Positions 1-64,000 of a stretch of 64,000 nucleotides of DNA are shown piece by piece (the first letter of the stretch is position 1; each line of letters opens with the position of its first letter). The DNA is taken from positions 340,501 through 404,500 of the forward strand of contig JACFYK010000035.1 of assembly GCA_021292105.1 (NCBI GenBank). The letters run 5' to 3'. Under the pieces are notes generated by a model, which worked only from the letters and a program-made list of their open reading frames with translations, was not told the DNA's origin and did not search any database. The DNA is from Anadara kagoshimensis. Lineage: Eukaryota; Mollusca; Bivalvia; Arcoida; Arcidae. The position numbers and the translations under genes are program-made.

Positions 1-565
1 TGGTCTCTATACATGTGGTTTTCACTTGTGGTCTCGATACCTGTGGTTTTCACTTGTGGTCCCTATACATGTGGTTTTCACTTGTGGTCTCGATACCTGT
101 GGTTTTCACTTTAGACCTGAAGTTTTCACTTGTGGTCTCGATACCTGTGGTTTTCACTTGTGGTCTCTATACATGTGGTTTTCACTTGTGGTCTCGATAC
201 CTGTGGTTTTTCACTTTAAACCTGAGGTTTTCACTTGTTGTCTTAATACATGTGGTTTTCATTTGAGACTCGGATTTTCATTTGAGACATGTGGTTTTCA
301 CTAGTGATCACACTATCTTTATTTTTGACTTGTGGTTTGGTTTATACTTAAGCTTGTGATCTGTGGTACTGTGGTATCGATACCTGTGTTTTTGACTTGT
401 GGTTTCAATACCTGTAGTTTTAACTTGAGACATTTAGTTTTCACTTGTGGTTTAACACCTAAGCTTTTTTGTTATTGTTTAAATACCTGTGGCGTTTACT
501 TGAAACGTGGTTTTCACTTGTGGAAATGGTCTCAAAATCTGTAGTTTTCATTTGTAATCTCAATA
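1..565. repeat. 28-bp minisatellite, cut by the window start
   Basis: Tandem copies of a 28-bp unit (core GTCTCGATACCTGTGG followed by TTTTCACTTG). Copies are near identical up to about position 200 and decay to scattered half-units by 560. The array runs off the left edge, so its full length is unknown. 28 is not a multiple of 3, so the unit cycles through all frames. Open frames here are incidental. Confidence 0.9.
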
Positions 566-1525
566 AAACAAAACACTAGATATATATTTGTGAATTTATT
601 TCCTTTAAAAATTTACAAAAATGTCATATCAGGGAACTGTCTAGAAATAATGTTTATTATGTTATAACTTCCACGGCTGAGTAATGAGCGTTAGGCCTTT
701 CTAGACTATCAATGGTTATATAAATTTACATTTTGCATTGGTTTTGGTAACAAAACATTTAAAACATTGTCGTGATCTTCATCAAATTCTAATCACCGGA
801 ACATTTAATCTATGACGTCACTCATATAGGATAAGCAATTATTGGATGATGCTATTTATAGTTACATTTGCTAATACAACCAAACATAAAAATGTTAATA
901 TATATATACAATGTATATATAAATGTGTGTATTGAAATCTTTGTACTAATTTAAAAAAAAACCATTGTTTTGTACAAACTCCGTGAACCATACAACATGT
1001 ACAATAAACAGAACTAAGGTGAAATCTGTTTGCGCTATTTTAGCGTCCACTTGTGCCACAATCTATTTGTGCCAGTATACTTGTCATCTTCAAATCAGCC
1101 ACTCTAACATTTAGTTGTCATCTGGGGGTTCTTCAAATCAGCGTTGATCATGATCTACAACAAAATGGTATTTAACACTTAGTCTATTATTACACGTATT
1201 AGTTATGATGCATAACGTCCATTAAACATGAATGTACATGCGTGCTTATTTTGTATTATGGACCAGTGCCCGAAAACGTGTGGGATGGCTGGGCCATATA
1301 AATATGTTGGACATTTACTCAGCTTTTGTCCACAATCGAAAATTTTATAATTAGTATCTTGGCTGGCTAGATAAAGCCTTCTATATTGAAGTGTCCTTCA
1401 GAAACAATGTGTGGTTTTACTTGAAGGCACTTTGTCAGAAGCCAATGTCAGAAGTAAAAGTTGGTCTCAGTATTTCCCTGAATTTTTTTTATTTGTATAA
1501 TTTCAATTTCTAATTTCTAAATTGT
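566..1525. other. Unannotated AT-rich DNA between two arrays
   Basis: About 960 bases of single-copy-looking AT-rich sequence with no coding frame I can support and no recognised element. A short TATATA run lies near 900-920. Confidence 0.5.
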
Positions 1526-4500
1526 GATTCGACATGGATTAGTGTGTTTGTTTTTCATTCTATAATTACATACCGTTGTGGTTGTTGATTCGACATGGAT
1601 TAGTGTGTTTGTTTTTCATTCTATAATTACATACCGTTGTGGTTGTTGATTCGGACATGGATTAGTGTGTTTGTTTTTCATTCTATAATTACATACCGTT
1701 GTGGTTGTTGATTCCACATGGATTAGTGTGTTTGTTATTCATTCTATAATTACATACCGTTGTGGTTGTTGATTCCACATGGATTAGTGTGTTTGTTATT
1801 CATTCTATAATTACATACCGTTGTGGTTGTTGATTCGGACATGGATTAGTGTGTTTGTTATTCATTCTATAATTACATACCGTTGTGGTTGTTGATTCCA
1901 CATGGATTAGTGTATTTGTTATTCTATAATTACATACCGTTGTGGTTGTTGATTCCACATGGATTAGTGTGTTTGTTATTCATTCTATAATTACATACCG
2001 TTGTGGTTGTTGATTCCACATGGATTAGTGTGTTTGTTATTCATTCTATAATTACATACCGTTGTGGTTGTTGATTCGACATGGATTAGTGTGTTTGTTA
2101 TTCATTCTATAATTACATACCGTTGTGGTTGTTGATTCGACATGGATCAGTGAGTTTGTTTTTCATTCTATAATTACATACCGTTGTGGTTGTTGATTCC
2201 ACATGGATTAGTGTGTTTGTTTTTCATTCTATAATTACATACCGTTGTGGTTGTTGATTCGACATGGATTAGTGTGTTTGTTTTTCATTCTATAATTACA
2301 TACCGTTGTGGTTGTTGATTCGACATGGATCAGTGAGTTTGTTTTCATTCTATAATTACATACCGTTGTGGTTGTTGATTCCACATGGATTAGTGTGTGT
2401 GTTTTTCATTCTATAATTACATACCGTTGTGGTTGTTGATTCGACATGGATCAGTGAGTTTGTTTTTCATTCTATAATTACATACCGTTGTGGTTGTTGA
2501 TTCGACATGGATCAGTGAGTTTGTTTTTCATTCTATAATTACATACCGTTGTGGTTGTTGATTCCACATGGATTAGTGTGTTTGTTTTTCATTCTATAAT
2601 TACATACCGTTGTGGTTGTTGATTCGACATGGATCAGTGAGTTTGTTTTTCATTCTATAATTACATACCGTTGTGGTTGTTGATTCGACATGGATCAGTG
2701 AGTTTGTTTTTCATTCTATAATTACATACCGTTGTGGTTGTTGATTCCACATGGATTAGTGTGTTTGTTTTTCATTCTATAATTACATACCGTTGTGGTT
2801 GTTGATTCCACATGGATTAGTGTGTTTGTTTTTCATTCTATAATTACATACCGTTGTGGTTGTTGATTCCACATGGATTAGTGTGTTTGTTTTCATTCTA
2901 TAATTACATACCGTTGTGGTTGTTGATTCCACATGGATTAGTGTGTTTGTTTTTCATTCTATAATTACATACCGTTGTGGTTGTTGATTCGACATGGATT
3001 AGTGTGTTTGTTATTCTATAATTACATACCGTTGTGGTTGTTGATTCCACATGGATTAGTGTGTTTGTTTTTCATTCTATAATTACATACCGTTGTGGTT
3101 GTTGATTCGACATGGATTAGTGTGTTTGTTTTTCATTCTATAATTACATACCGTTGTGGTTGTTGATTCCACATGGATTAGTGTGTTTGTTTTTCATTCT
3201 ATAATTACATAGCGTTGTGGTTGTTGATTCCACATCGATTAGTGTATTTGTTTTTCATACTATAATTACATACCGTTGTGGTTGTTGATTCGACATGGAT
3301 TAGTGTGTTTGTTATTCATTCTATAATTACATACCGTTGTGGTTGTTGATTCGACATGGATCAGTGAGTTTGTTTTTCATTCTATAATTACATACCGTTG
3401 TGGTTGTTGATTCCACATGGATTGTGTGTTTGTTTTTCATTCTATAATTACATACCGTTGTGGTTGTTGATTCGACATGGATTAGTGTGTTTGTTATTCT
3501 ATAATTACATACCGTTGTGGTTGTTGATTCCACATGGATTAGTGTGTTTGTTTTTCATTCTATAATTACATACCGTTGTGGTTGTTGATTCGACATGGAT
3601 TAGTGTGTTTCTTATTCTTTAATTACATACCGTTGTGGTTGTTGATTCCACATGGATTAGTGTGTTTGTTTTTCATTCTATAATTACATACCGTTGTGGT
3701 TGTTGATTCGACATGGATTAGTGTGTTTGTTTTTCATTCTATAATTACATACCGTTGTGGTTGTTGATTCGACATGGATTAGTGTGTTTGTTTTTCATTC
3801 TATAATTACATACCGTTGTGGTTGTTGATTCCACATGGATTAGTGTGTTTGTTTTTCATTCTATAATTACATACCGTTGTGGTTGTTGATTCGACATGGA
3901 TTAGTGTGTTTGTTTTTCATTCTATAATTACATACCGTTGTGGTTGTTGATTCCACATGGATTAGTGTGTTTGTTTTTCATTCTATAATTACATACCGTT
4001 GTGGTTGTTGATTCCACATGGATTAGTGTGTTTGTTATTCATTCTATAATTACATACCGTTGTGGTTGTTGATTCCACATGGATTAGTGTATTTGTTTTT
4101 CATTCTATAATTACATACCGTTGTGGTTGTTCATTCCACATGGATTAGTGTGTTTGTTTTTCATTCTATAATTACATACCGTTGTGGTTGTTGATTCCAC
4201 ATGGATTAGTGTGTTTGTTATTCATTCTATAATTACATACCGTTGTGGTTGTTGATTCGACATGGATTAGTGTGTTTGTTATTCTATAATTACATACCGT
4301 TGTGGTTGTTGATTCCACATGGATTAGTGTGTTTGTTTTTCATTCTATAATTACATACCGTTGTGGTTGTTGATTCGACATGGATTAGTGTGTTTGTTTT
4401 TCATTCTATAATTACATACCGTTGTGGTTGTTGATTCGACATGGATTAGTGTGTTTGTTTTTCATTCTATAATTACATACCGTTGTGGTTGTTGATTCGA

Positions 4501-7500
4501 CATGGATCAGTGAGTTTGTTTTTCATTCTATAATTACATACCGTTGTGGTTGTTGATTCCACATGGATTAGTGTGTGTGTTTTTCATTCTATAATTACAT
4601 ACCGTTGTGGTTGTTGATTCGACATGGATCAGTGAGTTTGTTTTTCATTCTATAATTACATACCGTTGTGGTTGTTGATTCGACATGGATCAGTGAGTTT
4701 GTTTTCATTCTATAATTACATACCGTTGTGGTTGTTGATTCCACATGGATTAGTGTGTTTGTTTTTCATTCTATAATTACATACCGTTGTGGTTGTTGAT
4801 TCGACATGGATCAGTGAGTTTGTTTTTCATTCTATAATTACATACCGTTGTGGTTGTTGATTCCACATGGATTAGTGTGTTTGTTTTTCATTCTATAATT
4901 ACATACCGTTGTGGTTGTTGATTCCACATGGATTAGTGTGTTTGTTTTCATTCTATAATTACATACCGTTGTGGTTGTTGATTCCACATGGATTAGTGTG
5001 TTTGTTTTTCATTCTATAATTACATACCGTTGTGGTTGTTGATTCGACATGGATTAGTGTGTTTGTTATTCATTCTATAATTACATACTGTTGTGGTTGT
5101 TGATTCGACATGGATTAGTGTGTTTGTTTTTCATTCTATAATTACATACCGTTGTGGTTGTTGATTCGACATGGATTAGTGTGTTTGTTTTTCATTCTAT
5201 AATTACATACCGTTGTGGTTGTTGATTCCACATGGATTAGTGTTTGTTTTTCATTCTATAATTACATACCGTTGTGGTTGTTGATTCGACATGGATTAGT
5301 GTATTTGTTTTTCATTCTATAATTACATACCGTTGTGGTTGTTGATTCGACATGGATTAGTGTGTTTGTTTTTCATTCTATAATTACATACCGTTGTGGT
5401 TGTTGATTCGACATGGATCAGTGAGTTTGTTTTTCATTCTATAATTACATACCGTTGTGGTTGTTGATTCGACATGGATTAGTGTGTTTGTTTTTCCTTC
5501 TATAATTACATACCGTTGTGGTTGTTGATTCGACATGGATCAGTGAGTTTGTTTTCATTCTATAATTACATACCGTTGTGGTTGTTGATTCCACATGGAT
5601 TAGTGTGTTTGTTTTTCATTATATAATTACATACCGTTGTGGTTGTTGATTCCACATGGATTAGTGTGTTTGTTATTCATTCTATAATTACATACCGTTG
5701 TGGTTGTTGATTCGACATGGATTAGTGTGTTTGTTATTCATTCTATAATTACATACCGTTGTGGTTGTTGATTCGACATGGATCAGTGAGTTTGTTTTTC
5801 ATTCTATAATTACATACCGTTGTGGTTGTTGATTCCACATGGATTAGTGTGTTTGTTTTTCATTCTATAATTACATACCGTTGTGGTTGTTGATTCGACA
5901 TGGATCAGTGAGTTTGTTTTTCATTCTATAATTACATACCGTTGTGGTTGTTGATTCGACATGGATTAGTGTGTTTGTTTTTCATTCTATAATTACATAC
6001 CGTTGTGGTTGTTGATTCGACATGGATTAGTGTGTTTGTTTTTCATTCTATAATTACATACCGTGTGGTTGTTGATTCCACATGGATTAGTGTGTTTGTT
6101 TTTCATTCTATAATTACATACCGTTGTGGTTGTTGATTCGACATGGATTAGTGTGTTTGTTTTTCATTCTATAATTACATGCCGTGTGGTTGTTGATTCC
6201 ACATGGATTAGTGTGTTTGTTTTTCATTCTATAATTACATACCGTTGTGGTTGTTGATTCCACATGGATTAGTGTGTTTGTTTTTCATTCTATAATTACA
6301 TACCGTTGTGGTTGTTGATTCGACATGGATCAGTGAGTTTGTTTTTCATTCTATAATTACATACCGTTGTGGTTGTTGATTCACATGGATTAGTGTGTTT
6401 GTTTTTCATTCTATAATTACATACCGTTGTGGTTGTTGATTCCACATGGATTAGTGTGTTTGTTTTTCATTCTATAATTACATACCGTTGTGGTTGTTGA
6501 TTCCACATGTTTTAGTGTGTTTGTTTTTCATTCTATAATTACATACCGTTGTGGTTGTTGATTCCACATGGATTAGTGTGTTTGTTTTTCATTCTATAAT
6601 TACATACCGTTGTGGTTGTTGATTCCACATGGATTAGTGTGTTTGTTATTCATTCTATAATTACATACCGTTGTGGTTGTTGATTCGACATGGATCAGTG
6701 AGTTTGTTTTTCATTCTATAATTACATACCGTTGTGGTTGTTGATTCGACATGGATCAGTGAGTTTGTTTTTCATTCTATAATTACATACCGTTGTGGTT
6801 GTTGATTCCACATGGATTAGTGTTTTTGTTTTTCATTCTATAATTACATACCGTTGTGGTTGTTGATTCCACATGGATTAGTGTGTTTGTTATTCATTCT
6901 ATAATTACATACCGTGTGGTTGTTGATTCCACATGGATTAGTGTGTTTGTTTTTCATTCTATAATTACATACCGTTGTGGTTGTTGATTCGACATGGATT
7001 AGTGTGTTTGTTTTTCATTCTATAATTACATACCGTGTGGTTGTTGATTCCACATGGATTAGTGTGTTGTTTTTCATTCTATAATTACATACCGTTGTGG
7101 TTGTTGATTCCACATGTTTTAGTGTGTTTGTTTTTCATTCTATAATTACATACCGTTGTGGTTGTTGATTCCACATGGATTAGTGTGTTTGTTTTTCATT
7201 CTATAATTACATACCGTTGTGGTTGTTGATTCCACATGGATTAGTGTGTTTGTTTTTCATTCTATAATTACATACCGTTGTGGTTGTTGATTCCACATGG
7301 ATTAGTGTGTTTGTTATTAATTCTATAATTACATACCGTTGTGGTTGTTGATTCGACATGGATTAGTGTGTTTGTTATTCATTCTATAATTACATACCGT
7401 TGTGGTTGTTGATTCCACATGGATTAGTGTGTTTGTTATTCATTCTATAATTACATACCGTTGTGGTTGTTGATTCGACATGGATTAGTGTGTTTGTTTT

Positions 7501-7900
7501 TCATTCTATAATTACATACCGTTGTGGTTGTTGATTCCACATGGATTAGTGTGTTTGTTTTTCATTCTATAATTACATACCGTTGTGGTTGTTGATTCCA
7601 CATGGATTAGTGTGTTTGTTTTTCATTCTATAATTACATACCGTTGTGGTTGTTGATTCCACATGGATTAGTGTGTTTGTTATTCATTCTATAATTACAT
7701 ACCGTTGTGGTTGTTGATTCCACATGGATTAGTGTATTTGTTATTCTATAATTACATACCGTTGTGGTTGTTGATTCCACATGGATTAGTGTGTTTGTTA
7801 TTCATTCTATAATTACATACCTTTGTGGTTGTTGATTCCACATGGATTAGTGTGTTTGTTTTTCATTCTATAATTACATACCGTTGTGGTTGTTGATTCC
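1526..7900. repeat. 61-bp satellite array, about 104 copies
   Basis: A continuous head-to-tail array of a 61-bp unit that includes CATTCTATAATTACATACCG and GTTGTGGTTGTTGATT. Two main variants intermix: one reads GATTCCACATGGATTAGTGTG-like, the other GATTCGACATGGATCAGTGAG-like. Rare units are 55-57 bp through loss of CATT or a T. Divergence is low, which suggests recent homogenisation. A block of variants at about 2377-3000 recurs in nearly the same order at about 4555-5100, so there is higher-order structure. The first unit is preceded by ATTGTGATTCGACATGG rather than the internal TGTTGATTCG, which may preserve the founder's flank. Confidence 0.97.
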
Positions 7901-7986
7901 TTTATTTCATTCATTTTTATACTACTTCTCTTTGTTTTTGTGATTGAAGTTTCTATAAGTCTCTGTCTTGTTGTTTGTCTTTTGGA

Positions 7987-7992
7987 TTTCTG

Positions 7993-8052
<60 letters not shown>

Positions 8053-8058
8053 CAGAAA
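7987..8058. repeat. Perfect AT-dinucleotide palindrome
   Basis: An (AT)n run of about 54 bp is bounded by TTTCTGTAA on the left and its exact reverse complement TTACAGAAA on the right. The whole 72 bp is a perfect inverted repeat able to form a cruciform. Confidence 0.9.
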
Positions 8059-8660
8059 TATATATATAAGAGGCATTAGGGCCTAAACACTCATGTGAGG
8101 GTAGGCCATATCTCATGAAGAAGTTCGATGGACACATTAATTATAATTCAATTCAATTTTCAGCAGTTAAGGCCTAATGGAAGAATATTTGCAAGTTAAT
8201 TATTACTTGTCCTAAAATGCTACCATACATCTATATATCTAAAGTCTTATGAACAGCTAGTAAAAATACAGAGGCTAAACACCAGACCATTTCAGTATCC
8301 TTTTACATTGCTTGAAAAGTTACCCTGAGTTACAATCACGTGGTTATGTTGATCACGCCCACACACTCGCTTTGAAGGCAAGTTGAACATAGTTTTATGA
8401 TAGTCATTGAATTGGAAAATAATGTTTTGCCTACAGAAGATGTTTATGTGTACTTAATTGTCTTGCCAAATGACAACATTTAACTCCCTGTAGCTTCTGC
8501 ATACACTTGACAATGTTTTGATCACGTCACGATCGACACGAATGTCAAATGATTAATATGGACTTTCACGCCTGGTACACAAATTTTTAAAAGAAAAACA
8601 AAATTTGGTTACCTATTTAATTCTAAACTGACCGCTGCCCAGATGTAATTAAAATAATCC
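8059..8660. other. Intergenic DNA, 3' side of the receptor gene
   Basis: About 600 bases with no coding frame I can support. Near 8563-8575 is the short motif CACGCCTGGTACAC, shared with the dispersed repeat at 21.4, 21.9, 62.3 and 62.5 kb. An ATTAAA on the minus strand at about 8616-8621 could serve as a variant polyadenylation signal for the receptor gene, but this is only inferred from position. Confidence 0.4.
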
Positions 8661-8661
8661 T

Positions 8662-8990
8662 GAGAGACCGTAAAACACCATAACTACACTTCTTGTTACG
8701 GTAAGGGGATGTCATGGATTCGAACCCCCACCGGGTAGGCCAAAGACTTTTGAAAAAAAAGTTAGCGTCTGTTCTTTTGTCAAGCACTCGGCATTTAGGT
8801 ATAGAGAAATAGTCACGGGATTCTTTGGAATCTCTAAAAAAACAATGCAGGTGTGGCACGTTATGTAATACAGCATATTGTCCTGAGCGCACTTCAAGGG
8901 TAAAACATTTTGCCACTTCACATCATCGAAAGCTTGTAACGCCTCAATATAAGTGAAATATTGTTGACTTGGATGTTTAATCCCATTCAG
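8662..8990 (+). mobile_element. tRNA-derived SINE, diverged, overlapping the receptor's last exon
   Basis: Matches the intact SINE at 30283-30621 along its length: a B-box-like GGATTCGAACCCC with CCGGGTAGGCCAAAGAC after it, then CAAGCACTCGGCAT, AGTCACGGGATTCTTTGGAAT, and the family tail CAATATAAGTGAAATATTG ending near 8988. The 5' A-box region is too diverged to place. It lies in the opposite orientation to the receptor gene and supplies the end of its coding sequence. Confidence 0.8.
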
Positions 8991-11900
8991 TCTATCAAGC
9001 AATCTAATTATAACCGTACTCACCAAAAACGCTGGAGCAAAGGTATACAAAAACGGGTTGATAGCCGAGTTACCTGGTAATATACAGACCACTACCCAGG
9101 CATAGATCTCATCCGAAATCTTAAAACCACATGAAACTAGAATAACTGAAAAATATAAAATATCAAACATTTCATAAAAATACCAAATAATTCATAAAAA
9201 TACCAAACAATTCATAACATACCAAACATTTCATAAAAATACCAAAAAATTCTTAAAAAATACCGAACAATTTATAAAAATAAACAATTCATAAAATACC
9301 AAATAATTCATAAAAATACCAAAAAATTAATTATAAATAAGTTGATTATAGTGGTCTATAAGGGCAGGTGGTCCTAATATAGAGGTTCAAATAACACGAA
9401 TCAAGAGTAATTTGGATAAATTTTGACTGTCCTTTAACAACAAATGACTCTTATAAAGAGGTGACTCTAAGTTATATAGAGGCTACCTTTATATGGAGGG
9501 GGCTCAGAAGGCGGGGTTGACTGTCCTATAGACATAAACTAATGTAGCATTTAACTTTGTAATCTACAGTAATACAGGCGATATCTTAGTACATAACTGC
9601 TGGTCATAAAACTTTGTTGTGGTTAAAAGTTACATTACTGTAAACCAGCCTTTATTCGCATGTTTTGTGAGGACAAAAAATAATCGCGAAAGTTAATTGA
9701 TGCGAATTTGTTTCCGAAAATGGTATTATTTATAACAAATATCCAGCTAAAGTCAATATCGCGAAAATACATAGTCGGGAAATGGTTTTGGTAAAAGAAT
9801 CGTGAAATGTAAAGTTGGTTGGCAGTATATTATAACAAAATCATCTCACCTAGTATTCCGATTGGTAACCAACATAAACAATCCGTTACTACGATCAACA
9901 ACAGTAATTTGGCTACTGATTTTTCTCTACCGGACAGGGATTTTCGGACTCGTTTGGATGAGATCTTTATTTCTCTAAAAATCAGATACTGGCCCACAGC
10001 TATAAACACGAAAGCTAGGAAGTTGAAGCCAAGGAATACAGCAGCGCTGTAGTAGAACCTCCCCTCATCCGTCCTTCCTGTTAACGGCAAAGCTATACAC
10101 ACACCTGATCTGCTGTAGAAACCTTTGTACAGCTTCCCCGGAAGTGCTGCACTGAAGAACGAAATTAACCACGCAAAAAACGCGATGACGTAAGCACGCC
10201 TTGTAGTGATTTTCCAGCCGCCAAATGGGTATTTGATGGCTATGAATCGATCCAGTGTAATGAAGAATATAAAGATAACAGAAGATTCGCTGGATACGTA
10301 CGACATGGCCCCCGTGATCTTACACAGCATACTCTGCTTCCACTCATACTCATTGTAGACGTATGTGTTGTGAAACTTGACGTCATGGATACCGATAATC
10401 ACCATGTAGGTACCCATCATGGCGTCAGAAATACTCAGGTTGGTAACAAAAAAGGAAAAGGTCTCATTCCTAGAAGGATCATTTCCTACAAAATGATACA
10501 CGATAACTACAAGGTTACCGACAACCGCCATTATACCGATAATCCAGAGAAATGTCTGTAAAATCCTGTCCTCTATCAGGTCATCACAACTTGTCACGGC
10601 GCTTTTCGAGGGAGTGACACAATTTTCTGACGTCACTAGTGGTGGCTTCAAGCAACAGAATGCGTATGAATCAGCATATATGTGCGTTAACATATAGTTT
10701 TTTTCAAAAAAGTTACTTGTTATGTGTATCAAATCGCCTTGGCCTCGTAAATCTATTACTTGTAACGACGACAAGTCGGAGAATGTTCCATCGAACAAGT
10801 CCGTAATCGAGTTATAACTCAAATTTAACAGAGTTAGATTTCTGAGACCTATAAATGCATCAGCGTGAATTGAAAACAGGAGGGGATTCTCTGTAATTTC
10901 CATAGATAATAAGTTCTTAATTCCCTTAAATAAATGTCCAATTATTTCCTTTAGTCTTGTTTTACGGATGGTGATTGAGGTTAGCCACTGGAATTCCGCG
11001 AACATATCTCTGTACAGACTGGAAATCCCTTGTATGTATAGAGACTTCGTGTGATTACTATCTGTGTATATTCTGGGTCCTACAACGTGGGTAAGGACTC
11101 GGTTTTCCTGTATATCAGATAAGTTCATTTGTTGTTCGTCGTCGTTGTTGTCCGTGTACTTGACGTGTAACCAACAATCAGCTGATGACGTCACTGGTAC
11201 ATCACGACAATTAACGGCCACGTCTTGGATACCACATTCAGATGTTGTGTTATTACAACAGTAAAACTCCTCCATATAACCATAGCAACCTAACATCTTG
11301 TTACATGACCGACCACCCGGTAAACATTTTATACCAAAACATTGTTTAACATCATCCTCTGGACACGTTGTGTCATTTTCTACAAAAACAAACAAAATAG
11401 AAGTATTTTGATATAGAAACAATTTCACTTCAAATGGCGCGTAGAGTTTCGCGCTAAATTTTCGCTTTGGCGGGAAGCAAAAGAAATACTCTACGCGCCA
11501 ATGCGAAATTTGTATTCTATATCCCTTTCACGTTTTGGCGTTTAAATTGCGCTTTGGTGCTTTATCGCGATTTTGAAGGCGTAAAAGCTAAGTGTCACTA
11601 ATACGATACCATAATTTTAATCATTATTAACTTGTTTCTATATATTTATTGTAAAATTACTGCACAATATATCTATTATTATTACTATTATTATTATTAT
11701 TATTATTATTATTTATTATTATTAAATTTTTCAACGTATCTCTGTAAACGATGGACCTAACATTGTATATATATATACACATTTCCAGTCCCAGCAGGCG
11801 GAACCCGCGTGGACCCTATTTAAGTGGTTTTAATTTATCAACTAATAATTTATGTACTAACTTAATTTTAAGTCTGTATCTCCAAAACAGGACCAACCTA

Positions 11901-13527
11901 CAAATATAAATTACACACACACACACATATATATATATATATCAGGCCCCAGTTTCACAATCATTTTTCAAGATTTTCTTTAACTTAAATCTGACAAATT
12001 AAAAACCTTTATAATTTTGTTATTGTTAAGATATTAGCGAATTAAAGGTGTCATTTTAAAGAGTATATCAAGCTTATGACATCTGCATTTAGTTTTGAGA
12101 ATAATACCTTATTCATAGTTCCAAAAAAAGTTCGTTAAAATTTGCTAAATTACAGTTAAGGAAAATCTTAGTTAAAGAATGATTGTGAAACCGGGACAAG
12201 GAACTCACTGAAAATTTACATAGATATATACAATATGTATATAACCAAACAGCACAGCACAATATGATTAAAACACAACATAATAATTATTTAATACAAC
12301 ACAACATAACACAATACAATCCAATGTACAACATAACATGATACAACCCATGTATAACATAACACAATAAAACATATATCGCGTTATGATAAGCTTGATT
12401 TGCACGGCAATGGAAGTGATAGAACTATAAACGCCATTTCTAAACGTGAAATTCCAACAGCCAATCAATGACGTCACGGCTATAGGTTCAAACAAAAGAT
12501 GAGTGACGTCACATTAGTAATTGTAATTATAGTCCTGTAGCTTCATTTGGTCTCAAACAGAGTTAAATACAATCAAACATCAGAAGTGTAAATATAACAT
12601 AATATACAACAAGAGAAAGACAACATCAAAACCATTAGACACCAAGGTATAATTTAATATTCTATGAATCACGTTCAATATAGTCAAGGATTTTATAAAA
12701 CGAGTTCGAGTTGAGTAATAACGTTTAGCGTCCCAGTCAAGAATATTGCATTTATATCGAGACGTCGCAAGCCATAGGCGAAGGTGCAGAAATTTTGCCT
12801 GTGCGTTGGCTGATAATGCAGGGCTCTTTCTCATGCCACGCCTTTCGTGACACGGAACCTCGTTTAAGTTTCCATCCGAAAGATTTCTTTGGCGAAAGAA
12901 CAATGACTACCCACTTTCAAGTCTTGGGTCAGACCCGGACGGGGTTCGAACCCACGACTTCCCACTTTCGGAGCAAGAACTCTACCAACAGAGATTACCG
13001 CAGTTGTAATAAAACGATTTTGGGTCAATATCTGCAAGCGTTTAGAAGAAATCCGAAAACCACTACACTGTATTTGAAAGAAAGTTCGAAGCTCGCAATA
13101 AACAAAAACTCAATGAGCCGGAACGAAATTCAAACTTGATCTGTAACTTAAGATGGTAGACTCACATACCAAATATTAGTTTACCATATACAAGTGTTTA
13201 AAAACCGATACACTTTTATTTTGAAGAAATGTTTTAACTCCAAGGCCCAAAATTCCGTTGACTTGATTCAACATATTAAACAATACTTAGATTACTTTAG
13301 TAAAGTATATTTTGGTCATTTTGGTATCTTCAACATCTTGAAAACAATTTTGGTCCATTATGATTGATGAGGAATTGTATTCCGAAACGGCCGTCTAGTG
13401 CTGTAAAATGAAAACTGGTATAATATGGAATTAAGTCCAAGGCCCAAATTTCTTCACTTGATTCAATATAACAAAACTTACCCAGGCAGATCAGCATAAA
13501 ACACAACAGCTTTATCAAACCGTCCAT
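8712..13527 (-). CDS. Leucine-rich-repeat GPCR (LGR / relaxin receptor / GRL101-like), three exons
   Basis: Modelled exons: 13527-13482, 11379-9850, 9145-8712 (TGA stop). Splice sites seen: donors CTGG|GTAAGT and CTAG|GTGAGA, acceptors TTTGTAG| and TTTTTCAG|. Both introns are phase 1 and the sum is 2010 bp, giving 669 residues. Order: signal peptide (1-15, MDGLIKLLCFMLICL), Cys-rich N-terminus (about 21-85), about four LRRs (148-250), hinge ADSYAFCC (251-258), TM1 with GN (289-312), TM2 with NLSISD (325-349), TM3 with SSESSV (368-391), LDRF in place of DRY (391-394), TM4 (410-430), TM5 (458-484), TM6 (505-528), TM7 ending NPFLY (555-559). Cys 368 and 443 can form the usual ECL disulfide. This is the type-C LGR pattern: a plasma-membrane receptor for a peptide or glycoprotein hormone, ligand unknown. 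I see no LDLa module, although RXFP and GRL101 have them. Residues about 580-669 are SINE-derived. An upstream ATG at 13548 in the same frame is an alternative start. Confidence 0.88.
9150..9330. repeat. Degenerate ~20-bp repeat in receptor intron 2
   Basis: Eight or so imperfect copies of a unit like TTCATAAAAATACCAAACAA, next to the acceptor of the last receptor exon. Confidence 0.75.
9331..9845. other. Rest of receptor intron 2, with a possible inverted-repeat element relic
   Basis: AT-rich intron sequence. The stretch 9640-9810 holds TACTGTAAACCAG and repeated TCGCGAAA / GCGAATTT motifs resembling the small inverted-repeat element at 55488-55658, but the termini are too decayed to define it. 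Confidence 0.35.
11434..11500. repeat. Short GC-rich inverted repeat in receptor intron 1
   Basis: ATGGCGCGTAGAGT at the left is answered by ACTCTACGCGCCAAT at the right, with TTTCGCGC and TTCGCTTTGGCG between. Similar TTTGGCG and TTGCGCTTTGG motifs continue to about 11570. Probably a decayed foldback element. Confidence 0.5.
11670..11726. repeat. (ATT)n microsatellite
   Basis: An interrupted ATT/TTA trinucleotide run within receptor intron 1. Confidence 0.9.
11914..11942. repeat. (AC)n(AT)n microsatellite
   Basis: An AC run passing into an AT run, immediately left of an inverted-repeat element. Confidence 0.9.
11946..12197. mobile_element. Small inverted-repeat DNA element (MITE-like)
   Basis: Left end GCCCCAGTTTCACAATCATT and the reverse complement of the right end, GTCCCGGTTTCACAATCATT, differ at few positions, and the similarity continues inward (AAGATTTTC-TTAACT). 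About 250 bp, AT-rich, no coding capacity. A target-site duplication is not clear because the left flank is an AT microsatellite. A much shorter relative lies at 41008-41060. Confidence 0.7.
12198..12700. other. Receptor intron 1, low-complexity ACAACATAACAC repeats
   Basis: 12250-12370 has loosely repeated ACAACATAACACAATA motifs. The rest is AT-rich with no coding frame I can support. Confidence 0.5.
12704..13008 (-). mobile_element. tRNA-derived SINE in receptor intron 1
   Basis: On the minus strand it starts CAACTGCGGTAATCTC, has an A-box-like GTTGGTAGAG and a B box GGGTTCGAACCCC, then CGTCCGGGTCTGACCC, and ends with the family tail (CGAGACGT and TATAAATGCAATATTCTTG on that strand). The 9-bp ATAAAACGA lies at both ends (12695-12703 and 13009-13017) and fits a target-site duplication. 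Same orientation as the host gene. Confidence 0.9.
13018..13480. other. Receptor intron 1, 5' part, with a ~38-bp direct repeat
   Basis: A segment around CCAAGGCCCAAATTTC...CTTGATTCAA occurs at about 13237-13275 and again at 13433-13472, about 196 bp apart, the second copy ending next to the exon 1 donor. The minus-strand frame stays open from exon 1 through the second copy, but the strong donor makes an intron the simpler reading. Confidence 0.5.
13482..13527 (-). other. Candidate exon 1 of the receptor: signal peptide
   Basis: Encodes MDGLIKLLCFMLICL plus one base of the next codon, then a consensus donor GG|GTAAGT. The one leftover G joins AA from the exon at 11379 to give Glu, so reading frame is kept. 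A hydrophobic leader directly upstream of a secreted Cys-rich domain on the same strand is what the receptor needs. Because both introns are phase 1, further phase 1-1 modules could lie in the 2.1-kb gap and I would not necessarily have seen them. Confidence 0.7.
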
Positions 13528-13548
13528 GTTAGAAATGATACCAAACAA

Positions 13549-14020
13549 ACCAAAACGTTATCAAAAATGTTTGCAAAAATCCATCATATGACATAACATT
13601 TATACTTCTGTAAGCTTGACTTTGTTCTAAACTCTTGGTATTTTATTCATTACTTCTATTAAATTATGCAACAATTTTTAGCATTAAGTCCCAAACGGCC
13701 AACACCACAATTCAAACCATGCATGGTTGAACTTCTGCTAAATGTCATTAAACCATAAAATCTGTAGTCACGAGTCACACTGATGGTAAGATTTAGCTAA
13801 ATACCATGACACTAAAACGATGAAGCTTATTATCAGTGGTGAGTTTGTAGCGAAATGTTAGGTAGTTAATCTTTAATAGACATCTATATGTTATTGTAAA
13901 AACCACAAATGACCAACAGTTCATGAAATATGAATATTTGCTCAATTATAATATTGAATTTTAACATTATCGCAGATATTAATAGTTTTAGGACTGATGT
14001 GACTGGTGGAAACCGAGCTT
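13549..14020. other. Upstream of the receptor gene
   Basis: AT-rich DNA that should hold the receptor promoter and 5' UTR if exon 1 is correct. I see no clear TATA box or other element to call. Confidence 0.4.
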
Positions 14021-14025
14021 GCGGA

Positions 14026-14138
14026 CCATAGCGCCCCTCATCCAGATGGAGACAGACCCTAGCAAGAGCTTAGGAACCATAGCGCCTCTCATCCAGATGG
14101 AGACAGACCCTAGCAAGAGCTTAGGAACCATATAGCGC
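14026..14138. repeat. 51-bp unit, two copies plus part of a third
   Basis: Unit starts AGCGCCTCTCATCCAGATGG and includes AGACAGACCCTAGCAAGAGC. The partial third copy breaks directly into the 57-bp satellite. Confidence 0.9.
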
Positions 14139-17100
14139 CTCTCATTATCAAGATAGATTATCTCCCTTTGACCTTTCAATGATTGATACATCGATATACA
14201 TTATCTCCCTTTGACCATTCACTGATTGATACATGCACTTTTTTATTATCTAGATAGATTATCTCCCTTTGACCATTCACTTATTGATACATGTACTTTT
14301 TTATTATCTAAATAGATTATCTCCCTTTGATCATTCACTGATTAATACATGTACTTTTATTATCTAGATAGATTATCTCCCTTTGACCTTTCAATGATTG
14401 ATACATGTACTTTTTTATTATCTAAATAGATTATCTCCCTTTGACCATTCACTGATTAATACATGTACTTTTATTATCTAGATAGATTATCTCCCTTTGA
14501 CCTTTCAATGATTGATACATGTACTTTTTTATTATCTAGATATATTATCTCCCTTTGACCATTTACTGATTGATACATGTACTTTTATTATCTAGATAGA
14601 TTATCTCCCTTTGACCATTCACTGATTAATACATGTACTTTTATTATCTAGATAGATTATCTCCCTTTGACCTTTCAATGATTGATACATCGAGATACAT
14701 TATCTCCCTTTGACCATTCACTGATTGATACATGTACTTTTTTATTATCTAGATAGATTATCTCCCTTTGACCATTCACTGATTGATACATATACTTTTT
14801 TATTATCTAAATAGATTATCTCCCTTTGACCATTCACTGATTGATACATGCACTTTTTTATTATCTAAATAGATTATCTCCCTTTGACCATTCACTGATT
14901 GATACATGTACTTTTTTATTATCTAAATAGATTATCTCCCTTTGACCATTCACTGATTGATACATATACTTTTTTATTATCTAAATAGATTATCTCCCTT
15001 TGACCATTCACTGATTGATACATGCACTTTTTTATTATCTAAATAGATTATCTCCCTTTGACCATTCACTGATTGATACATGTACTTTTTTATTATCTAA
15101 ATAGATTATCTCCCTTTGACCATTCACTGATTGATACATATACTTTTTTATTATCTAAATAGATTATCTCCCTTTGACCATTCACTGATTGATACATGTA
15201 CTTTTTTATTATCTAAATAGATTATCTCCCTTTGACCATTCACTGATTGATACATGTACTTTTTTATTATCTAAATAGATTATCTCCCTTTGACCATTCA
15301 CTGATTGATACATGTACTTTTTTATTATCTAAATAGATTATCTCCCTTTGACCATTCACTGATTGATACATGTACTTACTTATTATCTAGATAGATTATC
15401 TCCCTTTGACAATTTTTAATTGACTGATTAATACATGTACTTTTTGTTATCTAGATAGATTATCTCCCTTTGACCATTCACTGATTAATACATGTACTTT
15501 TTATTATCTAGATAGATTATCTCACTTTGACCATTTACTGATTGATACATGTACTTTTATTATCTAGATAGATTATCTCCCTTTGACCATTCACTGATTA
15601 ATACATGTACTTTTATTATCTAGATAGATTATCTCCCTTTGACCTTTCAATGATTGATACATCGAGATACAGTATCTCCCTTTGACCATTCACTGATTGA
15701 TACATGCACTTTTTTATTATCTAAATAGATTATCTCCCTTTGACCATTCACTGATTGATACATGTACTTTTTTATTATCTAAATAGATTATCTTCCTTTG
15801 ACCATTTACTGATTGATACATGTACTTTTATTATCTAGATAGATTATCTCCCTTTGACCATTCACTGATTAATACATGTACTTTTATTATCTAGATAGAT
15901 TATCTCCCTTTGACCTTTCAATGATTGATACATGTACTTTTTTATTATCTGAATAGATTATCTCCCTTTGACCATTTACTGATTGATACATGTACTTTTT
16001 TATTATCTAAATAGATTATCTCCCTTTGACCATTCACTGATTAATACATGTACTTTTATTATCTAGATAGATTATCTCCCTTTGACCTTTCAATGATTGA
16101 TACATGTACTTTTTTATTATCTAGATATATTATCTCCCTTTGACCATTTACTGATTGATACATGTACTTTTATTATCTAGATAGATTATCTCCCTTTGAC
16201 CATTCACTAATTAATACATGTACTTTTATTATCTAGATAGATTATCTCCCTTTGACCTTTCAATGATTGATACATCGAGATACATTATCTCCCTTTGACC
16301 ATTCACTGATTGATACATGTACTTTTTTATTATCTAGATAGATTATCTCCCTTTGACCATTCACTGATTGATACATATACTTTTTTATTATCTAAATAGA
16401 TTATCTCCCTTTGACCATTCACTGATTGATACATGCACTTTTTTATTATCTAAATAGATTATCTCCCTTTGACCATTCACTGATTGATACATGCACTTTT
16501 TTATTATCTAAATAGATTATCTCCCTTTGACCATTCACTGATTGATACATGTGCTTTTTTATTATCTAGATAGATTATCTCCCTTTGACCATTCACTAAT
16601 TGATACATGTACTTAATTATTATCTAGATAGATTATCTCCCTTTGACAATATTTTAATTGACTGATTAATACATGTACTTTTTGTTATCTAGATAGATTA
16701 TCTCCCTTTGACCATTCACTGATTAATACATGTACTTTTTATTATCTAGATAGATTATCTCACTTTGACCATTTACTGATTGATACATGTACTTTTATTA
16801 TCTAGATAGATTATCTCCCTTTGACCATTCACTGATTAATACATGTACTTTTATTATCTAGATAGATTATCTCCCTTTGACCTTTCAATGATTGATACAT
16901 CGAGATACAGTATCTCCCTTTGACCATTCACTGATTGATACATGCACTTTTTTATTATCTAAATAGATTATCTCCCTTTGACCATTCACTGATTGATACA
17001 TGTACTTTTTTATTATCTAAATAGATTATCTTCCTTTGACCATTTACTGATTGATACATGTACTTTTATTATCTAGATAGATTATCTCCCTTTGACCATT

Positions 17101-19245
17101 CACTGATTAATACATGTACTTTTATTATCTAAATAGATTATCTCCCTTTGACCTTTCAATGATTGATACATGTACTTTTTTATTATCTAGATAGATTATC
17201 TCACTTTGACCATTTACTGATTGATACATGTACTTTTATTATCTAGATAGATTATCTCCCTTTGACCTTTCAATGATTGATACATGTACTTTTTTATTAT
17301 CTAAATAGATTATCTCCCTTTGACCATTTACTGATTGATACATGTACTTTATTATTATCTAAATAGATTATCTCCCTTTGACCATTCACTGATTAATACA
17401 TGTACTTTTATTATCTAAATAGATTATCTCCCTTTGACCTTTCAATGATTGATACATGTACTTTTTTATTATCTAGATATATTATCTCCCTTTGACCTTT
17501 CAATGATTGATACATGTACTTTTTTATTATCTAAATAGATTATCTCCCTTTGACCATTCACTGATTAATACATGTACTTTTATTATCTAGATAGATTATC
17601 TCCCTTTGACCTTTCAATGATTGATACATGTACTTTTTTGTTATCTAGATAGATTATCTCACTTTGACCATTTACTGATTGATACATGTACTTTTATTAT
17701 ATAGATAGATTATCTCCCTTTGACCATTCACTGATTAATAAATGTACTTTTATTATCTAGATAGATTATCTCCCTTTGACCATTCACTGATTAATACATG
17801 TACTTTTATTATCTAGATAGATTATCTCCCTTTGACCATTCACTGATTGATACATGTACTTTATTATTATCTAAATAGATTATCTCACTTTGACCATTCA
17901 CTGATTGATACATGTACTTTATTATTATCTAGATAGATTATCTTCCTTTGACCTTTCAATGATTGATACATCGAGATACAGTATCTCCCTTTGACCATTC
18001 ACTGATTGATACATGCACTTTTTTATTATCTAGATAGATTATCTCCCTTTGACCATTCACTGATTAATACATGTACTTTTTATTATCTAGATAGATTATC
18101 TCACTTTGACCATTTACTGATTGATACATGTACTTTTATTATCTAGATAGATTATCTCCCTTTGACCATTCACTGATTAATACATGTACTTTTATTATCT
18201 AGATAGATTATCTCCCTTTGACCATTCACTGATTGATACATGTACTTTATTATTATCTAAATAGATTATCTCACTTTGACCATTCACTGATTGATACATG
18301 TACTTTATTATTATCTAGATAGATTATCTCCCTTTGACCATTCACTGATTAATACATGTACTTTTATTATCTAGATAGATTATCTCACTTTGACCATTCA
18401 CTGATTGATACATGTACTTTTATTATCTAGATAGATTATCTCCCTTTGACCATTCACTGATTAATACATGTACTTTTTATTATCTAGATAGATTATCTCA
18501 CTTTGACCATTTACTGATTAATACATGTACTTTTATTATCTAAATAGATTATCTCCCTTTGACCATTTACTGATTGATACATGTACTTTTTTATTATCTA
18601 GATAGATTATCTTCCTTTGACCATTTACTGATTGATACATGCACTTTATTATTATCTAGATAGATTATCTCCCTTTGACCATTCACTGATTAATACATGT
18701 ACTTTTATTATCTAGATAGATTATCTCACTTTGACCATTCACTGATTGATACATGTACTTTATTATTATCTAGATAGATTATCTTCCTTTGACCATTCAC
18801 TGATTGATACATGCACTTTTTTATTATCTAAATAGATTATCTCCCTTTGACCATTCACTGATTGATACATGTACTTTATTATTATCTAGATAGATTATCT
18901 TCCTTTGACCATTTACTGATTGATACATGTACTTTTATTATCTAGATAGATTATCTCCCTTTGACCATTCACTGATTAATACATGTACTTTTATTATCTA
19001 GATAGATTATCTCCCTTTGACCATTCACTGATTGATACATGTACTTGCCTATTATCTAGATAGATTATCTCCCTTTGACCATTCACTGATTAATACATGT
19101 ACTTTTTATTATTTAGATAGATTATCTCTTTTTGACCATTCACTGATTGATACATGTCCTTATCTTATTATCTAGATAGATCAATTCACAGAATTTTATT
19201 GATAGATTATCTCCCTTTGACCATTAATTGATTGATATATGTAAT
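14139..19245. repeat. ~57-bp satellite array, about 89 copies
   Basis: Head-to-tail units of 55-58 bp containing GATTATCTCCCTTTGACC, ATTCACTGATTGATACATG and a T-run of variable length before ATTATCTAGATA. Variants include CTCACTTTG, CTTCCTTTG, TAATACATG and a short form with ACATCGAGATACA. The variants recur in the same order in blocks: 14518-14700 matches 16106-16290, and 15370-15680 matches 16620-16920, including a rare insertion TTTTAATTGACTG. So segments of over 1 kb were duplicated within the array. Confidence 0.97.
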
Positions 19246-19289
19246 TTTTATTTTTTCCTAAACATTTTATTGGGTGTAATGCACAACAA

Positions 19290-20750
19290 TTTACCACACT
19301 CCAGGACACATAACAATATCAAAACACCCCTGGAAACATGACAATATTATTACTACACCGCTGGGCCGATGACATGTTTACCACACCCCCTGGACACATG
19401 TCAAATTTAAATCACCCCTAGACTTGTGACAAGTTTACTACATCCTTTGACCAATGGCAACATTTATTTCACCCTTAGACATATGTTACATTTACCACTC
19501 TCTTGGACACATGACAAGTTTACCACACCACTGGGCACATGACACCCCTGGAGATATAATATTATTACCACACATTTGTATATGTGACAGGTTTACTTCA
19601 CTAGGAACATGACAAGTAAACTACGTCCCTGGACATGTGACAAGTTTACAACACCCCTAGACACATGACAAGTATTCATCACCCCTGGACACATGAAAAG
19701 TTTACATCCCCCCTGGACACATGACAAGTATTCATCCCCCCTGGACACATGACAAGTATTCATCACCCCTGGACACATGACAAGTATTCATCACCCCTGG
19801 ACACATAGCAAGTATTCATCACCCCTGGACAAATGATAAGTTTCTATCACCCCTGGACACATGACAAGTTTACATCACCCCCTGGACACATGACAAGTTT
19901 TCATCATCCCTGGAAAAACATGACATGTATCACCCCTGGACACATGACAAGTATTCATCACCCCCTGGACACATGACAAGTTTACATCACCCCCTTGACA
20001 CATGACAGGTATTCATCACCACTAGACACATGACAAATTTTTATCAACCCTGGACACATGACAAGTTTCCAACACCCCTGGATACATGGCAAGTTTTCAT
20101 CACCCCCTGGACACATGACAAGTTTTCATCACCCCCTGGACACATGCCACGTTTTATCACCCCTGGACACATGACAAGCATTCATCACCCCTGGACACAT
20201 GACAAGGTTATAATACATCCCTTGACACATGACAAAGTTTCCATCACCCCTGTACACATGACAAGTATCCATTACCCCTGGACACATGACAAGTTTTCAT
20301 CACCACTGGACACATGACAAGTTTCCATCACCCCTGGACACATGACAAGTATGCATCACCCCTGGACACATGAGAAGGTTATAATGCATCCCTGGACACA
20401 TGACAAAGTTTCCATCACTCCTGGAGACATGACAAGTATTCATCACCCCTGGACACATGACAAATTTTTATCAACCCTGGGCACATGACAAGTTTTCATC
20501 ACCCCTGGACACATGACAAGTTTTATCACCCCTGGACACAGGACACGGTTATAATACATCCCTCGGTACGTGACAAGAGTACTACAACCCTGCACACATT
20601 ATATAACTACTTGCAAGTTAACTACACCACGGGACACATGAATAGTTTATTACATTACTTGACACATGGCAAGTTTTCAACACCCCTGGGCACATGGTAA
20701 AATTACCAAACCCATGGACACATGACAAGTTTACCACGCCCCTCTAACTT
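19290..20750. repeat. 28-bp minisatellite, about 50 copies
   Basis: Unit core CACCCCTGGACACATGACAA followed by GTATTCAT or GTTTTCAT. Regular between about 19640 and 20560 and degenerate at both ends. It shares its period with the array at 1-565, but I see no convincing sequence identity between them. Confidence 0.95.
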
Positions 20751-21085
20751 GCATTTAAAAATCAAAGATATTATTTATTTCACTTTCAGTGAACAATCAC
20801 GCCGGCTCTCGCATTTTTCTTACAACTATAAAACTATAAATAGGCTCACTGTCTACCTGACCATCAGACCGTGAACGACCTAGTGCAGGAAACGACAAGT
20901 ATTACAAATATATGCTATATGGGGGGGGGGGTCTCTCACTGTTTATAAAACTTACAAGTTTGGACAAGCACTGCATAGGTTTAATGAAAAATGAATTCCG
21001 GAGATTCCAATTGTGTCAGTTCTACTAAACGTTTATGAATTCGGCAACTGCATCACTTCTTATTTATACCTGAATAACGGCATCA
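20751..21085. other. Unannotated DNA with a poly-G run
   Basis: Holds a TATA-like CTATAAATAG at about 20832-20841 and a run of ten G at 20922-20931. No gene can be tied to the TATA-like site. Confidence 0.4.
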
Positions 21086-22010
21086 ACCGAGTGTTTAAGG
21101 GTCATTTAAGTAGGAAAATTCAAGTGAAAACCGTTTGGTTGAAAAGCGTGAATGAGGTGTACAATTATGAAATTACCTACACAAGTGTGAAGATTTATAA
21201 ATGAAGATAAACTAGGAATTGATAATTTAAGAATTTTAAAAATATTTGTTGCATTTTTTAAAAAAAATTGTACAAAATACACGTGTTAGGGAAAAATGGT
21301 TTTCACCTTGTATTACGAATTAATTTTAAAAATGTAATCAATGTCATAAAGCAGTGCAAAGGGGGCAGAGTTTGTTAAAGAAATACGGGGTTTTTGAATA
21401 CTCGACAATTTACGGCTGAGGTTTTCTATGATTTGTTTTCCTTATAAAAATGCGTGAACCAGGCGTGATAGTTCATATTCAATATAACACAGTCAATCGA
21501 AATTTTAAAAAGTGCATTTAGTCCACATTGTGATATATATACAAGCCGAATTCAAGGGAACCGGGATATAATCTTATACACATAAACACATCACTGATGA
21601 CAAACCATGGTTTAAGGGTCATTTAAGTAGGAAAATTCAAGTGAAAACCATTTGGTTGAAAAGCGTGAAGGAGGGGTATAATTATGAAATTACCTACACA
21701 AGTGTGAAAATTTATCAATAAAAATAAAGTAGGAATTGATAATTTAAGAAATTTTGAAATATTTGTTGCATTTTTTACAGAAAATTGTGCAAAAATACAC
21801 GTGTTGGGGAAAATAGCTTACACCTTGTATAACGAATTAATTTTAAAAAATGAAAACATATTAATATAGTCAACGTCATAGAGCAGTGCAAAGGGGGCAG
21901 AGATTGTTAAAGAGGTTTTTGAAAACTCGACAATTTACGGTTGCGGTTATCTTCGATTTATTTTCCTTTAAAAAATGCGTGTACCAGGCGTAATATTTAT
22001 ATTCGGAGGA
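21086..22010. repeat. Dispersed repeat present as two direct copies ~515 bp apart
   Basis: Copy 1 is about 21086-21480, copy 2 about 21600-22010. Shared landmarks: GGTCATTTAAGTAGGAAAAT, GAAATTACCTACACAAGTGT, GCAGTGCAAAGGGGGCAGAG and a right end TGCGTG(A/T)ACCAGGCGT. The right part is also found at 62190-62330 and inverted at 62490-62640, so the family is dispersed. No coding capacity seen. Confidence 0.85.
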
Positions 22011-22076
22011 TCGTTCATATAGACAATATTTTGTTAGCAGTATTAGATAAAATAGTAGTATACCTTTCTGAAGCTG

Positions 22077-22536
22077 AACTTCATTAGGCGTCGAGGTAAC
22101 ATAACGCCTAATGAATTCCCTTATTATATCTCGTTACATGTACATAGTGGACTTCATTAGGCGTCGAGGTAACATAACGCCTAATGAAGTCCCTAACTAT
22201 ATCTTATTACACAGTGAACTTCATTAGGCGCGTCGAGGTAACTTAACGCCTAATGAAGTCCCTTACTACATCTTTGTACATAGTGGATTTCATTAGGTGT
22301 CGGGGTAACTTAACGCCTAATGAAGTCCCTTACTATATCTTATTACAAAATGGACTTAATTAGGCGTTAAGTTACCTCGACGCCCTAATGAAGTCCACTG
22401 TGTACAAAGATATAATAAGGGACTTCATTAGGCGTTAAGTTACCCCGACGCCTAATGAAGTCCACTATGTACATGTAATAAGATATAGTAAGGGAATTCA
22501 TTAGGCGTTATGTTACTTCGACGCCTAATGAAGTTC
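22077..22536. repeat. Array of seven hairpins arranged as an inverted repeat
   Basis: Seven ~44-bp palindromic units with stems ACTTCATTAGGCGT / ACGCCTAATGAAGT around a 10-13-base loop (GAGGTAACATA-like): 22077-22117, 22149-22192, 22215-22262, 22285-22328, 22352-22396, 22420-22463, 22494-22536. Spacing is about 70 bp. The first four loops read GAGGTAAC or GGGGTAAC and the last three read the reverse complement, so the array turns around near 22340. Spacers (TATATCTTATTAC and CTATGTACA-like) are also inverted. A half-unit lies at 23397-23430. Confidence 0.95.
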
Positions 22537-22737
22537 ATTATACATGTACGTATGATGGATTCTAAGAAACCTTGTTGAGAAATTTAGCGGAGAAGATAGA
22601 TAAAAATAAGAATAAATAAATAAATATTATTATATTTTGGGCACCTTATTACATGCATGGTAATGCACGCAAAATTGAAATATTGTAAAATGCAAAACAA
22701 TAGCAGGGTGTTGCTAATGTCATCTACATGTAGGAAT

Positions 22738-22945
22738 GAAAGTCACGGGGTCCTTCGGAAAAGACCTGGTAAACCAATGCATCACATGATAACAACGTAT
22801 CACAGAAAGTATGGCTCGTTGGAGACCCTCTCTGTACACTGTACGCACCTCAAAGGTAAAAACTTCAAATATTTCATCTATAGCTGGTGACGTCTCGATA
22901 TAAGTAAATATTCTTGACTAGATCTTAAAAAAAACCATTTAACAA
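22738..22945 (+). mobile_element. SINE, 3' part only
   Basis: Begins within the SINE body at AGTCACGGGGTCCTTCGGA and runs through TATAGCTGGTGACGTCTCG to the tail ATATAAGTAAATATTCTTGA near 22920. No tRNA-like head, so 5' truncated or decayed. Confidence 0.8.
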
Positions 22946-22989
22946 ATCAATCAATCAAGTTGCATCCGTAAAATTCTTAGATTACAATT

Positions 22990-23450
22990 ATTTAAACAAT
23001 AGTTCTCGATTGGTACCTTTTATGCCTCCCCAAAAAGAGTTAAAACTATATATAACGGTCTTTGGAGAGACAAATACCTCCCTTTCCCAACATCCAGACG
23101 GACGGGCAGACGGACAATAACGTTGGTTCCATGTTTGATTAAAATCCATTCTTAGGAATGGAAGCTACATATGTAAAGCTGACACGATATTTTGACGGAC
23201 CGACGGACGGACGGACAGGTTGATTCGTACAAATACCCCCTAAACATTTTGCGGGGTATGGTACGGTTGGACAAAGCACACGATGTATGTGCCTGAATGT
23301 ACGTTGCTATTGCTAGTTGGTCCAAATTGAAGTCGTAAAATTTTGAGACTTTTTTTGGTAATATCAAAAAGTCTCCTCGTCTGGAGCCCCAATCTGTGGA
23401 CTTCATTAGGCGTCGGACTTCATTAGGAGTTGTTACAGCGCTCTCTTGGA
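22990..23450. repeat. Dispersed repeat remnants with (GGAC)n-type runs
   Basis: Holds GACGGACGGGCAGACGGAC and GACGGACGGACGGACAGG runs and, at 23397-23430, a half-copy of the 22.1-kb hairpin unit. The open frame on the minus strand at 23152-23514 crosses these repeats and is not called a gene. Confidence 0.5.
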
Positions 23451-24525
23451 CAACAGCGTCTCTCAACGCTAAGGTTAAAATCCCACTTAGGACAGATAAT
23501 TTAGTATAGGGCAATTCTTCAGGTCGCTTGCCGAAGGTATGACACTCCGGATTCCTCTACCATCTCTGAACTCGTACGATCTTGACAAATCTTGACTAGG
23601 CCGTCAAATTCCAGTACTCCATTCCAATGCTCTCAATTTTACAGCAAAAATATTTTGCCACGGAAGGCCTAAATATCAATTGAAATTAATGGTTTCAACT
23701 GTTCAACAAAGTCTAGTGGCAAACGGAGATTTTTCTGGCAGTTTTGAGAAAGCGCCTTTGGTTGGATACACATCACCATATACAAGCATCATCGAATATA
23801 TAGGTTCCTCAGCTTTATACCTCAATTTTTCTGCAGTCATTTTGGATTTTTCTCCTACATAATATGGAATAGAATACAGTGTGCTTTTTGCCATTGGTAA
23901 TCGTTCCTTTTATCAGACCCTGTGTGTGTCCAGAAAAATCCCTGGGTCATAGATTGTTTTAAAGTTTATATTATGGAATCATCGTTTTCGTTGTGTCAAA
24001 TGTTCGTGGTTTTAAGAACATATACCATTTTGTTGAGTGATTAGCTCGTGATATGATATACTGATAACTAATCATTTATTTACTACACATCAAGTGTTAA
24101 TACAGTATTTCGTCGACATGTAATTTCGCGGACCACCAAGGGTTCCGCGAAAACACCGAAATTCGGACTTCTGGAAAATAATTGATTTCACAGTATATTT
24201 GAAAATAAAATCTTTTATCGAGGCGTAGTAGATCTACAGATTATAAGTCAAAGTATACCCTTCAAAACCGACAATACAAAAACAAATCACGAAATTGAAC
24301 AACACGGGTGTTTATTTCCGTATGTCATGTACATGTGCTACTATTGAACGAAATTTTTTTTAATATAAAAATTCAAAAGTACATGACACATATAATATTT
24401 TGGACCAAATGTTAAACGAAACTTATCCGCGAATTTTAAGAAAGTCATGTGATGTAAGGCGCGAAATTCGAAGGAATTTTTTATCGCTAAATATTTGAAA
24501 CAAGGAAAATGAGAGCAGTGATATA
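23451..24525. other. Unannotated AT-rich DNA
   Basis: No recognised gene. 24115-24180 and 24420-24480 carry TTTCGCGG / CCGCGAAA and GGCGCGAAATTCG motifs of the kind seen in small inverted-repeat elements, without definable ends. Confidence 0.4.
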
Positions 24526-24660
24526 GATTGATTGATTGATTGATTAGATCAGGTTTGACGTACCAGTCAAGAATATTTCACTTACATCGAGACGTAACCA
24601 GATATATGCGAAGTGGCAGTGTCTTTGGTTTGCGCTAGGGCGATGTAAAGATTCTTATTA
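24526..24660 (-). mobile_element. SINE 3' tail fragment with (GATT)n
   Basis: A GATT tetranucleotide run is followed by the reverse complement of the SINE tail (CCAGTCAAGAATATTTCACT, TACATCGAGACGT). Only about 110 bp of SINE remain. Confidence 0.75.
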
Positions 24661-25049
24661 AATCATAAAATTTATACTAATTATTTATTTCCGACTACAA
24701 TATTGACCTACGAGACACCATAAGTATTTTCACTAGTAATAAAATATGTTCAAGTTTAGAAAGCTATTGTTAATGAAAAGATTTAAAAAGAGAAACAATG
24801 ACACCTTAGATATCACGTGCGTATACATGCCGACAGACAGAATATACCCTGATGGTAATGAAAGGGGTGACAGGATCTATGTTAAGACAATATTTGTACT
24901 TTTCCGCAAAAAGATGAGGTATAAATTCGTGTTGTATCTTTTATTCGATTTTTGAACTTTACAACATTTATATGTCAATATCAGAATTTATATTTGCTAG
25001 TAAAAGTTGTAACTCCAACAATTCTGTTCCCCATTCATAATAATTGACC
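24661..25049. other. Unannotated AT-rich DNA
   Basis: No gene, repeat or element I can support. Confidence 0.4.
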
Positions 25050-25172
25050 AGTCCTTTTTGGTCAATAGTAAGTTGGTCAAGCGAGAACAACCAGCCAATC
25101 AAAGTTCAGTTCACTAGCTTCAGCAATACTCACGGAAAATTTTAGCGCCACCGATCAGAGCTGAGCAGGAGG
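25050..25172 (+). other. Possible non-coding first exon
   Basis: A locally less AT-rich stretch with CCAATC at about 25094 and an excellent donor AGGAGG|GTGAGTAAAC, exon end at 25172. It could be the untranslated first exon of a plus-strand gene whose coding exon is the small frame at 28348-28521. The evidence is one splice-site match and position only. Confidence 0.2.
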
Positions 25173-25359
25173 GTGAGTAAACAACATGTTTTTTTTTATA
25201 CTTGTATTCTTTCTTTATTATGATTTTAACGGAGGACTTTCTTTTGTACCATCCACTAATATTTTAATATTAATTGTGAATATATAAAAAGACAGAATAA
25301 AGTGATTTTGATTTTTTTTTTTTTAAAATCATTATTTTGACATTGAATTTATTGGGAAG

Positions 25360-27150
25360 TGGGGGATGGTGTAACAAAATGGAAGTCGTCCCGTTTTATT
25401 TGACATTTTGTACATTTTGATAGAATTCCAAGACATATTTCCATTTGTACCCGCAATTAAGTTTAAATTCCAGTGAAAGGTAAAAATGGCAGGACCAAGC
25501 CTGAAAAAGCAATAAAGTGATTTTGTACATTTTTAAAGGTAATGTAACAGAGATTTTACGTGAAATTTGAAATGGTTGAGGTGGGTTAAAAAGGTCCTAT
25601 TAAAATGTAAAATTATTTTGGCAACATTTTAAAGTTTTTTACCTCCAATTTGGATTCCTTGAAATTGAATAGTTTTGAAAAACTTGTATTTCAGTGTATC
25701 ATCTCTAGACTTTGAATATAAATTGTAACACTGAGAAAAAGTAATTTTGTATATTTTGTAAAAGTAGTATTTAAAATAATTTATATAGAATTTGAGGGGG
25801 TGGCTATAAGGTTAGTTATCAAAAATGTAAAATTCTCTGTTCGGCGCCATTTCTAAGCTTTTTACAGCCACCAATTATATTCTATGCAAAAATTTCGAAA
25901 AATCATTTTCACAGAAATGTTCAAAATGGTTTGAATCTGTCATTTTATACATTTTAGTCAAAATTAAAATTTTAGTGGAGGGTATGAATGGATGCCTTTT
26001 TGTATATTTTGTAAAATTTAATATTTAAATTATTTTACTTAGAATTTGGGGAGGGTTAAAAACTTAAAAAGTCCCATCAAACGTGTAAAATTATCTTTGG
26101 TGATATTGTTAAGTTTTTTGCCGCCAGTTTTAACTGTCCAAATTAAAATCTGTTAATGGTATTTGGCGGCGACATCTAATTCTGTATTAATGTCGATGGT
26201 ATTTGGCAATTCATATTTGAAATTTGAAATGGCGAATGTACAGCTAATTTTATATTATTTTTGTGGGTAAAGAGATAATAGTTTTAATTTATAAAAAATC
26301 TGCAACTTTTTTGAAAGAAAAAAATGTATTTTTAACAAAATTTGACATTTGTACCTGATCGTATGAAAATCTGTATAGACAAATTTGGTATCAATAGACT
26401 GACGACTTTAGGTTTATTTGGCAAATATTCAGTTTTTCTAAAACCTTTTAGATAGACAGTTCCTTCATGTTTCTACATCATCAAGTTAGTTTCTTGGCAA
26501 ATAATAGTCCACTAAAATTTATTTTTTCGGACTTAAAACCCCGAAATTGATGGAATCTTACCATTTTTAATGTTCAAAACAAATAAGAAAAAATTACATA
26601 GAATCGTGTATCTGTGCGTGTGAGGGGGTGGGTGTAAAAGGAAGTCTTACCGTCTTATCAAGGCAATGTACTAAATATCCGCCAAAATTTAACGTTTGTC
26701 TGACTATATATTGCTTTACCGTGATTTCTGAGAGAATTATACAAGTATTTTTAATGGCAGTGGTTTTATAACTTTTTTTAAAACTACATTATGTCTTTTG
26801 AATTTGGGATAAAAATATATATACAGATGTGCTATAACAGTACCGTAACTACCTATGAGAGATCTCCGACGGTCGTCATTATTTTCCGGGATGCGATTGG
26901 GTTGCGATCATTCCAAGTAATATATTATTATGTAATGTTGTCTTCCACCTGTGGTTGTAATGTCGCGGGGAAAAAAAAAAGAAAAACCCCAATTCAAAAT
27001 AGACAGTTTTTTAACAAACAGATCCTTCAACTAGTGACGGTTTACATGCTAAGCTGAAAGAAGAAGAAACTAATTTTAAAATACCTAGAAAAAATGTATC
27101 ATAATTTGAAGGTGACGGGTGTAACTGTTAAATAGAAACTTGTCCCACTG
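25360..27150. repeat. Highly diverged long-period repeat
   Basis: A pattern of GGGGG(T/A)GG, then a TAAAA stretch, then GTCC(C/T)AT and TGTAAAATTAT, recurs near 25360, 25580, 25795, 26050, 26620 and 27110. In three cases AAGTTTTTTACC or AAGTTTTTTGCCGCC follows. Spacing is irregular, about 215-570 bp. Old tandem or dispersed copies, with no coding frame. Confidence 0.45.
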
Positions 27151-27458
27151 TGGTGCGATATTTTGTAAAATCCTTTATTTCATATAAACCATATGTTTTT
27201 AAAAAAATTCTCAAAAATTTATTTCTTGGCCAATTTCCACGATTTTTTCACCTAAAAATGTGAAATTAGTTGTACTTTCTTCCAATTATTTTCAAAATAG
27301 TCTGTCTTATAGATAGTTCCCATTACCTCTAGCACACAAATTTTTCAGTAGAGTGGTCGCCATTTTGTTAGGCAATCTATATCATTTATCTATCTATGTT
27401 AACCAAATTTGTTTTCTTTTAAATTATTGTTTTTAAAAAAGTAATCGGGATGTCAATA

Positions 27459-27955
27459 CAGGGGCGTAGCTAACTATGAGGCAACCGAGGCAACTGCCTC
27501 AGTAAAAGTTAGAAAGTATATTATATTTTTTACAGAAACACAAAAAAAATTAGAAAAGGATAAAAATTAATTTATAGAGAACAGATATACTAGTAGTTAG
27601 TAAATATGATAAACTGCTGTATTTCCGATGACCGACTTAATGAAAATCTCCAGTAAAAATTGAGTTACTATGTTTTATTTGTTCAACTGTATGTGCAATG
27701 TTCGGTTTAGTCAAAGTTTTGCTTTGCCTTTCTGACATATTTATATTTATAAGCATAGGGTGACATGTTTGTATTTAAATTTATAAGTTTTATTTTATAT
27801 TTATTGATATCATTTAACAGCAAGTGTCACTTTCAGGTGTTGTCAGAAAGCACTATTTATTGCCATTATTTTATTTTTTGGGGGAAGCATACCCCTGGAC
27901 CCCCTACTATTTATATTTTTGCCTCGGATGTAATTTGGTCCTATCTACGCCCCTG
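27459..27955. mobile_element. Non-autonomous DNA transposon, hAT-like
   Basis: Ends are CAGGGGCGTAGCTA and, inverted, CAGGGGCGTAGATA. CAGGGGCGTAG termini are familiar from hAT-type elements. 497 bp. Near the right end ACCCCTGGACCCCCTAC resembles the end of hAT transposase genes, but no transposase frame remains. The flanks share only CAATA (27454-27458 and 27956-27960), shorter than the usual 8-bp hAT duplication, so the superfamily call is tentative. Confidence 0.65.
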
Positions 27956-27960
27956 CAATA

Positions 27961-28347
27961 AAGTTTTTTAATTTATGAAATTATCAATGTTTTTACTTAG
28001 ATTTGGTATATTTTATAAGATTTTTGTCCCCATAACAACGATGTGACAATAAATTTTATACACCCTATTTTGGAAAGAATTAATAAGACTCAATTTCTAA
28101 TGCCTACCATAATGGCCGCTACTTTACCTGTAAAGTGGACAGTGTGACGTCACATGTCTATAACGGTCAAGAAAACATAAGGTGAACAGCATTGTAAATT
28201 TTTAACAGCCATGTGAAGCATGATTATTTATTAAATTTTAATTTTAGAAATTTTCTGTTGAATATGAAATGTTTATCTATTAAAAACAACAAAATTTTTT
28301 ACTCAGTTATTTTTAAGAAATTTTGAATTTCCTGAAATGACCAAGGC
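27961..28347. other. Unannotated AT-rich DNA
   Basis: No supported feature. A possible acceptor TTTTTTACTCAG lies at about 28295-28306, upstream of the small frame at 28348. Confidence 0.35.
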
Positions 28348-28521
28348 ATGGCGTTTCAAGCATATTCCCCTGGATACGTTATTCCCCAAATCTGGATGGT
28401 GTTTTGTATGTTATTTTGGATACTAGCTGTGTTGCTGTACTGTCTGATTACGGCATTCAGCATCTTGCATTGTGAAAATTTATCAAGTGATCTTGCTTAT
28501 GAAAAAGCAGAAATAATCTGA
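28348..28521 (+). CDS. Candidate 57-residue single-pass membrane protein
   Basis: The ATG is in a strong context (AAGGCATGG). The frame encodes a short polar start (MAFQAYSPGYVIPQ), a hydrophobic stretch of about 25 residues (15-41, with WMVFCMLFWILAVLLYC), then a polar tail with CENLSSDLAYEKAEII and TGA. The layout fits a small membrane protein with the N-terminus outside or in the lumen. Against it: no family recognised, short length, and the stretch lies just beyond the 3' end of a minus-strand LINE and may be its 3' UTR in antisense. I rate coding as possible, not probable. Confidence 0.25.
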   Translation: MAFQAYSPGYVIPQIWMVFCMLFWILAVLLYCLITAFSILHCENLSSDLAYEKAEII

Positions 28522-28634
28522 AAAATCCAGGTTAAATGTTGTCTGAGACCCGCCAACATACAATTTAAACCTAACTTTGATTACGAGGTTTAGTGGTGTG
28601 GTTAAACTAGTTTTCATAGCACAAACTTGCTTAC

Positions 28635-29625
28635 TTATGCCTGTGGTACTAGGGAGGTACATAGGCCACTGACAACACTCCTTCATCTAGTTCTATTCTG
28701 TGCTAGTCTGACAAGGTCTTGTCACAGGTACCAAGGAGGTACATAGGCCACTGACAACACTCCTCCATCTGGTTCTATTCTGTACTAGTCTGTCCAGGTC
28801 TTGCCACAGGTACCAGGGAGGTACATAGGCCACTGACAACACTCCATCTAGTTCTATTCTGTGCTAGTCTGACCAGGTCTTGTCACAGGTACCAAGGAGG
28901 TACATAGGCCACTGACAACACTCCTCCATCTAGTTCTATTCTGTGCTAGTCTGACCAGATCTTGTCACAGGTACCAAGGAGGTACATAGGCCACTGACAA
29001 CACGCCTCCATCTAGTTCTATTCTGTGCTAGTCTGACCAGATCTTGTCACAGGTACCAGGGAGGTACATAGGCCACTGACAACACTCCTCCATCTAGTTC
29101 TATTCTGTGCTAGTCTGACCAGATCTTGTCACAAGTACCAGGGAGGTACATAGGCCACTGACAACACTCCTCCATCTAGTTCTATTCTGTGCTAGTCTGA
29201 CCAGATCTTGTCACAGGTACCAAGGAGGTACATAGGCCACTGACAACACTCCTTCATCTAGTTCTATTCTGTGCTAGTCTGACCAGATCTTGTCACAGGT
29301 ACCAAGGAGGTACATAGGCCACTGACAACATGCCTCCATCTAGTTCTATTCTGTGCTAGTCTGACCAGATCTTGTCACAGGTACCAGGGAGGTACATAGG
29401 CCACTGACAACACTCCTCCATCTAGTTCTATTCTGTGTTAGTCTGACCAGATCTTGTCACAGGTACCAAGGAGGTACATAGGCCACTGACAACACTCCTC
29501 CATCTAGTTCTATTCTGTGCTAGTCTGACCAGATCTTGTCACAGGTACCAAGGAGGTACATAGGCCACTGACAACACTCCTCCATCTAGTTCTATTCTGT
29601 GCAAGTCTGACCAGGTCTTGCCATT
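28635..29625 (-). repeat. 82-bp tandem array made from a LINE 3' end, about 12 copies
   Basis: Each unit is 82 bp (for example CCACTGACAACACTC recurs at 28666 and 28748). On the minus strand the unit encodes DLVRLAQNRTRWRSVVSGLC followed by TSLVPVTR, the C-terminal end typical of LINE reverse transcriptases, and joins in register to the LINE fragment at 29622-29860. 82 is not a multiple of 3, so only the first copy continues the LINE frame. The copy nearest 28635 differs, reading GTACCACAGGCATAAG, and probably holds the original LINE stop codon. Confidence 0.9.
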
Positions 29626-29860
29626 TGTATTCCTCTATATCCATTTCTGTTTGCTGGTTTCTTCGCCAGGTGTTTCTTGGCCTTCCGACTTTTTTTTTCC
29701 TTTGAGGATTCCACTGCAGTGCTTGTCTTGTAATTGAATTTGTTGGCTTTCGCAGTGTGTGTTCTAACCATCACCATTTCCTTTTTGATAGCTCCATCTC
29801 TATAGGTTGTTGTTTGGCACAAAACAATAGCTGGTCTAGTTTGGAGTTTTCCTATTATTC
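29622..29860 (-). mobile_element. LINE fragment: C-terminal end of an endonuclease/reverse transcriptase ORF
   Basis: Minus-strand translation gives QQPIEMELSKRKW, LEHTLRKPTNSITRQALQWN, PQRKKKVGRPRNTWRR, QQTEMDIEEYKWQDLVRLAQ and NRTRWRSVVSGLC. These match the conserved C-terminal block (KRKWxWxGHxLRK ... GRPxxTWRR ... AQDRxRWR) of RTE/Jockey/CR1-type LINEs. One in-frame TGA lies after KRKW, where the family usually has Gly. 5' truncated near 29860. Dead copy. Confidence 0.88.
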
Positions 29861-30268
29861 TGTATTATAATACCTTCCCTACATGTGAAAGATGTAAAAC
29901 ATTGAGACTGTTGGTACTGTATGACATTATATATATACATCGTAGATTAATCCTCAATTCTTGCCTCTTTTTATTTAAAGACCTAGTTATGATACTGTGT
30001 ATAATATCATGGTTCAAATTCACCTTATTATAAATATTTGTAGACTAAATGGCTAGTTATGACAATATATGGCAAGTCTACAAGTGTTAATTCCCTTTCA
30101 CCTTAGTTACACAACTACCGGTAATTGTCTGAAAAGGAGAAATAAAAAACCATGTCCAAATCACAATCCCAAAGCAAATAAAAACGTTAACAAAGTTTGA
30201 AAATTGGACTTAAAAATAATACAATGAACAAATTATTAAAGTGGTTATTTGTCATTTTAATTCCCATT
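29861..30268. other. Unannotated AT-rich DNA
   Basis: No gene or element I can support between the LINE truncation point and the next SINE. Confidence 0.45.
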
Positions 30269-30282
30269 TCCTTTTCTATTAT

Positions 30283-30621
30283 AACCACTGTGGTAGCTCA
30301 GTTGATAGAGTGCTCGCTCCGTAAGTGAAAGGTTGTGGGTTCGATCCCCGGCCGGGTCTGACCCAAGACTTGAAAGTGGGTAGTGACTGTTTTTTCGCCA
30401 AGCACTCAGCATTACGAAATAAGTCACGGTTCTTTCGGATGGGAACTTAAAATAAACGAGGTCCCGTGTCACGGTGGGCTTGGCACGCAAAAGAACCCTG
30501 CTGTATAATGCCATCAGCGCAATGCACAGGCAAAATTTCTGCACCTTCGCCTATAGCTGGCAACGTCTCGATATAAGTGAAATATTCTTGACTAGGACGT
30601 TAAACACCATTACTCAACTAC
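30283..30621 (+). mobile_element. Complete tRNA-derived SINE with target-site duplications
   Basis: A perfect 14-bp duplication TCCTTTTCTATTAT flanks it (30269-30282 and 30622-30635). The body starts AACCACTGTGG, has an A box TAGCTCAGTTGATAGAG and a B box GGGTTCGATCCCC, a central region (CCAAGCACTCAGCAT, AGTCACGGTTCTTTCGGATG) and the tail CGTCTCGATATAAGTGAAAT ending ACTAGGACGTTAAACACC. 339 bp. Use it as the reference copy for the other SINEs in the window. Clean ends and intact duplications suggest a fairly recent insertion. Confidence 0.95.
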
Positions 30622-30734
30622 TCCTTTTCTATTATGAAGTAAAGTTTCCAAAAGAATATTGTAGCTTTAAGTTGGGTAAAGACTAAAATACCATCTAATT
30701 ACATACATGTATACATGGTATGTATTTAAAAACT

Positions 30735-33700
30735 ATGGATCACAGTGCCTCATCTTCTAGGTTCAAATCCAACTCAGGACAGTTCCTAGTAAGAACAAGT
30801 TTGTCGGTTTGCCTGTCGGTGGTCAGTTGTTGTTTGAAGACACTCTGGTGTCCTATACCATTCCTTATGTGGGTTTGCCTGTCTGTGGTCAGTTGTTGTT
30901 TGTAGACACTCTGGTGTCCTATACCATTCCTTATGTCGGTTTGTCTGTCTGTGGTCAGTTGTTGTTTGTAGACACTCTGGTGTCCTATACCATTCCTTAT
31001 GTCGGTTTGTCTGTCTGTGGTCAGTTGTTGTTTGTAGACACTCTGGTGTCCTCCACCATTCCTTATGTAGGTTTGTCTGTCTGTAGTCAGTTGTTGTTTG
31101 TAGACACTCTGGTGTCCTATACCATTCCTTATGTCTGTTTGTCTGTCTGTTGTCAGTTGTTGTTTGTAGACACTCTGGTGTCCTATACCATTCCTTATGT
31201 CGGTTTGTCTGTCTGTGGTCAGTTGTTGTTTGTAGACACTCTGGTGTCCTCCACCATTCCTTATGTCGGTTTGTCTGTCTGTGGTCAGTTGTTGTTTGTA
31301 GACACTCTGGTGTCCTATACCATTCCTTATGTCGGTTTGTCTGTCTGTGGTCAGTTGTTGTTTGTAGACACTCTGGTGTCCTATACCATTCCTTATGTCG
31401 GTTTGTCTGTCTGTGGTCAGTTGTTGTTTGTAGACACTCTGGTGTCCTATACCATTCCTTATGTCGGTTTGTCTGTCTGTGGTCAGTTGTTGTTTGTAGA
31501 CACTCTGGTGTCCTCCACCATTCCTTATGTAGGTTTGTCTGTCTGTGGTCAGTTGTTGTTTGTAGACACTCTGGTGTCCTATACCATTCCTTATGTCGGT
31601 TTGTCTGTCTGTGGTCAGTTGTTGTTTGTAGACACTCTGGTGTCCTATACCATTCCTTATGTCGGTTTGTCTGTCTGTGGTCAGTTGTTGTTTGTAGACA
31701 CTCTGGTGTCCTATACCATTCCTTATGTAGGTTTGTCTGTCTGTGGTCAGTTGTTGTTTGTAGACACTCTGGTGTCCTATACCATTCCTTATGTCGGTTT
31801 GTGTCTGTCTGTGGTCAGTTGTTGTTTGTAGACACTCTGGTGTCCTATACCATTCCTTATGTAGGTTTGTCTGTCTGTGGTCAGTTGTTGTTTGTAGACA
31901 CTCTGGTGTCCTATACCATTCCTTATGTCGGTTTGTCTGTCTGTGGTCAGTTGTTGTTTGTAGACACTCTGGTGTCCTATACCATTCCTTATGTCGGTTT
32001 GTCTGTCTGTGGTCAGTTGTTTGTTTGTAGACACTCTGGTGTCCTCCACCATTCCTTATGTGGGTTTGTCTGTCTGTAGTCAGTTGTTGTTTGTAGACAC
32101 TCTGGTCCTATACCATTCCTTATGTCAGTTTGTCTGTCTGTGGTCAGTTGTTGTTTGTAGACACTCTGGTGTCCTCCACCATTCCTTATGTGGGTTTGTC
32201 TGTCTGTGGTCAGTTGTTGTTTGTAGACACTCTGGTGTCCTATACCATTCCTTATGTGGGTTTGTCTGTCTGTGGTCAGTTGTTTGTAGACACTCTGGTG
32301 TCCTCCACCATTCCTTATGTAGGTTTGTCTGTCTGTGGTCAGTTGTTGTTTGTAGACACTCTGGTGTCCTATACCATTCCTTATGTGGGTTTGTCTGTCT
32401 GTGGTCAGTTGTTTGTAGACACTCTGGTGTCCTCCACCATTCCTTATGTAGGTTTGTCTGTCTGTGGTCAGTTGTTGTTTGTAGACACTCTGGTGTCCTC
32501 CACCATTCCTTATGTGGGTTTGTCTGTCTGTAGTCAGTTGTTGTTTGTAGACACTCTGGTGTCCTATACCATTCCTTATGTCAGTTTGTCTGTCTGTGGT
32601 CAGTTGTTGTTTGTAGACACTCTGGTGTCCTCCACCATTCCTTATGTGGGTTTGTCTGTCTGTGGTCAGTTGTTGTTTGTAGACACTCTGGTGTCCTATA
32701 CCATTCCTTATGTGGGTTTGTCTGTCTGTGGTCAGTTGTTTGTAGACACTCTGGTGTCCTCCACCATTCCTTATGTAGGTTTGTCTGTCTGTGGTCAGTT
32801 GTTGTTTGTAGACACTCTGGTGTCCTCCACCATTCCTTATGTCGGTTTGTCTGTCTGTGGTCAGTTGTTGTTTGTAGACACTCTGGTGTCCTACACCATT
32901 CCTTATGTCTGTTTGTCTGTCTGTGGTCAGTTGTTGATTGTAGACACTCTGGTGTCCTCCACCATTCCTTATGTGGGTTTGTCTGTCTGTGGTCAGTTGT
33001 TGTTTGTAGACACTCTGGTGTCCTACACCATTCCTTATGTCTGTTTGTCTGTCTGTGGTCAGTTGTTGATTGTAGACACTCTGGTGTCCTATACCATTCC
33101 TTATGTCAGTTTGTCTGTCTGTGGTCAGTTGTTGTTTGTAGACACTCTGGTGTCCTACACCATTCCTTATGTGGGTTTGTCTGTCTGTGGTCAGTTGTTG
33201 TTTGTAGACACTCTGGTGTCCTCCACCATTCCTTATGTGGGTTTGTCTGTCTGTGGTCAGTTGTTGTTTGTAGACACTCTGGTGTCCTACACCATTCCTT
33301 ATGTCTGTTTGTCTGTCTTTGGTCAGTTGTTGATTGTAGACACTCTGGTGTCCTATACCATTCCTTATGTCAGTTTGTCTGTCTGTGGTCAGTTGTTGTT
33401 TAAAGACACTCTGGTGTCCTATACCATTCCTTATGTGGGTTTGTCTGTCTGTGGTCAGTTGTTGTTTGTAGACACTCTGGTGTCCTACACCATTCCTATG
33501 TCTGTTTGTCTGTCTGTGGTCAGTTGTTGATTGTAGACACTCTGGTGTCCTATACCATTCCTTATGTCAGTTTTCTGTCTGTGGTCAGTTGTTGTTTAAA
33601 GACACTCTGGTGTCCTCCACCATTCCTTATGTCAGTTTGTCTGTCTGTGGTCAGTTGTTTGTTGTAGACACTCTGGTGTCTCCACCATTCCTTATGTGGG

Positions 33701-36245
33701 TTTGTCTGTCTGTGGTCAGTTGTTTGTAGACACTCTGGTGTTCTCCACCATTCCTTATGTGGGTTTGTCTGTCTGTGGTCAGTTGTTGTTTGTAGACACT
33801 CTGGTGTCCTACACCATTCCTTATGTCTGTTTGTCTGTCTGTGGTCAGTTGTTGATTGTAGACACTCTGGTGTCCTATACCATTCCTTATGTCAGTTTGT
33901 CTGTCTGTGGTCAGTTGTTGTTTGTAGACACTCTGGTGTCCTACACCATTCCTTATGTGGGTTTGTCTGTCTGTGGTCAGTTGTTGTTTGTAGACACTCT
34001 GGTGTCCTCCACCATTCCTTATGTGGGTTTGTCTGTCTGTGGTCAGTTGTTGTTTGTAGACACTCTGGTGTCCTATACCATTCCTTATGTCGGTTTGTCT
34101 GTCTGTGGTCAGTTGTTGTTTGTAGACACTCTGGTGTCCTATACCATTCCTTATGTCGGTTTGTCTGTCTGTGGTCAGTTGTTGTTTGTAGACACTCTGG
34201 TGTCCTCCACCATTCCTTATGTGGGTTTGTCTGTCTGTGGTCAGTTGTTGTTTGAAGACACTCTGGTGTCCTCCACTATTCCTTATGTAGGTTTGTCTGT
34301 CTGTGGTCAGTTGTTGTTTGAAGACACTCTGGTGTCCTATACCATTCCTTATGTCGGTTTGTCTGTCTGTGGTCAGTTGTTGTTTGTAGACACTCTGGTG
34401 TCCTCCACCATTCCTTATGTGGGTTTGTCTGTCTGTGGTCAGTTGTTGTTTGAAGACACTCTGGTGTCCTCCACTATTCCTTATGTAGGTTTGTCTGTCT
34501 GTGGTCAGTTGTTGTTTGTAGACACTCTGGTGTCCTACACCATTCCTTATGTCTGTTTGTCTGTCTGTGGTCAGTTGTTGATTGTAGACACTCTGGTGTC
34601 CTATACCATTCCTTATGTCAGTTTGTCTGTCTGTGGTCAGTTGTTGTTTAAAGACACTCTGGTGTCCTATACCATTCCTTATGTGGGTTTGTCTGTCTGT
34701 GGTCAGTTGTTGTTTGTAGACACTCTGGTGTTCTCCACCATTCCTTATGTGGGTTTGTCTGTCTGTGGTCAGTTGTTGTTTGTAGACACTCTGGTGTTCT
34801 CCACCATTCCTTATGTCAGTTTGTCTGTCTGTGGTCAGTTGTTGTTTAAAGACACTCTGGTGTCCTATACCATTCCTTATGTGGGTTTGTCTGTCTGTGG
34901 TCAGTTGTTGTTTGTAGACACTCTGGTGTCCTCCACCATTCCTTATGTCGGTTTGTCTGTCTGTGGTCAGTTGTTGTTTGTAGACACTCTGGTGTCCTAT
35001 ACCATTCCTTATGTGGGTTTGTCTGTCTGTGGTCAGTTGTTGTTTGTAGACACTCTGGTGTCCTCCACCATTCCTTATGTCTGTTTGTCTGTCTGTGGTC
35101 AGTTGTTGATTGTAGACACTCTGGTGTCCTATACCATTCCTTATGTCGGTTTGTCTGTCTGTGGTCAGTTGTTGTTTGTAGACACTCTGGTGTCCTCCAC
35201 CATTCCTTATGTCGGTTTGTCTGTCTGTGGTCAGTTGTTGTTTGTAGACACTCTGGTGTCCTCCACCATTCCTTATGTCTGTTTGTCTGTCTGTGGTCAG
35301 TTGTTGATTGTAGACACTCTGGTGTCCTATACCATTCCTTATGTCGGTTTGTCTGTCTGTGGTCAGTTGTTGTTTGTAGACACTCTGGTGTCCTCCACCA
35401 TTCCTTATGTCTGTTTGTCTGTCTGTGGTCAGTTGTTGTTTGTAGACACTCTGGTGTCCTCCACCATTCCTTATGTGGGTTTGTCTGTCTGTGGTCAGTT
35501 GTTGTTTGTAGACACTCTGGTGTCCTCCACCATTCCTTATGTGGGTTTGCCTGTCTGTGGTCAGTTGTTGTTTGTAGACACTCTGGTGTCCTATACCATT
35601 CCTTATGTCGGTTTGTCTGTCTGTGGTCAGTTGTTGTTTGTAGACACTCTGGTGTCCTATACCATTCCTTATGTCAGTTTGTCTGTCTGTGGTCAGTTGT
35701 TGTTTAAAGACACTCTGGTGTCCTCCACCATTCTTTATGTAGGTTTGCCTGTCTGTGGTCAGTTGTTGTTTGAAGACACTCTGGTGTCCTATACCATTCC
35801 TTATGTCGGTTTGTCTGTCTGTGGTCAGTTGTTGTTTGTAGACACTCTGGTGTCCTATACCATTCCTTATGTCAGTTTGTCTGTCTGTGGTCAGTTGTTG
35901 TTTGTAGACACTCTGGTGTCCTCCACCATTCCTTATGTCGGTTTGCCTGTCTGTGGTCAGTTGTTGTTTGTAGACACTCTGGTGTCCTATACCATTCCTT
36001 ATGTCAGTTTGCCTGTCTGTGGTCAGTTGTTGTTTAAAGACACTCTGGTGTCCTATACCATTCCTTATGTCGGTTTGTCTGTCTGTGGTCAGTTGTTGAT
36101 TGTAGACACTCTGGTGTCCTATACCATTCCTTATGTCGGTTTGCCTGTCTGTGGTCAGTTGTTGATTGTAGACACTCTGGTGTCCTCCGCCATTGCTAAA
36201 CTGAATGCCTCAGTATTAGTGAAACTATTTTGACTGGTGTAAATA
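30735..36245 (+). mobile_element. SINE-type element split by a 66-bp tandem expansion
   Basis: A B-box-like GGTTCAAATCC lies at 30760-30770, and at the far end, after the array, TTAGTGAAACTATTTTGACT-GGTGTAAATAAG (36215-36247) resembles the SINE tail. Between them is the array of 66-bp units, whose core GACACTCTGGTGTCCTCCAC parallels GGCACTCTGGTTTCCTCCAC in the SINE-like repeat at 53.8 kb. Taken together, a SINE appears to have grown an internal tandem array. The A box is not identifiable. Confidence 0.6.
30790..36195. repeat. 66-bp satellite array, about 82 copies
   Basis: Unit: GTTTGTCTGTCTGTGGTCAG, TTGTTGTTTGTAGACACTCT, GGTGTCCTATACCATTCCTT, ATGTCG. Common variants: TCCACC for TATACC, GTTGATTG, TTTAAAGA, TATGTGGG and a 3-bp-shorter TTGTTTGTAG form. 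Since 66 = 3 x 22, two forward frames and one reverse frame stay open for long stretches, up to 845 codons of a 22-residue repeat (GLSVCGQLLFVDTLVSYTIP plus YV). Single-base gaps at several places break the frame without any sign of selection for it, so I read this as non-coding satellite. Confidence 0.97.
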
Positions 36246-36247
36246 AG

Positions 36248-37040
36248 ACTTAACTATTAAAAACTTAATGGATGTTCTATTAATTGCTTTTCAATCATCA
36301 CTTATTTTTGGATTGTTCAATTGTTTTTAAAGTGGATTCGTGTTGTATAAGTTTTTGAAATAACTTTTAACAGTGTTTGATATTAATTTTTGTTAGGTAA
36401 TAAGTGTCATCATTAATTTTAAATTCTCATATATTTTTATTAATAGAATTACTACTTCCAAATAGAAAAATTATGACACATTTTTTTCCATCCCATTTCA
36501 TACCAGCATAGTCTTGACCTAATTAATTAGAACACCTTCAATTTTTTCCTTTCCTAATACTTCCGAGTTCATTTTTAAGTTTCTGGAGTTTATGTAGATT
36601 TTCAGTAAATGGATTATCATCAAACTTCGTGATAAATGTTACCTTTTTTTCTCATTTGTCTTTTTCATTTCTTATTTTTGTCTATGTACAGAAATGAATG
36701 CAATGACTTAAATTTGTATCCGAGTTGCAACAAAGTTGAACTTGACTATTTACGTGATTAATTTGGTGATACAGATGTACAAGATTTGGTATGTGAATCT
36801 TCCACGAGTTTAAATCAAGTTTTGTCCTGGTTCACTTATGTTTGACAAAATTATGGTTCTTGGACTGAGATTTATTTTTCAAAATAAGTTTTCCAGACCC
36901 TTTTTTTTCTAAACTTGCAGATATTGAATTAAAATTTTGCTCATGGATTATAGAATATACAGAATATATTGTAACATTTTTATTGCACCAGGAGGCCTAT
37001 AGATTTCTAATGTACTTTATTTTATCTAGTTATTATTTTT
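36248..37040. other. Unannotated AT-rich DNA
   Basis: About 790 bases with no coding frame or element I can support. Confidence 0.5.
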
Positions 37041-37549
37041 AGCTCACCTGGCCAAAGGCCATGTGAGCTTATGGCATGGCGAGGCGTGCGTGCGTCAGTA
37101 AACTTTAATCTTCTCCTCCGAAACTACTGGGCCAACTGAAACCAAATTTGCCATGGAAGGTCCTTGACAGAGTCTAACTATAGTTTGTTTAAATCATGGC
37201 GATCGAATATCCAAGATGGCCGCTGTTACTAAAAATAGACAAAACCTAAAAAAATCTTCTTCTGTTGAACCACTCATTGGAGGCGAAAACTGATGTGATA
37301 TTTGTATTCTACATAGTCTTAACCATTAAGTTTGTTCATTTCATAAAATTTGGTTTAAAAATAGGTTACGCGTTTTTGCGTTTAATTTTGAAAAAATCGT
37401 ATAATATTTTTAAATTGCTATAACTTGACTATATGACCAGATAATGACATGGGGTTTTCAGTTTTGACATATTCTTGTAATTACCTTCAAAATGGTGTCA
37501 AGGTCAATTATGAAGGTCATGACCTAATTTTTTACTTTCCAATATTATT
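37041..37549. repeat. Dispersed repeat with a terminal hairpin
   Basis: Begins with a near-perfect hairpin, AGCTCACCTGGCC-AAA-GGCCATGTGAGCT (37041-37069), followed by CGTGCGTGCGTC, CTCCGAAACTACTGGGCCAA and TTTGCCATGGAAGG. I recall repeats of this kind as very common in bivalve genomes. It leads directly into the dimeric array. Confidence 0.65.
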
Positions 37550-38985
37550 TATTATCTCGAAAACTATAAACTTTTGTATAGGCATGTATATTGGAATATT
37601 GTAAGTATTGATGTAACGATCATTTTGATATATAGATTAAGGTCATTGGTTCAAAGGTCAAGGTCACAGATGCTAAAGAATACTGAAATGGTTCATTATC
37701 TTGAAAACTATGAACTTTTTGTATAGGCATGTATATTAGAATGTTGTAGGTATTGATACAACGATCATTTTGATGTATAGATAAATGTCATGGGTTCAAA
37801 GGTCAAGGTCACAGTAGCAAAACAATACCAAAATCATTAATTATCTTGAAAACTATAAACTTTTTGTATAGGCATGTATATTGGAATGTTGTTGGTATTG
37901 ATGTAGCGATCATTTTGATATATAGATTAAGGTCATTGGTTCAAAGGTCAAGGTCACAGATGCAAAAGAAAACTTAAACGGTTCATTATCTTGAAAACTA
38001 TGAACTTTTTGTATAAGAATATATATAAGAATATTGTAGGTATTAATACAACGATCATTATGATGTATAGAAAAAGGTCATGGGTCCAAAGGTCAAGGTC
38101 ACAGAAGCAAATCAATACCAAAATGGTTCATTATCTTGAAAACTATAAACTTTTTGTATAGGCATGTATATTGGAATATTGTTAGTATTGATGTAAAGAT
38201 CATTTTGATATTTAGATTAAGGTCATTGGTTCAAAGGTCAAGGTCACAGATGCAAAAGAAAACTTAAACGGTTCATTATCTTGAAAACTATGAACATTTT
38301 GTATAAGAATATAAATGAGAATATTGTAGGTATTGATACAACGATCATTATGATGTATAGAAAAAGGTCATGGGTCCAAAGGTCAAGGTCACAGTAGCAA
38401 ATCAATACCAAAATGGTTCATTATCTTGAAAACTATGAACTTTTTGTATAGGCATGTATATTAGAATGTTGTAGGTATTGATACAACGATAATTTTCATG
38501 TATAGAAAAAGATCATGAGTTTAAAGGACAAGGTCACAGTAGCAAGTCAATACCAAAATGGTTCATTATCTTGAAAACTATGAACTTTTTGTATAGGCAT
38601 GTATATTGGAATATTGTAAGTATTGATGTAACGATCATTTTGATATATAGATTAAGGTCATTGGTTCAAAGGTCAAGGTCACAGATGCAAAAAAATACTG
38701 AAATGGTTCATTATCTTGAAAAACTATGAGCTTTTTGTATAGGCATGTATATTAGAATGTTGTAGGTATTGAGACAACGATCATTTTGATGTATAGAAAA
38801 ACATCATGGGTCAAAAGGTCAAGGTCACATTTGCAAATCAATACCAAAAAGGTTCATTATCTCGAAAACTATGAACTTTTTGTATAGGCATGTATATTAG
38901 AATATTGTTGGTATTAGTGCAATGATCATTTTAATATATGGATTATGGTCATTGGTTCGAAGGTCAAGGTCACAGATGCGAGTAG
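37550..38985. repeat. ~145-bp array, ten units alternating in two types
   Basis: Units begin (A)TTATCTTGAAAACTAT near 37550, 37698, 37845, 37988, 38133, 38278, 38423, 38567, 38713 and 38857. Each contains TTTTTGTATAGGCATGTATA, ACGATCATTTTGAT and CAAAGGTCAAGGTCACAG. Most units alternate between type A (TTGATGTAACGATC ... GATTAAGGTCATTGG) and type B (TTGATACAACGATC ... GAAAAAGGTCATGGG), so the working unit is a ~290-bp dimer. Confidence 0.9.
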
Positions 38986-39094
38986 TAAGTTTCATAAATA
39001 TCTAAATATCCACATCAGAGTTGTTGATATTACAGTGATATTTTGGGGGGGGGGCTAAATTTACTACCAAATAGAGGTAATTTCCCCTGGGTAG
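38986..39094. other. Transition with poly-G run
   Basis: End of the dispersed repeat with a run of G at about 39045-39053. Confidence 0.4.
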
Positions 39095-39098
39095 AGCT

Positions 39099-39485
39099 GT
39101 CATTGATTAAAATTTGAATATCAATATATTAACTGAAAAATATATTAATAAATCAGTATTTTGAAACAATTCACAAAAATGATAAAAATACTTTATTTTT
39201 TGTTGATTTTTATAGACAGCTTATTTTCCACCAATATTTGGCATTTCTGGTGTCATTTTCAATGTTTCTAATATTATGCAATCTCTTTTGTATGTCAGTT
39301 GGTTGTGTGGTAATGATGTGTTGTAATTATAATATATTTACAACTAGGTAAATCAATGTGTCATTGACTACACCAACCTTAATCATGAACTGGTGGCCAG
39401 TTTTGGTGATATGGATACTTAAACAATGTATCGTTATATCATATCACTGACTTTTACCGACAGTATATGATCTATCAATGACAGC
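39099..39485. mobile_element. Possible small inverted-repeat element
   Basis: GCTGTCATTGAT at the left (about 39101) is answered by ATCAATGACAGC at the right (about 39474-39485). Only about 12 bp of the ends match and no duplication is clear, so this is weak. Confidence 0.3.
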
Positions 39486-39559
39486 CATACTACTACTACC
39501 CCCCCACCCCACCCCCACCGGTAAAAAGGACAGTAATTTCCCAATATGACCATTAAAAT

Positions 39560-39600
39560 TCCCAAATCATATATTATATATATATAATATATATCAGTGA
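39560..39600. repeat. AT-rich palindrome
   Basis: ATATATTATATATATATAAT-type dinucleotide run. Confidence 0.6.
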
Positions 39601-39658
39601 TATACTAGCAGAGTACATTAGTTGACCTTGCCAACAAAATAAATTCAATATACATACG

Positions 39659-39751
39659 CAAAACCACACATATGTGGTTTCTGACGTAGCTGATCGCACA
39701 ATAAATGAGTGTGATCAAGCTACGTCAGAAAACCACTTATGTGTGGTTTTG
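39659..39751. repeat. 93-bp foldback (long hairpin)
   Basis: Left arm 39659-39695 (AAAACCACACATATGTGGTT, TCTGACGTAGCTGATC) and right arm 39713-39751 are reverse complements with a few small differences, around a 17-base loop. Each arm also contains its own smaller palindrome (AACCACACATATGTGGTT). No coding content. Confidence 0.92.
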
Positions 39752-40548
39752 TATTTATCACATGCCCTACTAAACTAAATGAAAAACTTTCTTTGGCTTA
39801 ATCTGTCAAAGAATTCACAATCAACTCAGTATTTCATATTGATTTTTGATCTGATTCCAAAAACTGATACCTGACTGGAAAAACTGCTAAAGAAGTAATT
39901 AAAACAACAGATACCTCTTCGTTTACGCATCATTGGTTAACATTTTACTAATACCATCGTAAACACTGGAAAAAATAAAAAAACAACCAATGATTTTACA
40001 AAATTATTTAATATCGTCCGCGATTCTCCCAACTCGAGTAAATTCTCCCAACTTAACATGACGTATGTATCACATATTGACGTCATATTATTTTTGTCAT
40101 TACGTAGCACATAATGACGTCATATTATTGTTGTCGGAAAAGGGAATTCCCCTAAAAGGAGTTCCGGCTACTATGGTGATACAGAATGTTGTATCACACA
40201 CGCGTGTGATACAGACTCCCATATCACGTAGCTTGAAAAAACAGTGTATTGCCATAGTAAGATTAAATGGGTATGTGATAAAATGTATTATCACAATACA
40301 ATGCTTTTGCCTAGAGGACTCAGTACTCCAATTTTACCAATCTTAAAGGCATCCAGATAGCAGTTTTTTTTTAAAATGTAACAAAGTCCCTGATATTACA
40401 TATGTGTACATGCATTATGATCTTTATTACACAACTTTTATGTATGGGTTTTTGAGGTGATTTATACAATGAATAATTTTTATATTTGTAGATAGAATGA
40501 TACATATTGAGACAGAGACAGAGTAATAATGGTTAAAGTAGCTGGGTA
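39752..40548. other. Unannotated DNA
   Basis: No gene supported. ATTGACGTCATATTATTTTT and AATGACGTCATATTATTGTT, 50 bp apart (40078-40135), are a short direct repeat with CRE-like TGACGTCA cores. ATCACACACGCGTGTGAT (40193-40210) is a perfect palindrome. Confidence 0.45.
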
Positions 40549-41007
40549 TTGGTTTACAGTTTGTGGTGTGTGGTTATTGCTCAAAGTAACAAAGCATCCA
40601 TCCTCCTGTCAGCATCTAAAGATAAGTGGATAAGTGGCCATAAACAAAAATACTTTATCATAGATTCTCCTGGTGTCCAATTTGGAAAATTTCTGCAGCT
40701 TTTCAAAGATTTAAGTATTTTGGCCTCAACATGTTTGTACTGTTGGGATTTTCATCTCAAATGCTGTAGTTGGTTTTTGGTGTCTGTACGTCCTTTCCGC
40801 ATTATGACTTTGATTAGTTTGGCTTTATGTTCTGTCAACATTTTTGCCCCCAACAATACTCATGTAGAGTTGGATTCAGAAACCAGGTGTATTACAAAAT
40901 TTAAATATTTGGCCATGTACATGTATTAATGATGATCAAATAATGGCAAACATCCCTCCCCTGTTACTAACATCCACATGCATAACCTAATACACTAAAA
41001 TGTCAAG

Positions 41008-41060
41008 GTCCAGTTTTACAACCATGACTTAACTCAAGGAAGGATTGTGAAACAGGGGCC
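41008..41060. mobile_element. Miniature copy of the 11.9-kb inverted-repeat element
   Basis: GTCCAGTTTTACAACC at the left and GGATTGTGAAACAGGGGCC at the right are inverted relative to each other and match the ends of the element at 11946-12197. Only about 53 bp, so nearly all of the interior is missing. Confidence 0.55.
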
Positions 41061-41179
41061 AGTTTTAATAAGCTATCATCTTCTTTATAATTCACTTATT
41101 TCATGTTGTATAACATTTATTGTCATTATTTGTAAAGGGGTTTTTAATTGGCCCTGTTCAATAAACATGATAAAATTTA

Positions 41180-41249
41180 TTTTTGTTCTTAGACAATAAA
41201 TTTATTTTTGTTCTTAGACAATAAATTTATTTTTGTTCTTAGACAATAC
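41180..41249. repeat. 25-bp unit, almost three copies
   Basis: Three copies of AATTTATTTTTGTTCTTAG followed by ACAATA. Confidence 0.9.
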
Positions 41250-41384
41250 ATCTAGGTCTTTTGAATCCAATACTTCATCAGTGGTGTTAGGGTCAAATTG
41301 TTGACAGAATACAAAAAATGTATACAAGTAAATTACAAAATTAAGGACTAGAAAGGTACCAAAAATTGTCTACATTATTTGAGG

Positions 41385-41685
41385 AGGATAATACTTGACA
41401 GCGGGCATGCCATACTAAAGAACTCTCCCTGCAAATTGTACCAAGTGTACTGCAAAGGAAAATTTCTGTCACTTCACTGATAGCTGGTGATGTCCTGATA
41501 TAAGTGAAATATTCCTGAATTTTTGCATCAGTTGAGAAGAAAAACACTTAATGGTGGGCAGAGCACAATAAAGAACTCTTACTGCACATTGCCCTGTATG
41601 TACTGATAAGGTAAAAGGTCTGTCACTAAATCCTATAGCTGGTGACATCCTGATATAAGTGAAATATTCATTTGTTTTCTTATTA
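41385..41685 (+). mobile_element. Two SINE 3' halves in tandem
   Basis: Two successive truncated copies: the first ends TGATATAAGTGAAATATTCC (about 41498-41516), the second TGATATAAGTGAAATATTCA (about 41651-41670). Each is preceded by AAAGAACTCT(C/T)(C/A)CTGCA and TATAGCTGGTGA-like or TGATAGCTGGTGA motifs. No tRNA head in either. Confidence 0.75.
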
Positions 41686-41689
41686 TTGT

Positions 41690-42140
41690 AAACAAAATTA
41701 TAGCAACAATGTTATTAATTTCATGTTAGTTTTTATTTTAAGAATGATGGAATAAAAAATGAAAATCAATGGTAAAATGAGGAAAACCTGCACCACTGGA
41801 AAGAAATGGCAAAACAGAAAGAAACCCTGTATCATTGGAACTTAAAGGAAAAACAACAAAGAAACTCTGCAACATTGGATATAAATGACAAAAACAACGA
41901 AGCAACCCCACAACACTGGTATTGTTGATGGTGTGAATATCTTGGCCCAATCATTGGAGGGTCTTATTTATGAACTTTTTACAAAGTGAATTGACTTGTT
42001 CAAGAGACTTATTTTCAGAAGATTGGTTGATGTATCAAATTGTTACACATAGAAACAATTAACTTGCAGTCCTAGGTTTCATCTTTTCATAGAAAGCTTT
42101 ATTTTGCAATAATTCAAATTGATGTTATTTGTAGTGGTCA
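41690..42140. other. Unannotated DNA with a loose ~55-bp repeat
   Basis: 41755-41930 has three loose copies of a unit around AATGGCAAAAACAG-AAGAAACCCTG-ATCATTGG. Otherwise no feature. Confidence 0.4.
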
Positions 42141-42144
42141 CTCC

Positions 42145-42530
42145 TAACCATAACTTTTTTCTTTCTTTTTTTTCCTTTTTTCCCTTTTCCCTTTTCCTTT
42201 TTTCTTTTTTCCTTTTTCTTTTCTTTTTTCTTTTTTTCTCCTTTTTTTCTTTTTTCTTTTCTTTTTTTCCTTTTTCTTTTCTTTTTTTCTTTTTTTCTCC
42301 TTTTTTTCTTTTTCTTTTCCTTTTTCCTTTTTCCTTTTCTTTCTTTTTGCTCCTTATTTTTCTTCTTTCCTATTCCTTTTTTCTTTTCCTTTTTCTGTTT
42401 TTCTCTTTTTTTTTTTTTTTTTTTTTTATTTGTTTCTTTTTCTTCTTTCTTTTTACCTTTTTCTATTTTTCTTTATTTTCATTTTTTTTCTTTTTTTCTT
42501 TATTTACATTTTTTCTTTTTCTTCTTTAAA
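42145..42530. repeat. Polypyrimidine tract, about 385 bp
   Basis: Nearly pure C/T on the plus strand (TTTTTC and TTTTCC motifs, a T-run at about 42407-42426), so nearly pure A/G on the minus strand. The frames it holds (Phe/Ser or Lys/Glu) are composition artefacts. Confidence 0.95.
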
Positions 42531-42545
42531 TTCATAAATTCATTA

Positions 42546-43345
42546 AATGCATACAGGCCCATACACACATGCATACAGGCCCATACACACATGCATACAG
42601 ACCCATACACACATGCATACAGACCCATACACACATGCATACAGACCCATACACACATGCATACAGACCCATACACCTGCATACAGGCCCATACACACAT
42701 GCATACAGACCCATACACACATGCATACATACCCATACACACATGCATACAGGCCCATACACACATACATACAGACCCTTGCACACATGCATACAGGCCC
42801 ATACACACATACATACAGGCCCATACACACATACATACTTACCCATACACACATGCATACAGGCCCATACACACATGCATACAGGCCCATACACACATAC
42901 ATACTTACCCATACACACATGCATACAGACCCATACACACATGCATACAGGCCCATACACACATGCATACAGGTCCATACACACATACATACTTACCCAT
43001 ACACACATGCATACAGGCCCATACACACATGCATACAGCCCATACACACATACATACTTACCCATACACACATGCATACAGGCCCATACACACATGCATA
43101 CAGGCCCATACACATACATACTTACCGATACACACATGCATACAGGCCCATACACACATGCATACAGGTCCATACACACATGCATACAGGTCCATACACA
43201 CATGCATACAGGCCCATACACACATGCATACTTATCCATACACACATGCATACAGGCCCATACACACATGCATACAGGCCCATACACACATGCATTCAGG
43301 CCCTTGCACACATGCATTCAGGCCCTTGCACACATGCATACATTT
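42546..43345. repeat. 22-bp minisatellite, first array, about 36 copies
   Basis: Unit GCATACAGGCCCATACACAC plus AT, with GGCCC/GACCC/GGTCC and CATAC/TATAC variants. 22 = 3 x 7 + 1, so all three forward frames read through the same His/Thr/Tyr-rich peptide and the reverse frames read Cys/Met/Val-rich peptide. These are not genes. Confidence 0.97.
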
Positions 43346-43399
43346 TTTACTGACTGTTTCCATGCAAGTTCATCATTTTCTAACAAATTTTAAATTGCA

Positions 43400-44799
43400 A
43401 TTTCTTCAGGTTAATCACCTTTGAGGCTAGATTGACTTTAAGTTTAATGCTTTTGAAGCTGTATTGACTTTAAGTTAAACCCCCTTTGAGGCAGTTTTAA
43501 CTTTATACCCTTTAAGGGCTTTATTAACTTGTGTAAGTTCGATGTGTAAAGACTGGACTGAGTTTAAAGTTATAGCCCTTTATGGTTTGACTGCAATTTG
43601 CATTCAAGGTCAATGCTATTTAGGCTGGATGAACCATTTTAAGTTCATTGCTTTAAAGACTGAGTTGACTTTAAAGTTATAGCCCTCTATGGCTAAATTG
43701 ACTTTAAGTAAAATGCCTTTTAGGCTGAATTGACTTTAAGTTTAAACCCCCTTTATGGCTGCATTGACTTTTAAGTTAAGACTCTTTTAAGGTCATATGA
43801 ACTTTAAGTTAAGGCTCCCTTTAAAGCTAGATTGACTGTAAGTTAAGACTCTTTTAAGGCTACATTGGTTTTTAGTTAAGGCACCCTTTATTGCTAGATT
43901 AACCATGAATTAAAACTCCTTTAAGGCTTCATTGATTTAAGTTAAAGCATCCTTTAAAGCTAGATTGACTAGGTTAAGACTCCTTTAAAGCTAGGTTGGG
44001 TATGAGTTTTGGAACTGTCGCCCACATCGACTTTAAGTAAGACCCCTTAAAAGGCAACATCGGAACTAAGATAAGACCCCTTTATTGGCTAGAATTGGCA
44101 CTAGGTAAGACCCCTTTGAGGCTTGAGGTTATAAGTTTCATTGGCTGGATTATCCTTTTAGCCATGGGCCTTTATCGGCTGGAATTTTCTTTAAGTCATG
44201 TTGCTGCTGGCTGGATTATCTTTTAGTCCGTGTTTTATTGGTTGGCTTAACTTTAAGTCATGTGCTTTATTGGATGGATTGACTTAAATGAATGTGCTTT
44301 ATTGGCTGGGTTGGTTTTTGGTTATGTGCTTTATTGGATGAATTGATTTTAAATTTTAATGTGCTTTATTGGTTGGATTGACTTTCAGTCACGTGCTTTA
44401 TTGGCAGTATTGACTTTCAGTTATGTGCTTTATTAGTTGGGTTGACTTAAATTCACGGGCTTTATTGGCGGGATTAACTTTAAGTTTAAAATCCCTTTAA
44501 GGCTGTAATGTCTTTTAAGACTCTGAAGGCTACATTAACTTTAAGTTAAATGCATTTTTGGCTGGATTGACCTTAGGGTAGATGCTTTAAAGGCCAGATT
44601 AACTTTCAGTTTAATGCTTTTGATGCACTTTAATGCTTTCAAGGTTGGATTAATTTTCAGCAAAATGCATTTTTAGCTATATTGACTTACGTGCTTTATT
44701 GGTTTGGTTGACTTTTAGTTATTTGCTTCATTGGCTGAATTACTTCAAGTTAGTTAAAGGCTTTTAGGCTGGATTGACCTGGTATATGCAAGTTCTTCA
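43400..44799. repeat. Degenerate ~35-45-bp repeat
   Basis: Dozens of irregular copies around GGCT(A/G)GATTGACTTTAAGT followed by TAAGNCTCCTTTAA or CATGTGCTTTATT. Early units are CCTTTAAGGCT-like and later ones GTGCTTTATTGGCTGGATT-like. Strongly diverged, so older than the 22-bp arrays on either side. Preceded at 43378-43420 by a decayed copy of the start of the 44.8-48.9-kb repeat. Confidence 0.75.
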
Positions 44800-45092
44800 A
44801 ATTCTAACAAATTGCAAATTGCAATTACCGCGGGTTAATCATGCGCAGTAATAACTGGTCTGTTCCTGAAGACAGTTAATTTGGCATGTTAACTAAATTC
44901 AGATTGCGGTTTCCTCACATGGTTAACCATACACAGCAGACATCATTTATTATAAATAACTTATATTGCAATGTTTTCAATAAAATTATAAAAAGTAAAG
45001 AACATTTTAATTATATTCCAGACCTAGAACATTATAAACTGTGTCTTTCGAGACAAGTTAATAATTTCTTGCCTTTGCATTCAAAGTTACAT

Positions 45093-46275
45093 GTACACAC
45101 ATGCATACAGACCCATACACACATGCATAAACAGACCCATACACACATGCATACAGGCATGCATGCAGGCCCATACACACATGCATAAACAGACCCATAC
45201 ACACATGCATACAGACTCATACACGCATGCATACAGGCCCATACACACATGCATAAACAGACCCATACACACATGCATAAACAGACCCATACACACATGC
45301 ATACAGACTCATACACGCATGCATGCAGGCCCATACACACATGCATAAACAGACCCATACACACATGCATACAGACTCGTACACGCATGCATACAGGCCC
45401 ATACACACATGCATAAACAAACCCATACACACATGCATAAACACCCATACACACATGCATACAGACTTGCACACATGCATACAGACTTGCACACATGCAT
45501 AAACAGACCCATACACGCATGCATACAGACTCATACACACATACATACAGGCCCATACACATATGCATACAGGCCCATACACATATGCATAAACAGACCC
45601 ATACACATATGCATAGACCCATACACACATGCATACAGGCCCATACACACATGCATACAGGCCCATACACACATGCATACAGGCCCATACACACATGCAT
45701 ACAGACCCATACACATACATACAGGCCCATACACACATGCATACAGACCCATACACACATGCATACAACCCATACACACATGCATACAGACCCATACACA
45801 CATGCATACAGACCCATACACACATGCATACAGGCCCATACACACATGCATACAGGCCCATACACACATGCATACAGGCCTATACACCTGCATACAGGCC
45901 CATACACACATGCATACAAACCCATACACACATGCATACAGACCCATACACACATGCATACAGACCCATACACACATGCATACAGGCCCATACACACATG
46001 CATACAGGCCCATACACACATACATACAAACCCATACACACATGCATACAGACCTTACACACATGCATACAGGCCCATACACACATGCATACAGGCCCAT
46101 ACACACATGCATACAGGCCCATACACACATACATACAGACCCTTGCAGACATGCATACAGACCCTTACACCTGAATTCAGGCCCATACACACATGCATAC
46201 AGACCCTTACACACATACATACAGACCCTTACACACATGCATAAACAGACACACACATAAAGACATACACACTTT
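45093..46275. repeat. 22-bp minisatellite, second array, about 53 copies
   Basis: Same unit as the array at 42546, here often in a 24-bp form with GCATAAACAGACCC. It sits inside the long-period repeat, after the first copy. Confidence 0.97.
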
Positions 46276-47072
46276 GTAGCCATAAATGTATTTATTTCTT
46301 CGTTCAATTCTTTTTACATTAGGTGCAATAATAAGATCATAGACCACGAGCAATGGAAATCTTTACTATTTATATAGTTACTTCCATTGATATGTTGGAA
46401 CTGGTTTTATAATATGCACAAATACTTTGTTATAGTAAAATGTAAATCATGCTGAGAAACATAGCCATTTCTGTTTACCATATGACATGTTTAAATTCTA
46501 GACCTGGAATAATGTATACATATGTTTTAATGTTTTTTTTACATACCAATATTTCATATACAATTTTATCAATTCTAACAAATTGCAAATTGCAATTACC
46601 GCGGGTTAATCATGCGCAGTAATAACTGGTCCGTTCCTGAAGACAGTTAACTTTGGCATAACTGTGTATCTGTAGGACCAGAAGGGTGTTTTTGGCGATC
46701 CAACTCTGGATATTAAAATCTAGACTTGGAATAATAACTGTCTCTCTTGAGACATGTTAACTAAATTCAGAACGCACCAAAAGGGTGCTTTTGGCAATCC
46801 AACTCTGGATGCTAAAATCTAGAATTGGAATAACAACTGTCTCTCTTGAGACATGTTAACTAATTCAGAACGCGGTTTTCCTTACATGGTTAACCATACA
46901 CAGCAGACACCATTTTGGAAATAAAGATAAAGGTTTAATTGGACATAATTTTCATCATATTCCAAGTCTAGGACACTGTTTCTTTTTTATGTTTTGTTGA
47001 ACTTATACAAAAGAATTTCAAACATAAAAATTACAAGAGTCACTTCTATCACTGTGAAAAAGAGGATTATAT

Positions 47073-47252
47073 TGGCCTTCCATTTCCAAGACAATACGAA
47101 AGGGTAGGGATTGTCTAATTGCTATCTATTTTCAAATGGAGATAACATAACCTACTGACTACAAGTGGGAGAATTTGATTAACTTGCCTCAAAAGAGACA
47201 GTTGAAACTGTTCTAGGCCTGGAACATCACTGAGATTTCAACTGAAACCTTA
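47073..47252. repeat. Left arm of a ~180-bp inverted repeat
   Basis: Reverse complement of 48959-49137: shared AATTGCTATCTATT, ACATAACCTA-TGACT, AACTTGCCTC and GAGATTTC-ACTGAAACCT. About 80% identical by eye. The arms enclose three copies of the long-period repeat. Confidence 0.85.
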
Positions 47253-48958
47253 AATTATTTCACAAAAACATAATAAAGATTTATATCAAATTCTAACAAA
47301 TTGCAAATTGCAATTACCGCGGGTTAATCATGCGCAGTAATAACTGGTCCGTTCCTGAAGACAGTTAACTTTGGCATAACTGTGTATCTGTAGGGACCAG
47401 AAGGGTGTTTTGGCAATCCAACTCTGGATATTAAAATCTAGACTTGGAATAATAACTGTCTCTCTTGAGACATGTTAACTAAATTCAGAACGCGGTTTCC
47501 TTACATGATTAACCATACACAGCACACACCATTTTGGAAATAAAGATAAAAGTTTAATTGGGTGTAATATTATAATCCAAGCCTGGAACACTTTTTTTAA
47601 ATTTTTTTTATTTTTCACACCTCTAAAGTTACATTTGACATCATTTCATAATATCCCAAGCCTAGAACCCTGTTTATGTTTTTTTTTTCAAACCTTAGAA
47701 AATGAGGTCATAGACTATGGACAATGTTAATGTGTTCATAATTTAAATAGTCCCATTGCCAATTGTAATATTTAATTTTTTTTTTTTTTTTTTGTCTTAT
47801 TATAGACACAAACTTTTTGGTCTACTAGAATGGAACTCAAATTGAAATATTGAGCGATTTCTGGTGACCATAAAGTTGTTCTAGACCTTGAATGATATAT
47901 ACCAATATTTATATAAAATTTTGTCAAATTCTAACAAATTGCAAATTGCAATTACCGCGGGTTAATCATGCGCAGTAATAACTGGTCCGTTCCTGAAGAC
48001 AGTTAACTTTGGCATAACTGTGTATCTGTAGGGACCAGAAGGGTGTTTTTGGCAATCCAACTCTGGATATTAAAATCTAGACTTGGAATAATAACTGTCT
48101 CTCTTGAGACATGTTAACTAAATTCAGAATGCACCAAAAGGGTGCTTTTGGCAATCCAACTCTGGATGTTAAAATCTAGAATTGGAATAACAACTGTCTC
48201 TCTTGAGACATGTTAACTAAATTCAGAACGCGGTTTCCTTACATGGTTAACCATACACAGCAGACACCATTTTTAATAAAGATAAAAGTTTCATTGGACA
48301 TAATTTTCATTACATTCAACATTAGAAAACTTTTTTTTTCAAACCTCAAAAATTTTAATCGGACATGATTTTTATTACATTCCAAGCCTAGAACACTTTT
48401 TCTATTTTTGTTTCTTTTTTCAAACCTCAGAAAATGAGGTCATAGACTATGGACAATGTTAATGTGTTCATAATTTAAATAGTCCCATTGCCAATTATAA
48501 TATGTAATGTTTTTTTTTTTTTTTTTTTTTTTTGTCTTATTATAGACACAAACTTTTTGGTCTATTAGAATGGAACTCAAATTGAAATATTGAGCGATTT
48601 CTGATGACCATAAAGTTGTTCTAGACCTGGAATGATATATACCAATATTTATATAAAATTTTGTCAAATTCTAACAAATTGCAAATTGCAATTACCGCGG
48701 GTTAATCATGCGCAGTAATAACTGGTCCGTTCCTGAAGACAGTTAACTTTGGCATAACTGTGTATCTGTAGGGACCAGAAGGGTGTTTTGGCAATCCAAC
48801 TCTGGATATTAAAATCTAGAATTGGAAAATAAATAACTGTCTCTCTTGAGACATGTTAACTAAATTCAGAACGCGGTTTCCTTACATGGTTAACCATACA
48901 CAGCACACACCATTTTTGCAATATATTATAAATCTTTAATTGTTTTCGAGAAGTAAGT

Positions 48959-49137
48959 TGAGGTTTCAGTCGAAATCTCAATGATATTTCAATCCTGGAA
49001 CAGTTTTAACTGTCTCTTCTGAGGCAAGTTAATCCAATTCTACCACTTTCAGTCATTAGGTTATGTAATCTTTTTTGAAGAATAGATAGCAATTGGACAA
49101 TCCTTCCCTTTCCTATTGTCTTGGAAAAGAAGGGCAA
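48959..49137. repeat. Right arm of the ~180-bp inverted repeat
   Basis: Inverted counterpart of 47073-47252 (AGGTTTCAGTCGAAATCTCA, GAGGCAAGTTAATCCAATTC, AATAGATAGCAATTGGACAA). Confidence 0.85.
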
Positions 49138-49239
49138 TGTAATGCCTCCTTTTCCCAATGTTATGAGTGGCCCAAGTTTTTATATTTCAAATTTATTTGT
49201 TTAAGTTTCAAAACCATGTTATTGTATTGTTGATAAGTT

Positions 49240-49495
49240 TGATGTCTCTGTGTCCAGGATTGCCCTGGATATATTTGATGTCTCATAGTTCCATGTTCCT
49301 TTCACACAATTTTGATTACACACATGGCGGGTGTAGCTAGCTAAACAGGAGGTGCTTAACCTTTCTGAGCACCCGGCCTCGCTTCCCAGGTGGAAGTTCA
49401 CGTGTCTAACCCAACTTGTCAGTTCCAAAGTTTTTACTTTGCTTCTGGATTGTGATTCGGACATGGATTAGTATGTTTGTTTTTGATTGATGTTT
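49240..49495. repeat. Dispersed repeat ending in a relative of the 61-bp satellite unit
   Basis: TATATTTGATGTCTCATAGT, GTGTAGCTAGCTAAACAGGA, GGTGCTTAACC and GAGCACCCGGCCTCGCTTCC match 53629-53760. It then continues through TTTTTACTTTGCTTCTGG into ATTGTGATTCGGACATGG-ATTAGTATGTTTGTTTTT, nearly the same as the first unit of the satellite at 1526. Confidence 0.8.
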
Positions 49496-49961
49496 TTTAT
49501 GATCAATGGTAATAAATATTTTTGTGTATTACCCGTGTTAGGAGTGACCCACGCTTTGTTTTAAATAATTTAATTGTATTTGTATTGTGTATGTTCATGA
49601 TATCAGTGTTTTGATATTGCATGGTTTTTTTTTCAATATTTTTTTCATTATGCTCATCTGCATGAAAAATTTATTTTATTTTTTTAAATTTTTTTATTAA
49701 CTTATTGGCTCTATTTATCATATAAACATAATATATTTATAAATGCTTGAATTCAAACAGTTGATTTGCACAATTGTATCAAAAACTTTTACATTTTTCT
49801 AATTTCATTCAGTAATAAATACTCAATTCTATTTTTGTGGGGAGGGTGGGGACAGGGGGCTTCCACATGAACATCACCATCCACACCATTTTTATGGCAA
49901 AAATATTTTGATTGTATGCATGTTTACGCATACTTGTGGAACTACATGTATAAATATAGGC
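49496..49961. other. Unannotated AT-rich DNA
   Basis: No gene or element I can support. Contains GGGGAGGGTGGGGACAGGGG at about 49840-49858. Confidence 0.45.
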
Positions 49962-49984
49962 CTAGTGCCAGTCCAAAGTTGGGA

Positions 49985-50287
49985 GCCATCATGGACCTAT
50001 TGTTATGGGATAGATTGTATGCATGTGAATTGCGAGTGTGTTTTATGGTCTGCCTTGCACCAGCTTGCACTCAGGGCAACTTTAAGGTGCTAGCTCACCA
50101 AGTCAGTATGTCAGACAAGCCTACCACTCCCCCAGTCACACACTGACACCAGTTGAACCAGTAATGGCCAATGGCAAGAAAAAAATGACTTTCTCACATG
50201 TAGTCTGAACGAGACTTGAACTAGAAGCAGTGAGAGACCCTGGATTTGGATACTGAGTTCGTATCCATTAGGCCACCGCAGTAGGGT
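49985..50287 (-). mobile_element. SINE with a tRNA-Arg-like head and 23-bp target-site duplications
   Basis: An exact 23-bp direct repeat (CTAGTGCCAGTCCAAAGTTG plus GGA) flanks it at 49962-49984 and 50288-50310. Read on the minus strand, the element starts ACCCTACTGCGGTGGCCTAA with an A box GTGGCCTAATGGATA, and has a B-box-like AGTTCAAGTCTCG about 50 bp later. This resembles tRNA-Arg. The body is about 303 bp and differs from the other SINE family in the window. No functional tRNA: the anticodon arm is degenerate. Confidence 0.85.
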
Positions 50288-50397
50288 CTAGTGCCAGTCC
50301 AAAGTTGGGAATTTTAATCAGTCTGGTCTTTGTATTTGTGTACTGATTGTCTTTTCTTCATTAATGTTTTAGTTTGTGAAGTCTCTTGTTTTAGGCC

Positions 50398-50935
50398 TTT
50401 TGGAAATTTGACTTCAATGTCAGAATTTTGTCCTTTCAGCATCTTGATCCCAGCACCTCTGATGAGGAAGTGGATTCAAACACATGTATACAGTGTTGTT
50501 AAAATAACCTTGGCTTGTTGATGTATAACAAAATTAAAATATTTGGTGTATATAATTATATATATACATTTGTTTTATCGAAGATCAAATAGTGACAACT
50601 TACCCATTACTAAAACGCAAACACTACTAATACAATAAAATGTCCAAGTGCTAATCTTTTTACCGGTAACTTTGCATACCATCTATCTCCTTTTTCTATA
50701 AACAGCACTATTTTCATACCCATAACATTTACGTCGTTATTTGTAAAGGGGTATTTTACCCTCTTCGAGAACATACTAAATTTATATTGGTTTTTATCAA
50801 ATACATCAATATACCAATCGTTATTTGATACAACACTGTACACATGTGTCTGAATCCATTTCTTCATTAGAACCGTTGAGGTCAAACTGTTCAGGGGACA
50901 TACAAACCACTGAAATTCTTCCTGTATTTGTATTT
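50398..50935. repeat. Dispersed foldback family, copy 2
   Basis: Left arm about 50398-50506 (GATGAGGAAGTGGATTCAAA, CACATGTATACAGTGTTGT) and right arm about 50822-50930 are inverted copies; on opposite strands both can encode KWIQTHVYSVV. The interior includes TATTTGTAAAGGGGTATTTT, shared with copy 1 at 40549-41320. The small frames at 50330-50521 (+) and 50610-50942 (-) are explained by this repeat. Confidence 0.75.
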
Positions 50936-51274
50936 TGTACAAACTACAGCATTGAAGGAGCTAGGACAAACAGTAGACAAGTTCAGGGGCCAGGTTGTGA
51001 TAAAACTTCCAACTTTGTTGAGACATACCTTAACAACAAAGTGTACTTCATTTATAGCTAAAAAGTAACATTTCACAAAGTAATGTGAAAGAATAAATAA
51101 CAATAAAAGTCTTTTCAGTTTTGTATTTGACAAAAACTACACCAATAAGAGAACTGACTAGTAAAACTACCTGGGTACCATGTTTTGATTAATTTCAGAA
51201 CACTAGACACAGCTCACTGTCACTAATATGTATTTCATCAAATTCAATATTCCTTTGATTACAAACATACCTTT

Positions 51275-52085
51275 CAGTAGCACCCAGTCTCACTTCCCTG
51301 GTGAAAGTTCAGGTGTTTTACCTAAATTGCTATTTTCAAAGTTTTTACTGTGCTTTTGTGATTGTGGTTTGGACATGGAGAGTAGATCATCGTCAGGGAG
51401 AAGAGGACCTTGCAGTTCTGTGAAAGTGCCTGTTAAATCGCCCAGTTCATAGTTAGGGAGTACATGTTCATCATGGAAAGTGCCTGCGGAACCTGGTAAG
51501 TCAGGGAGTAGTGGTGCTGCAAGGTGCCTTGAATTTTTGGATTGTGGTTTGGACATGGACTGGCACTTTGCTTTTTGGATTGTGGTTTAGACATGGATTG
51601 GCACCTGGTGTCACTTCCTTTGTGAAAATTCAGGGATTCAATTAAATTTTGGGATTGTGGTTTGGACATGGTTTGGCAAAAATGATATTTTTTTGTCTTT
51701 TACCTTCAAGCAAGTCCTTTTTTGTATTTTCAATAATTTACATAATTTTAATATCTTTTTTTTAATTTTAGTATTTTGTTTTTGAGGTTTTTTGATAGGT
51801 GGGAGGGAGGGGGGCTCAGTAAAACTTCATTACTCCAAGAAGGTACTCTAGACCAGTTAGTGTAGTTCAGGCTGTTGAGCGTAAACCACACGATAGTTCC
51901 AGACCCTTATCGTCATCGTCAGGGAGTAGAGGACCTTGCAGTTCTGTGAAAGTGCCTGTTAAATCGCCCAGTTCATAGTTAGGGAGTACATGTTTATCAT
52001 GGAAAGTGCCTGCGGAACCTGGGAAGTCGGGAGTAGTGGAGGCTGCAAGCCACCTAATTTTTTTGGATTGTGGTTTTAGTGTCAT
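51275..52085 (-). repeat. Duplicated ~170-bp segment and repeated MSKPQS-encoding motif
   Basis: 51389-51530 and 51905-52045 are near-identical direct copies. On the minus strand both stay open and encode PGSAGTFHD(E/K)HVLPNYELG followed by DLTGTFTELQGPLLPDDD. A motif GATTGTGGTTTGGACATG (minus strand MSKPQS) occurs at about 51358, 51540, 51583 and 51654, and in part at 52064. Flanking CACTTCCCTGGTGAAAGTTC relates it to the dispersed repeats at 49.3 and 53.7 kb. Either a repeat with fortuitous frames or exons of an unrecognised gene; the first is likelier. Confidence 0.6.
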
Positions 52086-52800
52086 ATTTTTTGCAATATC
52101 AAAATTATGCCATTTTATAATTTTTGTGCAATATCACAATTCCAATTTACATTTTTGTGCAATATCAAAATTATGCGAAGTAATAATTTTTGTGTGTAAT
52201 AAGTAAATTCCTATCATTTCACCTATACTTAGGAGGTTAATTGTTTTAATAGTGTATACAATGTTTTTTCCATATTTTTTTTCCATTTAGAGGGGGGAGG
52301 GTCTTGATAAAATTCCATTACTCCATAATGCAATTTTTTTTAATAATTTTTTTTTTCATAAATTTTTTCATAGTTTAGAGCTAAAGTTTTCTCAAGAAAT
52401 TTAAATATTTTTATTGTTATTTGCAATATCATAATTTTGCCATAAACCTCATATATGTAACTGCAAGTAATTGTTCCTAGTTGATTTAATTTTTTAGTAA
52501 AAAAAAGTAATTGTTTATATTGTGTTTTACATTTTCGGACGAAGTCCACGTCCCACACTTAGAAAGGCGCTGAATTGCTATTGGACACAGGTTTACAGAG
52601 GTTTTTTCCCATAGGGTTTATCTCTGAAGTTTCCTGGGCGTCGCGTTCTTTTGTAAAGTGTTTTTGATTAATATAGTTTATTTATACATCTGTATGTTAA
52701 CTATAAAACAAAACTGTATGTACACTTGGTAAATAACTGTAAAACAATAAATGATCGCTTTGTATTTAATCCTCCATCTTGTATTTTATCAGATTCACTG
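52086..52800. other. Unannotated AT-rich DNA
   Basis: 52100-52180 holds three loose copies of TTTTTGTGCAATATCA(A/C)AATT. Otherwise no feature I can support. Confidence 0.45.
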
Positions 52801-52801
52801 A

Positions 52802-53013
52802 AGTAGACTCCATCATGTAATGAAAATTTTGAATTTGGTCTGAATTTCTCTAAAAATATTTTAATTGATTCTGGATTTTTCTTTCACCAAAAATTTGGGC
52901 CTGAATTTTACTGAAAATTCTAAATTCATTCTGAAAATGTAAAAAAAAAATCAATGTATGATGACACTGGCAAAATTCAGTTTATAATTCTGTTTATCAT
53001 GATGGAGTCTTCT
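52802..53013. mobile_element. Small inverted-repeat element
   Basis: AGTAGACTCCATCATG (52802-52817) is answered by CATGATGGAGTCTTCT (52998-53013). About 212 bp, AT-rich. The right end with its flank recurs at 56190-56262. Confidence 0.55.
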
Positions 53014-53388
53014 TACACTGACACAATTGTGTATGATACAGCCTACAGATTTAAGATAGGATCAGCAAATCTCACTTAAAATCGTATCTCGATGTGAAAA
53101 TGCCCCTTCCATGTCCTTCCTTTCCAACCCCACTGGCAAACTGACACCAGAGAAAATACATCAAACACTGTATCAGAAGAAACATTCAGGAAGAAAAAAT
53201 ATTTACAATTTTTACGTCAACTCTTGTACCAGGAATATTTCTTCTCGGGGCCCAATTTCTTATTTCCCTTGGTGCACTTTCCCTACAGACATACCATGAA
53301 AATTTCTTGCTGCCAAATAGTTTAGAAGATCAAAACCATAAAAGTTTCCTAGCACTAATGTATCTTCTAAAACAGTAGTTGATCTGCC
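53014..53388. other. Unannotated DNA
   Basis: Begins with CACTGACACAATTGTGTATG, shared with 56.2 kb. A 62-codon frame (53111-53299) has no recognisable content. Confidence 0.4.
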
Positions 53389-53389
53389 A

Positions 53390-53563
53390 GGAGCCAGTTG
53401 TTTGAAGTTCTGTTAGCTTAACCAAATGGTTAGTGAAATTTAAAAAAAAATTAGAATGAAAAATATTTGTTAAAGACAGTGTTGACTTTAATTGCTTCCT
53501 TTGATTGAATGCAATTGATTTTCAACATCTGGATAAGCTAAAAGCTTTGAACAACCAGTTCCT
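53390..53563. mobile_element. Small inverted-repeat element (MITE-like)
   Basis: Left end GGAGCCAGTTGTTTGAAG with TGTTAGCTTAACC and, inverted, the right end GGAACTGGTTGTTCAAAG with TTTTAGCTTATCC. About 174 bp with an AT-rich interior and no coding frame. Confidence 0.75.
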
Positions 53564-53619
53564 GTTTAGTCTGACTTCAGTGACCAAGTGGTCTAAAGCT
53601 TATCTCATTGCCTATCACT

Positions 53620-53885
53620 CTATTGCCTGGATATATTTGATGTCCCATAGTTCCTTTTGATTACACACGTGGCAGGTGTGGCTAGCTAAACAGGAGGTGC
53701 TTATCCTTCCAGAGCACCCGGCCTCACTTCCCTGGTGGAAGTTTACGTTTCTAACCTTTATCAATTCACTTGTGGAAGAGTGATGTTCTCTGGGCACTCT
53801 GGTTTCCTCCACCATCATCAAAATGACCACATATAAGTGAAATAATTGACTGTGGTGTAAAACTCCATTGATAAGTAAAATATAT
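53620..53885 (+). mobile_element. SINE-like dispersed repeat with central core and tail
   Basis: Left half matches 49250-49400 (TATATTTGATGTCCCATAGT, GGCTAGCTAAACAGGAGGTG, GAGCACCCGGCCTCACTTCC). Right half has TCTCTGGGCACTCTGGTTTC-CTCCACCATCA and the tail ATATAAGTGAAATAATTGAC with GGTGTAAAACTCC. The central CTCTGG(G)-CTCCACCA core is the same one amplified in the arrays at 30.8-36.2 and 54.2-55.5 kb. I believe it is related to a conserved central domain shared by several molluscan SINE families, but cannot check. Confidence 0.65.
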
Positions 53886-54022
53886 AGCTAAACAGATATT
53901 ATACAGTGACTATTTGATAAGATAGTAATAGGTATAAGGTCCCAACGCTCCACTTTTGTTAGGTGGTGTTGTAGTTGTCTTCAAATGGATCCCGTGGGAT
54001 GCTGGTGTTAAGTGTTGAGAGA

Positions 54023-54118
54023 CAGTATGTAATAAGGTTATAAACACCAAACCACCAAAAACACGGAATAAAGCAGTTGTCTTTTAAATGTTGGTGTTTA
54101 TTACCTTATTACATACAG
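54023..54118. repeat. 96-bp hairpin
   Basis: CAGTATGTAATAAGGTTATA with AACACCAA (54023-54050) is the inverted partner of 54091-54118 with one or two differences, around a ~40-base loop. Confidence 0.9.
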
Positions 54119-54149
54119 TGACTATTTGTAAAACAACTCCATATAGTTT

Positions 54150-55487
54150 CCATCTCGGTGGTCTAAGGTGTGTGGTTACGGATCATCTCGGTGGTTACGG
54201 ATCACTGCCTTTACACACCTAGGTTTGATTCTCAATCGGGGCACATCATAGTGTGAGAAAGTTTGATTGCTGATTATCGGAGGTTTTCTCTGGGTACTCT
54301 GGTTTTCTCCACCATCACAGAACTATGACAGCTTTGATATACTGTAAATTGCTGATTATCGGAGGTTTTCTCTGGATACTCTGATTTTCTCCACCATCAC
54401 AGAACTATGACAGCTTTGATATACTGTAAATTGCTGATTATCGGAGGTTTTCTCTGGGTACTCTGGTTTTCTCCACCATCACAGAACTATGACAGCTTTG
54501 ATATACTGTAAATTGCTGATTATCGGAGGTTTTCTCTGGGTACTCTGGTTTTCTCCACCATCACAGAACTATGACAGCTTTGATATACTGTAAATTGCTG
54601 ATTATCGGAGGTTTTCTCTGGGTACTCTGGTTTTCTCCACCATCACAGAACTATGACAGCTTTGATATACTGTAAATTGCTGATTATCGGAGGTTTTCTC
54701 TGGATACTCTGGTTTTCTCCACCATCACAGAACTATGACAGCTTTGATATACTGTAAATTGCTGATTATCGGAGGTTTTCTCTGGGTACTCTGGTTTTCT
54801 CCACCATCACAGAACTATGACAGCTTTGATATACTGTAAATTGCTGATTATCGGAGGTTTTCTCTGGATACTCTGGTTTTCTCCACCATCACAGAACTAT
54901 GACAGCTTTGATATACTGTAAATTGCTGATTATCGGAGGTTTTCTCTGGATACTCTGATTTTCTCCACCATCACAGAACTATGACAGCTTTGATATACTG
55001 TAAATTGCTGATTATCGGAGGTTTTCTCTGGGTACTCTGATTTTCTCCACCATCACAGAACTATGACAGCTTTGATATACTGTAAATTGCTGATTATCGG
55101 AGGTTTTCTCTGGATACTCTGGTTTTCTCCACCATCACAGAACTATGACAGCTTTGATATACTGTAAATTGCTGATTATCGGAGGTTTTCTCTGGGTACT
55201 CTGATTTTCTCCACCATCACAGAACTATGACAGCTTTGATATACTGTAAATTGCTGATTATCGGAGGTTTTCTCTGGATACTCTGGTTTTCTCCACCATC
55301 ACAGAACCATGACAGCTTTGATATACTGTAAATTGCTGATTATCGGAGGTTTTCTCTGGGTACTCTGGTTTTCTCCACCATCACAGAACTATGACAGCTT
55401 TGATATACTGTAAATTGCTGATTATCGGAGGTTTTCTCTGGGTACTCTGGTTTTCTCCACCATCACAGAACCATGACAGCTTTGATA
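54150..55487 (+). mobile_element. SINE with an internal 82-bp tandem expansion, about 15 copies
   Basis: A tRNA-like head at about 54152-54240 (CGGTGGTCTAAGGTGTGTGG, then a B-box-like AGGTTTGATTCTCAATCGGG) leads into units of 82 bp: CTGATTATCGGAGGTTTTCT, CTGGGTACTCTGGTTTTCTC, CACCATCACAGAACTATGAC, AGCTTTGATATACTGTAAAT, TG. Units are almost identical (GGGTACT/GGATACT and CTGG/CTGA variants). The array stops at an inverted-repeat element whose end shares TACTGTAAATTG with every unit. Confidence 0.85.
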
Positions 55488-55658
55488 TACTGGAAATTGG
55501 GAAATTTTTGCGATCGTTTTATTTTGGCGTAAATTTGCAAGTGAAACAAGTCACGAAAATAAGTTTCCTGAAAAAATATGCAGTAGTTAAAATTATAACT
55601 ACAAAGTTGCGAATAAATATTAAAGTGGGATGATGCGAAAATTTCCCAATCTACAGTA
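55488..55658. mobile_element. Small inverted-repeat element (MITE-like)
   Basis: Left end TACTGGAAATTGGGAAATTT-TTGCG and, inverted, right end TACTGTAGATTGGGAAATTT-TCGCA. 171 bp. The interior has CGCGA/CACGAAAAT motifs. Relic relatives may lie at 9640-9810 and 24.1-24.5 kb. Confidence 0.8.
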
Positions 55659-56189
55659 AGTGAACGAATCTTGACTGGGGCATAAGACAACATTATTCTA
55701 CTCTAATCTATATAATGTTAGGTCTATATAATATTAAGTTGTTTCCATTCATGGTAAACAAAAATTCCATTGCCTAGTAATTTCTGAGAAATTCCTCACT
55801 ATTTTAGTAAATTTGTTAAAAAATAATTTAAAAAAGAACTATTTTCACAAATTATGGAAATGGTTACTAATATTAAATTTGTGATAATTTATAAAGATTA
55901 CCAGTATAAAGTCAATCTTCTATGTAGCTATGATAAAATATTTTTTGTTTGTCACTGATTTAAAAAGTTGGTATATTACAGAATATATTTGTTCCGAAAA
56001 ATGATAAGATGTTTTTAAAGCAGGACTTTTTCTGATTTTTTAAAAAGTGGTCAGGGCCATGACTTTGGGGATTTAGCATACTTAGCCTAATTCTATAAAA
56101 ATTGGGAATTTCAAATATAAAAATCAAGTTATTTCATTTACATGTATAAAGAAATGATAATTTATATCATCCAAAGTGTAAATAAAATT
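55659..56189. other. Unannotated AT-rich DNA
   Basis: No feature I can support. Confidence 0.5.
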
Positions 56190-56262
56190 GTGTAATTCTG
56201 TTTATCATGATGGAGTCTTCTTACACTGACACAATTGTGTATGATTTAAGATAGGATCAGCA
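56190..56262. repeat. Second copy of a 52.99-kb segment
   Basis: TTCTGTTTATCATGATGGAG and CTTACACTGACACAATTGTG with TTTAAGATAGGATCAGCAAA match 52988-53070, with a ~13-bp gap. A dispersed repeat end. Confidence 0.85.
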
Positions 56263-56529
56263 AAGCAGATAAACTAAAAAGAAAATTAGGGAAAATAGTA
56301 AATATTAGTGTTTTTCCATTATGAATGGAGCCTCAATTTCTGCCCTATATCCAGGGTAGTGAAATAAAGTGGTAAAGCCACAGTTGATGTGTACTGAAGT
56401 TATAGAGGCTTATGATGGAAGGTACTTAGATTAAAAACAGAGAGTGTAATTTAATGTTGGGGTACAAGGGAGAATTGATGTCTTTTGAAAACTTTTGTTT
56501 TGATGGTACCACCATGTTGATGATAACAA
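56263..56529. other. Unannotated DNA
   Basis: No feature I can support. Confidence 0.4.
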
Positions 56530-56890
56530 GTACTATTGTTGCTGATTCTACTATTGCTGCTGCTGCTGTTGTTGTGGTGGTGGTTCTTGTTGCTGTTGTT
56601 GTGGTGGTTCTTGTTGCTGTTGTTGTGGTGGTTCTTGTTGCTGTTGTTGTGGTGGTTCTTGTTGCTGTTGTTGTGGTGGTGGTTCTTGTTGATGTTACTG
56701 CGGTTGCTGTTGTTGTGGTGGTTCTTGTTGCTGTTGTGGTGGTGGTGGTTCTTGTTGATGTTACTGCGGCTGCTGTTGTTGTGGTGGTTCTTGTTGCTGT
56801 TGTGGTGGTGGTGGTGGTTCTTGTTGATGTTACTGCGGCTGCTGTTGTTGTGGTGGTTCTTGTTGCTGTTGTGGTGGTGTCTTTAATGTT

Positions 56891-58716
56891 GCTGTTGTTG
56901 TGGTGGTTCTTGTTGCTGCTGTAGTTGTAAATGTCATGGTTTTTGTTGCTGTTGTTGTGGTGGTTTTTGTTGCTGTTGTTGTGGTGGTTCTTGTTGCTGC
57001 TGTTGTTAATGTCATGGTTCTTGCTGCTGTTGTGTTAGTGGTTCTTGTTGCTGCTGTTGTGTTGGTGGTTCTTGTTTCTGCTGTTGTTAATGTCATGGTT
57101 CTTGCTGCTGTTGTGTTGGTGGTTCTTGTTGCTGCTGTTGTGTTGGTGGTTCTTGTTGCTGCTGTTGTTAATGTCATGGTTCTTGCTGCTGTTGTTGTGG
57201 TGGTTCTTGTTGTTGTTGTTGTTAATGCCATGGTTCTTACTGCTGTTGTGTTGGTGGTTCTTGTTGCTACTGTTGTTGTTAATGCCATGGTTCTTGTTGC
57301 TGCTGTAGCTGTAAATGCCATGGTTCTTGTTGCTGTTGTTGTGGTGGTTGTTGTTGTTGTTATTGTTGTTAATGTCATGGTTCTTGCTGCTGTTGTGGTG
57401 GTGGTTATTGTTGTTGTTATTGTTGTTAATGTCATGGTTCTTGCTGCTGTTGGTGGTGGTTCATGTTGCTGCTGTTGTTATTCTTATGGTTTTTGCTGGT
57501 TTTGTTGTTAATGTCATTGTTGTTGTTGCTGCTGCTGTTGTTAGTGTCATAGTTCTTGCTGGTGCTATTGTAGTAGTTGTTGTTGCTATTGTTGTTAATG
57601 TCATGGTTGTTGTTGCAGCTGATGTTGTTGTAGTTGTTGTTGCTGTTGTTGTTATTCTTATGATTTTTGCTGGTTTTGTTGTTAACGTCATAGTTCTTGT
57701 CACTACTGTTGTTGTTAATGTCAAGGTTCTTGTTGCTACTGTTGTTGTTAATGTCAAGGTTCTTGTCGCTACTGTTGTTGTTAATGTCATGGTTCTTGTT
57801 TCTGCTGTTGTTGTGGTGGTTCTTGTTGCTGCTGTAGTTGTAAATGTCATGGTTTTTGTTGCTGTTGTTGTGGTGGTTTTTGTTGCTGTTGTTGTGGTGG
57901 TTCTTGTTGCTGCTGTTGTTAATGTCATGGTTCTTGCTGCTGTTGTGTTAGTGGTTCTTGTTGCTGCTGTTGTGTTGGTGGTTCTTGTTTCTGCTGTTGT
58001 TAATGTCATGGTTCTTGCTGCTGTTGTGTTGGTGGTTCTTGTTGCTGCTGTTGTGTTGGTGGTTCTTGTTGCTGCTGTTGTTAATGTCATGGTTCTTGCT
58101 GCTGTTGTTGTGGTGGTTCTTGTTGTTGTTGTTGTTAATGCCATGGTTCTTACTGCTGTTGTGTTGGTGGTTCTTGTTGCTACTGTTGTTGTTAATGCCA
58201 TGGTTCTTGTTGCTGCTGTAGCTGTAAATGCCATGGTTCTTGTTGCTGTTGTTGTGGTGGTTGTTGTTGTTGTTATTGTTGTTAATGTCATGGTTCTGCT
58301 GCTGTTGTGGTGGTGGTTATTGTTGTTGTTATTGTTGTTAATGTCATGGTTCTTGCTGCTATTGGTGTGGTGGTTCATGTTGCTGCTGTTGTTATTCTTA
58401 TGGTTTTTGCTGGTTTTGTTGTTAATGTCATTGTTGTTGTTGCTGCTGCTGTTGTTAGTGTCATAGTTCTTGCTGGTGCTATTGTAGTAGTTGTTGTTGC
58501 TATTGTTGTTAATGTCATGGTTGTTGTTGCAGCTGATGTTGTTGTAGTTGTTGTTGCTGTTGTTGTTATTCTTATGATTTTTGCTGGTTTTGTTGTTAAC
58601 GTCATAGTTCTTGTCACTACTGTTGTTGTTAATGTCAAGGTTCTTGTTGCTACTGTTGTTGTTAATGTCAAGGTTCTTGTCGCTACTGTTGTTGTTAATG
58701 TCATGGTTCTTGTTTC
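56891..58716. repeat. 913-bp tandem duplication
   Basis: 56891-57803 and 57804-58716 match throughout. Landmarks such as GTAGTTGTAAATGTCATGG (56921 and 57834) and TGTGTTAGTGGTTCTTG (57031 and 57944) are 913 bp apart. Differences are few, so the event is recent. 913 is not a multiple of 3, so the second copy is in another frame from the first. Confidence 0.93.
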
Positions 58717-59925
58717 TGCTGTTGTTGTGATGGTTCTTGTTGCTACTGTTGTTGTTAATGTCATAGTTCTTGTTTCTGCTGTTGTTGTGATGGTTCTTGT
58801 TGCTACTGTTGTTGTTAATGTCATAGTTCTTGTTTCTGCTGTTGTTGTGATGGTTCTTGTTGCTACTGCTGTTGTTAATGTCATAGTTCTTGTTTCTGCT
58901 GTTGTTGTGATGGTTCTTGTTGCTACTGTTGTTGTTAATGTCATAGTTCTTGTTTCTGCTGTTGTTGTGATGGTTCTTGTTGCTACTGTTGTTGCTAATG
59001 TCATGGTTCTTGTTTCTGCTGTTGTTGTGATGGTTCTTGTTGCTACTGCTGTTGTTAATGTCATAGTTCTTGTTTCTGCTGTTGTTGTGATGGTTCTTGT
59101 TGCTACTGTTGTTGTTAATGTCATGGTTCTTGTTTTTGCTGTTGTTGTGATGGTTCTTGTTGCTACTGCTGTTGTTAATGTCATATTTCTTGTTTCTGCT
59201 GTTGTTGTGATGGTTCTTGTTGCTACTGTTGTTGTTAATGTCATAGTTCTTGTTTCTGCTGTTGTTGTGATGGTTCTTGTTGCTACTGTTGTTGTTAATG
59301 TCATGGTTCTTGTTTCTGCTGTTGTTGTGATGGTTCTTGTTGCTACTGCTGTTGTTAATGTCATAGTTCTTGTTTCTGCTGTTGTTGTGATGGTTCTTGT
59401 TGCTACTGTTGTTTTAATGTCATGGTTCTTGTTTCTGCTGTTGTTGTGATGGTTCTTGTTGCTACTGCTGTTGTTAATGTCATAGTTCTTGTTTCTGCTG
59501 TTGTTGTGATGGTTCTTGTTGCTACTGTTGTTGTTAATGTCATAGTTCTTTTTCTGCTGTTGTTGTGATGGTTCTTGTTGCTACTGTTGTTGTTAATGTC
59601 ATGGTTCTTGTTTCTGCTGTTGTTGTGATGGTTCTTGTTGCTACTGCTGTTGTTAATGTCATAGTTCTTGTTTCTGCTGTTGTTGTGATGGTTCTTGTTG
59701 CTACTGTTGTTGTTAATGTCATAGTTCTTGTTTCTGCTGTTGTTGTGATGGTTCTTGTTGCTACTGCCGTTGTTAATGTCATAGTTCTTGTTTCTGCTGT
59801 TGTTGTGATGGTTCTTGTTGCTACTCTTGTTGTTAATGTCATAGTTCTTGTTTCTGCTGTTGTTGTGATGGTTCTTGTTGCTACTGTTGTTGTTAATGTT
59901 ATAGTTCTTGTTTCTGCTGCAGCTG
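58700..59925. repeat. 60-bp array, about 20 copies
   Basis: Unit TGCTACTGTTGTTGTTAATG, TCATAGTTCTTGTTTCTGCT, GTTGTTGTGATGGTTCTTGT. Copies differ mostly by GTT/GCT and CATAG/CATGG changes. 60 = 3 x 20, so a 20-residue repeat stays open on both strands (minus: TTTVATRTITTTAETRTMTL). Confidence 0.96.
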
Positions 59926-60119
59926 CTGTTTTTGTGGTTCTTGTTGCTGCTGTTGTTAATGGATTTTAATGCTGTTGTCATTGTTGTGGTTCTTTTTGTG
60001 GATCTTACTGCTGCTGCAAGTTGTTGTTATTGATGTTACTGTTGTGGCGATGGTGGTGTTTATTGTTGCTGCTGTTTGTAATTTTGTGGTACTTGTTGTT
60101 CTTGTTGCTGCTGCTACTA

Positions 60120-60159
<40 letters not shown>

Positions 60160-61832
60160 CGACGATGATGATAATGAGTTCTCGTTATGGTGGTTCTTGT
60201 TGCTATTGCTGTTGTTATAATTCTTGTTTCAGCTGTTGTTGTAGTGGTTTTGTTGCTGCTGTGTTTGTGGTTCTAGTTGCTGCTGTTGTTGTAATTTATG
60301 TTTCAGCTGTTGTGGTAGTGGTTCTTGTGGCTGTTGTTGTAGTGGTTTTGTTGCTGCTGTTGTTGTGGTTTTTGTTGCTGCTGTTTTTGTGGTTCTAGTT
60401 GCTGCTCTTGTTGTTATTTATGTTTCAGCTGTTGTGGTAGTGGTTCTTGTGGCTGTTGTTGTTGTGGTTTTTGTTGCTGCTGTTGTTGTGGTTTTTGTTG
60501 CTGCTGTTTTTGTGGTTCTAGTTGCTGCTCTTGTTGTTATTTATGTTTCAGCTGTTGTGGTAGTGGTTTTTGTTGCTGTTTTTGTTATTGTTGTGGTTTT
60601 TGTTGCTGCTGTTGTTGTGGTTTTTGTTGCTGCTGTGTTTGTGGTTCTTGTTGCTGCTGTTGTTGTAATTCTTGTTTCAGCTGTTGAGATAGTGATTCTT
60701 GTTGCTGTTGTTGTTGTGGTTTTTGTTGCTGTTTTTGTTATTGTTGTGGTTCTCGTTACTGCTGCTGCTACTGATGATGATGATAATGCTAATGAGTTCT
60801 GTTGTTGTTGCTGTTTTTTTTTTTTTGTTGCTGCTTTAACTGATGATGATGATAATAATGCTGTTGTGGTGATGATTTGTTTGTTTTGTTGCTGCTCCTG
60901 ATGATGATGATAACGAGTTCTGTTGTAGCTGCTGCTACTGCTACTGCAGCTGTTGTTGTGGTGGTTCTTGTTGCTTCTGCTGTTATAAATGTTGTAGCTG
61001 TTGCTGCTATTGTTGTTGTTGTGGTTAATGGTAATGCTGTTGATGTGGTTCTTGTTGTTGTTGCCGCTGCTGATGATGATAACTAGTTCTGTTGTTGCAG
61101 CTGCTATTGTTGTTGTTCTTGTTGCTGCTGCTACTGACCATGACGTTGATAACAAAGTGCTGCTGTTGTTGTGGTAGTTCTTGTTGTTGCTGCAACTGAT
61201 GATGTTGATAGCAAATTTCTGCTGTTGTAACTATGGTTCTTGTTACTGTAGTTGTGGTTCTTGTTGTTGCTGCTGTTGTCGATGTTATGGTTTTGTTGCT
61301 GCTATTAAAGTTGTTGTTCAGGATTTTTTTGCTGCTGATGATGTTTTTGCTGCTGCTGTTGTTGATGATGATAACGGGTTTTGTTGTTGCTCCTTTTACT
61401 ACTGCTGCTGCAGTTGTTGTTGTGGTTCTTGTTACTGTCGTTGTTGATATTAAAGTTTTTTAATGCTGTTGACGTTGTTTTGATTCTTGTTGCTTCTGTT
61501 TTGTTGTTGTAGTTTTTGTTCTTGTTGCTATGGCTATTGTTGTTATTGTGGTTTTTGTTTCTGTTGCTGGCGTTGCGATGGTTCTTGTTGCTTCTGCTTT
61601 GTTGTTGCTGTGGTTACTGTTTCTATTACTGTGTTGTTGGTAGTGATTCTTGTTGCCGTTCTTGTTGTTGCTGCTGCTGACGAAGACGGTGATAACGAGT
61701 TGTTTCCGTTGTCGTGGTTCTTGTTGTTATTGTTGTAACAGTTGTTGTTATGGCTTTTGTTTCAGCCGTTGTTGTTATTGTCTACTTTGTTGCTGTTGTT
61801 GTGGTTCTTGTTACTGTTGCTACTGATGATGG

Positions 61833-61890
<58 letters not shown>

Positions 61891-62189
61891 CATAATGATG
61901 ATAACTAGTTATGTTGTTGCTGATGCTACTGATGATGATGGTTATAACGAGTCGCAGCTGCTGTCTGTTGTTGGTTTTGTTGTGGTGGTGGTTCCTTTAA
62001 CTGCTGCTGCTGTTTTTTAATTAATATGCCGCTAAATATGGTAATTAGTTATAAAAAAACCACATATCTGAAATCATTTTTGAGAAATATTTGGAATTTA
62101 TATATATATACCATGAATTTATTTGACATTTTAGAACTTCCGCAGCAAAACAGTTTTTGTTGTGAGGGCTGAATAAAATTTAAATAAAA

Positions 62190-62640
62190 TACCAATCGAT
62201 GATGAAAAGTGCACGAGGGCCAGAGTTTGTTAAAGGAATATGAGGTCATTTGATAATTGGACGATCTTTTACGATTCATTAGCCTTTTAAAACTGCGTGT
62301 ACCAGGCGTGACATTCATAATCTAAGGTCACCGACGATCTCAAATATAAAAAGAACATGGTCACACAATACTGTTCTATATTATTTTAGGCGCATATCGA
62401 ATATCATAAACAATCATGAACGCAATATAACTGTATATGTCTCAAAAATAGTTAAAGGATACAGAAACTTGACATATATAATCTGTACTTGGATCGTTGG
62501 TAGCCTTAGAATACGAAGTATCACGCCTGGTACACGCAGTTTGAGAAGGTAAATGAATCGTAGAAGACCTCGGCCATAACTTGTCAAATTATCCTAAAAC
62601 TAAAGCCCCATGCACTAAACTGATCTTTTTCTCACTATTT
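62190..62640. repeat. Foldback copy of the 21-22-kb dispersed repeat
   Basis: Left arm 62245-62340 (ACGATTCATTAGCC, ACTGCGTGTACCAGGCGTGA, TCTAAGGTCACCGACGATC) and right arm about 62490-62590 (GATCGTTGGTAGCCTTAGA, TCACGCCTGGTACACGCAGT, GTAAATGAATCGT) are inverted copies about 150 bp apart. Left flank AGGGCCAGAGTTTGTTAAAG matches GGGGGCAGAGTTTGTTAAAG at 21.36 kb. Confidence 0.85.
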
Positions 62641-62964
62641 GGTAAACTTGTTTTAAATTTGGTTCAGCCATCACAACAAAAACCGTGTTGCCACAGCGGG
62701 TATAATAATGGTTAATAAAATTCATAATTTGAAAGATTTTGAAAAAAGAGTACAAAGTTATGTTTTCCAATCTGAGTATCATCATGTAACATATTTAGTG
62801 ACACGAAAATTCAATATAAATTTTATATATGAAAATATAACAATATTTCTTCTTGCATATACCTACTTTGATCCCCTTAACAGAGGAAAAAAAATAGAAG
62901 TGTTAAAGGCTAGGTCCTCCTAAAATGTGAAAAATGGCGTTGAATGGTACGATCTGGCGACACA
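62641..62964. other. Unannotated AT-rich DNA
   Basis: Holds a 71-codon plus-strand frame (62708-62923) with no recognisable domain. Not called. Confidence 0.4.
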
Positions 62965-63262
62965 GGAATGGTCCCCAACCTAGCACCAGGGGTAAGGATT
63001 TCTGTAGACGGGGATACGTCCCCAACCTATCACCAGGAGTAAGAATTTCTGTAGACGGGGATACGTCCCCAAACAAGCACCAGGAGTAAGGATGTCTATA
63101 GACGGAGATACGTCCCCAAACTAGCACCAGGAGTAAGGATTTCTGTAAACGGGGATACGTCCCTAACCCAGGACCAGGGGCAATAAGGATTTTGGTAGAC
63201 GGGGATACGTCCCCAACCTAGCACCAGGGTTTAGGATTTCTGTAGACGTGGATAAGGATTAA
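62965..63262. repeat. 47-bp minisatellite, about six copies
   Basis: Unit GTCCCCAACCTAGCACCAGG, GGTAAGGATTTCTGTAGACG, GGGATAC with small changes in each copy. Confidence 0.93.
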
Positions 63263-63645
63263 GGTAGGCGTTGATTTATCGATTTATGACTCCATTATAA
63301 ATAAGGGTAATATCTGAAATCTAATATATCACACGGAAAAACGTGGCAAAAAGGTAGCATAATGCCACTACCCCTTGTTTTGTTAAATTTACATTCAATT
63401 TCTAATGCACGCATGGATTCATCAAACCTCTGTAATTTGAGTATATACACGTATATTAATTTTATTTTGACGATGCGGTTTCCGGAAAATGAAATTTTCC
63501 GTTTTCGTCTTGTTGTTTATTAATGCGATCTTTCTTCCTGTTTAAACCTACCACGCGGTATTATATTCGTTTGCGTTAAATTTTGATCATGGAAGACTTA
63601 CACAACACAATTTAGAAATAATGGCTTAGCTGTATCTGAGCTCTG
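63263..63645. other. Unannotated DNA
   Basis: No feature I can support. 63470-63500 has an imperfect short inverted repeat, CGGAAAATGAAATTTTCCG. Confidence 0.4.
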
Positions 63646-63649
63646 TAAA

Positions 63650-63930
63650 AGCACTGAGAGTCAACGTTGAACCACGGTCGTATCGCATCCGGGTAAGACT
63701 TGTTCCTTCGCTAAACGCTCAGCACCAAGAAGTGGAAGTCGTCACGGGAACATTAACAAAGGTAACGTGTCACTTTATATTTATATAGGCGATAAAGAAT
63801 CTTCAATACACATGACATACACACACTGTACAGACAAAATTCCGTACTTCGACCTAGCATTGGTGGCGTCTCGATATAAGTCAGTGAAATATTCTTGACC
63901 GGGACGTAATAAAACCCCATTATAACTCAA
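63650..63930 (+). mobile_element. SINE, head degraded
   Basis: CGGGTAAGACTTGTTCCTTC and CTAAACGCTCAGCACC align with the centre of the SINE at 30283-30621, and TGGCGTCTCGATATAAG, GAAATATTCTTGACCGGGAC and the end AAAACCCCATTATAACTCAA give the tail. The tRNA head is not recognisable. Confidence 0.85.
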
Positions 63931-64000
63931 CTAAACATTTAGAATTCAAACTAAAAGTGACTGACTAGATGAACATCTCCAGTCAAACCTCAAATGATAA

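Follow-up and report, generated by a model that had tools for sequence, protein, structure and literature searches.

Satellites derived from SINEs are already known (PMC10702118, PMC11121367). The squamate satellites sSat1-3 have units of ~70–290 bp, shorter than the SINE and taken from its 5', middle or 3' parts. As described in PMC10702118, they comprise from a few to hundreds of copies, longer arrays are more homogeneous and the number of units varies between related genomes. Most have one extended end and they occur at many loci; an uncommon variant carries the tandem units between both SINE ends. In the limpet Patella caerulea, the satellite PcH-sat is related to a Nin-SINE, with 118 bp that match a SINE of the tRNA type; it has a 179-bp unit, represents ~10% of the genome and is mainly pericentromeric (PMC11121367). 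Minisatellites derived from Alu and B1 are also tandem repeats of SINE origin, with units that include 6 and 8 bp and others given in that account without a length (PMC6947457).

The array described here, from the bivalve Anadara kagoshimensis, is 5.4 kb long and was found at one locus. Like the squamate satellites, its units are a portion of a SINE and vary in number, and like their uncommon variant they lie between both SINE ends. The host and the SINE are different and, unlike most of the squamate arrays, the Anadara array has kept both ends and the target repeat and has a one-unit counterpart in the same assembly. By the features that define sSats, at least four tandem middle units which are a portion of a SINE, two arrays of 82 and 15 units map on the SINE, and the terminal unit continues into the SINE end on both sides of the longer one.

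We analysed a stretch of 64,000 nucleotides, the window, on contig C31. A reading of the sequence alone had noted in it about 82 copies of a 66-bp unit between a B-box-like sequence and a SINE-like tail, and this SINE-bounded array is confirmed (Table 1). TRF places it at 30802-36186, with a period of 66, 81.8 copies and 94% matches, and calling monomers with the anchor GACACTCTGGTGT (≤2 mismatches) gives 82, spaced by exactly 66 bp in 72 of 81 cases. There are 43 distinct monomers among the 82, pairwise identity averages 0.933 and the final monomer, whose 3' end has diverged, reaches ~36199. Inside the array, stretches of 333 bp and 266 bp recur exactly at lags of 786 and 456, respectively; no lag dominates as in a higher-order structure (0.925–0.944 across lags 1–20). 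Open frames of up to 877 aa run along the array because the unit is 66 bp (3 x 22) and stop-free in four of six frames, which explains their length, and we rejected them as a gene. The unit also contains a potential stem, GACAC TCTG GTGTC. A hairpin was rejected as the cause of amplification: the folding z of the unit is only -1.26, and the 82-bp unit of the second array lacks the stem and has a z of -0.15.

Table 1. Features of the SINE family and its arrays in the window (window coordinates)
Feature	Position	Strand	Basis or remark
Unexpanded relative, one unit	23447..23615	+	Profile match
Left target-site repeat TTAAAAACT	30726..30734	+	9 bp identical to 36257-36265; also on C11
SINE head, 5'-truncated: B box, then linker to AAGTT(TG)	30735..30801	+	Profile; 19 dispersed copies aligned
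Satellite array, 82 monomers of 66 bp (SINE linker-to-core segment)	30802..36199	+	TRF, anchor spacing, SINE mapping
SINE tail (3' region)	36200..36256	+	Profile match; dispersed matches to query positions ~36-110
Right target-site repeat TTAAAAACT	36257..36265	+	Exact match to left repeat
Core and tail of another unexpanded relative	53757..53885	+	Leave-one-out 53757-53868, E 1.2e-10
Head of second expanded SINE, B-box-like GGTTTGATTC	54146..54265, 5' start uncertain	+	Alignment, leave-one-out
Second SINE-derived array, 15 monomers of 82 bp	54266..55495	+	Mean identity 0.984
Inverted-repeat element ATTGGGAAATTTTTGC ... GCGAAAATTTCCCAAT	55496..55650	.	Between second array and tail; also on C11
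Probable tail of second SINE	55651..55700	+	BLAST to SINE tail at 30574-30619, 76%, E 1.7e-5

Both boundaries are parts of a SINE. A leave-one-out profile, built from three other window copies with the array-bearing element excluded, recovers its head at 30737-30862 (E 5.6e-11) and its core and tail at 36168-36249 (E 1.3e-6). The B box, GGTTCAAATCC, lies at 30760-30770; the motif GGTTCRANTCC occurs twice in the window against 0.16 expected, a count reached in 1 of 100 shuffles. The head has no A box, which is present in fuller copies. As is typical of a SINE, the element is flanked by a target-site duplication: a repeat as long as its 9 bp arose in 32 of 5000 AT-matched random pairs (p ~0.006). 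At other copies such repeats are unconvincing (5 bp at 54 kb and 6 bp at 23 kb, wider windows scoring 7-8; a score of 8.5 at the C1 element). A scan of the head for sigma-70 promoters and terminators found nothing; that model is unsuited to an animal genome.

The family was characterized from 19 dispersed copies, all chosen by similarity from 38 listed outside C31 and C11. Searched with A-box (≤4 mismatches) and B-box (≤2) consensus sequences, they carry an A box in 16 cases and a B box in 17; the core is present in 18 and the tail in 17. All four landmarks are in order in 12/19 and B box, core and tail in 13/19. Head and tail thus align with SINEs of the same genome as one family rather than two. 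In the majority sequence these predicted Pol III-type boxes lie at 27 (A) and 77 (B); the window copy retains only the second. The 66-bp unit corresponds to ~119-182 of this majority, and the suggestion that an internal segment of one SINE had been amplified is supported; neither result that would have spoken against it, a SINE consensus unlike the unit or ends from different families, was obtained. The unit is the linker-to-core segment. The core letters first proposed, CACTCTGGTGTCCTCCACC, represent one monomer variant, many others having CCTATACC, and the family majority is ACTCTGGTTTCCTCCACC. Genome-wide we counted 3,975 core motifs (2015 forward and 1960 reverse, with none in either orientation for the reversed control), which makes this a dispersed, many-copy element, and its tail is common to other SINE-like elements in the window. 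Nothing was found in plasmids or in viral and prokaryote contigs, and the core letters yielded nothing in the literature. ARAGORN predicts no tRNA in the window or in 20 loci, and Rfam detects no tRNA at gathering score anywhere in the window, and none in three head regions or 12 of the 19 dispersed copies; by these models the head is not recognisable as a tRNA and the family would not be classed as tRNA-derived. A different element, at 12936-13000, resembles a tRNA weakly, with 15.1 bits against a gathering score of 29.

The array-bearing element collapsed to one unit was also compared with three other window copies. None of 1000 shuffles matched the scores (z 11.4, 13.3 and 14.2); only the 54-kb element is covered at both ends, the others from head to core or from core to tail. 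Leave-one-out recovers the 23-kb relative at 23454-23572 (E 1.7e-8), missing its last 43 bp. The 54-kb element, 18 kb downstream of the 66-bp array, carries a second SINE-derived array that the sequence-only reading had overlooked. Its head shares 29 of 44 positions with the first in an ungapped alignment from B box to unit start and matches the leave-one-out profile from 54199 (E 5.3e-13). That profile does not recover its probable tail, an earlier match having come from a profile which included it, and no target repeat was found for this array. C11 has 3 of its 82-bp units where the window has 15.

The same insertion exists in an unexpanded form. At C11:7070146-7070805 both flanks and the same target repeat surround a SINE with exactly one unit. 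Compared with the window after collapsing the array to one unit, this copy shows 632 identities, 24 mismatches and 8 gap letters, with 112 of 113 positions of the left flank identical. Among the matches listed, the unique flanks occur only on C31 and C11. C31 and C11 differ at 13/183 positions in the SINE part and 11/464 in the flanks (Fisher p 0.009), a greater divergence of the SINE part than would be expected if the array had simply grown in place. Left of ~14 kb of the window, the C11 stretch compared shows no clear homology to C31; the two copies may be alleles or duplicates, but they do not match as ordinary alleles would.

The head and tail of one SINE, the one-unit copy, a unit that lies within the SINE and tandem growth at further loci of the family together indicate amplification in place. 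Very probably, a 5'-truncated SINE inserted and its interior grew to 82 units on C31, with one unit on C11. The pair could also be read in reverse, as an ancestral array that collapsed on C11 by unequal exchange. Exchange between the first and last monomers would leave a one-unit product, and near-identical flanks are compatible with it; but 18 of the 19 dispersed copies match the element once (the other, L026, has a second, partial match), the C11 unit, which ends CCATAACCGAACTG, does not look like the first window monomer joined to the last (CCATTCCTTA and CCATTGCTAA), and the excess of differences in the SINE part also speaks against it. We regard such a collapse as improbable.

A further reading is a mobile array, spread together with its SINE ends like the VNTR of SVA or inserted into the SINE from elsewhere by circular DNA or a Helitron carrier. 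Satellite-like repeats are described as carried by Helentrons in oyster (PMC7492417). Here, however, the left flank continues unbroken through monomer one, and reducing the array to a single unit reproduces the C11 form. Multi-unit 66-bp matches lie only on C31 among the matches listed (40 of 307 and 40 of 69 candidates scored), in agreement with the single locus originally proposed; off C31, the listed matches of at least 86% comprise, besides the C11 copy, one to the head alone on C16 (86%) and two to core/tail alone, on C2 and C17 (88% each). In 600-bp flanks the best inverted match scores 12.0 and the best direct match 12.5, where the null distribution has its median at 11 and its 95% point at 14 (485 draws, taken at a few fixed starting positions), and no Helitron, MITE or LTR frame was seen. 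Mobility of the array is very improbable. Least credible of all is that the assembler made the array length or the C31/C11 pair: C31 (422 kb) is partly collinear with C11 (44 Mb), as such an artefact might be, but more than half of the monomers are distinct and C31 carries a receptor gene without a close copy in the rest of the assembly.

Growth in place would have proceeded as follows. A SINE with Pol III-type boxes, 5'-truncated, would have integrated via target-primed reverse transcription, creating the target repeat. Its linker-to-core segment would afterwards have duplicated where it stood, with little or no microhomology. On the C31 copy, unequal exchange with multi-unit duplication or conversion may have led to 82 units; the C11 copy of the region would have retained one. 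We infer this order of events, with unequal exchange as the probable engine. No host function of the array is implied.

At least four tandem loci belong to the family, with units of 66, 82, 61 and 132 bp, the latter two on C1 (24.9 and 2.6 copies), and two of the four start at nearly the same point of the SINE, within ~2 bp. In the first C1 stretch listed, at least 2 of 86 loci show tandem growth, as do two of four core-bearing copies in the window. It is conceivable, but on balance doubtful, that the family seeds satellites recurrently, that a feature of the element or chromatin promotes growth and that growth raises the local mutation rate.

The valuable part of these observations is a before/after pair of satellite birth, a process usually deduced from old arrays. 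The same insertion is found in one-unit and 82-unit forms with near-identical flanks within one assembly, to which the second SINE adds 3 versus 15 units. Such pairs permit direct study of the first duplication, growth and homogenisation, and the rate at which SINE copies give rise to satellites becomes estimable.

Both ends of the 66-bp array are SINE ends. The left boundary had been read from sequence alone as B-box-like and the right as a SINE-like tail, and both descriptions held: GGTTCAAATCC in the head fits a B-box pattern with two occurrences in the window against 0.16 expected, and a profile built from three other window copies, with the 66-bp element (head, array and tail) left out, matches both the element's head (E 5.6e-11) and the stretch of core and tail (E 1.3e-6). 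The same profile found neither the tail of the 54-kb element, a second SINE of this family surrounding an 82-bp array, nor the final 43 bp of the unexpanded 23-kb copy, so these two tails are less sure. When the 66-bp element was collapsed to one unit and aligned with the three copies, 0 of 1000 shuffles reached the scores; both ends are spanned only in the comparison with the 54-kb element, the other two covering head-to-core and core-to-tail. TTAAAAACT lies immediately outside both ends, a repeat equalled by 32 of 5000 AT-matched random pairs. Another type of SINE-like element in the window has a different body and a 3′ tail (about CTCGATATAAGTGAAATATTCTTGAC) common with this SINE; one of its copies ends approximately 110 bp upstream of the head.

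Searching the 1.115-Gb assembly (36 contigs) listed at least 38 matches outside C31, the contig carrying the window (at C31:340501-404500), and a second contig, C11. Alignment of 19 of these matches yields a SINE of approximately 240 bp. Motif search located the A box in 16, the B box in 17, the core in 18 and the tail in 17 of these, with all four in order in 12. The SINE around the 66-bp array lacks the A box, its sequence starting further downstream with TATGGATCAC, and is thus 5′-truncated. A single match to the element occurs in 18 of the 19; L026 has an additional partial match, and in L022 the SINE match is followed downstream by an internal repeat of 87 bp (69%). Genome-wide, the core motif ACTCYGGTKTYCTCYACC was counted 2015 + 1960 times and its reversed control 0 times. 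The boxes in the head suggest that it is of Pol III type. No tRNA was recognised, either by ARAGORN (0 hits across the window and 20 loci) or by Rfam (none in 12 of the 19 copies), and the SINE is not classed as tRNA-derived.

Positions of the features discussed (bare coordinates are window positions)
Feature	Position	Units	Remarks
A box	majority position 27		alignment of 19 dispersed copies
B box	majority position 77		same alignment
Core ACTCTGGTTTCCTCCACC	majority position 159		same alignment
Tail ATATAAGTGAAA	majority position 198		same alignment
TTAAAAACT repeat	30726-30734; 36257-36265
GGTTCAAATCC	30760-30770		left end of 66-bp element
66-bp array	30802-36199	82 monomers	head-to-tail
SINE tail of 66-bp element	36200-36256
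Comparison copies	23447-23615; 53770-53885		third: element around the 54-55 kb array
One-unit counterpart	C11:7070146-7070805
Second array	54266-55495	15 x 82 bp	identity 0.984
C1 tandem locus	C1:28348072-28349603	61 bp x 24.9	core-to-tail unit; full SINE head; normal 3′ end not seen (own reading)
C1 tandem locus	C1:7144991-7145339	132 bp x 2.6	among listed core matches
Other SINE-like type	8710-8985; 12700-13000 (minus); 30400-30616; 63700-63925
61-bp satellite	1525-7900	105	begins with TGTGATTCGACATGGATTAGTGTGTTTGTTTTT
Weakly similar arrays (64-71%)	C11:7046935-7047393		similar to 61-bp satellite
Another dispersed element	49259-49488		TGTGATTCGACATGGATTAGTGTGTTTGTTTTT match region 49443-49488
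Its relatives	51269-51379; 53622-53757; 30188-30132 (minus)
Inverted-repeat tandem units	22075-22548		ACTTCATTAGGCG ... CGCCTAATGAAGT (TRF table only)
Receptor gene	9830-11527 (minus)		LRR-containing rhodopsin-type; 7tm_1 E 1.7e-28, LRR_8 E 1.6e-24

C11 carries the same SINE with exactly one unit, both flanks of the window locus and the TTAAAAACT repeat on both sides. Among the matches listed, these flanks occur on C31 and C11 only. A look for the empty or unexpanded allele in other individuals had been proposed; the C11 form comes close to this, in this one assembly rather than in another individual. Compared with window 30622-30801 plus 36134-36613, the counterpart is identical at 632 positions and mismatched at 24, with 8 gap letters (left flank 112/113). 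Differences affect 13 of 183 SINE positions and 11 of 464 flanking positions (p 0.009), approximately threefold more in the SINE; one may guess at faster mutation beside a growing array, or at conversion by other copies.

C31 (422 kb) and C11 (44.2 Mb) are linked by a chain of 16 pieces, whose 31,579 aligned columns have a mean identity, gaps included, of 0.854, starting at window 12.7 kb/C11 7.058 Mb and extending beyond the window to C31:414 kb/C11:7.110 Mb. Its first piece (273 bp, 75%) may be another dispersed repeat. Identity is 94.6% across one 8-kb block and lower elsewhere, and at 28645 an 82-bp array counts 11.9 units in the window versus 20 on C11. Left of the chain, the matches found in C11:7.036-7.058 Mb are weak and belong to the 61-bp array (64-71%) or to dispersed repeats, and the rest of the assembly holds no near copy of the receptor gene (the closest other match reaches 67%). 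By this gene the host is an animal, and similar repeats would point to a mollusc. Given the differences between the contigs, C31 may be either a duplication or a divergent haplotype in which some sequences are present or absent; the before/after comparison holds whether the two are alleles or duplicates. Array lengths vary widely between the contigs (a 58-bp array spans about 5 kb on C31 and 0.9 kb on C11), and tandem repeats make up about 48.6% of the window (merged TRF rows).

Other members of the family have also grown in tandem. The second array is another SINE of the family expanded from within, with a head carrying the B-box-like GGTTTGATTC on its left and, on its right, a probable tail separated from it by an inverted-repeat element; the C11 version has 3 units and the same insert. 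Among 86 C1 loci (the first 100 listed core matches, up to 28.38 Mb, places within 400 bp being joined) there are at least two further tandem loci, a lower bound as two exact cores close together were required. Across the family's arrays the units begin and end at differing points of the SINE; only the 66- and 82-bp units share a start, to within about 2 bp, just after AAGTTTG, which, in two cases, can be chance. The opening sequence of the 61-bp satellite is close to that at the end of another dispersed element, which gives the window an additional link between a repeat and a satellite.

Squamate SINE-derived satellites have been described, one uncommon variant having its tandems enclosed by both SINE ends (PMC10702118), as at the 66-bp array, and a limpet satellite is related to a Nin-SINE (PMC11121367). 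Among the titles and abstract openings listed by literature searches on the topic, none reports a one-unit counterpart located in the array's own assembly.

Within the 66-bp array, monomer spacing is exactly 66 in 72 of 81 cases. Of the 82 monomers 43 are distinct, and pairwise identity averages 0.933. Copying has also taken in several monomers at a time, leaving identical stretches of 333 bp at lag 786 and 266 bp at lag 456. Both terminal monomers have private changes, and the last continues directly into the SINE tail. The one-unit dispersed copies, together with a C11 unit that does not read like the first and last monomers of the array spliced together, argue for growth rather than collapse. 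The proposal that an internal segment of one SINE had been amplified is upheld by the SINE ends on either side and the C11 counterpart. Most likely, a 5′-truncated SINE would have inserted, its linker-to-core segment would then have been duplicated (the joints, CCTTA/TGTCGG and TGTAA/ATTGCTG, show no clear microhomology by eye), and unequal exchange and block duplication would have expanded it into the present array.
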